Assembly: GCA_013180625.2 (NCBI GenBank)
Contig: SNVD02011027.1
Span: 434,001-498,000 of the forward strand
Source: Boswellia sacra
Lineage: Eukaryota > Streptophyta > Magnoliopsida > Sapindales > Burseraceae
Direction: 5' to 3'
Length of the DNA stretch: 64,000 nt
Shown here: piece after piece, positions 1 to 64,000 of the stretch
How the letters are laid out: every line of letters begins with the position of its first letter
Position numbering within the stretch: position 1 is the stretch's first letter
Made by a program: the position numbers and the translations under genes
Notes under the pieces: generated by a model
What the model was told of the DNA's origin: nothing
Seen by the model: the letters and a program-made list of their open reading frames with translations, nothing else
The model's database searches: none

Positions 1-719
1 GAAATAGAGCCGCCACCTAATTATTCAATTGGGAATGAATAGGGGATATCCGATTTCTTGTTTTGGGACCTAAACTACCATTATCCCTTCAAAGATGGGT
101 TTGGGAAGTTAGGTACGAGTCATTTGACCCACTCGGATCAAGATTCGGCCTCTAGTAGGGCATACCAAATAAAATTATCTCATATTCACATACAGTCCAC
201 TTAGGGTTGTTCGCTTTATGCACACATAGCCCATTTTATCTTAAAGCATGTATGGTGATTTCATTCATATCGATTGTATATTCATACAAAGAAAGAGGGA
301 GGAAAATGGATTGCATTTTCGTCAAACATGAGGGAAGGGAAAAGGATTACATCAGTTAGTCTTCGATAATAAAATGATACTCCAAATTAAATATTCCATA
401 CATTCATTCATAATAAAATCATATATTTGAATATCAACAATTTATTCGAGACTCGATAGATAATGAATTCCTCATCACCATATGTGAGTCCATTCAATGT
501 CTATCAAGCTTCTTTCATGACATCAAAATATATCTAAATATTGTATATTCCTACATGCATTCATATCAATCAATAAATTCTAATTGAGGCCATAATCTAG
601 AATCATAACATTCTAGCCTAAATTTGATAAATGTATCATGGCATTCTATCCTATAGCTATTCTAGCATAATTCACATTAGTTTGTAAGGAACCATGGCAT
701 TTCTAAACTAATCACGGTG
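1..719 (-). repeat. Partial Tat/Ogre-type LTR (3' half), outermost copy
   Basis: Read on the minus strand, this has the same order of motifs as the LTR segments at 27272-28250 and 51140-52175. These include the 'gccatgat...ctaga' A/T-rich stretch, the 'gaggaattcat' block and the 'cctaattgaataattaggtggcg' type end region. It abuts the terminal bases of a second LTR at 720, so two LTR pieces lie head to tail. It continues beyond the left edge of the window. No coding potential is seen. Family assignment rests on the matching copies that are followed by a Tat-like primer site and gag. Confidence 0.6.
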
Positions 720-807
720 TGAACAGGGCTTCCATCCTGCTAGAGCATTTGCGATCATGACATTGTGTCAAAGTCTCTTTCGAGACTTAAGGGAATACAA
801 ACGAGCC

Positions 808-812
808 ATGGG
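808..812. repeat. Target site duplication of copia element, left copy
   Basis: ATGGG directly precedes the TG of the 5' LTR, and the same five bases follow the CA of the 3' LTR at 7960-7964. Removing the element and one copy restores a sequence resembling the uninterrupted LTR at 51040-51060 ('cccatggctc', other strand). This confirms insertion into the Tat LTR. Confidence 0.93.
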
Positions 813-1019
813 TGTTAGCCCTAAGGCTATATGATAATTTTGATGATGATAATACACATTGATTCATTGAGATTTACTAACATATTTATTTATGCGCAAG
901 AGTAAGATTATTGAAATAATTATAAAATCAAGAAGAGGCTTATTAAAATGAAGTGTTGAAGCTAAGGAGAAGACTGCATGTTAAAGGCACCAAAGTTTTT
1001 AAGAACAAGGTTTGATTTA

Positions 1020-1800
1020 AGGAATGTGACACATGAGCAATGTTCAATCAATTGGTCATATATTTCTCTATAAATATCAAAATGACATGATTCTTAAGCC
1101 TTTGGAAAGCTTACTCAATTTAAAACATTTCATATGTTTTAAAAAAATTCAAATTTCAAGTGCAAAGTTGTCCAAATCATCATGCAAGTTGAAAGACAAA
1201 TGGAAGCAGCTGACATGAGCACCGAATACTCTTTTGGACATATCTTGAGCTATAAATATCAACATGACTTGATTCTTTGGCATTATGAAGAGGACTTAAT
1301 GAAGCACATTTCATATGTTTTGAATAAATTCAAATTTTAAATACAAGGCTGACATAACTGACATGCAATTCAATGGACTAACACAGAGAAGAAAAATCAA
1401 CTCATTTGAGCACTAAATGATGTTTTATCCATATCATGAGTTAGAGATATCAAAATGACTTGATTCTTATGGAATTAGAAAGATAATTCAATGGAGAATA
1501 TTTCATATTCTTTGAATAAATTTAAATTTCAAACATAAGGCTGACATAATACACATGCAAATTGGTGGACTGACACAAGAAAGAAAAATCAAGTCACATG
1601 AGCATCAAATGGTATTTTGGCCATTTCTTGAGCTACAAATATCCAAATAACTTGGTTCTTGATGAGTTGGAAAGCTTATTCAATTGTACAGATCTTTTAT
1701 GTTTTGCATATTTTCAAATTTCAAATGAAACATTGACAAAAATAGTAGACAAGATTATAGTTTTTATGGTGGGCAGAAAATTTGGAGTTAGTGTCTTCAC
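1020..1800 (+). repeat. Tandem degenerate repeats (~190 bp x4) in copia U3
   Basis: Four diverged units each carry the order 'catgagca-c-gaat', 'ttggccatatcttgagctacaaatatc', 'aatgacttgattctt', then 'tttcaaatttcaaatg' and 'ctgacataa'. They start near 1030, 1215, 1405 and 1595. The same units occur at 6310-7075 and, inverted, at 14300-15080. They lie directly upstream of the TATA box, where enhancer repeats would be expected in a retrotransposon LTR. That regulatory role is an inference. Confidence 0.7.
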
Positions 1801-1822
1801 TTGATTAAGTTCGTCCCATTTG

Positions 1823-1833
1823 CCTATAAAAGG
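1823..1833 (+). promoter_or_regulatory. TATA box of copia 5' LTR
   Basis: CCTATAAAAGG is a strong TATA box, conserved at 7094-7104 in the 3' LTR and inverted near 14277-14289 in the solo LTR. Transcription would start about 30 bases downstream, defining the U3/R border near 1855. The position follows the usual plant spacing and is not measured. Confidence 0.75.
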
Positions 1834-2041
1834 AGCCCTGCTCCCATGCATTCAGCAAGAGCAAGAGAAGCATTTTATCAAGCAAAAAAAAAAAAAACAA
1901 GAGAAATATCAAGTCTAGAGAGCTTTTATATTCTTTTTCTACTCATTGAAGAGAGTTGTACTTTTGCTGTAAAAATTTTCTTTGTTCTTGTATTGTGATG
2001 AGAGTGAGATATTCTTGTAAAGGATAAAAGTTATCCTTGAG

Positions 2042-2370
2042 TGAACTCTTGGTGTGGTGTTATCAAGGGTTGAAGGAAGTTTCCTTGGTGAGGTTGTTCA
2101 TCAAGAAGAACTCTTGGTGTGGTGTTTTCAAGGATTGAAAGAAGTTGCCTTGGTGAGATTGTTCATCAAGAAGAACTCTTGGTGTGGTGTTATCAAGAGT
2201 TGAAAGAAGTTACCCTGGTGAGGTTGTTCATCAAGAAGAACTCTTGGTGTGGTGTTATCAAGGGTTGGAGGAAGTTGCCTTGGTGAAGTTGTTCATCAAG
2301 AAGAACTCTTGGTGTGGTGTTATCAAGAGTTGGAAGATAAAGTCTTGGTGAGGTTGTTCATCAAGCAAGT
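2042..2370 (+). repeat. Tandem ~65-bp repeat x5 in copia LTR leader
   Basis: Five units of the type 'gaactcttggtgtggtgtta' plus 'tcaagggttgaaggaagtt', 'ccttggtgaggttgttcatc' and 'aagaa' follow one another. Five units also occur at 7309-7640. The inverted solo LTR at about 13850-14085 has four. They lie downstream of the TATA box, so they would be part of the transcribed leader. Short ORFs through them are artefacts of the repeat. Confidence 0.85.
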
Positions 2371-2692
2371 TGTAAAGAATTCTACAACTTAGTGGAAAGC
2401 CTAGCCTGTGGAGCTAGGAGCCTGTGGACATAGGCAAGGTTTGCTCAGCCATGTAAATTGAGTTTGTACTCTCTCTATCCCTATCCTTTTTACATTTACT
2501 TGCACTTGTGATCATTTATTATTGCTATTCTGATTGCATCTTAGACAACTTCTATTTTCATCTTCTTCACCTTTATTCTCAAAGAAAGAGTAAACTAATT
2601 TTGATCTTTCAAGAAAAGTTTCCTAAATCCGTTTTGATAAATAAAAACCCAATTCACCCCCCCTCTTGGGTTGCCATACCTTGGTCAACAAG

Positions 2693-2706
2693 TGGTATCA
2701 GAGCAA
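2693..2706 (+). other. Primer binding site, tRNA-iMet type
   Basis: TGGTATCAGAGCAAGG starts two bases after the LTR end. TGGTATCAGAGC is the usual plant sequence complementary to the 3' end of initiator methionine tRNA, used to prime minus-strand DNA. It fixes the 5' LTR boundary at 2690. Confidence 0.92.
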
Positions 2707-2746
2707 GGTTGCTCAATTTTTTTAAATCTTAATCGATTTTTGAGCT

Positions 2747-4150
2747 ATGACAACTTTTAATCCAACTTCACATGTTGAGGGACTTTCTACCTCTAGACCT
2801 CCATTTTTCAATGGAAGTGATTGCTCTTATTGGAAAACTAGAATGAGTATTTTCTTGCAATCCTTTGATTATGATTTGTGGTCTATTGTTTTGGAAGGAC
2901 CTTTTGTTCCTACCAAAATTGAAAATGGGGAATGCATGCTTAAAGAACCTAAAGAGTTTAGTGAAGATGCTAAAAAGAAATTGAGTTTGAATGCTAAAGC
3001 TATAAATGTGTTGTATTGTGCTCTAGATAGAAATGAGTTTAATAGAATATCTACTTGTTCTACGGCACAAGAAATATGGCACACACTTGAAGTAACTCAT
3101 GAAGGAACTAGTCAAGTTAAAGAATCCAAAATTAGTATGCTAGTTCATAGTTTTGAGCTTTTTAAGATGAAATCGGATGAATCAATTTCTGAAATGTTTA
3201 CTAGATTTACGGATATTATTAATAGTTTGAAATCTCTTGGTAAATCTTATTTTAATGTTGAAATGGTGAGAAAGATTCTTAGGTGTCTACCAAAATCTTG
3301 GGAGTCAAAGGTGACGGCAATTCAAGAAGCAAAGGACCTCACCAAACTACCATTAGAAGAACTTATGGGTTCTCTTATTACTCATGAAATCATCTTGAAG
3401 GAGAATGAAGAAGAAGATTGCGATGTGGCAAACATGTGCTTCATGGCTTTAAGAGAAAATGAGATAAGTATTCTAAACCATGATCCTAAGCTTTCATATG
3501 ATGAATTACTTGAAGCATTCCAAAATTTATATGTGCAAGTTGATAGGCAAAATTCAAAAATCAATGCTTTCAAAAAGAAGTTAAAAATCATGTTATCTCA
3601 ATTAGAGGAGTTGGTAGAAATAAATGAAGCTTTAGAAAATGAAAATGAAATTTTAAAGCAAAAAGATTTTGAAAGTTTGGAAAGTCAAATACATTTATTA
3701 AAAACTGAAAATGACATTTTAAAACAAAGGATTTTGATAAATTGGAGAAACAAAATGCTATTTTGAAAAAGGAAAATAATGACTTAAGAAATATTGTTGA
3801 TAGTTTTACAAAAAGCACAAAAATTTGAATTCTATGTTACAAAACCAAAGGTGTGTTTTTGATAAAAGAGGTTTAGGATATAAAACTTATAAAAATCAAA
3901 AGTATTTTAAAAATTATTTTGCTCATGCATCTTCTAGGAATAATCCTAATCATTCATGTACTTATTGTAGAAGAAAAGGACACAAAGTGCATTCTTGCTA
4001 TATTAGAAGAAATCCTAATTTAAAACAAATATGGGTTCCAAAAAGTACCATAACTAACCCCCAAGGACCCAAGAACATTTGGGTACCAAAAAGTCTCTCT
4101 TTTAATATTGATTGTAGAAACAAAGGAGTGGCAAACACAAGTGGTACTTA
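2747..4150 (+). pseudogene. gag: Copia gag (capsid/nucleocapsid), frameshifted
   Basis: The first 339 codons (2747-3766) form a copia gag domain of the UBN2/retrotran-gag type, with FNGSDCSYWKTRM near residue 22 and a KILRCLPKSWESKVTAI block near residue 180. A heptad-rich Glu/Lys/Leu tail from about residue 260 suggests a coiled coil. A frameshift near 3730 moves the reading frame. Coding then resumes at 3825-4151 with a zinc knuckle CTYCRRKGHKVHSC (C-x2-C-x4-H-x4-C). Start chosen at the ATG 56 bases after the LTR, directly before the conserved N-terminus. The product would package the RNA into cytoplasmic particles. The copy is broken. Confidence 0.88.
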
Positions 4151-4849
4151 GATAGTGGATGCTCAAGGCATATGACCGGAGATGCCTCCAAGTTCTCAAG
4201 ATTAATCATGATGAAAGGAGGACATGTGACCTTCGGTGATAATGCCAAAGGAAGGGTAATCGGACATGGTGACATTGGTAACCCTTCTTCACATATTATT
4301 GAAAATGTTCTGCTTGTTAATGGTTTGAAACATGATTTGATTAGCATTAGTCAATTGTGTGATAAGGGATATTTTATTGCTTTTGAGCCTAATAGATATG
4401 TGATTAAGGATGTTAGTAAAAATAACACATTATTTGTTGGTAATAGATTTGGTAATATTTATACAATTGATATTGATGTTAATAATCATGTAGAAAATTA
4501 TTTCATTGTTAATCATGATGCTTGGTTATGGCATAGAAGGTTAGGTAATGCTAGCATGGACACAATTTCAAAAATTTCTAAAAATGATTTAGTTGATGGT
4601 CTTCCAAAAATAAAATTTGAAAAGGATAAGATTTGTGATGCTTGTCAATTTGGAAAACAAGTGAGAACTTCTTTTAAACAAAAGAAATTTATTTCAACAA
4701 ATAAACCTCTACAATTACTTCTTTTGGATTTATTTGGACCATCAAGAAGTCAAAGCCTCGGTGGAAAGTATTATGTTTTTGTTATTGTGGATGATTATTC
4801 AAGATTCACTTGGGTATTATTCTTGAAAACTAAAAACGAGGCCATATAA
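4142..4849 (+). pseudogene. pol: Copia protease and integrase N-terminal half
   Basis: At about 4142 the frame reads WYLDSGCSRHMTG, the aspartic protease active site (D-S-G) typical of copia. Further on, WLWHRRLGNA and CDACQFGK form the HHCC zinc-binding part of integrase. LLLDLFGPSR carries the first catalytic Asp of the DDE core, and YYVFVIVDDYSRFTWV follows. The frame ends at a stop at 4847-4849, after which integrase continues in another frame. Joined to gag in the ancestral polyprotein; here separated by stops. Confidence 0.87.
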
Positions 4850-5785
4850 GCTTTTTCAAAATTTACAAAAAGAGTCTAAAATCAAAAAGGGTATTCTATT
4901 GTGTCCATTAGGAGTGATCATAGTGGTGAAGTAGACAATGTTGCATTTGAAAATCTTTGTGATGAAAATGGGTTTTGAACATAATTTTTCCTCACCTAGA
5001 ACTCCACAACAAAATGGTGTTGTTGAGAGGAAAAATAGGACTATCCAAGAAATGGCTAGGACCATGTTACTTGAAAATAATTTGCCAAAATATTTTTGGG
5101 CTGAAGTCGTTAGTATTGCATGCTTTATAATCAATAGAGTCCATATTAGAGCTTTAATAAAGAAAACTCCTTATGAACTTTGGAAAGGAAGAAAACTCAA
5201 CATTAGATTTTTTAAAGTTTTTGGATGTGAATGTTTTATTTTAAATACCAAGGATAACATTGGAAAATTTGATACAAAAGTCGATGTTTGAATTTTTTGT
5301 TGGCTACTCCAACCATAGTAAAGCATATAGAGTTTTTAATAAAAAGACTCTTGCTATTGAAGATTCTATGCATGTTAAATTTGATAAACTAATGTGATTT
5401 CGTCAAAGAATTTAGATGATGATATTGTTGAGGTTGAAAGGCAAATCAAGGAATCAAGGCTTAATGAAAAGAGCTAAGATAAATTACAACTTCAACAAGA
5501 AAAACTTGAGGAAGTAAATGATTCTTCCCAAGAATTACCAAAGGAATGGAGGTATGCAAAAGCTCACCCTAAAGATCTCATTATTGGTGAACCATCACAA
5601 GGTATGAAAACTAGATCTTCTTTTAGGAACTTTTGTAATCATTCTGCATTTGTCTCTTAATTTAAACCAAAATCTTTTAAAGAAGTCAAAAATGACAAAA
5701 GTTGGATTTTTGCTATGCAAGAACAATTGAACCAATTTGAGAGAAATCAAGTTTGGGAATTAGTCCCTAGATCCAAATATGACTA
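4850..5785 (+). pseudogene. pol: Copia integrase C-terminal half and start of RT
   Basis: The segment 4890-5291 encodes IRSDHSGEV (second catalytic Asp), then PQQNGVVERKNRTIQEMAR with the catalytic Glu, and YELWKGRKLNIRFFKVFGCECF of the copia integrase end. Several frameshifts and stops follow. A last trace near 5700-5785 reads WIFAMQEQLNQFERNQVWELVP, which is the conserved entry to copia RT. The sequence then jumps to noncoding DNA, so RT and RNase H have been deleted. All three DDE residues survive, though spread over two frames. Confidence 0.85.
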
Positions 5786-6077
5786 AACCCCTTAGTTAAG
5801 ATAGATTTTGCATAATTAGAAGAGAATTAGGCATGTTGGATATGTCTTAATTTTGCTTTAATATGATAATCTTTGAATGGTAGCATATGTTAAGGGGGAG
5901 AATATATTTAGGGGGAGTAGTTAATTTGATTACATCTTTTTGATGATAACAAAAGGAGGAGAAATAGTTGGATTGCTTATATTCATAACAAGTGCCATTT
6001 TTTTTGTTTAGTTTTTATTTTATTTTCATTCTTTATTTTAGATATTATTTTAAAGCAATCAATGTTTTGTCATCATC
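5786..6077 (+). other. Copia 3' untranslated region with extra polypurine runs
   Basis: There is no coding trace. Besides the tract next to the LTR, it has AAGGGGGAGAA near 5891-5901 and TAGGGGGAGTAG near 5910-5920. Multiple GGGGGAG tracts before the 3' LTR are a known trait of SIRE-type copia elements. Confidence 0.6.
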
Positions 6078-6091
6078 AAAAAGGGGGAGAT
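6078..6091 (+). other. Polypurine tract of copia element
   Basis: AAAAAGGGGGAGA directly precedes the 3' LTR, the expected primer for plus-strand DNA synthesis. It fixes the LTR start at 6092. Confidence 0.9.
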
Positions 6092-7959
6092 TGTTAGCCC
6101 TAAGGCTATATGATAATTTTGATGATAAAAATACACATTGATTCATTGAGATTTACTAACATATTTATTTATGTGCAAGAGTAAGATTATTGAAATAATT
6201 GCAAAATCAAGAAGAGGCTTATTAAAACAAAGTGTTGAAGCTAAGGAGAAGACTACATGTTAAAGGCACCAAAGTTTTAGAACAAGGTTTGATTCAAGGA
6301 ATGTGACATATGAATAATGTTCAATCAATTGGTCATATATTTCTCTACAAATGTCAAAATGATATGATTCTTAAGCCTTTAAAAAGCTTACTCAATTTAT
6401 AACATTTCATATGTTTTAACAAAATTCAAATTTCAAGTGTAAGGTTGTCCAAATCATCATGCAAGTTGAAAGACAAATGGAAGTAGCTAACATGAGCACT
6501 GAATACCCTTTTGGACATATCTTGAGCTAGAAATATCAAAATGACTTGATTCTTGTGGCATTAGAAAGAGGACTTAACGAATCACATTTCATATGTTTTG
6601 AATAAATTTAAATTTCAAATGCAAGGCTGACATAATTGACATACAATTTGGTGTACTGACATAGAGAAGAAAAATCAACTTATTTGAGCACCGAATGATG
6701 TTTTGTCCATATCTTGAGTTAGAGATATCAAAATGACTTGATTCTTATGGCATTGGAAATATAATTCAATGGAGAATATTCTTTGAAGAAATTCAAATTT
6801 CAAACATAAGGGCAACATAATACACATGCAAGTTGGTGGACTGACACAAGAAAGAAAAATCAAGTCACATGAGTATCGAATGGTGTTTTGGCCATATCTT
6901 AAGCTACAGATAACCAAATGACTTGATTCTTGATGAGTTGGAAAGCTTATTCAATTGTGCAGATCTTTTATGTTTTTCAGATTTTCAAATTGCAAATGGA
7001 ACATTGACAAAAATGGTAGACAAAATTACAGTTTTTATGGTGGGTAGAAAATTTGGAGTTAGTGTCTTCACTTCATTAAGTTCGTCCCATTTGCCTATAA
7101 AAGGAGCCCTTCTCCCATGCATTCAGCAAGAGCAAGAGAAGCATTTTATCAAGCAAAAAAAAACAAGAGAAATATCAAGTCTAGAGAGCTTTTATATTCT
7201 TTATCTACCCATTGAAGAGAGTTGTACTTTTGTTGTAAAAATTTTCTTTGTTCTTGTATTGTGGTGAGAGTGAGATATTCTTATAAAGGATAAAAGTTAT
7301 CCTTGAGTGAACTCTTGGTGTGGTGTTATCAAGAGCTGAATGAAGTTGCCTTGGTGAGGTTGTTCATCAAGAAGAACTCTTGGTGTGGTGTTATCAAGGG
7401 TTGAAGGAAGTTTCCTTGGTGAGGTTGTTCATCAAGAAGAACTCTTGGTGTGGTGTTATCAAGGGTTGAAGGAAGTTGCCTTGGTGAGGTTGTTCATCAA
7501 GAAGAACTCTTGGTGTGGTATTATCAAGGGTTGAAGAAAGTTGCCTTGGTGAGGTTGTTCATCAAGAAGAACTCTTGGTGTGGTGTTATCAAGAGTTGGA
7601 AGATAAAGTCTTGGTGAGGTTGTTCATCAAGCAAGTTGTAAAGAATTCTACAACTTAGTGGAAAGCCTAGCTTGTGGAGCTAGGAGCCCATGGACATGGG
7701 CAAGGTTTGCTGAACCACGTAAATTGAGTTTGCACTCTCTCTATCCCTATCCTTTTTACATTTACTTGCACTTGTGATTGTTTATTATTGCTATTCTCTT
7801 GATTGCATCTTAGACAACTTCTATTTTCATCTTCTTCACCTTTATTCTCAAAGAAAGAGTAAACTAATTTTGATCTTTCAAGAAAAGTTTTCTAAATCCG
7901 TTTTGATAAATAAAAACCCAATTTACCCCCCCTCTTGGGTTGCCATACCTCGGTCAACA
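6092..7959 (+). repeat. Copia 3' LTR
   Basis: Starts TGTTAGCCCTAAGG and ends CGGTCAACA, matching 813-2690. It contains the U3 repeats (6310-7075), a TATA box (7094-7104) and five leader repeats (7309-7640). Followed by the duplicated ATGGG at 7960-7964. Confidence 0.93.
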
Positions 7960-9805
7960 ATGGGCACATCTAGAAAATGAAGTCGCCACCTAATTCTTCA
8001 ATTAGGAATGAATGGGGCAATTTGATCCCTCGTTTCTGGGCCTATACTAGCCTTATCCCTTCAGAGATGGATTTGAAAAGTTATGTATGAGTCATTCGAC
8101 CTGCTTAGACATAAATCCGACCTCCACTTAGGAAATACCAAATAGGAATAGCTTGTATTGTTACTTGGTCTACTTAAGTGATTAGTTTTATGCACACATT
8201 GCAAATTTTATCTTTGTTAAACATTTGAGGTGATTATTTAATCAATAGCAATTACATCACTTGCTCTTTGAAAATAATACTTCAAATGTAAATTATTGCA
8301 CACATAAGTCATATATTCGAATATAAATAATCAATTCGAGACTCAATAGATAATGAATTCCTCATCATCATATGTGATTCTATTCAATGTCTAACTAGCC
8401 TTTTTAAGCATTTCCATTCAATAAATAAAGTATTCTAAGTGATGGTCCCTTACCATCATGTGAGTCCATCACCATTCCATAGCATCATACAATTACACTT
8501 CTTAACATGATATATATTCAAAATAAAGCAATCAATCAATTAAAAATTAAATACAAAGCCATAATCTACTATCATGGCATTCTAGCCTAGATTTGATAAT
8601 TCTATCACGGTAATTCTATCTATCACAAATCTAGCATCATTCATATCAACTCATGGCATTCCTAGCCTAAACATGGTTATCATGGTATATTTTGGCCTAA
8701 TTCAATCATTCAAAGTACAAAAAGCTATTCTAGCTCATTTAAACATTCAAATGGAAAAATGGTAATTCTTACCTGTTCTATGCTATTTCCTGGCATACTT
8801 TAAAGTTATTATAAGTCTTCCTATCATGATTCTAATCATGTGCTCCTAAGTATAATTATAAGCATTCGCAAAGAAAGTAAATTCCTAAACATGTTTTTAA
8901 TAGGGATAGCGGACTTACCTTAACACACTTATCTATCTCGCAAAATAAACATGGGTTAGAACATTCATAATAACCCTAGCATGCTTCTAAGCATAAAATT
9001 AAATCCTAGTCATGCTTATTCTAAGCATAAAACAACTTATCATGCTTAATTCTAAGCAAGAAAATAAAGAAGAGAGAAGGAGAGAGGAGAGAACTCTGCT
9101 CTTAAGACGTACCTCTACTGGGTTTAGAGCCATAGAATGCTTGAAAACTTTAGACTACAAAAAACTTTTCGAGTTCTCTAACGTGTCTTCAAAAGAGAGA
9201 AGAGATGATTATATTCGATAATTAGGGTCTCTTACAAAGCCAGCTAAGGGATGTTTATGTAGGTGAGAGTTGGATTTGAAAAAGGAAGCAAATTCTAAAA
9301 TAAAAAGGTTTTAAAAGAAATTTTCCAAAATTATTTAAAAAACAGCTGGGCAGCCACCATATAGTTGATTAGCCATTAGTCAATAACTAGGCGACTATAC
9401 TTGTAGTGGTTGTTTGATAACAGTCCAGTTGTTTTCTCTCCAGGCTTCCTATTTCAACACTTTGTAGTGCAGTCCCTTCGGACCTTTGCCTGTTCGATCA
9501 TTTATGACTTTTTGAATTCGACTCCGATTTGTGATCTGTAAATTTCTACCAAAACTAGACATTCGTAGTTTCGCAATTGGTACGTGATTCATCAATAGAT
9601 TCCCCATGCATCAATTTTTATTACTTTTAGAAATCACATGTTAATTTTCAAGACCTTTCATCAATTCTTTCTCACCTTTCTTTTCTTGGCCTCCAAGGGC
9701 ATTTTAATCATTTTTTTTGCTCGACATTCATCTTCATTCTTTCATCAAGCCTAAAAAATTTAGTGTCTATGGCTCACCCCTTACGTTCGAGAGGTTTGTG
9801 AGACA

Positions 9806-11175
9806 AAAAAGTCAACAAAATACTCTTACTTTATCCTTCCTTTTTCCTTCTTAACATCTTTGTTTTCATCTTCATTCTATCGGTCTGTTCATCATTTCTC
9901 TCACCTTTTCTATTCCTGTAAAATGAGGAACCCATTCAAGTGCTTAGGTGCCTGTTCTAAGGGTAAATACGCCCATTCAAAGCCTAGTGTACCCATATGA
10001 GGGCTAGTATGTCCATTCAAGAGCTAATATGCCCATCTAAGGGCACATGTGCCCATTCAAGGGCTAGAAAGCATCCTTATGATGCTATAATAAAATAGTC
10101 CTTAGTATACCTACTTTTTAGGATTTCTAACACTTTTCAATGCACCTACTCCTTAGGGTTTCTAATACTCTTCAGTGCGCCTACTTCACAGGGTTTTCAA
10201 CACTCTTTAGTGCACCTTTTTAAGGCTTGTGCCTATTCTAAGAACTTAAAATACTCCTAAGTACACCTACTTCTTAGGACTTGTGCCTATTCTAAGAGCT
10301 TAAAACACTTTTAAGTGTACCTATTTCTTAGGGTTTTCTTCTAGTACATGCCCACTGGGAAAATGTTCTCTCGTGCACTACTTCGCTACCTTTAGACCTT
10401 TCCATTCTTCGTGCCTTTGTCTAAGTATCCTTCGTACTTTTTATGACTTCTTCTGAATTTGCATTCTTTAGGTTTCACGACCGTCTTCTAAGTTCTACAA
10501 GATTCATTAATTTGCTCCAAATTTTGTATTCAATGGGTTCCATGCTCAAGTACTATTGCTTCTGTTCCTGATTCCTTCTAATCCACTAGGGAAATTCATC
10601 ATGTTTCTAGCATTTCTCGTTCCACTTCTTTTGCACTCGTCATCCTTTTCACTAGGGAGTTCTTATTATGTTGTTAATTCTTGAACTCACTGGGCATTTT
10701 TCAAATATTCTTTCAAGTTCCTCCAAAATGTCAAAGATCTTAATGATTTCAAATTTATTCAAATTTTACCTCATATTGTGTGTTTTCAACAACTTTGCTT
10801 TCTAGTCTCTTGAGAAATTCTTTCCTCATGTGTACCGTCCGAGGATTCCATTCGACCGATGCTATCCTTTCTGTATGAGTTGCTAAACTGTTGACATGGC
10901 TGGGTGCTCACTATCGAGATGCTTCAAAGATCCTATTGAGGTTTTAAAGTTGATGTAAAAGTTTTTCTTTCCATTTTCCTCTTTTCTTTTTCTCTTTCTT
11001 CTTTCTCTCTGCTTTCTCTCTCTTCTTTCCTTTCTTTTTCTTCTTTCTCTTTCTTTTCTTTCCTGTTTTCTTTTTTTTTTCTTTCTTCTTTTCCTTCTTT
11101 CCCTTTTGCCCCTCACTGTCAACAACGGGTTGATGGTTTGACCACAGTTTGGTAGTCAAGGACTTGTTGTTTTTG
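9806..11175 (-). other. Tat-A 3' untranslated region with minisatellites and a polypyrimidine tract
   Basis: No gene is visible. On the minus strand the order is a purine-rich tract (10960-11110), then unique sequence. Next come two short-period repeats: about 35-bp 'gtgcac...agtgttaga-aaccctaagaagtag' units (10090-10345) and about 20-bp 'gggcacat--gcccttgaa' units (9925-10080). The same order occurs on the plus strand at 48560-49080 and 62160-63360. This shows it is the region between the pol/antisense genes and the 3' LTR of the Tat family. The Lys/Arg-rich ORFs here are low-complexity artefacts. Confidence 0.65.
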
Positions 11176-12013
11176 ACAATTGTAACTTTCTTTGAAGACG
11201 TGCAACACTTAAATCGAAGTTAAGGGCTTTAACAGCCCAATAAGCTTTATGTGCTAGCTCAATAGGTAAATGACAAGCTTTCCTATAGACAAGACGATAT
11301 GGAGACATTCCTATGATAGTTTTGTAAGTAGTGCGGCATGCCCATAATGCATCAGAAAGGTGTAAAGAGCAGTCTTTGCGATTCGGGTTAACAGTCTTTC
11401 CTAGAACTTGCTTGACCTCCCTATTTGTGAGCTCAGCTTGCCCATTTGTTTGTGGATGTATGCGGTGGAAATCTTATGAAGAACACCATACCTGTGCATT
11501 GAAGCTTCAATAGAACGGTTATAGAAATGTGTCCCTTGGTCATTGATGATGACTGGCGTACCATACCTAGACAACACGTTTTCTTTTAAGAACTTACCAC
11601 GGTTGTGTTATCATTAGTACGACAAGCCATAACCTCCATTCATTTGGACACATAATCAACAACTAGAAGAATGTAAAGATAATCAAAAGATATAGGAAAA
11701 GGTCCCATAAAGTCAATACCCCAACAGTCAAATATCTCAATAACAAGAATAGGGTCAGGGGGATCATATGATGCTAAGGTAAAGCACCCAACTTTTGGCA
11801 TCTTTCACACGAACGACAAAAATTGTTAGTAGCAATGCACAAAGTGGGCCAGTAGAGTCCACACTGTAAAATTTTTGTAGCAGTCTTTTTTATCTAGAAA
11901 TGACCACTACAAGCAGCGTTATGGCAAAAGTTTAAGACACTAGCAATTTCACTATCAGGAATGTAACGTCGCATAATTTGGTCAGCGCAATGTTTGCAAT
12001 GATAAGGATTATC
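11176..12013 (-). pseudogene. pol: Athila-1 integrase, decayed and truncated
   Basis: Broken frames on the minus strand keep [21 protein letters not shown] core sequence near 11630-11700, a DNTTVV...GTPVIINDQGTHFYN-like block at 11520-11620 and [35 protein letters not shown] sequence near 11220-11320. These match the less broken integrase of Athila-3 (42200-43110). Frameshifts and stops interrupt it several times. It ends at the Tat-A junction near 11176, losing the last 100 or so residues. Confidence 0.82.
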
Positions 12014-12397
12014 CTAATAAAAATTATGCACCTCAACCAAGAACTTAGGCTTATCTTGTACACTCCGGTTAGATGGAACTTCTCCGCAAACCAAGTAATT
12101 TACAATATGTGCATACCAAGGTACTTGACTTATAGTGAAAAGATGTTTATCAGGGAAATCATCTTGAATGGGTTGGACATTAGTGGAATCATTGAACTCA
12201 AGATGAGATAAATGATCTGCTAGAATGTTTTCGACACTCTTCTTGTCCTTAATGGTTAGATTAAATTCATACAAAAGAAGAATCCACCTAATTAGAAGAG
12301 CCTTCGCATCCTTCTTAGAAAAAAGGTACTTAAGAGCTGCATGGTCAGTAAACGTAGTAATAGGTGAACCAATTAAATAAGAAAGAAATTTGTCCAA
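12014..12397 (-). pseudogene. pol: Athila-1 RNase H domain
   Basis: The 127-codon frame carries SPITTFTDHAALKYLFSKKD and LLYEFNLTIKDKK...NILADHLSHLEF. These are the C-terminal hallmarks of gypsy RNase H running into the linker before integrase. It continues the RT frames located just upstream on this strand. The HKVT-type Asp in TDHAAL is kept. Broken from RT by stops at 12398-12560. Confidence 0.85.
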
Positions 12398-12571
12398 GGC
12401 AAAAACAACAGCTAATATTTCCTTTCAGTAGTAGAATAATTCATTTGAGTATCATTCAAGGTCCTAGTGAACAACAAAGGGTTTGCCCTCCCTTTGTTGA
12501 CCAAGGACTCCTCCTACAACATAGTTACTAGCTTCACATATAATCTCAAATGGAAGGTTCCAATCAGGTGA

Positions 12572-13490
12572 CTACATAATAGGAGCAGTGGTGAGTTTGG
12601 CAATTAGTGTCTGAAATGCTTTCTCACAAGCTTGAATCCATACAAATTCAGCATCTTTTAACAAAAGGTTACATAATGGTCCAGATATAGAAGAAAAATG
12701 TTGTGTAAACCTCTTATAAAGACCAGCTTGCCTTAGAAAATATCGGACATGTTTTATCTTTTTAGTTGTAGGTAATTTAGAGATCAACTCAATTTTAGCC
12801 TTGTCAACCTCCATTCCTCTTTCTGAAACGATGTGTCCCAAAAGAATCCTAGAAGACACCACGAAATGATGTTTTTCCCAATTAAGCACAAGTCCTTTTT
12901 CTTCACACTTACTCAAAACAGATTTTAAGTTAAGTAGACATGAATCAAAAGAGTTACAAAAAAAGTCAAATCATTCATAAAAACCTCCATGCATTTTTCA
13001 ACCATGTCCGAGAAAATACTAAGCATGCAACATTGAAAAGTAGTTGGTGCATTACATAATTCAAATGTCATCCTACGAAAAGCATAAGTAGCAAAAGGGC
13101 ATGTGAAGGTAGTCTTATCCTGATCCTCTATAGCTATTTCTATCTGGTAATATCCTAAGTACCCATTAAGAAAGCAATAAAAAGGATGACTAGCTACACG
13201 TTCCAAGATTTGGTCAATAGAAGGCAATGGAAAGTAGTATTTTCGGGTGGCTGTGCTTAATTTCCTATAATCAATGCACATCCACTATCCAGTTACTATC
13301 CTAGTTGGAACAGACAGTCCTTCATCATTTCAAACCACAGTTACTCCAGATTTCTTAGGCACTACCTATGTTGGACTTATCCATTGACTATTAGATATTG
13401 GATAGATTATACCTGCATCTCATAGTTTTAAGACTTGTTTCTTTTACCACTTTCTTCATTGTTGAACTATGTCTTCTTTGGGGGTCTATA
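12572..13490 (-). pseudogene. pol: Athila-1 reverse transcriptase core, disrupted
   Basis: Two frames carry the RT: 13281-12925 with MCIDYRKLSTATRKYYFPLP, then FYCFLNGYLGYYQIEIA and FATYAFRRMTFELCNAPTTFQ, and 12916-12572 with LGHIVSERGMEVDKAKIELI. The YMDD-equivalent site reads FMNDL instead of the F/Y-M-D-D usual in this family. The first Asp of the pair is therefore Asn and activity is not expected. The solo copia LTR (13492-15297) splits this domain from its N-terminal part. Confidence 0.88.
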
Positions 13491-13491
13491 T
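13487..13491. repeat. Target site duplication of solo copia LTR
   Basis: TATAT at 13487-13491 is repeated exactly at 15298-15302, flanking the TG...CA ends of the solo LTR. The RT coding trace continues across the site when the LTR is removed. Confidence 0.9.
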
Positions 13492-15297
13492 TGTTGACCC
13501 AGGTATGACAACCCAAGAGGGGGGGTGAATTGGGTTTTATTTATCAAAACGAATTTATAAAACTTTTCTTGAAAGATAAAAATTATTTCACTCTTTCTTT
13601 AAGAATAAAGGTGAAGAAGATGAAATTGGAATTTATCAAAAATGCAATTAAAAGAATAATAATAATTAACAATCACAAGTGCAAGTAAATGTAAAGAGGA
13701 AAGGGATAGAGAGAGTGCAAACTCAATTTACGTGGTTCGGCAAACCTTGCCTACGTCCACGGGCTCCTAGCTCCACGAGCTAAGCTTTCCACTAAGTTGT
13801 AGAAAATCTTTACAACTTGCTTGATGAACAACCTCACCAAGACTTTTTCTTTCAACTCTTGATAACACCACACCAAGAGTTCTTCTTGATGAACAACCTC
13901 ACCAAGGCAACTTCCTTCAACCCTTGATAAAACCACACCAAGAGTTCTTCTTGATGAACAACCTCACCAAGGCAACTTCCTTCAACCCTTGATAACACCA
14001 CACCAAGAGTTCTTATTGATGAACAACCTCACCAAGGCAACTTCCTTCAACTCTTGCTAACACACAACAAGAGTTCTCTCAAGGATAACTATTATCCTTT
14101 ACAATAATATCTCCCTCTCCCCACAATACAAGAACAAAGATAATTTTTACAACAAAAGTATAACTCTCTTCAAAGAGTAGATAAATAATATAAAAGCTCT
14201 CTAGACTTGATATTTCTCTTGCTTTTTGCTTGATAAAATGCTTCTCTTTCACTACTTGAATGCATGGGAGAATGGCTCCTTTTATAGGCAAATGAGATGA
14301 ACTTAATCAAGTGAAGACACCAACTCCAAATTTTCTGCCCACCATAAAAACCGTAATTTTGTCTACCATTTTTGTCAATGTTCCGTTTGAAATTTGAAAA
14401 TCTGTAAAACATAAAAGATCTGCACATTTGAATAAGCTTTCCAACGCATTAAGAACCAAGTCATTTGGATATCTGTAGCTCAAGATATGGCCAAAACACC
14501 ATTCGGTGCTCAAGTGACTGGATTTTTCTTCCATGTGTCTGTCCACTGACTTGAATGATAATTCTGTCAGCCGTCCATTTGAAATTTGAATTTCTTCAAA
14601 ACATAAAAGATCTTCATATTTGAATAAGCTTTCCAAAACATTAAGAATCAAAGCAATTGGATATCTCTATCTTAAGATATGGCTAAACCACCATTCGGTG
14701 CTTATGTGAGTTGATTTTTCTTCTCTGTGTCAGTCCACCGAATTGCATGTCAATTATGTCGGTCTTCTGTTTGAAATTTGAATTTTTTCAAAACATATGA
14801 AATGTTCCTCATTAAGTCATCTTTCCAATGCTGCAAGAATCAAGTCATTTTGATTTTTCTAGCTCAAGATATGTCCAAAAGAGTATTCGGTGCTCATGTC
14901 AGCTGCTTCCATTTGTCTTTCAACTTGCATGATGATTTGGACGATCTTACACTTAAAATTTGAATTTCTTTAAAAAATATGAAATGTTATAAATTGAGTA
15001 AGCTTTCCAAAGGCTCAAGAATCATGTCATTTGGATATTTGTAAAGATATATATGACCAATTGATTGAACATTGCTCATGTGTCACATTCCTTGAGTCAA
15101 TCCTTGTTCTTAAACTTTGGTGCCTTTAAAATGTAGTCTTCTCCTTAGCTTCAACACTTCATTTTAATAAGCCTCTTCTTGATTTTAAAATTATTTCAAT
15201 GATCTTACTCTTGCACATAAATAAACATGTTAGTAAATCTCAATTAATCAATGTGTATTGTTATCATCAAAATTATCATGTAGCCTTAGGGCTAACA
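13492..15297 (-). repeat. Solo LTR of the copia family
   Basis: This is a reverse-complement copy of the 813-2690 LTR, 1,806 bp long. It starts 'tgttgacccaggtatgacaa' and ends 'gccttagggctaaca', and has no internal region. It has the inverted TATA box near 14277-14289, four leader repeats (about 13850-14085) and the U3 repeats. Flanking 5-bp duplications show a full element inserted here and then lost its interior by LTR-LTR recombination. Confidence 0.93.
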
Positions 15298-16254
15298 TAT
15301 ATGAGGTTGGGTACCTTCCTCCAGATGGATTTCGTGGGAACATATTAATGGATAAATACCTTTAATATCAGTTATAATCCAACCTGGTGCAGACTTATGT
15401 TCTTTTAACAAGTTTATCAATTTTTCATCTTGCTCAACACTAAGTTCTGAAGAAATAATAACAGGAAAGGTATCACTTGCTTCCAAGAAAACGTGCTTCA
15501 AACCTTTGGGTAGTGGGGAAAGTTCAACTTTTTGGTGCCTCTAAGTTAGAGGGTTTTAGCTTCTCTCCTCAACAAGGCATTTCTTCAAAGCGTGGTTGCC
15601 AAAATTGAGTCTTTTATCTTGTGAGTCAAAAACACCAAACAAATCAGTCGTATCATCAGGATAAAATAAATCTACAAAATCAAAATCAAGAAGGTATTCT
15701 AACGAGTCAGAATCCTGTTTTCTATAAGCCTCCTCTGAGATAAGTGTGCCTATCATATATGAATGGTAGCAGTCATCCTTATCTTGTGGTTGCTTTCCAA
15801 TGTGGGAAATATTCACCTCAAGAGTCATATTCTCAAATGATAATTTCATAAGACCGTTCCTGCAATTAATAAAAGCGTTAGCAGTGGCAGGAAAAAGTTT
15901 TCCTAAAATAAGAGGGATTTTGGACTCCATATTGACTGCAGACTTGGTATCCAAAACAAGAAAATCAACAGGGTAATAAAATTTATCAATCTGTAATAGA
16001 ACATCATCTACTATTTCCCATGGTTTCTTGACCGATCGGTCAGCCAATTGTAGAACTACGGATGTGGGTTTGATCTCTCCAAGTCCTAATTGTAAGTAAA
16101 TAGAATTGGACATGAGATTGACACTTGCTCCCAAGTCTAACAATGCTTGACTGAATTCATGTGTCCCGATATGGCAGAAAATTGTAGGACACCCTGGGTC
16201 TTTATACTGGGGTGGCGCTTTTTGTTCAATTACTGTAATTACTTGTTCCATCAA
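15298..16254 (-). pseudogene. pol: Athila-1 protease and N-terminal RT linker
   Basis: The 232-codon frame (16254-15556) holds the aspartic protease: CHIGTHEFSQALLDLGASVNLM, with D-L-G-A as usual in Athila, followed by LQLGLGEIKPTSVVLQLADRS and the IPLILGKLF flap-like block. A second frame (15501-15292) has MKHVFLEASDTFPVIIS...GWIITDIKGI, the spacer leading into RT. It ends at the solo LTR insertion. A frameshift near 15540 separates the two. Confidence 0.88.
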
Positions 16255-17137
16255 GAATGCAGTCCTCTTGACATGGTGCTTTCTTTTGATGGTGCATAGA
16301 TCCTTGATAACTTTGGTGTAAGCCAGAACCTATTTAATTACATGCAACAAGGAAACATTAATCTTAACTTGTTTTAAGTGTTCTAGAATCTCACCTTGAA
16401 TTTTTGAGTTTTTCCCATTAGATCTGAGAGCTTGGGAAAAGGCAACTGGATCAAAAATTTCTTTTCAAGTTCTTCCTAAAAAAATGTCATCCTTTTGTGA
16501 GGGAAAATCTTTGTTTTCCACGGTTGTGTTGATTGGCAATGTAGGCTCATTTAATCTTATCACCCCGAGTAGTGGTGGCATTTGCCTCTTCGAGATTTTG
16601 TATGTCAGAAGTAGAGGCTTGTGCCACATGTTACCCCTTTGGATTAGACTAAGTTTGAGATGGAAACTTACCTTACTCTTGTATGGTCAAAGCACTAGTT
16701 AGATTAGTGATTTGACTTTTGATCTCCTTGTTATCTTCCACCACTTGTACAAGAACTATTTCAAATTTTTGGTTAGTTTTATTTTAGGCCTCCATAAATG
16801 CTTGTAAGATGTCCTCTACGGAATTCCTAACTTATGGGGCATTGTATTGAGGTGCTTGATAAGACTTGGATGGTTGTTGTTCCTGCTCCCATTGGTTGTT
16901 GTTTTGGGGGTTAGATTTCTAACTAAAGTTTGGGTGGTTTCTCCAGCCAAGGTTATAGGTTTCAAAATATGGTGAATAAGACTTTTTGTACATCCCTAGG
17001 GCATTAAATTGTTCCTCATACACCCCTCTCATCTCACTATGAGTTGGGTAATCTTGAGCTAAGTGTTTCACCCCTCCATATGTGGGTGACCTTCCTATCT
17101 TTGGTTTTCAAGGCTTCCAATTCCCTAGTTAAGACTT
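16255..17137 (-). pseudogene. gag: Athila-1 gag C-terminal region, heavily broken
   Basis: Compared with Athila-3 (40110-41040), the frame traces include MSEPQ-like linker, AITTRGGK-like and LEHLKQVKIN-like fragments with many stops. Near 17060-17090 the zinc knuckle is damaged: about 43 bp present in Athila-3 (including its CLVC half, 40160-40175) is absent here. The first two cysteines are therefore gone. The region links gag to protease. Confidence 0.65.
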
Positions 17138-17959
17138 CTAATTGGGTTTCAAGTTTGTCCTATTCCCTAAGATGGTAAATTCCACTAGGTCGTACCTATT
17201 TGTTCTATCTATAGTGCTTGGTCCAGTCCATGTGTGGGTTTTTTCAACTAAGTCTTTGAGGAATTCTATGACTTCCTTAGGGTCTTTTTGAAGGAACTCC
17301 CCATTACACATCATCTCAACAAATTGGCACTCTCTAACTGTGAGTCCCTCATAAAAGTAACTAACCAAGCACCAATTTTCATACCCATGATGAGGACACA
17401 TGTTTAACAACTCTTTAAATCTCTCCCAAGTTTGGTACAAGGTTTCACTATCTTTTTGGGAGAAAGAGGAAATTTGTCTTTTTAGGTCGTTAGTCTTATG
17501 TTGTCGAAAATATTTGTTAAAAAACACTTGGGTCATTTCTACCCAAGTTCCCATGGATCTCAGTTTTAAAGAGTACAACCAACTCTTTGCTTTGTCTTTT
17601 AGAGAGAAAGGGAAAAATTTTAACCCAACAGAATCTATGGCATTGGCCTAACTATGAAAGGCGCCCACGACTTCTTCAAATTCCCTAACATGCACATAAG
17701 GGTTTTCACTATCTAAACCATGGAAAGTTGGTAAAAGATGTATCATCCTCGGGTGAAAGTCCAACTTTAGTGTGTTGGGTGGAAATATGATACATGATGG
17801 TGTGGCTGTCTGGGTAGGATGCGAGTAATCTCTTAGAGTTTTAACAGGGTTGTCCTCATGTTGGCTCATTGTATCAGAATTAGAAGATGAAGATGAACAA
17901 AGAATTGGATTTTCTTTGGTTGCAAAATCTTGTTGTGGTTCTAAATTGATTTTTTTCAT
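17138..17959 (-). pseudogene. gag: Athila-1 gag N-terminal and capsid region
   Basis: Frame 17959-17648 starts MKKINLEPQQDFATKENPIL and ends in NPYVHVREFEEVVGAFHS. A stop replaces a codon, and the next frame (17578-17138) continues with LYSLKLRSMGTWVEMTQVFFNKYF, ETLYQTWERFKELLNMCPHHG and CQFVEMMCNGEFLQKDP. This is the retrotransposon gag domain of Athila/gypsy elements. One frame break near 17600-17640 separates them. The same protein is found at 39280-40110. Confidence 0.88.
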
Positions 17960-18022
17960 AAATCTCCCTCGTTAGTGTCTAAATTGCTTCATACATCCTC
18001 ACAATTTGTCTCTTTTTTTTCT

Positions 18023-18310
18023 TTACACAAGAAAGTTCTCAAATAAAGTTAAAAAGTAATAAGACAAAAAAGTTAGAGAGAAGAAGAGGAAAAAAAAATA
18101 AAACAAATAAGGCGACAAAGCTAACCTTTGACAAGTATATGCAAAATTAAAAAAATTAAAAGAAACATGGCGAAAAGCCGACCTTTGACAATTATATAGA
18201 ATAAAAAAATAAAAGAAACAAGGAGGCAAAGCTGACATTTGACAAGTATATGCAAAATAATATAAGAAAATAAAAGAAATAAGGTGGCAAAGCTGACCTT
18301 TCAAATATAA
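18023..18310 (-). repeat. Leader minisatellite of Athila-1 (~65-75 bp x4)
   Basis: On the minus strand the units read 'tgtcaaaggtcggctttgcc' then a T-rich filler. Four copies start near 18300, 18240, 18190 and 18130. The matching leader of Athila-3 (38685-39120) has about nine units. It lies between the primer site and gag. The ORFs across it are repeat artefacts. Confidence 0.75.
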
Positions 18311-18580
18311 AACAAGAATATTAAAAGACTAATTTAAAAAGTTAGAAGTTAGGAACCAAAAAAAAAAAATAGGTGCGTAAAAATAAAAGTTAGTGCAAGA
18401 ATAATTAAGATAACAAAATATAAAAAAATGAAAAAGGAGGAGAATAATAATTAGAGTTAGGTAAGATTAGGCAAAGTTAAGCAAAGTTAGGCAAAGTTAG
18501 GGGGGAAAAAAACTAAGGGATGAAATTTTACAAGAAAAAGAAATGAAAAATATAAACCATCTTTCGTCTATTTTGCCTCC

Positions 18581-18598
18581 CCGACAATGGCACCAAAT
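18581..18598 (-). other. Primer binding site of Athila-1
   Basis: On the minus strand TGGTGCCATTGTCGGGG follows the LTR after two or three bases. It corresponds to the TGGCGCCATTGCCGGGG site of Athila-3. This TGGCGCCGTTGCCGGGGA-like site is the one known from Athila elements, assigned to tRNA-Asp. Two substitutions mark decay. Confidence 0.82.
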
Positions 18599-18600
18599 TT

Positions 18601-19986
18601 TGTTTACGCCCAAAATATACTGCGGTGATTATAATATAAGTTGAGGTGTCAAATGCACAAGGAGGATTTCGACATAAGAGGTTAGTAAAACCAAAATATC
18701 AAAAAGATAATAAAGACATAAAATTTAACTTTGAAGTGATTTGTTATAAAGAGACTACAATGTATAATAATTGGAACCAATCGATGGTAATTAAGGAGTA
18801 AAACATCGAGAATCACTTATGTTATGAAAATCTAATCCCCACTTTGATTCAACAATTATAACTCAATTGAAAGTTTCACATCCTAAACAATCAATCAAAA
18901 AATATGTATCATAAAGCATAATTGATAAACACATGCATTTGATATGCATAAACTCTTTACAAGCAATATTTACCAGCAATGTTCATCCTTACAAGTTATC
19001 CAAGAGTGACAATATATCTATTGATACTATTACAGTAAAAGATTGACTCATAAAATGAAACTATCAGTAACAATTATAATTCAACACGAATCACATAAAG
19101 AAAGCATGACTAAATTTATATGAAATTGAGAATTACAATTTTTGATTTAAAGACAAATTACAAGATGAGAAAGAGTTTAGCACATAAACAAACATACAAA
19201 CTTTATAGCCTTGAGGAAGAATCAAAGTGGAGAAATAGATAAACTACGCATACAAGTTCATCTCTAGCATTACCAAGAGTTCTAGCCTAACCTGCAATTC
19301 ATTCCCATCATTTCTAAAGAGGAAATACAAGAGAGAATTTTAATATACAATGATATAATAGAATTCAAATGATTTTTCTCTCCCATTCAACTCCTCAAAT
19401 TGTCCTTATACAGGTGATTAAATGGAACTATCTTAATATGAACCAATCTTCCACATTTTCGGCCACCAAACCTTCCACCAACTTACAAGACATTTTGACT
19501 ACCAAAACAATTGAATTAGCTTTGTGGAAAACATAAAAGTTGTAGCTTTTTGTCTCAACACATTTGGACAAGTCTTGTTTGAGATATAGTAAAAAAACTA
19601 AACATGGGTCACGTTGAGCAATAACTATAGTTCAGTTTTGTTGTGTCTCAATTTCGGCCCATAAGATGTTGTATTTGGGCTTTTGATTGTTCAACTTTCT
19701 GTAGATTGAGCCATGTTGCTCTAAGTTCAAGAATCTCTTCATTTTGATTTATAGATTGAGAGTTATGTCCATTTTACTAAACCTGCAAAAAGATTTTCAT
19801 TAATCACAATTTAGGGACAGCACTTTATTTCAAGATTAGGACTAAAAAAAAAGCAAAAGAAATGAAACAAATATAAAAGAGGCATAAGCAAAATAATTAT
19901 GCTAAAATATCATAAAAGTTTTACAATATTCATCCATTAGCATTAATTATTTATGCTTAAGAGTGTATTTTCATGGGTTTATCAAC
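18601..19986 (-). repeat. Athila-1 5' LTR
   Basis: Minus-strand ends are TGATAAACCCATGAAAATAC at 19986 and GGCGTAAACA at 18601, matching three other copies (29515-30929, 37017-38423, 46284-47684). It is followed by the primer site, so it is the 5' LTR. Its outer flank at 19987 is Tat-A gag/protease linker sequence, so Athila-1 was inserted into Tat-A. Confidence 0.9.
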
Positions 19987-21302
19987 TACCCTTCTTCACC
20001 TTGAGTCTCCTAGGTGGTGGACCTTTTCTAGCCCTTTTTCTAGCCATCCATTTCTTGGTAAATGAGCTTGATGGCGTAGGCTTCTCGTTGATGGATGTCA
20101 CTTTAACTTCTTGGGGCTTTTCCCTTTCTTGCTCATTAAGATTCACAAGTTTAGGTTATAAGCTTCGCTTTACCTATTTCACTGCAATGTTGGCCCATCC
20201 ACCTTTCTTGGTGTGAATTTTGGCTACAAAAGGAATGGGCTTATCTTCTACCCTCTCAATGATCTCCTTAGGCTCTTCTTCTCTGAGCTTTCCAACCTTG
20301 GGCTTCTTTGTCGAGGCCGCCTTTCTAGCAGTTTGTTCTAGCTTGGACTCTTACCTTCTCTTGGCTCTCTCGGCCCTACTTGATCTACACTCGAAGGAAT
20401 TCATGACTTGCTCCTCAGTCAAGCTCGACCCAACCATGTTGATTGATGGAGGAAGCACCCTATTGTAATTAGGCAATGGGTTGCTCTTTTTGTTGGGCTC
20501 ATATGTCTCTGGGTCGAGAATTTGTCGCTTGTCAATCAAATCTTGGATCTCATGGTGAAGGAGAGTGTAATCGTCAGTCTTGTGGCCAGTCACTTGGTGA
20601 AATTCACATTTCTCATGGTGCCTTCAATTCCTTGGTAATGGGTTTAGATGCTCTCTTTGTGGCAATGTTTGCAAGATCCCTTCAGCCCTCAATCTTGCAA
20701 AGCCTTTGGAAAATGGCCTTCCTGAATGACTGAATATTATTGGTTGAGCAATTGCTTTCACCTCTATATGCTTCATGCTAGGCCTACTAAGTTGGTGATA
20801 CTGCCCTTGATTTCTTCTAGGGTAGCCATGAGTGCTCCTCTTCTGTCTAGACTCCAATTCTTTTATTTGGATGCCTGAATCATACAAATCTTCAAATATT
20901 TTGATAGGAAAACTTGCCATCTATCACTGATGAAGGCATAGGCTCCGTTGATCACCATCCAGACCTAGTCCTTCTCCGCGGGCATGGTGGTCATTTTGGC
21001 TACCTTATCCCTCCAACGAACTTGGTATTCCAAAAAATTCTCGTTGGGCTTTTATCTTGTTGTCTCTAGATCCTTCAACATTACCCCCAATTGTGTATTA
21101 TGGCGGTACTATTCCATGAATTGTTGAGAAAGTTCCTCCCAATCCTCTCAAACTCTCTTTGGGAGGTCATGGTATCATGTTATCGCATCATCTTCTAAGG
21201 ATAGCAAGAAGTATTTTAGTATATGCTCCTTTGTCAAAGGAATAGTGGCCATGATGGCTGCATACTATCTTAAGTATGTTTTGGGATTCCCTATTAAACT
21301 TA
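19987..21302 (-). pseudogene. gag: Tat-A gag, C-terminal part and gag-protease linker
   Basis: Minus-strand frames read from the CACTA junction at 21302. First comes a capsid trace with stops at 21300-20930. Then 20920-20624 has MASFPIKIFEDLYDSGIQIKE, and 20593-20351 has HKTDDYTLLHHEIQDLIDKR and NPLPNYNRVLPPSINM. The CxxH-like 'C-EFHQVTGHKTDDY' context and the DLID...NPLPNH-like block are typical of Tat/Ogre gag before protease. Below 20350 a Lys-rich linker continues to the Athila-1 insertion at 19986. The protease and the rest of pol are lost. Confidence 0.8.
21300..21302. repeat. Target site duplication of CACTA element, left
   Basis: TTA precedes CACTA and is repeated at 26106-26108 directly after TAGTG. 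Three-base duplications are the rule for CACTA (En/Spm) transposons. Confidence 0.9.
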
Positions 21303-21317
21303 CACTACAAGAAAAAC

Positions 21318-22622
21318 AGTTTTTTGCGACAAAATTTTTTGCGACGAAATAAAATTCGTCGCAAAAAGCGGCCTTTTGCGACAAAATTATAATTTCGTCA
21401 CAAAAGTTAGCATTTCAAAAGAAAAGATATTTTGCGAGGAATTTTTCGTCGCAAAATAAAACCTTTAGCGATGAATATTCATTTCGTCGCTAAAAACTCT
21501 AGTGACTAATTAGGGAAGCATTTTTTGCGACGATATAAAACCTATTGCGACAAACTTTTCATCGCAAAACGTATTACACGAAGATGGGATTTTGTGACAA
21601 AAATTTTATAGCAACATGAACATTTTTTGCGACAAAATTATATTTCTCGCGAAAAAAAGACCTTTTGCGACAAAAAATTCCCCGCTAAAAGCCATTCTAA
21701 TTTACCATGCATATATGGCAATACTAGACATTTTGCGACGAAAAAATAATTCCTCGCAAAATGTGACCTTTTGCGAGAAAAATTTTCTCGCAAAAAATTG
21801 ATTTTTTGCGGCAAAAAATCTATTTTTTGCGACAAAACATTCCCCGCGAAAAGCCATTTTAATTTACTATGCACACGTGGCAATACTGGACCTTTTGCGA
21901 CAAAAACGTGATTCCTCGCAAAATGTGACTTTTTGCGAGGAATTTTTTGTCGCAAAAGGTCCATTATTTTGCGACAAAGCATTCCTCGCGAAAAGCCATT
22001 TTAATTTACTATGCACACGTGGCAATACTGGACCTTTTGCGACAAAAACGTGATTCCTCGCAAAATGTGACTTTTTCCAAGGAAAATTTTCTCGCAAAAA
22101 ATATGTTTTTTTGCGACAAAAAATTCCTCGCGAAAAGCCATTTTAATTTACTATACACACGTGGCAATATTGGACCTTTTGCGAGAAAAACGTGATTCCT
22201 CGCAAAATGTCACTTTTTGCGAGGAATTTTTTGTCGCAAAAGGTCTATTTTTTTGCGACAAAACATTCCTCGCGAGAAGCCATTTTAATTTACTATGCAC
22301 ACGTGGCAATACTGGACCTTTTGCGACAAAAACGTGATTCCTCGCAAAATGTCACTTTTAGCGAGGAATTTGTTGTCGCAAAAGGTCTATTTTTTTGCGA
22401 CAAAACATTCCTCGCGAAAAGCCATTTTAATTTACTATGCACACGTGGCAATACTGGACCTTTTGCGACAAAAACGGGATTCCTCGCAAAATGTCACTTT
22501 TTGCGGGGAAAATTTTCTCGCAAAATATTTCTTTTTGCGAGGAAAATTTTCTCGAAAAAAATATACCTTTTGCGACAAAAAATAGACCTTTTGCGACAAA
22601 AAATTCCTCGCAAAAAGTTATT
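21318..22622. repeat. Left subterminal GCGAC-repeat array of the CACTA element
   Basis: Dozens of copies of the core TTTTGCGA(C/G) and its complement TCGCAAAA alternate, many paired as palindromes with AAATT or TTTTT between. From 21691 the array is organised into longer tandem units (separate entry). Such arrays are the cis-acting sites of CACTA transposases in known systems; here that is an inference. Confidence 0.85.
21691..22562 (+). repeat. Six tandem units, mostly 142 bp, inside the CACTA left end
   Basis: The anchor GCCATTTTAATTTACTATGC recurs at 21853, 21995, 22137, 22279 and 22421 (spacing exactly 142 in each case), with a diverged first copy at 21691 (162 bp before the next). Each complete unit holds CACACGTGGCAATACTGG, then alternating GCGAC/GCGAG palindromes. 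The regular spacing shows recent local amplification relative to the rest of the element. Confidence 0.9.
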
Positions 22623-24645
22623 TTTTTAAAATTAAAACTTAATAACTATCTTCTTTTGTTTTCTTCTCTTTGTTTATGATTCGTCTAATATATAAGTCTT
22701 TGTTTAAAAAATGACTAAAAAAAAGAATAAAGAAAGTATTAAAAATCTAATTTGATTTTATATAAATTGATAATTTTTAAATATAGTAGGGCCATTTGGA
22801 TATTCATATAAATTTTTATTAAAAAAAAAGACCATTTGTGATTCCATTCATGCTTTTAAATGTGAAAAACTATTAAGATTAGTATTTGTAAAAGAGATAA
22901 ATAATTAAAATAAACTCTATATATGTGTGTGTATGTGTGTGTGTGTGTGTGTGTGCGCGTGAGTGTGTGTGTGTGTGCGTGCGTGTGTGTGTGTGATATG
23001 AATCGTTAATAATCCAATAATCAAGCATAAAATTTATTGCTAATTATTTATATATAATCTAATTTATGTATGATTTATATATGTCTAACTGCTAAATTAC
23101 AATTATGATAAACTTATTACTATGACTAATTTTTAATTGATGAAAACGAGATTGGAAAAAAAATCCAACTTCTAAAAATCTAATTTATTTTTCAATGTTA
23201 ATTATATGTCAAATAAACATAAATAAATAAATAATTAATAATCATGTAATGTTGCCTATAATTATGTTTTTTATTTTTTTGTTATAAAGTGTATTAATTT
23301 AGATAGTATATTTTTCTTAGACTTTTAATTTTTATCGTATAGCTTTGAGTAAATTGTTGAGATATTTTAAACAATTGTTAGGGTTTATTTTAAGGGAGAT
23401 AAATAATTAAAATGAACTCTATAACAAAAAATAAATACATTTGTTACATATTGATTACTATATGAATAATTAATCATTTCCTGGTAAATGGCAAAAACTG
23501 ATTTTCAATTCGTAATACATATGATACTTGTAGCATATGTATATGTATATATGTCTAATAATTAAATTACTTATATGAAAAAAATATTTTTTATAATTGT
23601 AAAAAATATTTTTAATAATTGTTATTTTTATAAAAAAAATGGATAATTAATTTAAAGGCATTCTATACTTGAAAATAAATGCAATTTTGTTACATTTTTA
23701 TATAATTATAATATGAATAAGTAATCATTTACTAATCAAATTAGAAAAGCTTATTTTCAATTTCTTATAACAACAAATATGACATATATAGATATCTAAT
23801 TATTAAATTACAACTATTACAAACTTATGGTTTGCATTTGTCAAGATATTTTAAATATTAATTGTTAGCATTTGTAAAATGAATAAATAATAAAAAAATA
23901 TTCACTAAAAGTAAATGCATTTGTTACATAATAATTATAATATGAATATTTGATCATTTATTTATTAAAGTATTAAAAACTTATTTTCAATAACTCGCAC
24001 ATGACAATTATGTCATATGTATAGATGTTTAAGTATTATGCATTTATTAATGATAGTTGAATTGTGTGTATTTTCTTAAGACTTTAATACATATGACAAT
24101 TATGACATACGTTTATATGTTAATAATTAAATTATCTCCATCACAAATTAATTTTTTAAATTTGTAAAACATATTTTTAGTGTTTTTAAAAGAAATAGAT
24201 AATTAAAATAAATTATAGCTAAAATGAATAGAATCTTTTTGTTACATATATGATTATAATATCAATAATTAATTATTTATTGATCATTAAAGAAATTTAT
24301 TTTTGTAATTCTTCATATAACAACTATGACATATGTATAAATGTCTAACTATTGTTTACATTTGTTAAATAATTCTTGAGTTGTTGTACCTATTTTATTA
24401 ACATTTTAATACTCAATAAAAAATAATTAAATACCATATAATGTTTTATATTTCTATTGTATATGGTTGTTATATTATTTATTAATTTGTCATCAAATTA
24501 TTTAATACCAATCCAATATTATATAAGTTTAATTATGAATGAAAATTTAATTAATAAATAAACTTATAATTATCCAAGTCTAAGTATTGTTTATTTAAAT
24601 ATTTTTAATTTTAGATTTAGATTTTAATTTTAATATTTTTTTAAG
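22623..24645. other. AT-rich central part of the CACTA element, no gene seen
   Basis: About 2 kb of very AT-rich sequence without a credible ORF. It includes degenerate recurrences of 'tatgacatatgtatatatgtctaa' and 'ttgttacat...ataatatgaataatt-atcattt' at intervals of roughly 250-300 bp (near 23440-23560, 23690-23800, 23920-24030, 24230-24350). These suggest an old tandem expansion. No transposase motif was recognised. Confidence 0.6.
22918..22996. repeat. (GT)n microsatellite
   Basis: A GT-dinucleotide run interrupted by GC and GA steps, about 78 bp, preceded by TATATAT. Alternating purine-pyrimidine sequence; no other function is evident. Confidence 0.9.
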
Positions 24646-24990
24646 ACTTTTTGCGACAAAATTTTTGTCGCAAAAGATTAGAATTTTGTCGCTAAAGATT
24701 AGCATTTTAGACTTTTAGCGACCACTTTAAAATTCCTCGCAAAATGGGGTCTTTTGCGAGGAAAATTTAAATCCAAATTCGTCGCAAAAACTAAATTTTA
24801 GGCGGACTTTTTCCCGCCTATTAAATTTCAAATTTTTACACCTTTAGCGACAAAAACTTGTCGCTAAAGACCAAAATTTTGTCGCAAAAAGAAAATTTTA
24901 GGCGGACTTTTACCCGCTCCTATTTATTTCATATTTTTTAAATTCTTTTACGACAAATTTTTCGTCGCAAAATGTCCAAATTTCATCGCA
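24646..24990. repeat. Internal GCGAC-repeat cluster of the CACTA element
   Basis: A second cluster of TTTTGCGAC / GTCGCAAAA palindromes mixed with GGCGGACTTTTTCCCGCC-like inverted repeats (near 24800-24830 and 24899-24920). It is 0.7 kb inside the right-terminal cluster. Confidence 0.8.
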
Positions 24991-25675
24991 AAAAATCAAT
25001 GCCTTTATTATATATACACCACCTAATTCTTTGGTTTACTTCATTTTCTTTCATCTATTCTACTTTCCTCTTCATTTTCATTTTTATCTACTTCTCTTCT
25101 TTCCCTAACACTATTATCAAGGTAAATATTTTTACTCATTTTTTCTTTTATGTTGTAATATATTTACTTTCAAGATTCATATAATTTTTATTTTTTAATT
25201 GTCAATTAATATTATGCTTTTTTGTTTAATAGGTATTTTGGAAGAGGGAATGCAATTAAAAATCTTAAGTTCTTTATTTCTTTAACATTTTTTTTTGTAT
25301 ACACTTATCTCTCATATCCTATATTATTACTAATTAATATTTTACTTCTTTTTTGTTTTTAATAGGTATAATTGAAGGTGTGGTACATTTGAAGACTTGA
25401 AGATTGATATAAAATCAAGAAACAAAAAATTTAGTGGAGGATGAAGTTTTGTATTTGTTGTATTATCTTGTTTTTTTATTTTTTTTATTTTTCCATGTAC
25501 AACCAAAGTTCCAAGTTGTATTAAATTTTTGTAATTTGTTATTATTTAATAAAATTATTCTTACAAAGAATTCTGTTGCATAATGACATAATTTTGCTAT
25601 TTTATTTTCGAATTTATAACAAATTAAAATAAATTTTATGAATTCTTAAAAAAATCAATTATGTTAAAAAATTAG
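24991..25675 (+). other. Transcript-like spacer between the two right-hand repeat clusters
   Basis: After the repeats come a TATA-like TTATATATACACC (about 25007) and a pyrimidine-rich leader. Then a GT donor-like site (CAAGGTAAATATTT near 25120) is followed by two TTTAATAGGT acceptor-like sites (near 25232 and 25366). AATAAAATTATTC near 25547 resembles a plant polyadenylation region. No long ORF exists. This could be the remnant of a former transposase-gene end or a noncoding transcript. The call rests only on pattern reading. Confidence 0.3.
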
Positions 25676-26095
25676 GTCTTTCGCGACGAATTTTTTGTCG
25701 CTAAAGATCGGATTTAGTGACAAAAAATCGTCGCAAAAGATATTTACAATGAAAATAATTTGTTTTAAATATGATTTTGGTATAAAATTTTTTGCGACAA
25801 AATTCAAATTTGTCGCAAAATATGTTTTTTTGCGAGGAATTTTATATTGTCGCAAAAAGTTAACATGACGTAATCCTATTTGCGACAAATATTTTGTCGC
25901 AAAATACCACTTTTTGCGACCAAAATTTCCTCGCAAAAAGTCTTTTTGCGAGAAATTCAAGATTCGTCGCAGAAAAACCTATTGCGACTCACATTTTGCG
26001 ACTGGAACGCGACGAATTTTTTTTCCTCGCAAAAACTTATAGCGACGAAATTTTGACTTTTTGCGACGAAATATTTCGTCGCAAAAAGTCATTTT
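25676..26095. repeat. Right subterminal GCGAC-repeat array of the CACTA element
   Basis: Direct and inverted TTTTGCGAC / GTCGCAAAA motifs run up to the right inverted terminus, matching the organisation of the left array but without the 142-bp units. The last palindrome, GCGACGAAATATTTCGTCGC, is at about 26062-26081. Confidence 0.85.
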
Positions 26096-26105
26096 TCCTG
26101 TAGTG

Positions 26106-26650
26106 TTAGGTAGGTCTGGTATACGAAACTTTGGAGGAACCTCTTGGTCTCTCATAAGCAAGATGTTGTCTAGGTCTTCGACCCCTTTCAGGCTCTTTTT
26201 CTTCAAAAGGGATTGGACTTTTCTATGTCCTTGGCCAATTGTTTGACCGATTCAGGTTCTTCATGATTGATCGGGCTCTTCCCCCTATTTTTGTCTTGGC
26301 TAGTTTCACCATCGCTATCACCATTACCCTCAGGTGGCAGCTGATTCATATGGTTAGGCCCATTTTGGAGTGCTTCAATGAGTTGGGTCCTTTGTTGTTG
26401 GAGCATAGTGATGTCAGCCTTCATTTGAACCATTTCAGCATTGTTGGTGTTTGGTATAACCATCTCGTCAATTGATTCTTTTTGTCTTGTTAAACGACCA
26501 CCTCGTATAGCCCAAGCTATGATGGCTGCAAAACAAAGTGTCAATGCTATGCATGTATGCATGTATGCATGATATGATGCATGCTCATACAAGGGCATAG
26601 ACACGCTTTTAGCCTTCCAACCTTATTCCTCCCACACACGTGAGGTTAAG
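26106..26650 (-). pseudogene. gag: Tat-A gag, N-terminal part
   Basis: The minus-strand frame 26604-26203 contains MVIPNTNNAEMVQMKADITM near 26466, the likely natural N-terminus because Tat-D starts the same way (MAAPNNNNVEIAQVRADITT, near 52970). It continues with a Gln/Glu-rich linker and PVKQLAKDIE-like sequence. After a frameshift, 26206-26109 has MKKKSLKGVEDLDNILLMRD and PPKFRIPDLP, and the CACTA insertion interrupts at that point. This is a structural particle protein fragment. Confidence 0.8.
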
Positions 26651-27250
26651 CCTCCTACACACGTGAGGTTAAGTCTTTTTTCCTAGGATTTTAGGCTTCA
26701 TTCCCAAGACATCTCTATAGGATATGGGACGTGAGATTCTTTCTCCTAATTCTAAAATTCATGGTGATGTTGGATTCTTCATGATTATGATGATATGGTT
26801 TTCAAAATGTCATGATAACCCCAACTTATGTTGCATGCTCCTATTTTTGTTCTTATGGATGACTTGACATTTGGCATTTGTTCATGGAAAATTTGCATCC
26901 ATAGATATGCATTTCAAAATGGGTTTTGGATATTCATCATATTGGAAATTTCTAAAGTCATCTACATGGGCTAGAGTCTCAAAGGTCCAATGGTTTGGGC
27001 TCCTTCGAGCGAGAGATGCTCCCTTCAACTGATCTTTTATACTAATTTAATGGTACGTGGTCAAAGGTGGTCACATCAACATTAGTCATCTAGGGGTCGA
27101 ATGGAGCTAAAGACTTCTCATGCCATTTCCACGCGGCTAGTTTTAGGTAATTCGTGCTCATTGTGTGCAAAAAGTGTAGTGATGCAAGGACTCATTATAT
27201 CAACATGAGGTATTAAAATTGGGTATTCCCATCAGAATCAACTTCTGTTA
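26651..27250 (-). other. Tat-A leader between primer site and gag
   Basis: Noncoding. It has a (TGCA/TATGCA) run at 26549-26583 and a tandem duplication of about 25 bp around 26626-26677 (CCTCC-ACACACGTGAGGTTAAG twice). On the minus strand the gag-proximal end reads TTTTGCAGCCATCATAGCTTGGG, a good splice-acceptor-like site also present in Tat-D (52913). A leader intron is possible but unproven. Confidence 0.5.
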
Positions 27251-27269
27251 TCCCCAGTAGACTCGCCAT
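27251..27269 (-). other. Primer binding site of Tat-A
   Basis: On the minus strand TGGCGAGTCTACTGGGGA follows the LTR end by a few bases. TGGCGACTCTGCTGGGGA-like sites are typical of the Tat/Ogre lineage, where they are assigned to a tRNA-Arg. The same site, TGGCAACTCTGCTAGGGA, is at 52179-52196 in Tat-D. Confidence 0.75.
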
Positions 27270-27271
27270 TA

Positions 27272-29155
27272 TGAACGGGGCTTTCATCCCGTCAGAGCGT
27301 TTGTGATCACAACACTGTGTCAATGCCTCTTTTGAGACTTAAGGGAACAAAAACGAGCTATGGCCATGTCTGGAGAAAGATGTCGCCACCCAATTATTCA
27401 ATTAGGAATGAATGGGTGCAATTTGATCACTCACTTCGGGATCTAAACTACTCTCATCCCTTGAGAGATGTGTTCGAAAGTTAGGCACGAGTCTTTTGAC
27501 CTGCCTGGATGTGAATAAGGCCTCCAATTGGAAAATACCAAATTAGAATAGCTTGCATTGTTACTTAGTCTGCTTAAGTGGTTCATTTTATGCACACTTT
27601 TTCATTTTTATCTTCATTAAACATACGAGGTGATTGCTCAATCAATGGTAGTTGTATATTCATACATAGAAAGAGGGAGAAGAAAAGATGACATTTCCAT
27701 CAAACATGAGGGAAGGGGAAGAGGGTTACATTACTTTTATTCTTCAAAATAATAAAATATTCATCCATAATATCAAATACAAATGGCCTATTTGAGACCC
27801 AATAGATGATGAATTCCTCACCACCATATGTAAGTCTATTCAACGTCTATTGGACGTCTATTCATACATTAAATCATTCATTCATAGTGATGGTCCCCCA
27901 CCATCAATGTGAGTCCACCACCACTTCATGGCATTCATACAATTACACTTCTATCATACTTCATGCATTAATCAACAAATTATAAATGGTACAAAGCCAT
28001 AATCTAATATCATGGCATTCTAGCCTAGATTTTATCATGGTAATTCTACCTATTGCATTCTAGAATTATTCATATCAATTCATGTATCATCATGGCATTT
28101 CCAGCCTAAAACATAGCATCCGTGGCATACTCTAGCCTAATTCATGGCATTCCTGGCGTACTCTAGCCTAATTCAAACAATCACCAATCATGGCATTCAA
28201 GGGCAAAATGGTAATTCTACATATTCTATGCTATTTTCTAGCGTTCATCAAAGCAAGTAAGTTTTCCAAGCATGATTCTAAGCATGTGCTCCTAAGCATG
28301 TTTCTAAATAAGGAAAGAAATGATGACTTACCTTGACAAGCATTTCCATCTTACAAAACAAATTGGGTGAGCACAATTCATAATAACCCTAATCATGCTT
28401 TTAAGCATAAAAATAAAATCTAAACATGCTTTTTTAAAAGTAAGAAAAATAAAAGAGAATAGGAGGGATGAGAGAATTCTGCTCTCAAGATGTACCCTTT
28501 CTAGATTTAGAGCAATAGAATGTTCGAAAAAATACTGAAAAAGACTTCTCAAATTCTTGAGCATGTCTTCAAAATTGAGAAACTGATGATTGCATTCGAC
28601 AATTGGTGTCAATTGCAAAGTGAAAAAGGAAGGTCCCAAAGTAATTTTTTAAAATAAGCCCCTAAGGATCAGACGGCCATCTCCAGACAGCCAGGTGGCC
28701 ATCTGATGGATGCCCGACCATTGGCCAACAGTTGGGTAGTTGTTAGATGGCCAAGCGACTATCTTAGACAGTCGAGCAGCTGTCTAATGGCCAACTGACC
28801 AATTTACTTTCGACCCTCTTTCCTTTTTTATCATCCTTCGATGCACCGCCTTCAGACCTTTGTCCCTTCAATCACGTATAACTTTTTCATTGAACTCCAA
28901 TTCATGATTCGTAAGTTTTTGTGAAAATTAAGCATCCGTAGCTTTGCAACAGTATATGACTCATTGCTAGATTCCTCTCATATTAATTACTATGATTTTT
29001 CAAAGCCATGTGTTAGTTTTCCAGACTTTTCACCAACTTCTTTTCACCCTTCTCTTCTTGAATCTCTGGGGCATTTCAGACATTTTCTCTGCCTGACATT
29101 CAACTCCACTTCATTCTCGAGCCTTAAAATCCAATGCTTACAAGAGGCTTTTGTT
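27272..29155 (-). repeat. 5' LTR of Tat-A
   Basis: About 1.88 kb on the minus strand, ending TGAACGG-type terminal bases next to the primer site. It contains a GC-rich block at 28665-28805 with repeated 'ggccaac', 'ctgtctaatggcc' and 'gacagtcgagcag' motifs. The outer edge near 29155 abuts plus-strand Tat integrase sequence, so this element inserted into, or was joined to, another Tat copy. The edge cannot be fixed within about 8 bases. Confidence 0.65.
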
Positions 29156-29514
29156 TGATAAGGCTAACGAGGGAGATAGGGTTGTATTACGAAGGTTGGC
29201 AAAACAATTTACTTGTTATCAAGGAGTGATGTATAAGAGAATGCCAAAAGAGATGCAATTGCGGTGTGTTGATAAGAAAGAAGCCAGAAGGCTTATGGAA
29301 GAAATCCATAGTGGTGTATATGGGCCACATATGAATGGACTAATGCTTATAAAGAAAATAATGAGGCAAGGCTTTTGTTAGCTAACCATGAAAACAGATT
29401 ATGTTTACTTTGTGAAGAGGTACCACCAATGTCAGATTAATAAAAATTTAGTTTGCTAGCCAACTTTAGAACTACAAGTGATGATGGCACTATGACTCTT
29501 TGCTGTATGGGATA
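29156..29514 (+). pseudogene. pol: Tat-B integrase N-terminal fragment
   Basis: The frame 29151-29381 reads LAKQFTCYQGVMYKRMP, then MEEIHSGVYGPHMNG, continuing after a stop to VKRYHQCQINKN. It is parallel to 56448-56720 of Tat-D. This is the HHCC zinc-binding part of integrase. The first Cys of the CxxC pair has become Tyr (YHQC). The fragment is truncated on both sides by the Tat-A LTR and the Athila-2 LTR. Confidence 0.82.
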
Positions 29515-30929
29515 TGATTACGTGCAAAATATACTGCGGTTATTATAGTATAAGTTGAGGTGTCAAATCCACAAGGAGGCCTACGACAAAAGAGGCTAGT
29601 AAAAAAAAATATTAAAAAGATAATAAAGACATAAAATTTAACTTTGAAGTGATTTGTTATAAAGAGACTACAATGTATAATAATTGGAAATAATCGATAG
29701 TAATTAAGAGGTAAGGCATCGAGAATCACTTATATGTTTTGTAAATCTAATCCCCACTTCAATTCAACAATTATAAGTCAATTGAAAGTTTCACATCCCA
29801 AACAATCAATCGAAAAATATGTATAGTATAGCATAATTGATAAACATATGTATTTGACGTGCATAAACTCTTTATAAGCAATATTTACCAATGACGTTCA
29901 TCCTTACAAGTTATCCAAGAGTGACAATATATTAATTGACAATTTGCAGTAAAAGACTAACTCATAAAATGGAACTACCAGTTTAACAATTAAAATTCAA
30001 CTCGAAACGCATAAAGAAGGCATGATTGAATTTTTATGAAATTAAGAATTATAATTTCTGGATTAAAGAGAAATCATAATATGAGAAAGAGTTTAACATA
30101 TAAACAAACATACAAACTTTATAGCCATTGAGGAAAAATCAAAGTGGAGAAATAGATAAACTACACATACATGTTCATCTATAGCCTTACCAAGAGTTCT
30201 AGCCTAACTTACAATTCATTCCCTTCATTTCTAAAGAGAAAATTCAAGACAAAATTGTAATATACAATGATATAATGGAATTCAAATGATTTTTCTCCTC
30301 ATTTATTCAACTCCTTAAGTTGTCCTTATATAGGTGATTAAATGGAACTATTTAGTATGAACCAATCTTCCACATTTTCGGCCACCAAACCTTCCACCAA
30401 CTTGCAGCACATTTTTTACTACCAAAACGATTGAATTAGGCTTTGTGGAAAATATGAAAGTTGTAGATTTTGGTCTCATCTTTCCATGGCCACTAGATTC
30501 ATCAATTTGGACGAGTCTTCTTTGAGATATGGTCAAAATACTAAACATGGGTCGGGATGAGCAACAACTACAATTAAGTTTTGTTGCGTCTTAATTTCGG
30601 CCCATCAAATGTTAGATTTGGGCTTTTGATTGTTTTTCAACTTTGTGTAAGGTTAAGTCATGTTGCTCTAGGTTGAAGAATCTCTTCATTTTGATTTACA
30701 GATTGAGAGTTATGTCCATTTTATTAAACTTGCAAAATAATTTCCATTAATCACAATTTAGAGACAACACTTTATTTCAAGATAACGACTAAAAAAAAGC
30801 AAAAGAAATGGAACAAATGTAAAAGAGGCATAAGCAAAATAATTATGTCAAAATATCATAAAAGTTTTACAATATTGACCAATTAGCAATAATTATTTAT
30901 GCTTAAGGTGTATTTTCATGTGTTTATCA
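29515..30929 (-). repeat. Athila-2 3' LTR
   Basis: 1,415 bp, minus strand, beginning TGATAAACACATGAAAATAC at 30929 and ending ATTTTGCACGTAATCA at 29515. Preceded on the same strand by a GGCTGGGGATTG purine-rich tract at 30930-30945, which serves as the polypurine tract. The TATA box CCTATATAAGG is at 30324-30334. Confidence 0.88.
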
Positions 30930-32285
30930 CAATCCCCAGCCAACTTATTGCTAGTCCCTAGCAATTCAAGCGTAAATGAAATATGAAGAACTACTTCAGC
31001 ATTTCAAACAAAACGTCAGTTCAAGATCACGATTGCTATAAAGGTTATTTCAATCATAACTTCCAAATCTAAGTATGTGTGAATCAAGCCAAAACCTTCT
31101 TACCACAAACCACAACACATATAACCTTAAAAAATACTCAGTGTAAAAACCTCAACTCCATATCCACATAAGTAAATAACTATTTAAAAAGGCTAAGATC
31201 TTTCTCATGAAGTTGGAAAACAGATAAGCAGTCAAGAAAATGTCATATTTAAGGACAGACAGACAAACTAACATTAATCCAAAGATAGGAAAATCAACTA
31301 TTTAGAATCAAACCATTCTTGAAACATGCTAGCTTTAGGACTTTATTCATCTCGAGTGAACAAAAATAAATAGAGCTTGGTGAGAAAGACTATTTCATAA
31401 GACTTCTGTCTTCTAAAATTGAATGATGACATTATTGAACTAAATTGACTCTTTTTTTTCCTCTTTTTTTTTTGTCCTTGTTTTGTTTTTTTGTTTTTTT
31501 TTTCACAAGAATTGAAATCTCATCTTGAATCATCCTTAAGCTAAATAATCAAATAATCCCTTAATCCAAGTAATGACATTCTAAATGAAGATTAATCAAT
31601 TCAAAGGATCAATAAAAGTTCATAAGCTGTTTCTCAACCTCTCCACTCACTCACAAAAGATGTGCGAGATTTAGAAAAATGTAAACTTAAACATGGGAAT
31701 TCTCTTGGCTACATACGTTGAATCATCCATCTTACCACAAGGCTTATCATTGGGCTCAAAATAATTTCAGAAATCATTCTTTGATAACCTAAATAGAAAA
31801 GGTAACTCAAACCAACAATTTTGAAATCATACCTAGATAGAAAAACAAAAACATTTACACAAGAATTACCCAGAACACATGCAATAAACAGCTGTGCATG
31901 AAATACAACTCAAAAAATAAAAACAAATCAACTAGTTAGAATGCGTTTCAAAAGGTCAAAAAGGTACTCCCTACTAGGCCATTATTGATCTAATAGATCC
32001 AGAATGCGTCTTAAGAGATAATGAACTCTTTACTCTGCCATTCTCAGACTAATAGATTTGTTGGTTGGCTTTTTCAACAATTTTTTTTTTTGAAATGCAA
32101 TGCAAAACATAACATATGCCTACTATCTACCCCCAATCAGACCGAAACATTGTCCTCAATGTTTAAATGTAGAAAGAGAAAGTATAAGAGACACCACCTG
32201 AAGCTTAAGTTATTCAAAAGAAACAAACGTGAAAGACACTTAACCAAAAATAAAATGTTGTGAGCATAGCCAAAAGTAAGAAAAG
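30930..32285 (-). other. Athila-2 3' untranslated region, no gene seen
   Basis: 1.35 kb between the LOG-like frame and the polypurine tract, matching 44923-46283 of Athila-3 inverted. It contains a homopolymer-rich T tract (31449-31502). On the minus strand it has the sequence ACATTGAGGACAATGTTTCGG followed by a G-rich stretch (about 32125-32165), a motif often met after the last gene of Athila-type elements. ORFs here are not supported by the second copy. Confidence 0.6.
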
Positions 32286-32929
32286 TTATAAACAAAGCGT
32301 CATATCCAATTTGCACTTATTGCTCATTCCCACTGACCAGCCAATTTGAGATACTACAGGGTCAGGTTCATAAACAAAAGCTTGTAATTTATCAATTAGG
32401 TCATCAGCAATTGAGGTAGAAATAAGGATCTGTTGTGCTGATTGTGAGAATAAACATTGTTCCATAACTTGATTAACAAAACACAATGAACAGTCAAAGA
32501 AATTATTGACATTCAACAAACCTATGGGTTTCTAGTGGACATTGAGTTGGGCCCAAGAGACAACTTGAAAGATTTCTTCCATTGTTCCAAAACCTCCTAG
32601 TAAAGCAATAAAGGCATATGCATTTTGAATCATACAAGCTATGCGTTCATGCATGGATGAGACCTGTAATTCCTCCCCAACTATTCTCCCAGTGATGTTA
32701 ACTAAAGCTTTAGGGATAATGCCTAAAACTTGACTTCCTCCTATGTATGTAGTTGTTGACACACACCCCATTAACCCTTGGTTACCTTCCCCATAAATTA
32801 AATGAAGTTTTCTCTTAGCTAGAACCTTACCAGATTATAAGTTGGTTCTACAAAAGCTATGCTTTTACCAGGTTTAGATCCACAAAATACACATACTTTT
32901 CGGAATTGACGAGTTGAGGTCCCCTCCAT
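32286..32929 (-). pseudogene. LOG-like cytokinin phosphoribohydrolase captured by Athila-2
   Basis: The frame starts MEGTSTRQFRKVCVFCGSKP at 32929 and ends at a TAA at 32286, about 215 codons, the usual length of plant LOG proteins. Matching features: VCVFCGS at the N-terminus, LGIIPKALVNI, SMHERIACM with the conserved Arg, the GGFGTMEEIFQVVSWAQLNVH block, and a C-terminal DDLIDKLQAFVYEPDP. LOG enzymes release active cytokinin bases from riboside monophosphates in the cytosol using a PGGxGTxxE motif; here Pro is Leu (LGGFGTMEE). Two lesions are seen: a one-base loss near 32836 and a TAG at 32532-32534. There is no intron. The same frame lies at 44277-44922 in Athila-3. It is probably inactive here. 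Confidence 0.85.
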
Positions 32930-32974
32930 TTTGATACAACTCACTAACTATGTATATACAAATGAAGAACATGA

Positions 32975-32992
32975 GATGTATTTATAGAATGC
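32975..32992 (-). promoter_or_regulatory. TATA-like box upstream of the LOG-like frame (Athila-2)
   Basis: The minus strand reads GCATTCTATAAATACATC about 50-60 bases before the ATG at 32929. The same sequence lies at the same distance before the copy in Athila-3 (44214-44231). Conservation in two insertions supports a real element, possibly an internal promoter for the captured gene. Confidence 0.5.
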
Positions 32993-33129
32993 AAATAGAT
33001 ATTACAATAATGACATCTATATAGGTAGCTCAACTATTTGTCTGAAAAACATTGAAAATTAAAACAAATAAAATAAAATAAAAATAGGAATTCAAAAATA
33101 ACGGTAAGCATGCATATGTATAGGTAGTT

Positions 33130-33830
33130 GTGATTATGGCTCACATCTTTCTCTGGTTTTACGTCTAGTAACAGCTGAAACACCTTCTATGAGTTTGGGA
33201 TATGCTTCCCATCTAATTTTCGCATAAATTGGTAAAACAAGGCCGTTTTGAGTCAGATTCATGAGACTATAGCGTTCCCCTTCTTCTTGAAATTGCGTCC
33301 ATAATCTTAAAATCTCTCGATGCACAAGTTCACAAGGATGCGTCTCAAGAGTCAACAAGATATTATCTAAAGACTCCTTACTCAGTCCATCCTTAATGAA
33401 CTGAATCTTATCTTCTCGATTTACAAACACAAGTCCTAAAGAGCAACATCGCTTGTTACAGGTCCATCGTGCACATTTGTGATAAACTTGTAATTTATTT
33501 GCTCTTCACTTTTTTGCATAAGAGCTTTTACCCAAATCAGGGATAAAGGAAAAAAGGCTTTTGAACATTCATTAGATAATCAGACTTTGGCTTCAATTAA
33601 CCATCATAGATCAAAAGGTAAACCCATGAGCATTAGCAATTTTAACCTCTCAATTGTAAATTTTGAATAATGCATTTGGAGGAAGAAAAGGAAAATGTTT
33701 ACAAAGGTTTGAAAGAGAAAAGTTGAATGCAAGATTTTTGTTTGGGTTATAGCTTTTAAGGAACTAAAAAACCAACTTAAATAGTCACGGATTACCATGT
33801 CTGCCACTTAACCAGGAAATAAAATAAAAC
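33130..33830 (-). pseudogene. Unrecognised extra ORF of Athila-2 (basic stretch plus Cys cluster)
   Basis: Frames 33807-33604 and 33430-33134 with broken sequence between them encode parts of one protein found better preserved at 43477-44080. Visible parts are a Leu-rich N-terminal segment (FTIERLKLLMLMGLPFDL), a broken middle with HKCARWTCNKRC (near 33450-33470), and a C-terminal part IQFIKDGLSKESLDNILLTL...THPCELVHREILRLWTQF. I do not recognise the protein with confidence. The layout (short hydrophobic segment, basic run, C-x2-C-x4-C-x3-C cluster) faintly resembles the small Cys-rich nucleic-acid-binding proteins of some plant RNA viruses. This is only a hypothesis. A TATTTAAG box precedes it. 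Confidence 0.55.
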
Positions 33831-33930
33831 ACGCAAAAGAAAATAAAAGCAAAAATAGAAAATAAACTAAAAAATATGGTACAGACAGATTGAACTTGAT
33901 TAATTGTGATAGACAGAAGGCACAAGAGAG

Positions 33931-34314
33931 ATCTACTCGAGATACATAAACTGACTTCGCCTTTCCATATAATTTTTCAATCGTTGCCCATTAACTTTGA
34001 AAATTCGCTCATCGGTAGGGTCCTTAATCTCGACCGCTCTATTAGAAAAAACGTGCTTTACCATAAATGGCCCAGTCCATCGAGATCTCAACTTTCCAGG
34101 ATGTAAATGCAATCGAGAATCATAAAGATCAACCCATTGATTTAGTTCAAAGTTTTTTCTCAAGATTTGTTTGTCATAAGCCGCTTTCATCTTAGCTTTG
34201 TAGATCTTGGAGTTGTCATAGGCATCATTCTGCAATTCTTCTAGTTCTGATAATTGTAACTTTCTTTGAAGACCTGCAAGACTCAAATCGAGTTAAGGGC
34301 TTTAACAGCCTAAT
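33931..34314 (-). pseudogene. pol: Athila-2 integrase C-terminal part
   Basis: The frame 34286-33933 has [20 protein letters not shown], then [40 protein letters not shown] and a short tail to MYLE. This is the C-terminal domain of Athila/gypsy integrase. The upstream part stops at the junction near 34314, where plus-strand Tat LTR begins. The C-terminus (KVNGQRLKNYMER) is complete here, unlike in Athila-3. Confidence 0.87.
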
Positions 34315-35465
34315 AAGCTTGATGTTCTAGCATAAAGGAAAGGGGTAAGAAGGAATTGAGAAAAAGTCTTGAAAATTGGCATGTGAATTAAAAAAATTCA
34401 TAAAAATTAATTAGAGAATAATTTAATGATGACTAATATACGGTTGCAAACCTATAGATGTCTAGTTTTTATAGAAATTTATAGACTACAAATCAGAGTT
34501 GAATTCCAAAAGTTATGCCCGATGGAACAAGCGAGGGTCAAAAAGGAACTTTGCAAAATGCTTAAATATCAAATTACCAAATTGGGGAATCACCAAGTAG
34601 CGATTCGACACGCCTCCCTAAGCTAGACGCTTCACCTACCTGACCTCAATTAGAACAAATAGAATGAGTCACCGAAGGATCAATGGGAGAATAGCCATCC
34701 GACTATCAAATAGCCGTCCGGCTATTGAGTGACAGCCGGTTGGCTATCTGACAGTTGCCAATGATTAAAAAAGGAAAATTTCATCAAGAACTTTCCATAT
34801 TTGATTCTTTCTTCCATTTTCAACTTCACCCCTTCACCTATATAAACCACCCTCCTCTTCACTTTTGAACATCCAGAAATCCTCTCTTCTCGCTCTCGAA
34901 GATGCAATCAAAAATTCAAGAAGTCTTTTCTAGTTTAATATTTTTTGAGCATTTTATATTGCTCTAAACCCAGAAAGGGTAAGTATTGAGAGGAGAGTTC
35001 TCCTCTCCCCTTTATTTCTTTCTTTTATTTTCATGCTTAGAATTAGGCATGTGAAGGATGGTTTATGCTCAGAAAAAGCATATCTGGGATTTATTTTAAT
35101 GCATAGAAGTATGCTAGGGGTTATTATGAATTGTTCTAACCCTTGATTCTTTTGCAAGATGAATAAGCTCGTGAAGGTAAGTCCGCTTTCCCTATTTTAC
35201 TATAAACATGTTTAAGAATTTACTTTCTTTGCGAATGCTTAGAAACATGATAGGAGTATTTATATTTACTTTGATAAATGCTAGGAAATGCATAGAATAG
35301 TTAAAAATTGTCATATTACCCTTGAATGACTTGTTTGATGTTGATTGCTTGAAGTAGGCTAGAATATGCCATGTTGAATTAATATGAATAATTATAAATC
35401 ATGCTAGAATAGCAATGGATGGAATACCATGATAGAATTTATCAAATCTAGGCCAGAATGCAATT
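34315..35465 (+). repeat. Tat-C 5' LTR, middle part only
   Basis: Starts inside the LTR ('ggggtaagaaggaattgag') and runs to 'tttatcaaatctaggccagaatgc', matching 49312-50365. It lacks roughly the first 120 bases and the last 700 of the family LTR. The GC-rich patch lies at 34635-34755 and a TATA box at 34838-34847. It is joined directly to the Athila-2 integrase on the left and to Tat internal sequence on the right, so both edges are rearrangement points. Confidence 0.65.
34838..34847 (+). promoter_or_regulatory. TATA box of Tat-C LTR
   Basis: CTATATAAAC followed by CACCCTCCTC; the same box CTATATAAAC is at 49693-49702 in the next LTR. It lies about 85 bases after the GC-rich patch, giving a consistent promoter layout. 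Transcription should start about 30 bases downstream. Confidence 0.7.
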
Positions 35466-35750
35466 CATGTTCAAAAGTGAAAAAACGTAAGGGACCAAGA
35501 ATTGTCTAGTTATCTTGAATAAGAAATTAAAGAAGGGGACAATGAATTGCCCTTGTCATTTTGAAAATCATTGTAGATATTATCTCAATCATCTCAAAAG
35601 AAATGTAAGAAATGGTGCTAGATAGCCTCTTTTGTAGCCAAATCTAAAAAAAAAAAGCCTGCTAAGTAAAAAACCTTAAAAGCAACTTAGACAAAAATTA
35701 AGGCAAGGCTGTTGAGCTGAAAAGCTGAAAAGGGCAGCTTAGATAATAGT
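35466..35750 (+). other. Unassigned Tat-C internal sequence
   Basis: No gene seen. A junction near 35465-35480 separates it from the LTR. It contains an A-run at 35647-35658 and leads into the 'gcttagg/aaaagcctgctaag' repeats shared with 58400-58640. It is probably part of the Tat internal region after a large deletion that removed gag-pol. Confidence 0.45.
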
Positions 35751-35960
35751 TAGGGCATAAAAAAAAAAAAGAAGAAGAAAAAGCCCGCTGAGTTTAAAAC
35801 TTGGAAAGGGTAGCTCAAGCAAAAGTTAGGACAAGCTTGCTAAGTTGAAAATCTAAAGAGGACGACTTAGGCAAAAAATAGAAGCATTACAAAAAGAAAA
35901 AAAATGATTGAACCTACTAAGTCGAAAATCTCAAAGGACAGTTTTAGGCAAAATCTTAAA
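35650..35960 (+). repeat. Degenerate ~60-bp tandem repeat in Tat-C internal region
   Basis: Units of the type 'gcctgctaagttgaaaaacc' plus 'ttaaaagcagcttaggcaaaa' recur near 35660, 35710, 35780, 35830 and 35900. The same block occurs at 58400-58640 in Tat-D. It marks equivalent positions in the two elements and lies in the antisense gene region. Confidence 0.65.
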
Positions 35961-36620
35961 AGAAAAACGTAAAGAAGTAGAAGACTGCCACTAAACTTCT
36001 GACGTGATTCAATTTTAACTTGATCCAATCTGATCAATCTCTCAGCTAAAATCAAGGAAACTATTGTGAAACTTTGGCCCGACCGAGGAATGATGAGCAC
36101 AAGTCCATATAGAGAGACCAATAGAAATTGTGTAAGAAGGAAGAACTGAAGAAGGCTAAGCCAATCGGATGTGCTCTTATCTATCATCTTAAGAAGACAT
36201 GATAGAAGATAATGTCACTCTACCATTTCTAGTGTAAATACTCATGAGAGAAATTAGAAAATCAAAAAGTTGACGAGACATCAATGGCATTGAATTGACA
36301 AGTGAGAAATGAATATGATGAAAAATTCCTTATACAAAGGGTAAAGCTTTGACCTATTATAACGAAAGATATGATCAAGAAAATCCCAAAAGGTTGTGCA
36401 ATCTTAAGAAAGGGGATGTCCAGCTTTATGTGTTGAAGGAATTTCAGATTGTAAAGATCGTTGGATTTGGGTTACTTCCAGTTGTCGTCCTTCAGAAGCC
36501 TTAGTATAGGCTAGAGAGTCTTGGAAGAAACTCAGACATCTTGAACTGTGAGAAGAGGCATTGAAATGGGTAAAGAAAAGTAGAAGGGAAAAAAAGGCCT
36601 ATAGGGAGAATCTTGACTTA
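35860..36620 (-). pseudogene. Tat-C antisense ORF remnant (plant-mobile-domain-like)
   Basis: Minus-strand frames aligned by eye with 59163-58600 of Tat-D: HIKLDIPFL (near 36420), VKALPFV*GIFHH (near 36340), then FDFLISLM and LILAERLIRLDQVKIESRQK (frame 36187-35867). Homology is through the Tat-D copy, which keeps the domain signature better. It is opposite in direction to gag-pol of its element, as known for antisense ORFs in Tat-lineage elements. Heavily broken. Confidence 0.5.
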
Positions 36621-37016
36621 TTATCAGCATCAACTTAAGAAATAGCAAAGATGCTCAACCCCCTAGTCCAAACGAGCAACCTCTTGACGACTCATCTAAT
36701 CCAAGAAAAAAGGAATCATATAGTTAGAAAAACTATTACGATAGGAGTCACGCAGACATGAAGCATAGAGTAACGTTTTACCTGGTACTAATGAGAAATT
36801 TATATAACATACCTATAGGAAGTAGCCTACGTGCAAAAGACTCATAGTACCCACATTGCATTGCATTGTATTGCCTTTTATGACTAACAAATTGATTGAA
36901 GAATGATAGGAAACATGAAAAATACATAGTTGGAAGACTTACCAGAATGGCATAAGCCCAAAAATGACTCAGTTTTATAGAATCACAACGTAGTATGAAA
37001 AACTAGGGATAACCAC
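36621..37016 (+). other. Tat-C internal sequence up to the Athila-3 insertion
   Basis: No intact gene. It continues across the Athila-3 insertion at 47685 ('accac' / 'actac' duplication), so 36621-37016 and 47685-49182 form one Tat 3' region. Confidence 0.6.
37012..37016. repeat. Target site duplication of Athila-3 (ACCAC / ACTAC)
   Basis: ACCAC precedes the 5' LTR; ACTAC at 47685-47689 follows the 3' LTR. There is one mismatch in five, consistent with an old insertion. Confidence 0.7.
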
Positions 37017-38423
37017 TGATAAAAGCATGAAAATACACTTTTAAGCATAAATAATTAATGCTAGTTGGTCAATATTGTAAAACTTTTATGATATTTTAGC
37101 ATAATTATTTTGCTTATGCCTTTTTTATATTTGTTTCATTTCTTTTGCATTTGTTTAGTCTTTATCTTGAAATAAAGTGTTGTCCCTAAATTGTGATTAA
37201 TGGAAATCATTTTGCAAGTTTAATAAAATGGATATAACTCTCAATCTATAAATCAAAATGAAGAGATTCTTGAACCTAGAGCAACATGACACAATCCTAC
37301 ACAAAGTTGAAGAACAATCAAAGCCCAAATCCAACATTTGATGGGCCGAAATTGAGACATAACAAAACTGATTTGTAGTTATTGCTCAGCCAAACCCATG
37401 TTCAATAGTTTAACTATATCTCAGAGAAGGCTTATCTAAATTGCATGAATATGGTGGCCATGAAAAGAGGAGACAAAAATCTATAACTTCCATATTTTCC
37501 ACAAAGCATAATTCAATTGTTTTGGTAGTAAAAAATGTGCTGCAAGTTGGTGGAAGGTTTGGTGGTCGAAAATGTGAAAGATTAGTTCATACTAAATAGT
37601 TCCATTTAATCACCTATATTAGGACAACTTGAGGAGTTGAATAAAAGAGGAGAAAAATCATTTGTTTATCATTGTATATTACAATTCTCTCTTGTATTTT
37701 CTTTTTAGAAATGATGGGAATGAATTGTAAGTTAGGCTAAAACTCTTGGTAAGGCTAGAGATGAACAAGCATGTATAGTTTATCTATTTCTCTACTTTGA
37801 TTCTTCCTCAAGGGCTATAAAGTTTGTATGTTTGTTTATGTGTTATACTCTTTCTCATATTGTGATTTCACTTTAATCCATAAATTATAATTCTCAATTT
37901 CATATAAATTCAGTCATTCTTTCTTTATGTGATTTGTGTTGAATTATAATTGTTACTGGTAGTTTAGTTTTATGAGTTAATCTTTTGCTGCAATATTATC
38001 AATTGATATATTGTCGCTTTTGGATAACTTGTAAGGATGAACATTGTTGGTAAATATTGCTTATAAAGAGTTTATGCATATCAAATACATGTGTTTATCA
38101 ATTACGATTTACTATACATATTTTCCAATTGATGGTTTGGGATGTGAATCTTTCAATTGGGTTATAATTGTTGAATCAAAGTGGGGATTAGATTTACAAA
38201 ATATATAAGTGATTCTCGATGCCTTACCTCTTAATTACCATGGATTGTTTCCATTTATTATACATTATAATCTCTTTATAACAAACACTTCAAAGTTAAA
38301 TTTTACATATTTATTGTCCTTTTAGTATTTTTGTTTTACTAACCTCTTTTGTTGAAAGTCTCCCTATGGATTTGACACCTCAACTTATACTATAATAGTC
38401 GCGATATATTTTGGGCGTAAAAA
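37017..38423 (+). repeat. Athila-3 5' LTR
   Basis: Starts TGATAAAAGCATGAAAATAC and ends TTGGGCGTAAAAA (the usual ...AAACA end has one change). It is 1,407 bp and matches 46284-47684. The TATA site has decayed to CCTATATTAGG near 37611. Confidence 0.9.
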
Positions 38424-38425
38424 AA

Positions 38426-38446
38426 TTTGGCGCCATTGCCGGGGGG
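38426..38446 (+). other. Primer binding site of Athila-3
   Basis: TTTGGCGCCATTGCCGGGG begins two bases after the LTR. This is the Athila-type site, known to be complementary to tRNA-Asp. It identifies the upstream LTR as the 5' one and supports the lineage call. Confidence 0.88.
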
Positions 38447-38684
38447 TGAAATAGACGAAAGATGGTTTATATTTTTTGTTTCTTTTTCTTGTAAAATTTC
38501 ATCTCTTAGTTTCTTTTCTTTTCTTTTGCCTAACTTTGCCTAACTCTAATGATTATTCTATTCCTTTTTCATTTTTTAATATTTTATTATCTTAATTATT
38601 CTTGTACTAAATTTTATTTTTACGCATGTAATTTTTTTTTAATTCCTAACTTTATAGTCTTTTAATATTGTTGTTTTATATTTG

Positions 38685-39120
38685 GAAGGTTGGCTTTGCC
38701 ACTTTGTTTGTTTTATTTTTTTTATTCTATATGTACTTGTCAAAGGTCGGCTTTGTTGCCTTGTCTCCTTTACTTGTCAAAGGTCTGCTTTGCTGCCTTG
38801 TTTGTTTTAGTTTTTTACTCTATATATATTTTTCAAAGGTCAGCTTTGCCACCTTGTTTCTTCTACTTGTCAAAGGTCGGCTTTGCCACCTTGTTTATTT
38901 TATTTTTTTATATTCTGCATAAACTTGTCAAAGGGCTTTGCCACCTTGTTTGTTTTATTTTTTTATTCTATATATACTTGTCAAAGTCGGCTTGCCGCCT
39001 TGTTTCTTTTAATTTTTTTTCTATTCTGCATATACTTGTCAAAGGTAGGCTTTGCCGCCTTGTTCGTTTTACTTTTTTATTCCGTATAATTGTCAAAGGT
39101 CAGCTTTGCCGCCTTGTTTC
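38685..39120 (+). repeat. Leader minisatellite of Athila-3 (about 9 units)
   Basis: Units of 'ttgtcaaaggtcggctttgc' plus 'cgccttgtttcttttatttt' and 'ttattctatata' recur from 38685 to 39120, about 35-75 bp each depending on filler length. The three overlapping ORFs here encode only the repeat in each frame. Athila-1 has four units at the same place. Confidence 0.8.
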
Positions 39121-39278
39121 TTTTAATTTTTTTCCTTTTTTTCTCTTATTCTCTATAACTTCTTTATCTTATTGCTTTTTTACTTTATTTGGGAACTTTC
39201 TTGTGTAAAAAAAAAAAAAAAAAAGAGACAAATTGTGAGGATGTATGAAGCAATCTAGAGACAAACGAGGGAGATTTA

Positions 39279-41030
39279 TGAAGAAATCAGAATTAGAACC
39301 ACAACAAGATTTTGCAGCCGAAGAAAATCCAATTCTTAGTTCTCTTCATCTTTTAATTCTTATACAATGAGCCAACATAAGGACAACCCTATTAAAACTC
39401 TAAAAGATTACTTGCATCCTACCCGTACGGCCATACGATCATGCATCATATTTCCACCCAACACACCAGAATTGGACTTTCACCCTGGGATGATACATCT
39501 TTTACCAAATTTCCATGCTTTAGATAGTGAAAACCCTTATATGCATGTTATGGAACCTTTCATAGTCACACCAATGCCATAGATTCTGTTAGGTTAAAAT
39601 TTTTGCCTTTCTCTCTAAAAGACAAAGCAAAGAGTTGGCTATACTCTTTAAGGCTGAGATCCATAGGAACTTGGGCAGAAATGACCCAAGTGTTTTTCAA
39701 CAAATATTTTCCACAACATAAGACTAACGACCTAAAAAGACATTTTCCCTTTCTCCCAAAAAGAGAGTGAAACCTTGTACCAAACTTGGGAAAGATTTAA
39801 AGAGTTGTTAAACATGTATCCTCGCCATGGGTATGAAAATTGCAGTTGGTTAGTTACTTCTATGAGGAACTCACAATTAGGAAGTGCCAATTTGTTGAGA
39901 TGATGTGTAATGGGGATTTCCTTCAAAAAGACCCTGAGGAAGCCATAGAATTCCTCAAAGACTTAGCTGAAAAAGCCTACACATGGACTAGACCTAGCAC
40001 TACAGATAACACAAATAGGTTACGACCTAGTGGAATTTACCATCTTAGGGACGACGACAACCTTAAATCCCAATTAGAAGTCTTAACTAAGGAATTGGAA
40101 GCCCTATAAACCAAAGATAGGAAGGTCACCCACACGGTTGCTAAGGTTGAATCACAAGATACATGTCTTGTTTGTGGAGGGATGGAACACTTAGCTCAGG
40201 ATTGCCCAACTTGCAATGAAATGAGAGGGGTGTATGAGGAACAATGTATTGCCTTAGGGATGTACAAAATGCCTTATTCACCCTATTCTAAAACCTACAA
40301 CCGTGGTTGGAGAAACGACCAAACTTTAGTTGGAAATCTAACCCCCAAAACAACAACTAATGGAAGCAGGAACAACAACCATCCAAGTCTTATGAAGCAC
40401 CTCAATACAATGCACCATAAGTTACGAATTCCTTAGAGGACATCTAACAAACATTTATGGAGGCCCAAAATAAGACTAACCAAAAATTTGAAACAGTTCT
40501 TGCACAAGTAGTGGAAGAGAACAAGGAGATCAAAAGTCAAATCACTAAGCTAACTAGGGCTTTGACTATAAAAGAGGGAGGTAAGTTTCCATCTCAAACT
40601 CAGTCTAATCCAAAGGGGCAACATATGGCACAAGCCTCTATTTCTGACTCACAAAAACTCAAAGAGGTATATGCCATCACTACTCGGGGTGGTAAGATTT
40701 TAAATGAGCCTACATTGCCAATCAACACAACCATGGAAAACAAAGATGTTCCCCTACAAAAAGAGGGCATTTTTTAAAAAGAAATTGAAAAGATATTTTT
40801 GATCCAGGTGCCTTTTCCCCGCGCTCTTAGATCTAATGGGAAAAACTAAAAAATTCAAGGTGAGATTCTAGAACACTTAAAACAAGTAAAGATTAATCTT
40901 CCCTTGTTGCATGTAATTAAATAGGTTCCGGCTTACACCAAAGTTATGAAGGATCTATGCACTATCAAAAGAAAGCACCATGTCAGGAAGATTACATTCG
41001 TGACAAAACAAGTAAGTGCAGTAATTGAAT
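39279..41030 (+). pseudogene. gag: Athila-3 gag with zinc knuckle, frameshifted
   Basis: The frame opens near 39279 (MKKSELEPQQDF), shifts near 39350, and runs through IIFPPNTPELDFHPGMIHLL and NPYMHVMEPF. It then continues in broken frames with LYSLRLRSIGTWAEMTQVFF and QLVSYFYEELTIRKCQFVEM (39840-40109). The zinc knuckle CLVCGGMEHLAQDC (C-x2-C-x4-H-x4-C) lies near 40166-40207. The C-terminal linker has EAQNKTNQKFETVLAQVVEE and AITTRGGKILNEP (40457-40777). This is the capsid/nucleocapsid precursor of the element, broken by at least four lesions. Confidence 0.87.
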
Positions 41031-41780
41031 AGAAAGCGCCACTCAAGTACAAAGATCCAGGGTGTCCTACAATTTCCTGCCAGATCGGGACACATGAATT
41101 CAATCAAGCATTGTTATACTTGGGAGCAAGTGTTAATCTCATGCCCTATTCTGGTTACTTACAATTAGGACTTGGATAGATCAAACCTGCTTTTGTAGTT
41201 CTACAACTGGCCGATCAATCAGTGAAGAAACTACGGGGAGTAGTTGAAGATGTTCTATTATAGATTGATAAATTTTATTACCCTGTTGATTTTTTTTGTT
41301 TTGGATACCAAGTTCGTGGTCAATATCGAGTCCAAAATCCCTCTTATTTTAGGGAGACATTTTCTTGGCACTGCTAACGCTTTTAGTAATTGCAGGAACG
41401 GTCTTATGAAATTATCATTTGGGAATATGACACTTGAGGTGAATATTTTCCATATTGGAAAGCAACCACGAGAAGAGGACGATTGCTACCATTCATATAT
41501 GATAGGCACACTTATCTTAGAAAAGGCTTACAGAAAACAAGATTCTGACTCTTTAGAATACCTTCTTGATTTTGATTTTGCTGATTTATTTTATCCTGAT
41601 GATACAACTAATGTGTTAGGTGTTTTTAACTCACAGGATAAAAGGACTCGCTTTTGGCAACCACGTTTTGAAGAATTGCCATGTGGAGGAGAGAAGCCAA
41701 AACCCTCTAACATAGAGGCACCAAAAGTTGAGCTTTTTCCACTGCCCAAAGGTTTGAAGCACCTATTCTTGGGAGAATTT
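41031..41780 (+). pseudogene. pol: Athila-3 aspartic protease region
   Basis: Near 41040-41200 broken frames read PGCPTISCQIGTHEFNQALL and LGASVNLMPYSGYLQLGLG; the residue before L-G-A is Tyr where Asp is expected, so the catalytic Asp appears lost. The open frame 41244-41870 continues with NIESKIPLILGRHFLGTANA, NGLMKLSFGNMTLEVNIFH and a Cys/Tyr-rich DDCYHSYMIGT block. It runs into the RT spacer LPKGLKHLFLGE, where the deletion joint lies. Confidence 0.83.
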
Positions 41781-42060
41781 AATCAAACCATTAAGGACAA
41801 GAAGGGTGTCAAAAATATTGTAGCAGATCATTTATCTCATCTTGAGTTCCATGATTCCACTATTATCTAACCCATTCAAGATGATTTCCCTAATGAACAT
41901 CTTTTCACTGTAAGCCAAGTACCTTGGTATGCACATATTGTAAATTACTTGGTTTGTGGAGAAGTTCCATCTAACTGGAGTGTACAAGATAAGCGTGAGT
42001 TCTTGGTTGAGGTATGCAATTTTTATTGGGATGATCCTTATCTTTTTAAATAATACACTA
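41781..42060 (+). pseudogene. pol: Athila-3 RNase H end and RNase H-integrase linker
   Basis: Directly after KHLFLGE the same frame reads FNQTIKDKKGVKNIVADHLSHLEF, which in Athila-1 lies about 2.3 kb of coding DNA further on (solo LTR excluded). RT and most of RNase H have therefore been removed by an in-frame deletion. The linker DDFPNEHLFTVSQVPWYAHIV follows after a stop, then the start of integrase. Confidence 0.85.
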
Positions 42061-43111
42061 GCCAAATTATGCAACGTTGCATTCTTGATAATGAAATTGC
42101 TAGTGTCTTAAACTTTTGCATAGCACTGCTTGTGGTGGTCATTTCTCAATAAAAAAGACTGCCACAAAAATTTTATAGTGTGGACTCTACTGGCCTACTT
42201 TGTTCAAAGATACTAACAATTTTTGTCGTTCGTGTGAAAAATGTGAAAAGCTGGGTGCTTTATCTCGCCATTATATGATGCCTATTAACTCTATTCTTGT
42301 TATTAAGATATTTGACTGTTGGGATGTTTACTTTATGGGAACCTTTCCTGCATCTTTTTGTTATCTTTACATTCTTCTAGCTGTTGATTATGTATCCAAA
42401 TGGGTGGAGGCTGTGGCTTGTCGTACTAATGATAACACAACCATGGTAAAGTTATTAAAAGAAAATATGTTGTCTAGGTATGGTATGCCACATGTCATCA
42501 TCAGTGACCAATGGACACATTTCTGTAACTGTTCTTTTGAAGCTTTGATGCGCAGGTTTGGTGTTCTTGGTAAGATTTCCACCGCATAACCATGTATAGA
42601 CAAATGGGCAAGCTGAGCTCGCAAATAGGAAAGTGAAGCAGATTTTAGAAAAGACTGTTAACCCAAACCACAAAGACTGGTCTTTACACCTTTCTGATAC
42701 ATTATGGGCATACCGCACTGCTTAAAAAACTATCCTGGAATGTTTCCATATCGCCTTGTTTATGGCAAAACTTGTCATTTACCTGTTGAGCTAGAACATA
42801 GAGCTTATTGGGCTGTTAAAGCCCTTAACTTTGATTTGACTGTTCTAAGTCTTCAAAGAAAGTTACAATTATCAGAAATAGAAGAATTGCAGAATGATGC
42901 CTATGACAACTCCAAGATCTATAAAGCTAAGATGGAAGCGGCTCATGACAAACAGATCTTGAGGAAGAACTTTGAGCTAAATCATCGGGTTTATCTTTAT
43001 GATTCTCAATTGCATTTACACCCTAGAAAGTTAAGATCTCGATGGACTGGGCTATTTATGGTGAAGCACATTTTTCCAAATGAAGCGGTGGAGATTGAGG
43101 ACCCCACCTAG
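42061..43111 (+). pseudogene. pol: Athila-3 integrase
   Basis: The HHCC part is broken (HCTACGGHFS near 42125; NFCRSCEKCEKLG at 42215). The core frame 42200-42589 has FDCWDVYFMGTFPASF, where the first catalytic Asp position reads Tyr, then VIISDQWTHFCN with the second Asp. Stops follow where the catalytic Glu should be. The frame 42704-43111 gives [20 protein letters not shown] and the C-terminal [20 protein letters not shown] domain. The final residues are lost by a frameshift near 43110. Catalytically dead. Confidence 0.88.
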
Positions 43112-43389
43112 GGAAAGCCGGTTTGTGTGTCTCAAGGAGATCTCTCTTATGCCTTCTGTTCTATCACAATTAATCAGGTTCTATCTGTCTGATCTATCTG
43201 TACCATATCTTGACTTTGTTTTTTCTTTTATTATTTGGTTGTCTTGCTTTTATTATCTGCCTACATCATATCTTGACTTTGTCTTTACTTTTATTATCTG
43301 TCTTACCATTTTTTTCCTTTATTTTTTGTTTATGCTTTTATTTTCTTTTGTGTGTTTTTATTTTATTTTTCGATTAGGTGATGAATATG

Positions 43390-43409
43390 CTACTCCGTGA
43401 CTATTTAAG
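43390..43409 (+). promoter_or_regulatory. TATA-like box upstream of the first extra ORF (Athila-3)
   Basis: CTCCGTGACTATTTAAGTCG lies about 70-80 bases before the ATG at 43477. The minus strand of Athila-2 keeps ATCCGTGACTATTTAAGTTG at the same place (about 33773-33792). A conserved TATTTAAG box suggests an internal promoter for the extra genes. Inference only. Confidence 0.4.
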
Positions 43410-43476
43410 TCGGTTTTCAATTCCCTAAAAACTTTAACTCAAACAAAAATTGTGCATTCATCTTTTCTCTTTCAAA

Positions 43477-44081
43477 ATGGATACCATTCTTTCAAACCTT
43501 TGTAAACATTTTCCTTTTCTTCCTCCAAATGCATTACTCAAAATTTACAAAGCACGGTTTGAGAGGCTAAAATTGCTAGTGCTCATAGGTTTACCTGTTG
43601 ATCTACGATTGTTAATTGAAGCCAAAGTTTGATTATCTGGTGAATGTTTAAAAGCCATTGTTTCCTTGATGCCTGATTTGGGTAAAAGCTCTTATGCAAA
43701 AAAGCAAAGAGCAAATAAATTACAAGCTTGTCACAAATGTGCACGATGGACCTGTAACAAGCAATGTCGCTCTTTAGGATTTGCGTCTGTAAATTGAGAA
43801 GATAATATTCAGTTCAATAAGGATGGATTGAGTAAGGAGTCTCTAGATAATATCTTGTTGACTCTTGAGACGCATCCTTGCAGACTTGCGTATTAAGAGA
43901 TTTTAAGATTATGGACACAAATTCGAGAATGGCAGGAACACTATAGTCTCGGGAATTTGACTCAAAATGACCCTGTTTGTCAATGTATAAAAAAATTAGA
44001 TGGGAAGCATATCCCTAACTCATAGAAGGTATTTCAGCTATTACTGGTCGTAAAATCACAGGAAGATGTGAGCCACAATGA
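43477..44081 (+). pseudogene. Unrecognised extra ORF of Athila-3
   Basis: Starts MDTILSNLCKHFPFLPPNAL at the ATG near 43477 and stays open to a TGA at 43630. It then continues in the same frame with SGECLKAIVSLM, a Lys/Arg/Gln run, ACHKCARWTCNKQC (C-x2-C-x4-C-x3-C) and a Ser-Leu-Gly end, then DGLSKESLDNILLTLETHPC, and decays. Total about 200 codons. No named family is recognised with confidence. The basic run followed by a Cys cluster suggests nucleic-acid binding. A relation to the small Cys-rich nucleic-acid-binding proteins of plant RNA viruses is worth testing. It sits between integrase and the LOG-like frame. Confidence 0.6.
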
Positions 44082-44213
44082 CAACTACCTGTACATATGC
44101 ATGCTTGCCGTTATTTTTGCATTCCTATTTTTATTTTATTTTATTTATTTTCAACCTTGTTCAGACAAATAGTTGAGCTACTTATATAGATGTCATTATT
44201 GTAATACCTTTTT

Positions 44214-44231
44214 GCATTCTATAAATACATC
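44214..44231 (+). promoter_or_regulatory. TATA-like box upstream of the LOG-like frame (Athila-3)
   Basis: GCATTCTATAAATACATC lies about 50-60 bases before the ATG at 44277 and is identical to the box in Athila-2. The spacing fits a transcription start 25-30 bases upstream of the ATG. Confidence 0.5.
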
Positions 44232-44276
44232 TCATGTTCTTTATTTGCATATACATATTTAGTGAGTTGTATCAAA

Positions 44277-44922
44277 ATGGAGGGAACCTCAGCTCGTCGA
44301 CTCTAAAAAATATGTGTATTTTGTGGATATCAACTTGGTAAAAGTATAGCTTTTGTAGAAGTAGCTCATAATCTTGGTAGGGATCTAGCTGAAAGAAAAC
44401 TTCATTTAATTTATGAGGGAGGTAACCTTGGATTAATAGGGTGTGTGTCAATAATTGCATACGTAGGAGGAAGTAAAGTTTTAGGCATTATCCTTAAAGA
44501 TGTAATTAGCATCATTGGCAGAACAGTTGGGGAGGAATTACAGGCCTCATCCATGCATGAATGCATAGCTTGTACGATTTGAAATGCAGATGTCCTATAT
44601 TGCTTTACCAGGAGGCTTTGGAACAATGGAAGAAATCTTTCAAGTTGACTCTTGGGCCTAACTCAATATCCACCTGAAACATATAGGTTTTTTGAATGTC
44701 AATAATTTCTTTGATTGTTCATTGTGTTTTGTCAATCAAGTTGTGGAATAGAGTTTTATCTCATAATTAGCACAACAGATCCTTGTCCCTGCCTCAACTA
44801 CTGATGAACTAATTGATAAATTGCAAGCTTTTGTTTATGAACCTGACCCTGCAACATCTCAAATTGATAGGTAATTAGGAATGAGCAATAAGCGCAAATT
44901 GGATCTGACACTTCGTTTGTAA
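44277..44922 (+). pseudogene. LOG-like cytokinin phosphoribohydrolase captured by Athila-3
   Basis: This is the second copy of the LOG-like frame. The start is MEGTSARRL, with KICVFCGYQLGKSIAFVE, then LAERKLHLIYEGG and YVGGSKVLGIIL. The conserved Arg of SMHER is Cys here (SMHECIA). The nucleotide-binding/catalytic motif is intact as LPGGFGTMEE, the reverse of Athila-2, but follows a frameshift near 44585. The C-terminal ELIDKLQAFVYEPDP is kept. Several stops are present. Different lesions in the two copies mean each decayed after its own insertion, so the common ancestor had a longer, probably intact, frame. No intron is visible. Confidence 0.83.
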
Positions 44923-46283
44923 CTTTTCTTACTTTTGGCTTTGTTCACAACATTTTATTTTTGGTTAAGTGTCTTTCAGGCTTGTTTCTTTTGAATAACT
45001 GAAGCTTCAGGTGATGTCTTCTACACTTTCTCTTTCTACATTTAAACATTGAGGACAATGTTTCGATCTGGTTGGGGATAGATAGTAGGCATATGTTATG
45101 TTTTGCATTGCATTTCAAAAAAAATTGCTGAAAAAGCCAACCAACAAATCTATTAGTCTAAGAATGGCAGTATAAAGAGTTCATGATCTCTTGAGACGCA
45201 TTCTGGATCTATGAGATCAAGAATAGTAGAGTAGGGAGTAAATTTTTCACCTTTTGAAACAAATTCTAACTAGTTGATTTGTTTTTATTTTTGATTTTTG
45301 AGTTGTATTTCATGCACAGCTGTTCATTGCATATGTTCTCGGTAATTCTTTTGTAAATGGGTTTGTTTTTCTATCTAGGTATGATTTCAAAATTGTTGGT
45401 TTGAGTCACCTTTTTTATTTAGGTTATCAAAGAATGATTTCTGAAATTATTTTGAGCACGATGATAAGCTTGTGGTAAGATGGATGATTTGACGTATATA
45501 GCCAAGAGAATTCCCATGTTTAAGTTTACATTTTTCTAATCTCACACATCTTTTGTCAGTCAGTGGAGAGGTTGAGAAAACAGCTCACAAACTGTCATTG
45601 ATCCTTTGAATTGATTAATCTTTGTTTAGAATGTCATTACTAGGATTGAGGGATTATTTGATTGTTTAGCTAAAGGACGATTCAATATGAAATTTCAATT
45701 CTTGTAAAAACAAAACAAAACAAAACAAAGACCCAAAAAAAAAAATGAGAGTGAAAAAAAAGAGTCAGTTCACTTCACTAATGTTTTCATTCAATTTTAG
45801 AAGACAGAAGTTTTATGAAGTAGTCTTTCTCACCAAGCTCTATTTATTTTAGTTCACTCAAGATAAATGAAGTCCTAAAGCTTGCATGTTGCAAAAATGG
45901 TTTGACTCTAAAAAGTTGATTTTCCTATCTTTGGATCAATGTTAGTTTGTCTGTGTGTCCTTAAATGTGACCTTTTCTTGAGTGCTTATCTGTTTTCCAA
46001 CTCCATGAGAAAAATCCTAGCCTTTTTAAACAGTTACTTACCTATGAGGTTATGGAGTTGAGACTTTTACATGGAGTAATTTACAAGGCTATATGTGTTG
46101 TGGTTCGTGGTAAGAAGGTTTTGGCTTGATTCACACATGTTCCGTTTTGGAAGTTATGATTGAAATAACCTTTATAGCAATCGTGATCTTGAACTAACTT
46201 TTTGTTTGAAATGATGAAGTAGTTCTTCATATTTCATTTACCCTTGAATTGCTAGGGACTAGCAATAAGCTGGCTAGGGATTG
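44923..46283 (+). other. Athila-3 3' untranslated region, no gene seen
   Basis: The 1.36-kb counterpart of 30930-32285. It contains ACATTGAGGACAATGTTTCG near 45047 followed by GTTGGGGATAG, and an A-rich tract (45710-45760) matching the T-rich tract of Athila-2. It ends in GCTGGCTAGGGATTG, the degenerate polypurine tract at 46269-46283. Confidence 0.65.
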
Positions 46284-47684
46284 TCCTAAATGCATGAAAA
46301 TACACTCTTAAGCATAAATAATTAATGCTAATTGGTCAATATTGTAAAACTTTTATGATATTTTAGCATAATTATTTTGCTTATGCCTTTTTTTATATAT
46401 GTTTCATTTCTTTTGCAATTTTTTAGTCTTTATCTTGAAATAAAGTGTTGTCATTAAATTGTGATTAATGGAAATCAATTTGCAAGTTTAATAAAGTGGA
46501 CATAACACTCAATCTATAAATCAAAATGAAGAGATTCTTGAAACTGGAGCAACATGACTGAATCCTACACAAAATTGAAGAACAATCAAAAGCCCAAATC
46601 CAACATTTGATGGGCCAAATTTGAGACACAACAAAACTGAATTGTAATTGTTGCTCAGCACGACCCATGTTCGGTATTTTGACCATACTTAGAGAACACT
46701 TATCCAAATTGCATGACTCTAGTTGGATTGGAAAGATGAAACAAAAAGATACAACTTTCATGTTTTCCACAAAGCCTAATTCAATCGTTTTGGTAGTAAA
46801 AAATGTGCTGCAAGTTGGTGGAAAGTTTGGTGGCTGAACATGTGGAAGATTGGTCCATACTAAGTAGTTCCATTTAATCACCTATATAAGGTCAACTTGA
46901 AGAGTGGAATAAAAGAGGAGAAAAATCATTTGAATTCCATTATATCATTGTATATTATCAATCTCTCTTGTATTTTCGCTTTAGAAATGATAAGAATGAA
47001 TTGTAAGTTAGGCTAGAACTCTTGTTAAGGCTATAGATGAACATGTATGTGTAGTTTATCTATTTCTCCACTTTGGTTCTTCCTCCAGGGCTATAAAGTT
47101 TGTATGTGTAGAAATCATCTTGTGATTTCTCTTTAATCTAGAAATTATAATTCTTAATTTCATATAAATTCTGTCATGTTTTCTTTATGTGATTCGTGTT
47201 GAATTATAATTGTTACTGGTAGTTTCATTTTATGAGTTAATCTTTTACTGCAATATTGTCAATTGATATATTGTCGCTTTTGGATAACTTGTAAGGATGA
47301 ACATTGTTGATAAATATTGCTTGTAAAGAGTTTATGCATATCAACTACATGTATTTAACAATTATGCTTTACTATACATATTTTCGGATTGATTGTTTGG
47401 GCTGTGAAACTTTCAATTGAGTTATAATTGTTGAATCAAAGTAGGGATTAGATTTACAAAACATATAAGTGATTCTCGATACCTTACCTCTTAATTACCA
47501 TATATTGTTTTCAATTATTATACATTGTAGTCTCTTTATAACGAATCCCTTCAAAGTTAAAATTTACGTCTTTATTATCTTTTTAGTATTCTTGCTTCAC
47601 AAACCTTTTTTGTCGAAAGTCTCCTTGTGGATTCGACACCTCAACTTATACTATAATAACTACGGTATATTTTGGGTGTAAACA
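46284..47684 (+). repeat. Athila-3 3' LTR
   Basis: 1,401 bp, starting TCCTAAATGCATGAAAATAC (the first bases mutated from TGATAAA) and ending TTGGGTGTAAACA. It has a clear TATA box CCTATATAAG at 46881-46890. Followed by ACTAC of the target duplication. Confidence 0.88.
46881..46890 (+). promoter_or_regulatory. TATA box of Athila-3 3' LTR
   Basis: CCTATATAAG is preceded by a CATTTAATCAC block shared by all four Athila LTRs. The 5' LTR of this element has lost the perfect box, so only the 3' copy retains it. Confidence 0.6.
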
Positions 47685-49182
47685 ACTACGAAAGAAATGG
47701 GTTCAATACCTAAATGAATAGAAGTACCATGATATGCAAGTTACTTAGACAAGCAACTCAGTCTCAATGAAATTTAATGATCACTTGAAGCAACACGATA
47801 TGCTAAATGCCTAGATGAAGTTTCTAAGCAATAAAACATGCCAGAGGAAGGATAACCTTATAGATGAGGATTACCATAATAATAAGGGTTACTATAGTCA
47901 AAGATAGTCGAAGAACTCGATTGAGAAGAAATATTTGAGATGGTCAACCATACAAGAAGTGCAAGTACAGTCTAGACGACACTTAGCTCGCAAGACTTGC
48001 AAATTGCCTGGAACAAGTCAAACTTTTTCAAAGGAGCTCACATGGTTTAGATGGGACACAATAGTTCATAAAAAGAATATATTGCCTTGAAAAAGACATC
48101 CATCTTGAAGAAGGAATCTCTCTTGAAAAATATGTTTCTCTTGAAAAAACATCTACCTTGAAGAAGAAATTTCCCTCGAATAAGGCATCCACCTTAAAGA
48201 AGAATCATCCTCCAAGAAAAAGAAGGCATTCACCATTAAGAATGAATCTCCCTCAAAGAAAAGGAAGGCATCCATCTTGAAGAAAGAATCTCCTTTGAAG
48301 AAGGAATTTAAAGGCTACTCTAAAGAAAGGATTTTGAAGAAGAAATCTAATGTTCATCTACCACGAATATGAAATCTAAAGCAGATTAAAGAAGCATGGA
48401 GGATACTCGAAAGAAGGGCATGAAACCCAACAAATGCAAATTCTAAAGAAATAATAGAAAGTACGAAGGATACTTAGTCGAAGGCATGAAGAATGAGAAG
48501 GTCTAAAGACCACAAAGCAGTGCATGAGAGAATATTTTCCCAGTGGGCATGCATTAGAAGGAAACCCTAAGAAATAGGTGCACTTACAAGTGTTTTAAGC
48601 CCGTAGAATAGCCACAAACCCTAAGAAGACTCTCATTAAAGAGTGTTAAAAACCTTAAGAAGTAGATACACTTTAAAGTATTTTAAGCCCTTGGAATAGG
48701 CATAAGCCCCAAGAAGAGGCACACTGAAGAGTGTTAAAGACCCTAAGATGTAGGTGCACTAAATAGTGTTAGAAAACCGAAGAAGTAGGTGCATTAAAAA
48801 GTGTTAGAAACGTGAAGAAGTAGGTGCACTGAGGAATGTTTTATTCTAGCATCACAAGGATGCTTTCTAGCCCTTGAATGGGTACATCTACCCTTAGATA
48901 TGCATATTAGTCCTTATATGGACAAATTTTAGCCTTGGAAGGGGCACATTCACCCTTAGATGGGTACATCCGCCCTTGAATGGACACATCCGACCTTAGA
49001 TGGGCATATTAGCTGTTTAATGGGCACATCTACTTTTAAAATGGGTATCTCAGCACTTAAATGGGTTCACCTTTTTGTAGGAATAGAAGAGGAGAGAGAA
49101 ATGAAGACGAGATTGATGGAATGAAGACGAAGATGTCAAAATGGAAAAAGGAAAGATGAAGCAAGAGTACTTTGTTGATCTT
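47685..49182 (+). other. Tat-C 3' untranslated region
   Basis: No gene. It has a purine-rich repeat of about 36 bp ('cttgaagaagaaatc/tccctc' units, 48080-48330) seen only in this copy. Then come the two minisatellites of the Tat family: 'gtgcact-aagagtgttagaa' units (48570-48840) and 'gggcacatccgcccttagat' units (48870-49070). It leads into the LTR start at 49183, as in Tat-D. Confidence 0.65.
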
Positions 49183-51140
49183 TGTATCACTCAAACCTCT
49201 CCAAAGTAGGGAGTAAGCTATAGACACTAGAATTTTGAGGCTCGATGACAAAAGTAAAGATAGATGTCAAGTAAAGAAAATGACCAAAATGCCCTTGGAA
49301 GCTAGAGAGTAAAGGGGTAAGAAGGAATTAAGGAAAGGCTTTGAAAACTGACATGTGAATTTCAAAAATCATAGAAAATAATCTAAGAGAAATCTGATGA
49401 TGAATCATATACCGTTGGAAAGATGTAGATGTCTAGTTCTTATAGAAATTTATGGATCACAAATTAGAGTTGAATTCAAAAAGTTATGTGCAATTGAATA
49501 GGCTAGCATTGGAAGGGATTGCATTCAAAGTGACAAGGGGGCTGAGGTAAATAGTCACTTGACTGTTGACCAATAGCTGACTGGCCGGCGTCTACCATCA
49601 ATCACCCGGTTGTTGGTGGTGTATTTTTTGAAAATTACATTAAAAAATCTTCCTTTTTTATACTTTCTTTTTTTTTTTAGCGTAACCCTCTTCTATATAA
49701 ACAACCCTCCTCCTTACTTTGCAAGACACGCCGATATCCAATAATTCTCTCTTCTTTCTTTTGAAGACACGCTTGAGAATTCGAGCAGTCTTTTTCAGTT
49801 TCATATTTTTTGAGCGTTTTATATTGCTTTAAACCCAAAAAAGGTGCATCCTGAGAGTAGAATTCTCTTCTCCCTCTTATTATTCTTCTTTATTTTGCTT
49901 AGAATTAAGCATATTAGGCTTAGAATAAACATGTGTATGATTTATTTTAATGCATAGGAATGAGAATGCAAAGGGATTATTATGAATTGTTCTAACCTTT
50001 GTTTGTCTTGCAAGATGGATAAGCATGTTGAGATAAGTTTGTTATCCCTTATTTATTATAATCATGCTTAGGAATCTAATTTCTTTGCAAATGCTTAAAA
50101 ACATGCTTAGGAGCACATGATTAGAATCATAATAGGAGAAATTATATTTGCTTTAATATATGCTAGAAAATAGCATAGAATAGGTAAAATTATCATTTTG
50201 CCCTTGGAAGCTATGATTGATGTTGATTAAGGAAAGAATATGCCATGAATGCCATAATTACGCTAGAAATGCCATGATTCCTAACAAATTACTATGAATT
50301 ATGCTAGAATTGCTATAGGTAAAATACCATGGTAGAATTTATCAAATCTAGGCTAGAATACCATGATATTAGATTATCGCTTTGTACTCAATTTTAATTG
50401 ATTGATTGCTTTTATTTTGAATATGTATCATGTTAAGAAGTGAAATTGTATATTGCTATGCAGTAATGGTGGACGCACATTAATGGTGAGAAACCATCAC
50501 TAAGAATAAATGGCATAATGTATGAATTTACTTATAGAGGATCAATAGATGATGAATAGGCTTACATCTAGTGGTGAGGAATTCATCATCTATTAGGTCT
50601 CAAATTGATCATTTGTACTCGATATTTGAATTCATGGATATATGTAATATTGTTATAATTTATTGTTGAAAAACAGTGCGATGTAATCCTCTTATCCTTT
50701 CCCCATGTTTGATGGAAATGTAACTCTATTCTCTTTCCCCTTTCTATGGATGATCATATAATTGCTTTTTGATTGAAAAATCACCTCACACGATAAAGAA
50801 GATAAAAATGAAATGTGCACATAAAATCAACCATTTAAGCAGACTAAGTAACAACATGAGCTATTCCTATTTGGTATTCCCCAGTGAAGGTCGGATCTTA
50901 ATGTTGGTGGGTCAAATGGCTCGTATATAACTTCCCAAACCCATCTATGAAGGGATAAGGGTAATTTAGGTTCCAAAACACGGGATCAAATTGCCCCCAT
51001 TCATTCCTAATTGAATAATTGAGTGGCGACTACATTTCTTTAGACGTGCCCATGGCTCATTTGTGTTCTCTTGAGTCTCGAAAGAGGCTTAGACACAGTT
51101 TTGTGATTGCAAACACTCTAGCAGGATAAAAGCCCTATTA
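49183..51140 (+). repeat. Tat-C 3' LTR (full length)
   Basis: About 1.96 kb, from TGTATCACTCAAACCTC to the terminal GGATAAAAGCCCTATTA. It contains the GC-rich patch at 49530-49620 and a TATA box at 49693-49702. The next bases are not a new flank but the middle of another LTR copy (51140-52175), so two LTRs are head to tail. Confidence 0.6.
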
Positions 51141-52175
51141 AAAAACATGCTTAGAAGTACATGATTAGAAACATGATAGGAGAATTTATATTTGCTTTGA
51201 TATATGTTAGGAAATAGCACAGAATAGGTGTGAATTACCTTAATTGCCACATTGAATGCTTGGATTGGGCCAGAATGGCTTTATTTGATGTTTATTAATT
51301 GAATTAGGCTAGAATATATCATGATTCCTAAAAATTTGATATGAACTATGCTAGATTAGCAATTGTCATGATAGAGTTATCGAACCTAGGTTGAAGTGCC
51401 ATGATATTAGATTATGGCTTTGTTTGGATTCTATTAATGTATGAATATATAATTTGAATGTATTATAAAGTGTTATTAAATGATATTATCAAGTGATGGG
51501 GGACTCACATTGATGGTAAGGGACCATCACTTAGAATACTTGATCTAATGAATGAAATTGCTTGAAAAGGCTTGATAAATATTGAATAGACTCACATATA
51601 GTGGTGAGGAATTTACCACTTATCGAGGCTTGAGTTAATTGCTTACATGCAAATATATGATTTTATTATTAATAGATTTTGGAATATTTTACTTTATTGT
51701 CAAAGAACAAGGAGACATAATCCTCTATCATTTCCTCCATGTTTTACGAAAATGTAACTATATTCTCCTCCCTCTTTCTATGGATGCTTATATAATTATT
51801 TTTTGATTGAATAATCACCTCACATGTCTTAAAGAAGATAAAAAAGGAATGTGTGCATAAAATAAGCCACTTCAGTGAACTAAGTAACAACATGAGCTAT
51901 TCTTATATGGTATTCCCCAGTGCAGGTCAAATCTTGATCAGGTGGGTTGAATGACTTGTACCTATCTTCTCACATCCATCTTTGAAAGGATGAGAGTAGT
52001 TTAGATCTTAAAGCAAGGGATTAGTTTGCCCCCTTCATTTCTAATTGAACAATTCGGTGGTGACTCTTATTTTCCAGATGTGCTGATGGCTTGTTTGTGT
52101 TCTCTTGAGTCTCGAAGGAGGCTTTGGCATGATGTTTTGGTCGCAAATACTTTGGTAGGAGGAAATCCCCATTCA
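51140..52175 (+). repeat. Tat-D 5' LTR, 5'-truncated
   Basis: Starts within the LTR at 'aaacatgcttagaagtacatg' and repeats the order of 50090-51135, then ends GAGGAAATCCCCATTCA next to the primer site. It lacks about the first 900 bases, including the TATA box, so Tat-D has no promoter of its own in this LTR. Confidence 0.65.
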
Positions 52176-52178
52176 TAG

Positions 52179-52197
52179 TGGCAACTCTGCTAGGGAT
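52179..52197 (+). other. Primer binding site of Tat-D
   Basis: TGGCAACTCTGCTAGGGAT is a two-substitution variant of the TGGCGACTCTGCTGGGGAT site of Tat/Ogre elements. It fixes the LTR end at about 52175. Confidence 0.75.
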
Positions 52198-52964
52198 AAG
52201 AAAAGTTGATTCCGATGGGGATACCAAATTCTAATATCTCATATTGATATAATAAGTCCTTGTATCACTACACTTTGGCACACAATGAGCACAAACTGAC
52301 TGAACTAGCCATGTGGCATTAGCATAAGAAGTCTTTGGCTTAATTTGACCCCTAGATGACTCATGTTGGTGTCACCACCTTTGAGCACGTATCATTAAAT
52401 TGGTACAAAAAGAGACTGACCTAATGGGGCATCTCTCGCTCGAAGGAGTCTAGACCATTAGACCCTTGAGACTCAAGCTCATATAAATAACTCTAGAAAT
52501 TTCCAATAGGATGAATATCCAAAGCCTATGTTTAATTGTATGCCTATGGATGTGAATTCCCCATGATTAGAATAATGCCAGATGTTGAGTAACCTATAAG
52601 AATAAGATGGGGACATGTGCCATTTGTCAAGGTCATAATGACTTTTAAAAAACCATGTTATGATAATCATGAAGAATCCAACTTCAACATGAATGTTAGA
52701 ATTAGAAGAGAGAATCTCGTATTCCCACATCCCAAGATGATGACTTGGGAATGTGACTAAAAATCCTAGGAAACGAGACTCAAGCCCACGTGTGTGGGAG
52801 AAATAAGGTTGGAAAGTTGAAAGTGTGCCTATGCCCTTGTATGAGCATGCATCCTATCATGCATACATGCATGCATGCATAGCATTAAAACCTGTGTTTT
52901 GCAGCCATCATAGCTTGGGTGAGATGAGGTGGACATTTGACAGGGCAAGAAGAACCAGTTGACA
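52198..52964 (+). other. Tat-D leader
   Basis: Noncoding, matching 26560-27250 inverted, with the CATGCATACATGCATGCATGC run at about 52853. GTGTTTTGCAGCCATCATAG near 52905-52922 is acceptor-like, and its counterpart exists in Tat-A. Confidence 0.55.
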
Positions 52965-53235
52965 AAATGGCTGCCCCTAACAACAACAATGTTGAAATAG
53001 CTCAAGTGAGGGCTGACATCACCACGCTCCAATAACAAATGGCCCAACTCATCAAAACTTTCCTCCACCCGAGGGGAATGGTGGTAGATTTTACCATGAG
53101 AAGGAGAAGGAGAAACCAACCAAGAAAATAGTTAAGAAGGGCAAAAAAGTTACCAAAAAAGAAAACAAAGAAGAAGAAGATCAAGTGATCAAGCAATTGA
53201 AGAAGGCTCAAGCCAATACTAGCATTTAGGACTTG
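52965..53235 (+). pseudogene. gag: Tat-D gag remnant
   Basis: The N-terminus MAAPNNNNVEIAQVRADITT is followed by a stop, QMAQLIKTF and then a Lys-rich linker (KEKPTKKIVKKGKKVTKKEN) that normally lies after the capsid. Almost the entire capsid region is deleted. The element therefore cannot make particles. Confidence 0.75.
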
Positions 53236-53720
53236 CTCATCCTAAAAGCATAGCAAAGCCATGGCAAAAGCTTTGGTAGAAGTGGAGATATCAAATGCTG
53301 CTGCTACAAGTGAAATGTTGACTACCTTGATTGGAAGGGAACCCAATGGGGGAAAGAAAAAGGGTGTGATAACCTTCATTGATGAAGATCTGCCTTTTGA
53401 AAGAAGAAATCATAACAAGTTGTTGTTTATCACTGTAGAAATTGGTGGGAAGACATCTCTTTGTATCATGGTGGATAATGGGTCTGCTATTAATATTATG
53501 CCTATAAAGATATTGCACAAGTGTAGACTCAATGAAGATGAACTTGAGCCTTGTGAGATGGTGATTAGGGCTTATGGTGACTCGAAGAGGAGTGCCATTA
53601 GGTTTTTTAAGGCGTTAGTAAGGACTGGGCATCATGATAGAATTCACAATCCTTGACATTCCAGTTACATTTTCTGCCTTGACGAGCATGTTTCCATCTG
53701 CTTAGTGGAGTTCCTTCCAC
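53236..53720 (+). pseudogene. pol: Tat-D aspartic protease
   Basis: The open frame 53261-53656 has ITFIDEDLPFERRNHNKLLF, then LCIMVDNGSAINIMP (the catalytic D-S-G changed to D-N-G) and ILHKCRLNEDELEPCEMVIR. Protease comes directly after gag, as in gypsy elements. The change of Ser to Asn next to the catalytic Asp suggests reduced or no activity, although Asp itself is kept. Confidence 0.84.
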
Positions 53721-54745
53721 CTTACATTAGAAGAACCAATTCAACATGGATGGGGAGATTGTGACCATTTATGCAGCCTTGAAAATTACACTAGCTACTC
53801 TAAGTGTAAAGGTTGTAGAAATACCTTAGACAGAAGGGTTTCACATAGCTATGATTGGAAAAGTTAGCACAATTGTAGCAGGGATAATGAAGAAGTAAAG
53901 ATATTTGCCAGGAACTGGGCTTGGGAGGAATGGATGTGGTCTCCCATCTTTCACTGGTTTCAAAGGCCAAACTTCAAGAAGAGGTTTGGTTATGAGTCTG
54001 AAGGGGACGAAGAAGACTTTGAGCCCAAGAAGGGAATATTTATCAAATTCGTCAAGGCCTAAGATATGAAGTATGTAGGAGCTGCTGAACCATGGGTTTT
54101 TAAGGGAATATTGAAGCTCGAGTTTGAGATTTTCAAACACATCCTTTAGGGAGGAATGTCCAAGGGGAATTACTTGGTTAAAGAAATAGAGAAAATAACC
54201 ATCAAAGAGAAAAAGTTGCAAGATCAAGCACTGCCATTGATTCTGTATATTGACATTGCTACCTTTATTGAAGAAGAAATCAGAGATATATTTAATGTAT
54301 TTGTACCCAACCTCTTTGAATAAGAGGCATTGTTTACATTTCTAAATTTGATGAAATAAATAATCAGTTTGCTTGCTTGTGTGATGTCTTTCCTAATAGC
54401 ATTATGCATCATAATTTACATTTCACTAGCATATTTGGCATCCATACTATTAAAACTCATGAAATCAATCTTGATGCAATCAAGAAACCCATGAACATAT
54501 GCAGTACACTTGATACAACTCCTAAATAGAGAGAGATTCAAAAAATTACTATAGAAACATGGAAAAGTCTTCGCCTTGTCTTATGACGACATGCCTGGAA
54601 TTGAGAGAAGCATCGCTAAGCATACAATTCTAACTTCTATGCACATGAAGTTGGTTAAGTATAAACTAAGAAGGATGAGAACAAAGTGGGCTTAGAAAAT
54701 CAAAAAGGAAGTCTCAGAGCAAATTGAAACTAAGTTTTTATAATT
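53721..54745 (+). pseudogene. pol: Tat-D protease-RT spacer
   Basis: Low-quality coding traces with many stops. GYGLGRNGCGLPSFTGFKGQ-like sequence near 53900-53960 is a G-patch-like stretch often seen between protease and RT in Tat/Ogre elements. LSCLTTCLELREASLSIQF-like and MKLVKYKLRRMRTKW-like blocks lead into RT. Too broken to define a start or stop. Confidence 0.55.
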
Positions 54746-55750
54746 GATGAAATGTCCGTAATAGTTAGGCAATATCGTGCCAGTGCAAAAGAGGGAGGAA
54801 GGGTCCAAATGTGTGTGAATTACTGATACTTGAATAAGGCCTCACCAAAGGATGATTTCACTTTGCCTCACATCCATGTGTTGGTAGCCAGCGCTGCCAC
54901 CAATGTGATGTTTTCCTTTAGCGATGGGTTTTCTGGATAGAACTAGATAATGATGGCCAATGAAGATAAGATGAAAACGGCCTTCATTACGGAATGAGGA
55001 ACCGACTGTTACAAGGTGATGCCCTTCAGATTAAAGAATGCAGAGGTAACGTATCAATGGATGGCGTCACACTGTTTGGTGACATGATGCATAAAGAGAC
55101 AGAAGTCCATATGGATGACATGATGGTGAAATCCAAGGCTCAAGAAGGCCACTTTGAGGCTTTAGACAAATTTCTTGAAAAGGTGAAGAAATATAAGCTG
55201 CAGCTAAATTCAAGAAATTTGTCTTTGGAGTCACCTTAGGAAAGTTGCTAGTGTTTGTAGTTGATAAGAAAGGGATAGATGTAGATCCAGACAAGGTCAA
55301 GTTGATTACAGAGATGCCACCTAAGATCGAAAAAGAACTTTAGGGGTTATTAGGGAAAATCCAATATATCAATCGATTTATTGCTAAACTGATGACCGTT
55401 TATGCACTGCTCTTTAAGCTTTTAAAGAAAGATCAACTGATGGAATGGAATGATCAGTGCTAAGAGGCATTTAAGAAGATTAAGAAGTACTTGCAAAACC
55501 CACTAGTTTTAAGACTGCCAAAACCTGATAATAATTTAATTCTCTACTTGGCTCTCAAAGAGGATGCCATTGGTGCTATACTGGCATAAGAATATGAGAA
55601 TGGTGCAGAGCATGCCATCTATTATCTTAGCTATATAGCTATATAGAGAAAACACTCTTGGCTATAGTTTGGTTCTCAAAAAAGTTAAGGCACTATTTTC
55701 AATCTTATAAAATTAAAGCTGTCTTGAAGGAGGATTCAATGAAGTACCAT
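54746..55750 (+). pseudogene. pol: Tat-D reverse transcriptase and first RNase H, decayed
   Basis: Fragments in several frames: GGRVQMCVNY near 54800, then FSFSDGFSG-like sequence and the VHMDDMMVKSKAQEGHFEAL block (frame 54994-55239). The last carries an intact MDDM catalytic pair. KKGIDVDPDKVKLITEMPP and LLGKIQYINRFIAKLM follow, then AFKKIKKYLQNPLVL of the thumb. The RNase H start is at 55520-55700 (ILYLALKEDAIGAILA). Many frameshifts and stops. Confidence 0.82.
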
Positions 55751-56390
55751 TATGAGGCACCAGCATTGGTAGAGAAGCTAGTGAGATGGATGGTGCATCT
55801 ATTAGAATTTGACATTTAATATGTCACTAAGAAGGTAGTGAAAGGAAGAGTAGTAGCAGAATTTTTGGTAATGAATCCGGTCGAGAATGATGAATCATGG
55901 GAGTTGAAATTCCCACATGAACATCTGGGGATAATCTCGATAGTAGGATGAAGGATGTTCTTTGATGGAGCTGACAATCATAATGGTGATAGAATAGGAG
56001 TTATTCTAGTGCCATCGACCGGAGAAGTCATTCCATTTGCCAAGAAGTTGGAGTTCAAAGTTGCCAATAACATGGCTAAATATGAAGCTTGTGCCTTTGG
56101 TTTGAAAGTTACGATTGCTATGGGCATTGATGAAATAGAAGTGTTTTCATCTTTGAGGCCAATAAAGATTGGGATCCAGGGGAAGGAAGGCTGAAATCGC
56201 ACCTTGAAAACATCATAAGGTTGATTGGGAGGCTAAAGTAATGCACCTTTACCCATCTTCCTAGGAGTAAGAATCAGATGGCTGACATATTGGCTTTGCT
56301 GGCATTAGTTTAGATGAGTACGCAATAATTGTTGGTGAGACCAATAGTGATATCATAAGCATAAGATGAAAAGCCATGGTTCCATGACCT
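55751..56390 (+). pseudogene. pol: Tat-D second (archaeal-type) RNase H
   Basis: The frame 55955-56194 reads MFFDGADNHNGDRIGVILVP, then FAKKLEFKVANNMAKYEACA and GLKVTIAMGIDEIEVFS. The F-D-G-A...G-x-G-V-x-L and N-N-x-A-E/K-Y-E-A pattern is the additional RNase H known from the Tat lineage. The usual Glu of AEYEA is Lys here (AKYEA). Its presence supports the Tat/Ogre assignment. Confidence 0.8.
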
Positions 56391-57597
56391 GAAGAGATAT
56401 CTAGAAGAGAGGGTTCTGCCTGATAAGCTAGTGAGAGAGTTAAGGCTATGCTACAAAGGTTGGCTAAACAATTTACTTGTCATCAAGGAGTGATGTATAA
56501 GAGAATGCCAAGAGGGATGCAATTGAAGTGTGTTGATGAGAAAGAAGCAAGAAGGCTTATGGAAGAAATCCATAATGTTGTTTGTGGGCTACACATGAAT
56601 GCGCTAATACTTGCAAAGAAAATAATTAGGCAAGGCTTTTATTGGATAACCATGGAAACAGATTGGATCCGGTTTGTGAAGAGGTGTCACCCATGTTAGA
56701 TTAATGGAAATTTAATTCACCAGCTGCCTTTAGAGCTACAAGGGATGCATTGACATTATAGGTGAGATAAGGTTGTCAGCCTCTAATGAACATCGATATG
56801 TGGCAGTGGCGATTGACTACTTCACTAAGTGGATAGAAGCTCAGTTCTATAGTAAATTGGGGGCAAGGCAAATGGCAAAATTCATTGAGATATTATATAC
56901 TGATTTGGAGTACCATATCATGCTGTAATTGAAAATGGGGTCCATTTTTAAGCAGAAAGTAAGGCCCTATTTGAGATGTATGGGATTGAACACCATAAGT
57001 TGTCTCCACATAGGCCACAAGCAAATGGAGCAGTAGAAACAACAAAAAAAAAAAACGTCAAGAAAATGTTGGCCACAATCATATAGACATATAAGGATTG
57101 GGCAGAGAAGTTGTTGTTTATGTTATGGGGTTATAGAATAACACCCAGAAGTTTGACAGGCATGATGCCCTTTATCGTTGGTATATGGCTCAGAAGCGGT
57201 CCTAACAATTGAGATAGAAATGAAATTAGCAAGGGTTTTGATAGAAGCAAAAATTCCCAAAGAGGACGGATTCCTAATAGATGTGAATTAATTATTTGGC
57301 TTTGATCGATGAGAAAAGAATAAAGGCCAGATACCACATGCAACTATATTAGAAATGGGTTGCTCGAGCCTTTAACAAAAGAATAAAGGCAAGGAAATTC
57401 AAAGAAGGGCACTTGGTCCTTAAGCAAACCAAGCCAGTAGTATGTGATCCTAGAGGAAAGTTTTAGCTCCACTGGGAGGATATATTCATTGTGGTGAAGG
57501 TCATATCCTGTGGAGTTGTCATCCTATCAGACATGGAAAGGAATGAATTCACTAAACCCATCAATGTACAAAAGCTGAAGAAGTACTATGTATGAAA
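56391..57597 (+). pseudogene. pol: Tat-D integrase, decayed
   Basis: The frame 56448-56699 has LAKQFTCHQGVMYKRMPRGM and HNVVCGLHMNA, plus VKRCHPC for the HHCC part. Broken core: TKWIEAQ near 56825, a YHAVIENGVHF-like block near 56915-56950 where the second catalytic Asp appears changed to Glu, and HRPQANGAVETTKK near 57010 with the catalytic Glu. C-terminal ARYHMQLY-like and EGHLVLKQTKPVV pieces end at KLKKYYV, stop near 57593. Not functional. Confidence 0.82.
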
Positions 57598-57850
57598 AAA
57601 AAAAGATTGAGAGAAAAGATAATTAATTGGAAAACCAAAGGTGACTGATTAATGCTAGGAGTTGTCTCATTGTGCACATGTTATTTGTAGAACAAAAGAT
57701 TGTATTTTTATTAATGAACAAAAGATTGTACTTTTATTAATGAAATGAAGTTATCTTGGTAACAAATATGCCTTTAAAATGTCTTATTATTTTGCATAAT
57801 AACAAAAAGAAAACATCTAATATCTAAGCCAATAATGAAACTAACAATGT
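57598..57850 (+). other. Short intergenic stretch after Tat-D integrase
   Basis: No gene. It includes an A-rich run right after the integrase stop and a near-duplicate 'acaaaagattgta(c/t)tttttatta' at about 57692-57740. Confidence 0.6.
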
Positions 57851-59503
57851 CTTATCTGCCTCTTCGATGGACTATGAATAGGCCCATAATATTGCTCGTG
57901 GCACCATTTCGATCAAATATCTGGATCAGGAATGGAAGCCTAAAAGGCAACCCGTCCTTATAATGGTCATCTATCTCAGAGTCGAGATCACAAAATAGAT
58001 TCTTTTCGATGGTATGATATGACAAAAAATCTTTTACACGCTTTAGAAAATGAGCAAACAGTCTCCCAGGATTGAAAGCAGTCAATGAATCCACGATCCT
58101 TTCCTTCAAACATACTGTCATCACAGTTTAGCGGGATCATAGAATGAACTATGGGTAAAACTCGTTAAAGGTATGCATGTGATATAGGTCATGATGATCA
58201 CATGCTCTAGCCAACACCATGGATAGTGCCAGCTGATCTGAGTATAAAGAATGACTCAAAGCCAGTCGATCCAAGAAGAACATCTTTTAACTCTCCTCCT
58301 CGTATGAAGTCGAGGGCTATAACAGAAAATATCTCCTTCAAGTGGTGCTAGAATGGATAACCTCTCTTATAACCAAATATGAGAAAAGGAAACCAAAAAG
58401 AAAAAGGAAAAAGCCTACTAAGACAAAAGCCTAAAAACGCGGTTTAGGCCAAAAAAAAAAAATTAAGGCAAGTCTGCTAAGGTGAAAACTAAAAAGGCAG
58501 CTTAGTCAAAAAGTTTGGGCAAGTTCGCTAAGTTGAAAACCTGAAGAGGGCGGCTTAGGCAAAAATTGGAGTATAAAAAAAGAAAATGAATTATGACTGA
58601 ACTCACTAAGTCGAAAACTTGAATAGGTGTTTTAGGCAAAAGAAGAACCTAAAGAAGTAAAAAACTGCCATTAAACCTCTGACTCGGATCAATCTTGACT
58701 TAATCTGGTCTGATCAATGCCTCAGCTAGAATAATGGAATTGTTGTGAAACCAAGCCCCATCTAAGGAATAATGGTCATAAGATATGGATCTCTGAAACC
58801 GTTTGGTGAGAGCAATAGAAACTGTGCAAGAAGGCAGAACTAAAGAAGGTGAAGCCAATTGGATGAGGTATTCTCCATGATTCCAGGCAAAGGCATGATG
58901 GAAGATTATGTTACTCTGCTCCTTCTAGTGTGACTACCCATGGAAGAAATTAGAAAGTCAAAGAAATGGGCAAGATATGAAATTGACAGTGTCTGAATAA
59001 TAGGCAAAATGATGTTCTTAGAACTGGATGAATGATAACCAAGTATGGCAGAGAATTCTTCATATAGAGGGCAAAGTTGTTGCCCATTAAAGTGGAAGAC
59101 ATAATTGTGAGAATCCACAGAAAGTTGTGTAGTCCTTAAGAAAAGGGACGTGAAGTTGTACATATCGAAGAATCTTCAGATGATGAAGACCGATAGACTC
59201 GAATTGCCTCCAGTTGTAATCTTTTAGAGGCTTTAAAAGAGTTCTTCAGCTCATCATGTAAAGAGATCCAGAGCCTCCTCTATAGGTATTGGTACACCAG
59301 CTTCTTTTTCCACTATTGCTCAGCAGCCCCATCCACCTCCAGCTCCTCCAATTGCTCCAACTGTTCAAGCCAGTCATGTGATTGGTGACCTCCAGGCTTA
59401 AACCAGTAATGTCGTTTACACATGAGAAAATAATAGACAAATCAACAGCCATGTGATCATTAAAGATCTGAACATACACATCCCCTTTTATTCCACCGGA
59501 CAC
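57851..59503 (-). pseudogene. Tat-D antisense ORF 1, plant-mobile-domain-like
   Basis: Minus-strand frames: 59503-59246, then 59163-58906 with LFLRTTQLSVDSHNYVFHFN and LCPLYEEFSAILGYHSSSSK. This is the pattern (aromatic-H-F/L, P-x-x-E-D/E-F/V-x-x-x-L-G) of plant mobile domains. Broken frames follow with LAEALIRPDQVKID, and 58124-57852 gives ERIVDSLTAFNPGRLFAHFL and DGLPFRLPFLIQIFD. It is transcribed, if at all, opposite to gag-pol. Antisense ORFs between integrase and 3' LTR are known in Tat-lineage elements. Function unknown. Confidence 0.6.
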
Positions 59504-59860
59504 AAGTCTTGTAAGTCTTTTAACTATATGCTTTCCAAGTTTCCTGTCATTTTTTTCTTATCACTAATAAAAATGCAATGTGATGCAGCTGTCATAATCT
59601 TCCATGGAATGAGCTTTTCATATGTAGGCCGCTTCTTATGGGTATGTTTTTACATATATCATATTAGTATCAGGTAAAGTACCCCTCTATACTTCATGTA
59701 TGCATGATTTTTGTCTTAATAGATTTTCTAATTATATGATTCTTTTGCATGGCTAGATGAGTCGTTAGGAGGTTGTCATCTGCAGCAAGAGATAAAGTGT
59801 CTTCAAGCTCAATTTGCTACCTTCTCATTTGATGTTGACAATGATGGCGATGAGTGAAGA
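59240..59860 (+). pseudogene. Possible plus-strand coding remnant with Pro-rich and acidic end
   Basis: On the plus strand TIAQQPHPPPAPPIAPTVQA (near 59305-59370) and LQQEIKCLQAQFATFSF plus an acidic DVDNDGDE ending in TGA (near 59780-59856) read like protein sequence. Between them, CAGGTAAAGT (59690) and GCATGGCTAG (59757) look like donor and acceptor sites. This overlaps antisense ORF 1, so one of the two strands is likely a chance reading. Not recognised. Confidence 0.3.
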
Positions 59861-60300
59861 CTATCACCACCGGCTTCTTTCATGATTTCTTTCATTCATT
59901 TTGTTTCTATGTATGAACTCTTGTGTTATACAATCAAAATGTAAATAACTTTCTGAAATTTGGGAAATCTTCTATTCCAGTTTCATGTATTGTACATATT
60001 TTGATAGATTCAAATTTGTTCAAATTTGTGTTTACATCGTTATTTATTCAATTCTGAATCAAACTACAAAATCTGGAGAGCTCACGTTTGAAATAGCTCA
60101 TTGATACGCGTTCTGGAAGTTGAAGAGTAGTGCGACAGGAGGATCAATGGGCTTATTAGTCCTAATAGCTACTGATGATCGTTAGACAGTCGGGTGGCTA
60201 TTTCTGAGCTATCAATCGATGGTTAGATAGCTGGCCAACAATTTCACCATCCATTTTTTGCCTCATTCTTTCTATCTTTATCTCGTTTTGAGCAATATTT
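59861..60300 (+). other. Spacer with a GC-rich LTR-like patch
   Basis: No gene. The stretch 60125-60245 has the same 'gttagacagtcgggtggcta', 'gatagctggccaac' style as the GC-rich patch of the Tat LTRs (28665-28805, 34635-34755, 49530-49620). This suggests a promoter-like module placed before the second antisense/sense region. Confidence 0.4.
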
Positions 60301-61923
60301 AAGTGCTTTTTTTCTCCAGTGGTCTTCCATACTTTTTTTCTTTTTTTTAAGATTTCTTTCACTCTTCTCACCACCTCTTTCTGCCATTCAATACGTCGAA
60401 GACCTCTTCAAGATCCTCTAGCTGATCTCATTAGCAGATTAACTAGGATTAGTGTGTAATAGGGTGGCTCAAACCCATTCGATATAAGAAGTCATCATCT
60501 GTGGGAACTTGATCTTGTTCAAGTGAAACCCAATCGTGTAATTTGAAACATCTGGATCCATGGCCAGATTAGCCGAATCTATCATCAAAATATGGGCTTT
60601 TGTACCAATCCTACACATGATCACCCAAATGCTACATCATGTTGTTCATGCCAGGAAGGAGGATGCGATAGTAGTTGAATGGGGAAGCAATCCTCATAAT
60701 TGCGAACCAGTTCTCCTAAGGTTTCCATCGCTCAGAGTGAATATACAAAGAATAAAGAAGCATGGCAAGATCGTGATATAAATGAAAATACCAGCTGTAG
60801 TGTCTTTTACCTTATCTTAGGCCATCATATGGATGTAATTGCAAAAGAAGTCTAACTCATGAGACTTTTCAAGCTCCACACGATATGCAGCACACTTCTC
60901 ATCTGTGGGAAAGAAGAATCCTCACAAGCAGGAAGTGGGGAAGGTCAAACTCCCAACTCATATGCCTACATCTATCATGAATAGTATAGAATCAGAAATG
61001 GAGTCATATAGACAAAACACAAAGGCGTAGAAAAGAAAGAAGTTATCTAAAAAAGTGGAGCAAACCTTGTAACCCTAGCAATGCCTTGACAGGCTCGATC
61101 CAAACCAAAATATAATTGGCTAAGAGTAATACGACCCTGGTCGAAATCTCTCACTCAATCAAGATCCTGGAGGGTCAGAAATAGAGTCAAGAAAGTGGTG
61201 TTCAATGCATTAGCAAAGAGCATCGAATCGAGGCACACAATGAAGCTACATGCATTCTGGTCTACTTTGAATCAAGTTAAGTTGGATCTTTGCTTCCAAT
61301 ATTCATATAAGGGAGCATATCAAATTGTAACATCATTTTTTATCTTTAGCTTATAGCCAAAAAGCTGCTGGATCTAGTTTTGCTAATCTTTTGAGTCTGT
61401 GATATAGGCATCAATAGGAATTGTCTCGCTGCCATATGAAAAGTCGATCAGAGCGACAGTATCTAAGGGTATGATAGTCATTTCACCAATAGAAAGATGA
61501 AATGTATAGGTCATGTCCATCCACCTCTCGCACAAGGCAGTTAATGCTCAACAATCATTATATTGAGGGGTGTGTAGAAGACAAGTGATAAACTCATGGA
61601 AACTAGTAGTAGTGATCCTACTCCTAACAGCTTCATTCACTATTTCCAAAAAGTAGCTATGGGCTCCGAAAAATGACCCACGCATCTTGTTATCATGATA
61701 CTCCTAAGGCTAGAAATCAAAGTCTCTAGCTAAATACATGCCTACAAAATCCTAAGAAAATGGAAAAAATGAAGAACAAAGAAAAATACATACCAAGTTG
61801 ATTATGTTGGGAAACCACATTGTAGATAATAGGCACCTCCTAGTCCTTTGGAAGACCATTCAATGTTGATTTCCAGATTGGATCTCTCTTATTCATGTGA
61901 AGATGGACTGAATGATCGGCCAT
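60301..61923 (-). pseudogene. Tat-D antisense ORF 2, plant mobile domain protein remnant
   Basis: Starts MADHSVHLHMNKRDPIW at the ATG complement 61921-61923. After an intron-like GTATGT...TTCTTAG gap (61793-61752) it reads DFVGMYLARDFDF, then SFFGAHSYFLEIVNEAVRSR and TALCERWMDMTYTFHLSIGE, followed by MTIIPLDTVALIDF. The C-E-R-W...T-F-H-L-x-x-G-E-M-T pattern is the signature of plant mobile domains (MAIN/MAIL1-like), found in host proteins and in transposons. Stops accumulate toward 60300. It lies antisense between integrase and 3' LTR. Capture or a family-specific gene are both possible. Confidence 0.65.
61752..61793 (-). other. Intron-like 42-base segment in antisense ORF 2
   Basis: GTATGTATTTTTCTTTG at the start, T-rich body, TTTTCTTAG at the end. 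The sequence has good donor, acceptor and pyrimidine-rich features, but 42 bases is shorter than normal plant introns (usually above 60-70), so splicing is doubtful. Confidence 0.3.
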
Positions 61924-62035
61924 TAGAGAAAGGAAGTCAAGACAAAGATGTATGAGAAAACCAAAACAAAATCAAATGAAAAACAAAGAATCTACGTGCG
62001 AATGAAGTGCTGAGAAGACGAAAGGGCTTTATGTA

Positions 62036-63471
62036 AGCCATAGATCACCGAGTGGCAGTCAAACCACCGACTGGCTATTGACTGACTATTAGACAACTGT
62101 CAAACTATTTGACAATCAGGAAACTGCTTGATAGTTGACTGGTTGCCCCTTGGATGAGGGGTAAGAGGATAAGGAGAAAAAAGAGAAAAAGGGGAAGAAA
62201 AAAAGAAAAGGAAAGAAAAAGAAACGAAATTAAAGAGAGAAGGGAGAGAAGAGAAAAGAAGAAAAACGAGAGAAATAGGTAAAAAAGGAGAAAGAAAAGA
62301 AGAAAGAAAAGAAGAAAATAGAGAAGAAAGGAAAAGAAAAGTGGAAGAAAACTTTGATGTCAGCCTTAAAACTTTGATAGAATCTTTGAAGCATTTCGGT
62401 GGTTAGCACGTGGCCATGAAAGCAGTTTAGCAACTCACAAAGAAAGGATAGCATCGGTTGAATGAAATCCTCAAACGGTCCACACGAGTAAAGAATTCCC
62501 AGAGAGAATAGAAAGTAGAGTTGTTGAAAATAAACTATGTGAGGTAAAAATTTGAATTAATTTGAAATCATTAAGAAGTTTAATATTTTGCTGGAGCTTA
62601 CAAGGACAATGGAGAAATCACCAATGATTCAGAGAATCAAAAACACTTTCCCCAATGGATTAGAAGGAATTGAGAATAGAAGCAAGAATACTTGAACATG
62701 AAACCCGTTGAACATGAAATTTGGAGTAGATTAAAGTAGGTTGAAGAATACTTAGAAGGTGGGCATGAAACCCAACGAATGCAAATTCTGAAGAAATAAT
62801 GGAAAGTACAAAGGATACTTAGCTAAAGGCACAAATAGTGAGAAGGTCTAAAGACTGCAAGGCATTGCATGGAGAATGTTCTCATGTGGGCATGCATTAG
62901 AAGAAAACACTAAGAAATAGGTGTACTTAAGAGTTTTCTATGCCCTTAGAATAGGCGCAAGCCCTAAGAAGATGCGCACTGAAGAGTGTTAAAAATCCTA
63001 ATAAGTAAGTGAACTTAAGAGTGTTTTAATCCCTTAGAAGAGGCATTTGCCCTAAGAAAAGGCACACTGAAAAGTGTTGAAAACCCTAAAAAGTAGGTGC
63101 ATTGAAGAGTGTTAGAAACCTTAAAAAGTAGGTGCACTGAAAAGTGCTAGAAACTCTAAGAAGTAGGTGCACTAAGGAGTGTTTTATCAGAGCATCATAA
63201 GTACGCTTTCTAGCCCTTTAGATGGCACATCCGCCCTTAAATTGGCACATTAGCCCTTAAATAGGCACATCCGCCCTTAGATGGACACATTTGTCCTTGA
63301 ATAAGCACATTTACTTTCATAATGGACACCTTAGCACTTGATTGGGTGCACCTTTTGTAGGAATAGAAGAGGAGAGAGAAATGAAGCAAAGATTGATGGA
63401 ATGAAGATCAAGATGAAGATGTTAAGACGAAAAAAAGGAAGGACGAAGCGAAAGTATTTTGTCCATCTTTA
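62036..63471 (+). other. Tat-D 3' untranslated region with minisatellites and polypurine tract
   Basis: No gene. Order: GC-richer patch (62040-62155), A/G-only tract (62160-62350), unique sequence, 'gtgcactgaagagtgttaga' repeats (62920-63190), and 'ggcacatccgcccttagatg' repeats (63220-63320). A purine-rich AAAAAAAGGAAGGACGAAGC lies at about 63430, 40 bases before the LTR. It matches 9806-11175 inverted and 47685-49182. Confidence 0.65.
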
Positions 63472-64000
63472 TGTCTCACAAACGTCTCCAAAGTGGGGGA
63501 TAAGCTATAGACACTAAAATTTTGAGACTTGATGATGAAAACAAAGATGGATGTCAAGCAAAAAAAATGATCAAAATGCCCTTAGGAGCTATAGAGGAAA
63601 GGGGTAAGAAGGAATTGATGAAAGGTCTCGAAAACTGATTAAGAAAGAATGACTTAATGTAGGAATATACTTATAGAGGATCAATAGATGTTGAATAGGG
63701 TCACATATGGTGGTAAAGAATTCATCATCTATTGAGTCTCAAATTGACCATTTGTACTCGATATTTGAATTCATGGATGTATGTAATATTTTTATAATTT
63801 ATTGTTGAAAAGTAAAGCGATCTAATCCTCTTCCCCTTCCCCCATTTTTGACAGAAATGTAACTCTATTCTCCTCTCTCTATTTGCGGATGAATATATAA
63901 TTGCTTTTTGATTGAAGAATCACCTCACATGGTAAAGAAGATAAAAATAGAATATGTGCATAAAATCAACTACTTAAATGGACTAAGTAACAACATGGTT
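63472..64000 (+). repeat. Tat-D 3' LTR, start only
   Basis: Begins TGTCTCACAAACGTC as inferred from the Tat-A copy and continues 'ggggtaagaaggaattgatg'. It then jumps near 63640 to LTR sequence that lies about 1.1 kb further on in other copies ('acttatagaggatcaatagatg', compare 50535). An internal deletion therefore removed the GC patch and TATA box. It runs off the right edge of the window. Confidence 0.6.

What the first reader, a model, noticed from the sequence alone, without database searches (positions are those of the whole stretch)
32286..32929. Athila retrotransposon family carries a captured LOG-like (cytokinin-activating) gene
Seen: in two independent Athila-like elements (32286-32929 minus; 44277-44922 plus) the same frame of about 215 codons lies between integrase and the 3' LTR. 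It has the landmarks of LOG phosphoribohydrolases: VCVFCGS, LGIIPKAL, SMHER, (P/L)GGFGTMEE, SWAQLNVH. The lesions differ between copies: Athila-2 has a one-base loss, one TAG and P-to-L in the motif, while Athila-3 has PGG intact but R-to-C and frameshifts. The ancestor was therefore probably intact while the element was mobile. Known: LOG makes active cytokinin, and plant LOG genes normally contain several introns; none is visible here. Inference: a retroelement kept a host hormone-activation gene as cargo, which could favour dividing, meristem-like cells in which transposition is inherited.
Basis: partly seen in the sequence, partly recalled or inferred. Interest (0 to 1): 0.88.

Follow-up and report, generated by a model that had tools for sequence, protein, structure and literature searches.

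The report
Jumping gene carrying hormone-enzyme and virus-like genes
A very abundant plant retrotransposon carries an intronless copy of a plant hormone-activating gene next to a gene resembling an RNA-virus silencing suppressor, and both show signs of having been kept intact by selection while the element was moving.

Summary
Two decayed LTR elements carry an intronless LOG frame between integrase and the 3' LTR. In the same 638.6-Mb genome all 150 scored copies (of 10,198 first-look candidates) have an unbroken LOG domain. LOG in Gypsy/Athila-like elements is already in print, so capture itself is not new.

What my searches found no paper on is the rest. Upstream of LOG, in 20 of 20 fetched elements, lies a second gene of about 182 aa that matches Viral_NABP and Carla_C4, the zinc-finger silencing suppressors of carla-, viti- and allexiviruses. 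Both genes also occur together in gene models from Citrus, Acer, Gossypium and Diplodiscus. Between subfamilies dN/dS is about 0.2 for both. Element LOGs form one clade apart from the sampled host LOGs and end in a conserved basic LDLTLRL-type tail absent from three host tails. A derivative without RT-integrase keeps both genes. In Citrus the LOG catalytic motif is degenerate while the tail survives, so cytokinin activation is probably not the whole function. Best reading: a two-gene host-manipulation module; the mechanism is inferred, not shown.

The parts
32286..32929 (-). LOG-like frame of element 2, broken
   Evidence: tblastn with L014 LOG; lesions
33197..33715 (-). NABP/CRP-like frame of element 2, decayed
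   Evidence: tblastn E 2.1e-45 with the A-type protein
29518..30929 (-). 3' LTR of element 2, which is 5'-truncated near 34331
   Evidence: window self-comparison
37017..38421 (+). 5' LTR of element 3
   Evidence: K2P 0.112 to its 3' LTR
38428..38445 (+). Primer-binding site, tRNA-Asp type (tRNA match recalled)
   Evidence: pattern with 2 mismatches
42200..42589 (+). Integrase core fragment of element 3
   Evidence: PF00665 E 5.6e-9
43477..44022 (+). NABP/CRP-like frame of element 3
   Evidence: tblastn E 1.9e-70 with the A-type protein; intact relatives match PF05515 and PF01623
44277..44922 (+). LOG-like frame of element 3, broken
   Evidence: tblastn; lesions
46287..47685 (+). 3' LTR of element 3
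11170..19984 (-). Element 1 of the same family (5' LTR 18600-19984), cut off before the NABP-LOG region

Best explanation
These are dead copies of a large Athila-like Ty3/Gypsy family whose 3' region carries a two-gene cassette: a cysteine-rich nucleic-acid-binding protein homologous to alpha-/betaflexivirid silencing suppressors, followed by an intronless LOG. Shown: presence, linkage, homology, protein-level constraint, one clade of element LOGs among the sequences sampled, and retention of the cassette in a derivative without reverse transcriptase and integrase. Inferred: the cassette acts on the host cell to help the element. The NABP would blunt small-RNA silencing or reprogram transcription, as carlavirus CRPs do. 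LOG would raise active cytokinin locally, and its basic LxLxL tail may recruit a TOPLESS-type co-repressor. Together these would favour expression of the element in dividing cells. I give about 0.9 to the anatomy and constraint, 0.6 to 'the cassette is a host-manipulation module', and 0.4 to cytokinin activation as the selected LOG function in this genome.
For: NABP and LOG regions in 20 of 20 LOG-chosen stretches; LOG next to NABP in 8 of 8 NABP-chosen loci. Pfam matches over cut-off; 32 of 38 aligned NABP relatives match PF05515 and 31 of 38 PF01623. dN/dS between subfamilies A and B: LOG 0.21 (bootstrap 0.13-0.31), NABP 0.18 (0.10-0.29); third-position excess when window copies are compared with intact relatives but not with each other. 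12 of 20 stretches join the gag-protease region directly to the cassette, yet L027 has all three frames open. Tail conserved as strongly as the core. Viral CRPs are silencing suppressors, and one is a transcription factor causing hyperplasia (PMC12172455, passages).
Against: No expression, enzyme or silencing data. Most copies are dead; among the NABP-chosen loci LOG is usually broken or cut. Young L011 has an N-terminally incomplete LOG frame, so LOG is not needed in cis. Six of six Citrus models that span the active site have lost the catalytic motif. Copies were chosen by profile score, which favours conserved ones. NABP and LOG identities did not correlate over 8 pairs (r 0.05).
Confidence: 0.6

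Rival explanations
1. Passenger: LOG and NABP were captured once and ride along neutrally; intact frames reflect recent amplification of a few master copies.
For: Young insertions exist (LTR K2P 0.0012 to 0.018 in L011, L026, L013, L014). Within subfamily A the NABP ratio is higher (0.36) than between subfamilies. A young copy with incomplete LOG moved.
Against: Between subfamilies, synonymous changes exceed 1 per site while dN stays near 0.25 for both genes. The derivative that lost RT-integrase kept both frames. Related pairs occur in several plant families.
Confidence: 0.15
2. The subfamilies captured host LOG genes separately, so the low dN/dS reflects constraint on host genes before capture.
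For: Only six host LOGs were in the tree; an unsampled host clade could be sister to some element LOGs.
Against: 17 element-type LOGs form one clade (97/94) against six host LOGs; they share a tail absent from three host tails and the same upstream partner. The NABP, which in this genome I found only in such loci, shows the same ratio.
Confidence: 0.1
3. The NABP is not viral: a host or retroelement zinc-finger protein that resembles viral CRPs by convergence over a short basic-plus-cysteine motif.
For: The Carla_C4 match covers only 28-35 residues; no PDB relative; model confidence is low, pLDDT 60.7.
Against: PF05515 aligns over about 110 residues at E 1.9e-10, and no other Pfam family matched any of 38 members at 0.01. 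23 of 34 weak BFVD matches are, by name, alpha- or betaflexivirid proteins (none significant; families recalled). The direction of transfer is open.
Confidence: 0.1

Closest known systems
Gypsy/Athila-like elements with a LOG (YgdH) extra ORF: PMC9289625 (section 12 and passages read); Steinbauerova 2011 (not held; recalled: two Athila-like elements similar to LOGL4)
   Same: LTR retrotransposon with a LOG-family domain; Citrus and Populus named there
   Different: In what I read they describe no virus-like partner, selection, LOG tail, non-autonomous derivative or loss of the catalytic motif
Viral cysteine-rich / nucleic-acid-binding proteins of Carla-, Viti-, Allexi- and Mandariviruses (PF01623, PF05515)
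   Same: Basic motif plus zinc-finger-like cysteines; Pfam matches over cut-off
   Different: Carried by an integrated retroelement, with an extra conserved C-terminal part; function not tested
Plant LOG phosphoribohydrolases (AtLOG3, AtLOG8; host genes L037-L040)
   Same: PF03641 fold family, PGGxGTxxE and Arg kept in this genome's element copies
   Different: Intronless, separate clade, new basic LxLxL tail
Orchid Gypsy elements with an AlkB-like demethylase (PMC9289625, abstract and section 12)
   Same: Gypsy element with a captured host-type enzyme
   Different: Different enzyme; single lineage in Phalaenopsis; no viral partner mentioned in the parts read
Insect TRAS retrotransposons with an RNA-virus helicase (PMC5563155, search listing only)
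   Same: RNA-virus-type domain in a retroelement
   Different: Helicase; non-LTR elements; insects

Membership tests
LOG cytokinin phosphoribohydrolase (PF03641) | Profile match over the whole domain | tested here: met
   131 of 131 positions in 150 of 150 scored own-genome copies; window copies by tblastn
LOG cytokinin phosphoribohydrolase (PF03641) | PGGxGTxxE motif and preceding Arg | tested here: met
   14 of 14 open own-genome frames; motif in 101 of 120 listed relatives; lost in 6 of 6 Citrus models that span it
LOG cytokinin phosphoribohydrolase (PF03641) | Phosphoribohydrolase activity | not testable with these tools
   needs an enzyme assay
Viral NABP / cysteine-rich protein (PF05515, PF01623) | Match to the curated models above cut-off | tested here: met
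   41.1 and 35.7 bits against a cut-off of 23; 24 and 25.8 against 20.9
Viral NABP / cysteine-rich protein (PF05515, PF01623) | Same fold as viral members | tested here: inconclusive
   pLDDT 60.7; 34 BFVD matches, none at E 0.001 or better
Viral NABP / cysteine-rich protein (PF05515, PF01623) | Silencing suppression or transcription-factor activity | not testable with these tools
   needs a bench assay
Athila lineage of Ty3/Gypsy | Ty3/Gypsy order and extra ORFs between integrase and 3' LTR | tested here: met
   RT and RNase H in L012 and L024; integrase then NABP-LOG then LTR in the window
Athila lineage of Ty3/Gypsy | tRNA-Asp primer-binding site (recalled as usual for Athila) | tested here: met
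   14 of 20 stretches at 0-1 mismatch; window 2 mismatches
Athila lineage of Ty3/Gypsy | RT phylogeny; ATHILA ORF-1 profile | tested here: inconclusive
   no RT tree made; no ATHILA profile among Pfam matches up to E 10 in the 9 ORFs scanned
EAR-motif proteins | LxLxL or DLNxxP motif (definition recalled) | tested here: met
   97 of 120 relatives with LxLxL in the last 14 aa; P0064 ends DLNLTP
EAR-motif proteins | Co-repressor binding | not testable with these tools
   needs an interaction assay

The most novel reading that the evidence does not exclude
A plant retrotransposon lineage carries a dedicated anti-host module: an RNA-virus-derived silencing suppressor or transcription factor, plus a captured cytokinin enzyme re-tooled with a co-repressor-recruiting tail. 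It keeps cells in a proliferating, silencing-weak state, serves non-autonomous relatives in trans, and in Citrus has been reduced to a non-catalytic LOG adaptor.
Probability: 0.35. Interest if true: 0.92.

Novelty: new variant of a known kind. Interest (0 to 1): 0.74.

Why it matters
Most extra ORFs of plant LTR elements have no known function. Here one family offers a testable one: a virus-type suppressor gene and a hormone gene kept together under constraint in an abundant family. It would show transposons and RNA viruses sharing the same host-control genes. It also suggests that some genes annotated as LOGL in plant genomes are retroelement copies.

Tried and rejected
Chance or artefact: rejected. 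Recent segmental duplication of one fusion: rejected. A viral-contig scan with the NABP confirmed no relative (18 stretches matched a pattern, 0 confirmed). PDB relatives of the NABP: none. NABP and LOG identities over 8 pairs: r 0.05. Four of those pairs were matched only by equal contig length and at least one looks wrongly paired, so I draw little from it, but it does not support co-divergence. A background control for the first-look numbers did not complete, so 10,198 and 6,948 are not copy numbers. A hand-typed count of frame lengths had 151 values for 150 rows and is not used. In one search L017 and L021 gave no true LTR pair (tandem repeats), and L012, L019, L020, L024, L025, L027 and L028 had no pair in the fetched stretch.

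Full report
THE OBSERVATION. The window holds three copies of one LTR-retrotransposon family. Element 3 (+) has LTRs at 37017-38421 and 46287-47685 (88.3% identical, K2P 0.112), a tRNA-Asp-type primer-binding site at 38428 (the tRNA match is recalled), an integrase core at 42200-42589 and a LOG frame at 44277-44922. Element 2 (-) keeps its 3' LTR 29518-30929 and LOG at 32929-32286 and is cut off near 34331. Element 1 (-) has a 5' LTR 18600-19984 and is cut off before the cargo region. Both LOG frames are broken. Differences between the two window copies fall 36/31/21 on codon positions 1/2/3, with no third-position excess, as expected of dead copies. Against the open relative L014 they fall 51/39/68 and 52/41/65, the mark of earlier protein-level constraint.

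IT IS A FAMILY. A PF03641 search of the window's own genome gave 10,198 first-look candidates; 150 were scored, and all 150 have an unbroken domain over 131 of 131 positions. The candidate number is a loose figure, not a copy count; my background control did not complete. The LOG proteins fall into subfamilies A (MEKTP start), B (MEGTSKR start) and the window type.

THE SECOND GENE. Upstream of LOG lies a frame of about 182-184 aa. Pfam calls it Viral_NABP (2.7e-10 and 1.1e-8 in two copies) and Carla_C4, all over the curated cut-offs. Of 38 aligned members 32 match PF05515 and 31 match PF01623, and no other family reaches 0.01. In this genome PF05515 gave 6,948 first-look candidates; 150 were scored, all over cut-off, a few with internal stops. 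The same search rang in 0 of 14 control genomes, but those controls are not plants. A profile search found 975 related protein clusters at E 0.01, of which 120 were listed; Populus, Xanthoceras, Acer and Rhamnella are among the named ones, and adds Citrus, Gossypium, Diplodiscus and Orobanche. These are Sapindales, Malvales, Rosales and Lamiales (and recalled for the other genera). A poor AlphaFold model (pLDDT 60.7) gave 34 BFVD matches, none significant, but 23 of the 34 are by name alpha- or betaflexivirid proteins, mostly called RNA silencing suppressor or nucleic-acid-binding protein. In RNA viruses such proteins are silencing suppressors and pathogenicity determinants, and that of Chrysanthemum virus B acts as a transcription factor causing hyperplasia (PMC12172455, passages). 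The direction of transfer is not shown.

LINKAGE. Both regions are present in 20 of 20 LOG-chosen stretches by blastn with element 3, and LOG sequence follows in 8 of 8 NABP-chosen loci. Among NABP relatives P0121-P0294, 11 gene models contain motifs of both genes: eight from Citrus x changshan-huyou (P0192, P0202, P0203, P0205, P0222-P0225) and one each from Gossypium barbadense (P0197, a single LOG motif), Acer yangbiense (P0213) and Diplodiscus trichospermus (P0221).

SELECTION. NG86 estimates used 14 LOG and 12 NABP frames out of 29 loci considered; the others were broken, cut or incomplete. Between A and B: LOG dS 1.15, dN 0.24, omega 0.21 (0.13-0.31; 24 pairs); NABP dS 1.50, dN 0.27, omega 0.18 (0.10-0.29; 11 pairs). 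Within A: LOG 0.19 and NABP 0.36. The synonymous distances are near saturation, so these ratios are, if anything, too high. The sample was chosen by profile score, which favours conserved copies; the codon-position test on the window copies, which were not chosen so, points the same way for LOG and NABP (window pair 28/26/15; against L027 50/37/82 and 53/34/84).

AUTONOMY. Of the 20 stretches, five A loci (L012, L019, L024, L025, L028) have about 2.6 kb between the protease region and the cassette and match the integrase part of element 3; RT and RNase H were matched in the two scanned, L012 and L024. Twelve (L009, L010, L013, L015-L018, L021-L023, L026, L027) join the gag-protease region directly to the cassette at one shared junction. 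L011 has a further deletion. L014 and L020 are subfamily B; L014 has only about 2.2 kb between its PBS and NABP. L027 has a 688-aa frame in the gag-protease region, with a protease match below the curated cut-off (gag is inferred from position), plus open NABP and LOG frames. LTR distances include 0.0012 (L011), 0.0039 (L026), 0.011 (L013) and 0.018 (L014), so some insertions are recent. L011 has a LOG frame without the N-terminus, so LOG is not needed in cis.

ORIGIN OF LOG. Four LOG genes of the same genome (L037-L040), found with a short AtLOG3-based query, are split into five to seven pieces in the stretches read, while element LOG is one frame. A 25-row tree puts 17 element-type LOGs in one clade (97/94) against six host LOGs (96/93) and two bacterial ones. 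Linkage to an element is shown for only part of the 17 and host sampling is thin, so one capture is favoured, not proven.

THE TAIL. Of 120 listed relatives 97 end with LxLxL in the last 14 residues, typically KKRKLDLTLRL; one ends DLNLTP. Mean column entropy over 102 rows is 0.88 for the tail, 1.73 for the linker before it and 0.91 for the core. In this genome 13 of 14 open frames carry it. Three host tails that could be read (L038-L040) lack it. LxLxL and DLNxxP are recalled as EAR co-repressor motifs; binding is untested. PGGxGTxxE is intact in 101 of the 120 relatives, but in all six Citrus models that span the site (P0192, P0214, P0222-P0225) it reads DLATLEA or DLATLKA, while six of the eight two-gene Citrus models keep the tail and two end short of it. 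The same Glu-to-Ala exchange distinguishes PDB 5zbk from 5zbj; that it is a designed inactive mutant is recalled. Hence cytokinin activation may not be what is kept in Citrus.

PRIOR ART. PMC9289625, section 12 (read), reports the YgdH/LOG domain in Gypsy consensuses of two Citrus species and, unfiltered, Populus, citing Steinbauerova 2011, which is not held (its abstract is recalled). A term search inside PMC7264820 and PMC6317226 found neither LOG nor cytokinin. Searches aimed at the NABP in retroelements or plant genomes found nothing relevant. Over ten paper searches I saw no report of the pair; subscription journals, preprints and supplements lie outside them.

VERDICT. LOG capture is real, appears old and constrained, but is known. 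The constrained virus-like partner, the new tail, its retention in a non-autonomous derivative and the loss of the active site in Citrus make this a new variant of a known kind, and a directly testable one.

Noticed in passing
window 813-7963: A Copia-type element with long direct repeats (813-2695 and 6092-7963) and gag/integrase frames between them; a related repeat copy at 13490-15297 lies inside element 1.
   Followed up: partly
window 21643-22678: Tandem array with a 142-bp period, about six copies.
   Followed up: no
P0053, P0080 (Populus): Proteins named LOGL10 in public annotation carry the element-type tail and group with the element LOGs; some annotated LOGL genes may be retroelement copies.
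   Followed up: partly
P0001 (Xanthoceras): A gene model with two LOG domains in tandem.
   Followed up: no
L011, L019, L036: LOG frames starting with the same odd DISC-type N-terminus, suggesting an amplified sublineage with incomplete LOG.
   Followed up: no
Citrus models P0192, P0214, P0222-P0225: Degenerate LOG active site conserved among copies while the C-terminal tail persists: a possible pseudoenzyme.
   Followed up: partly
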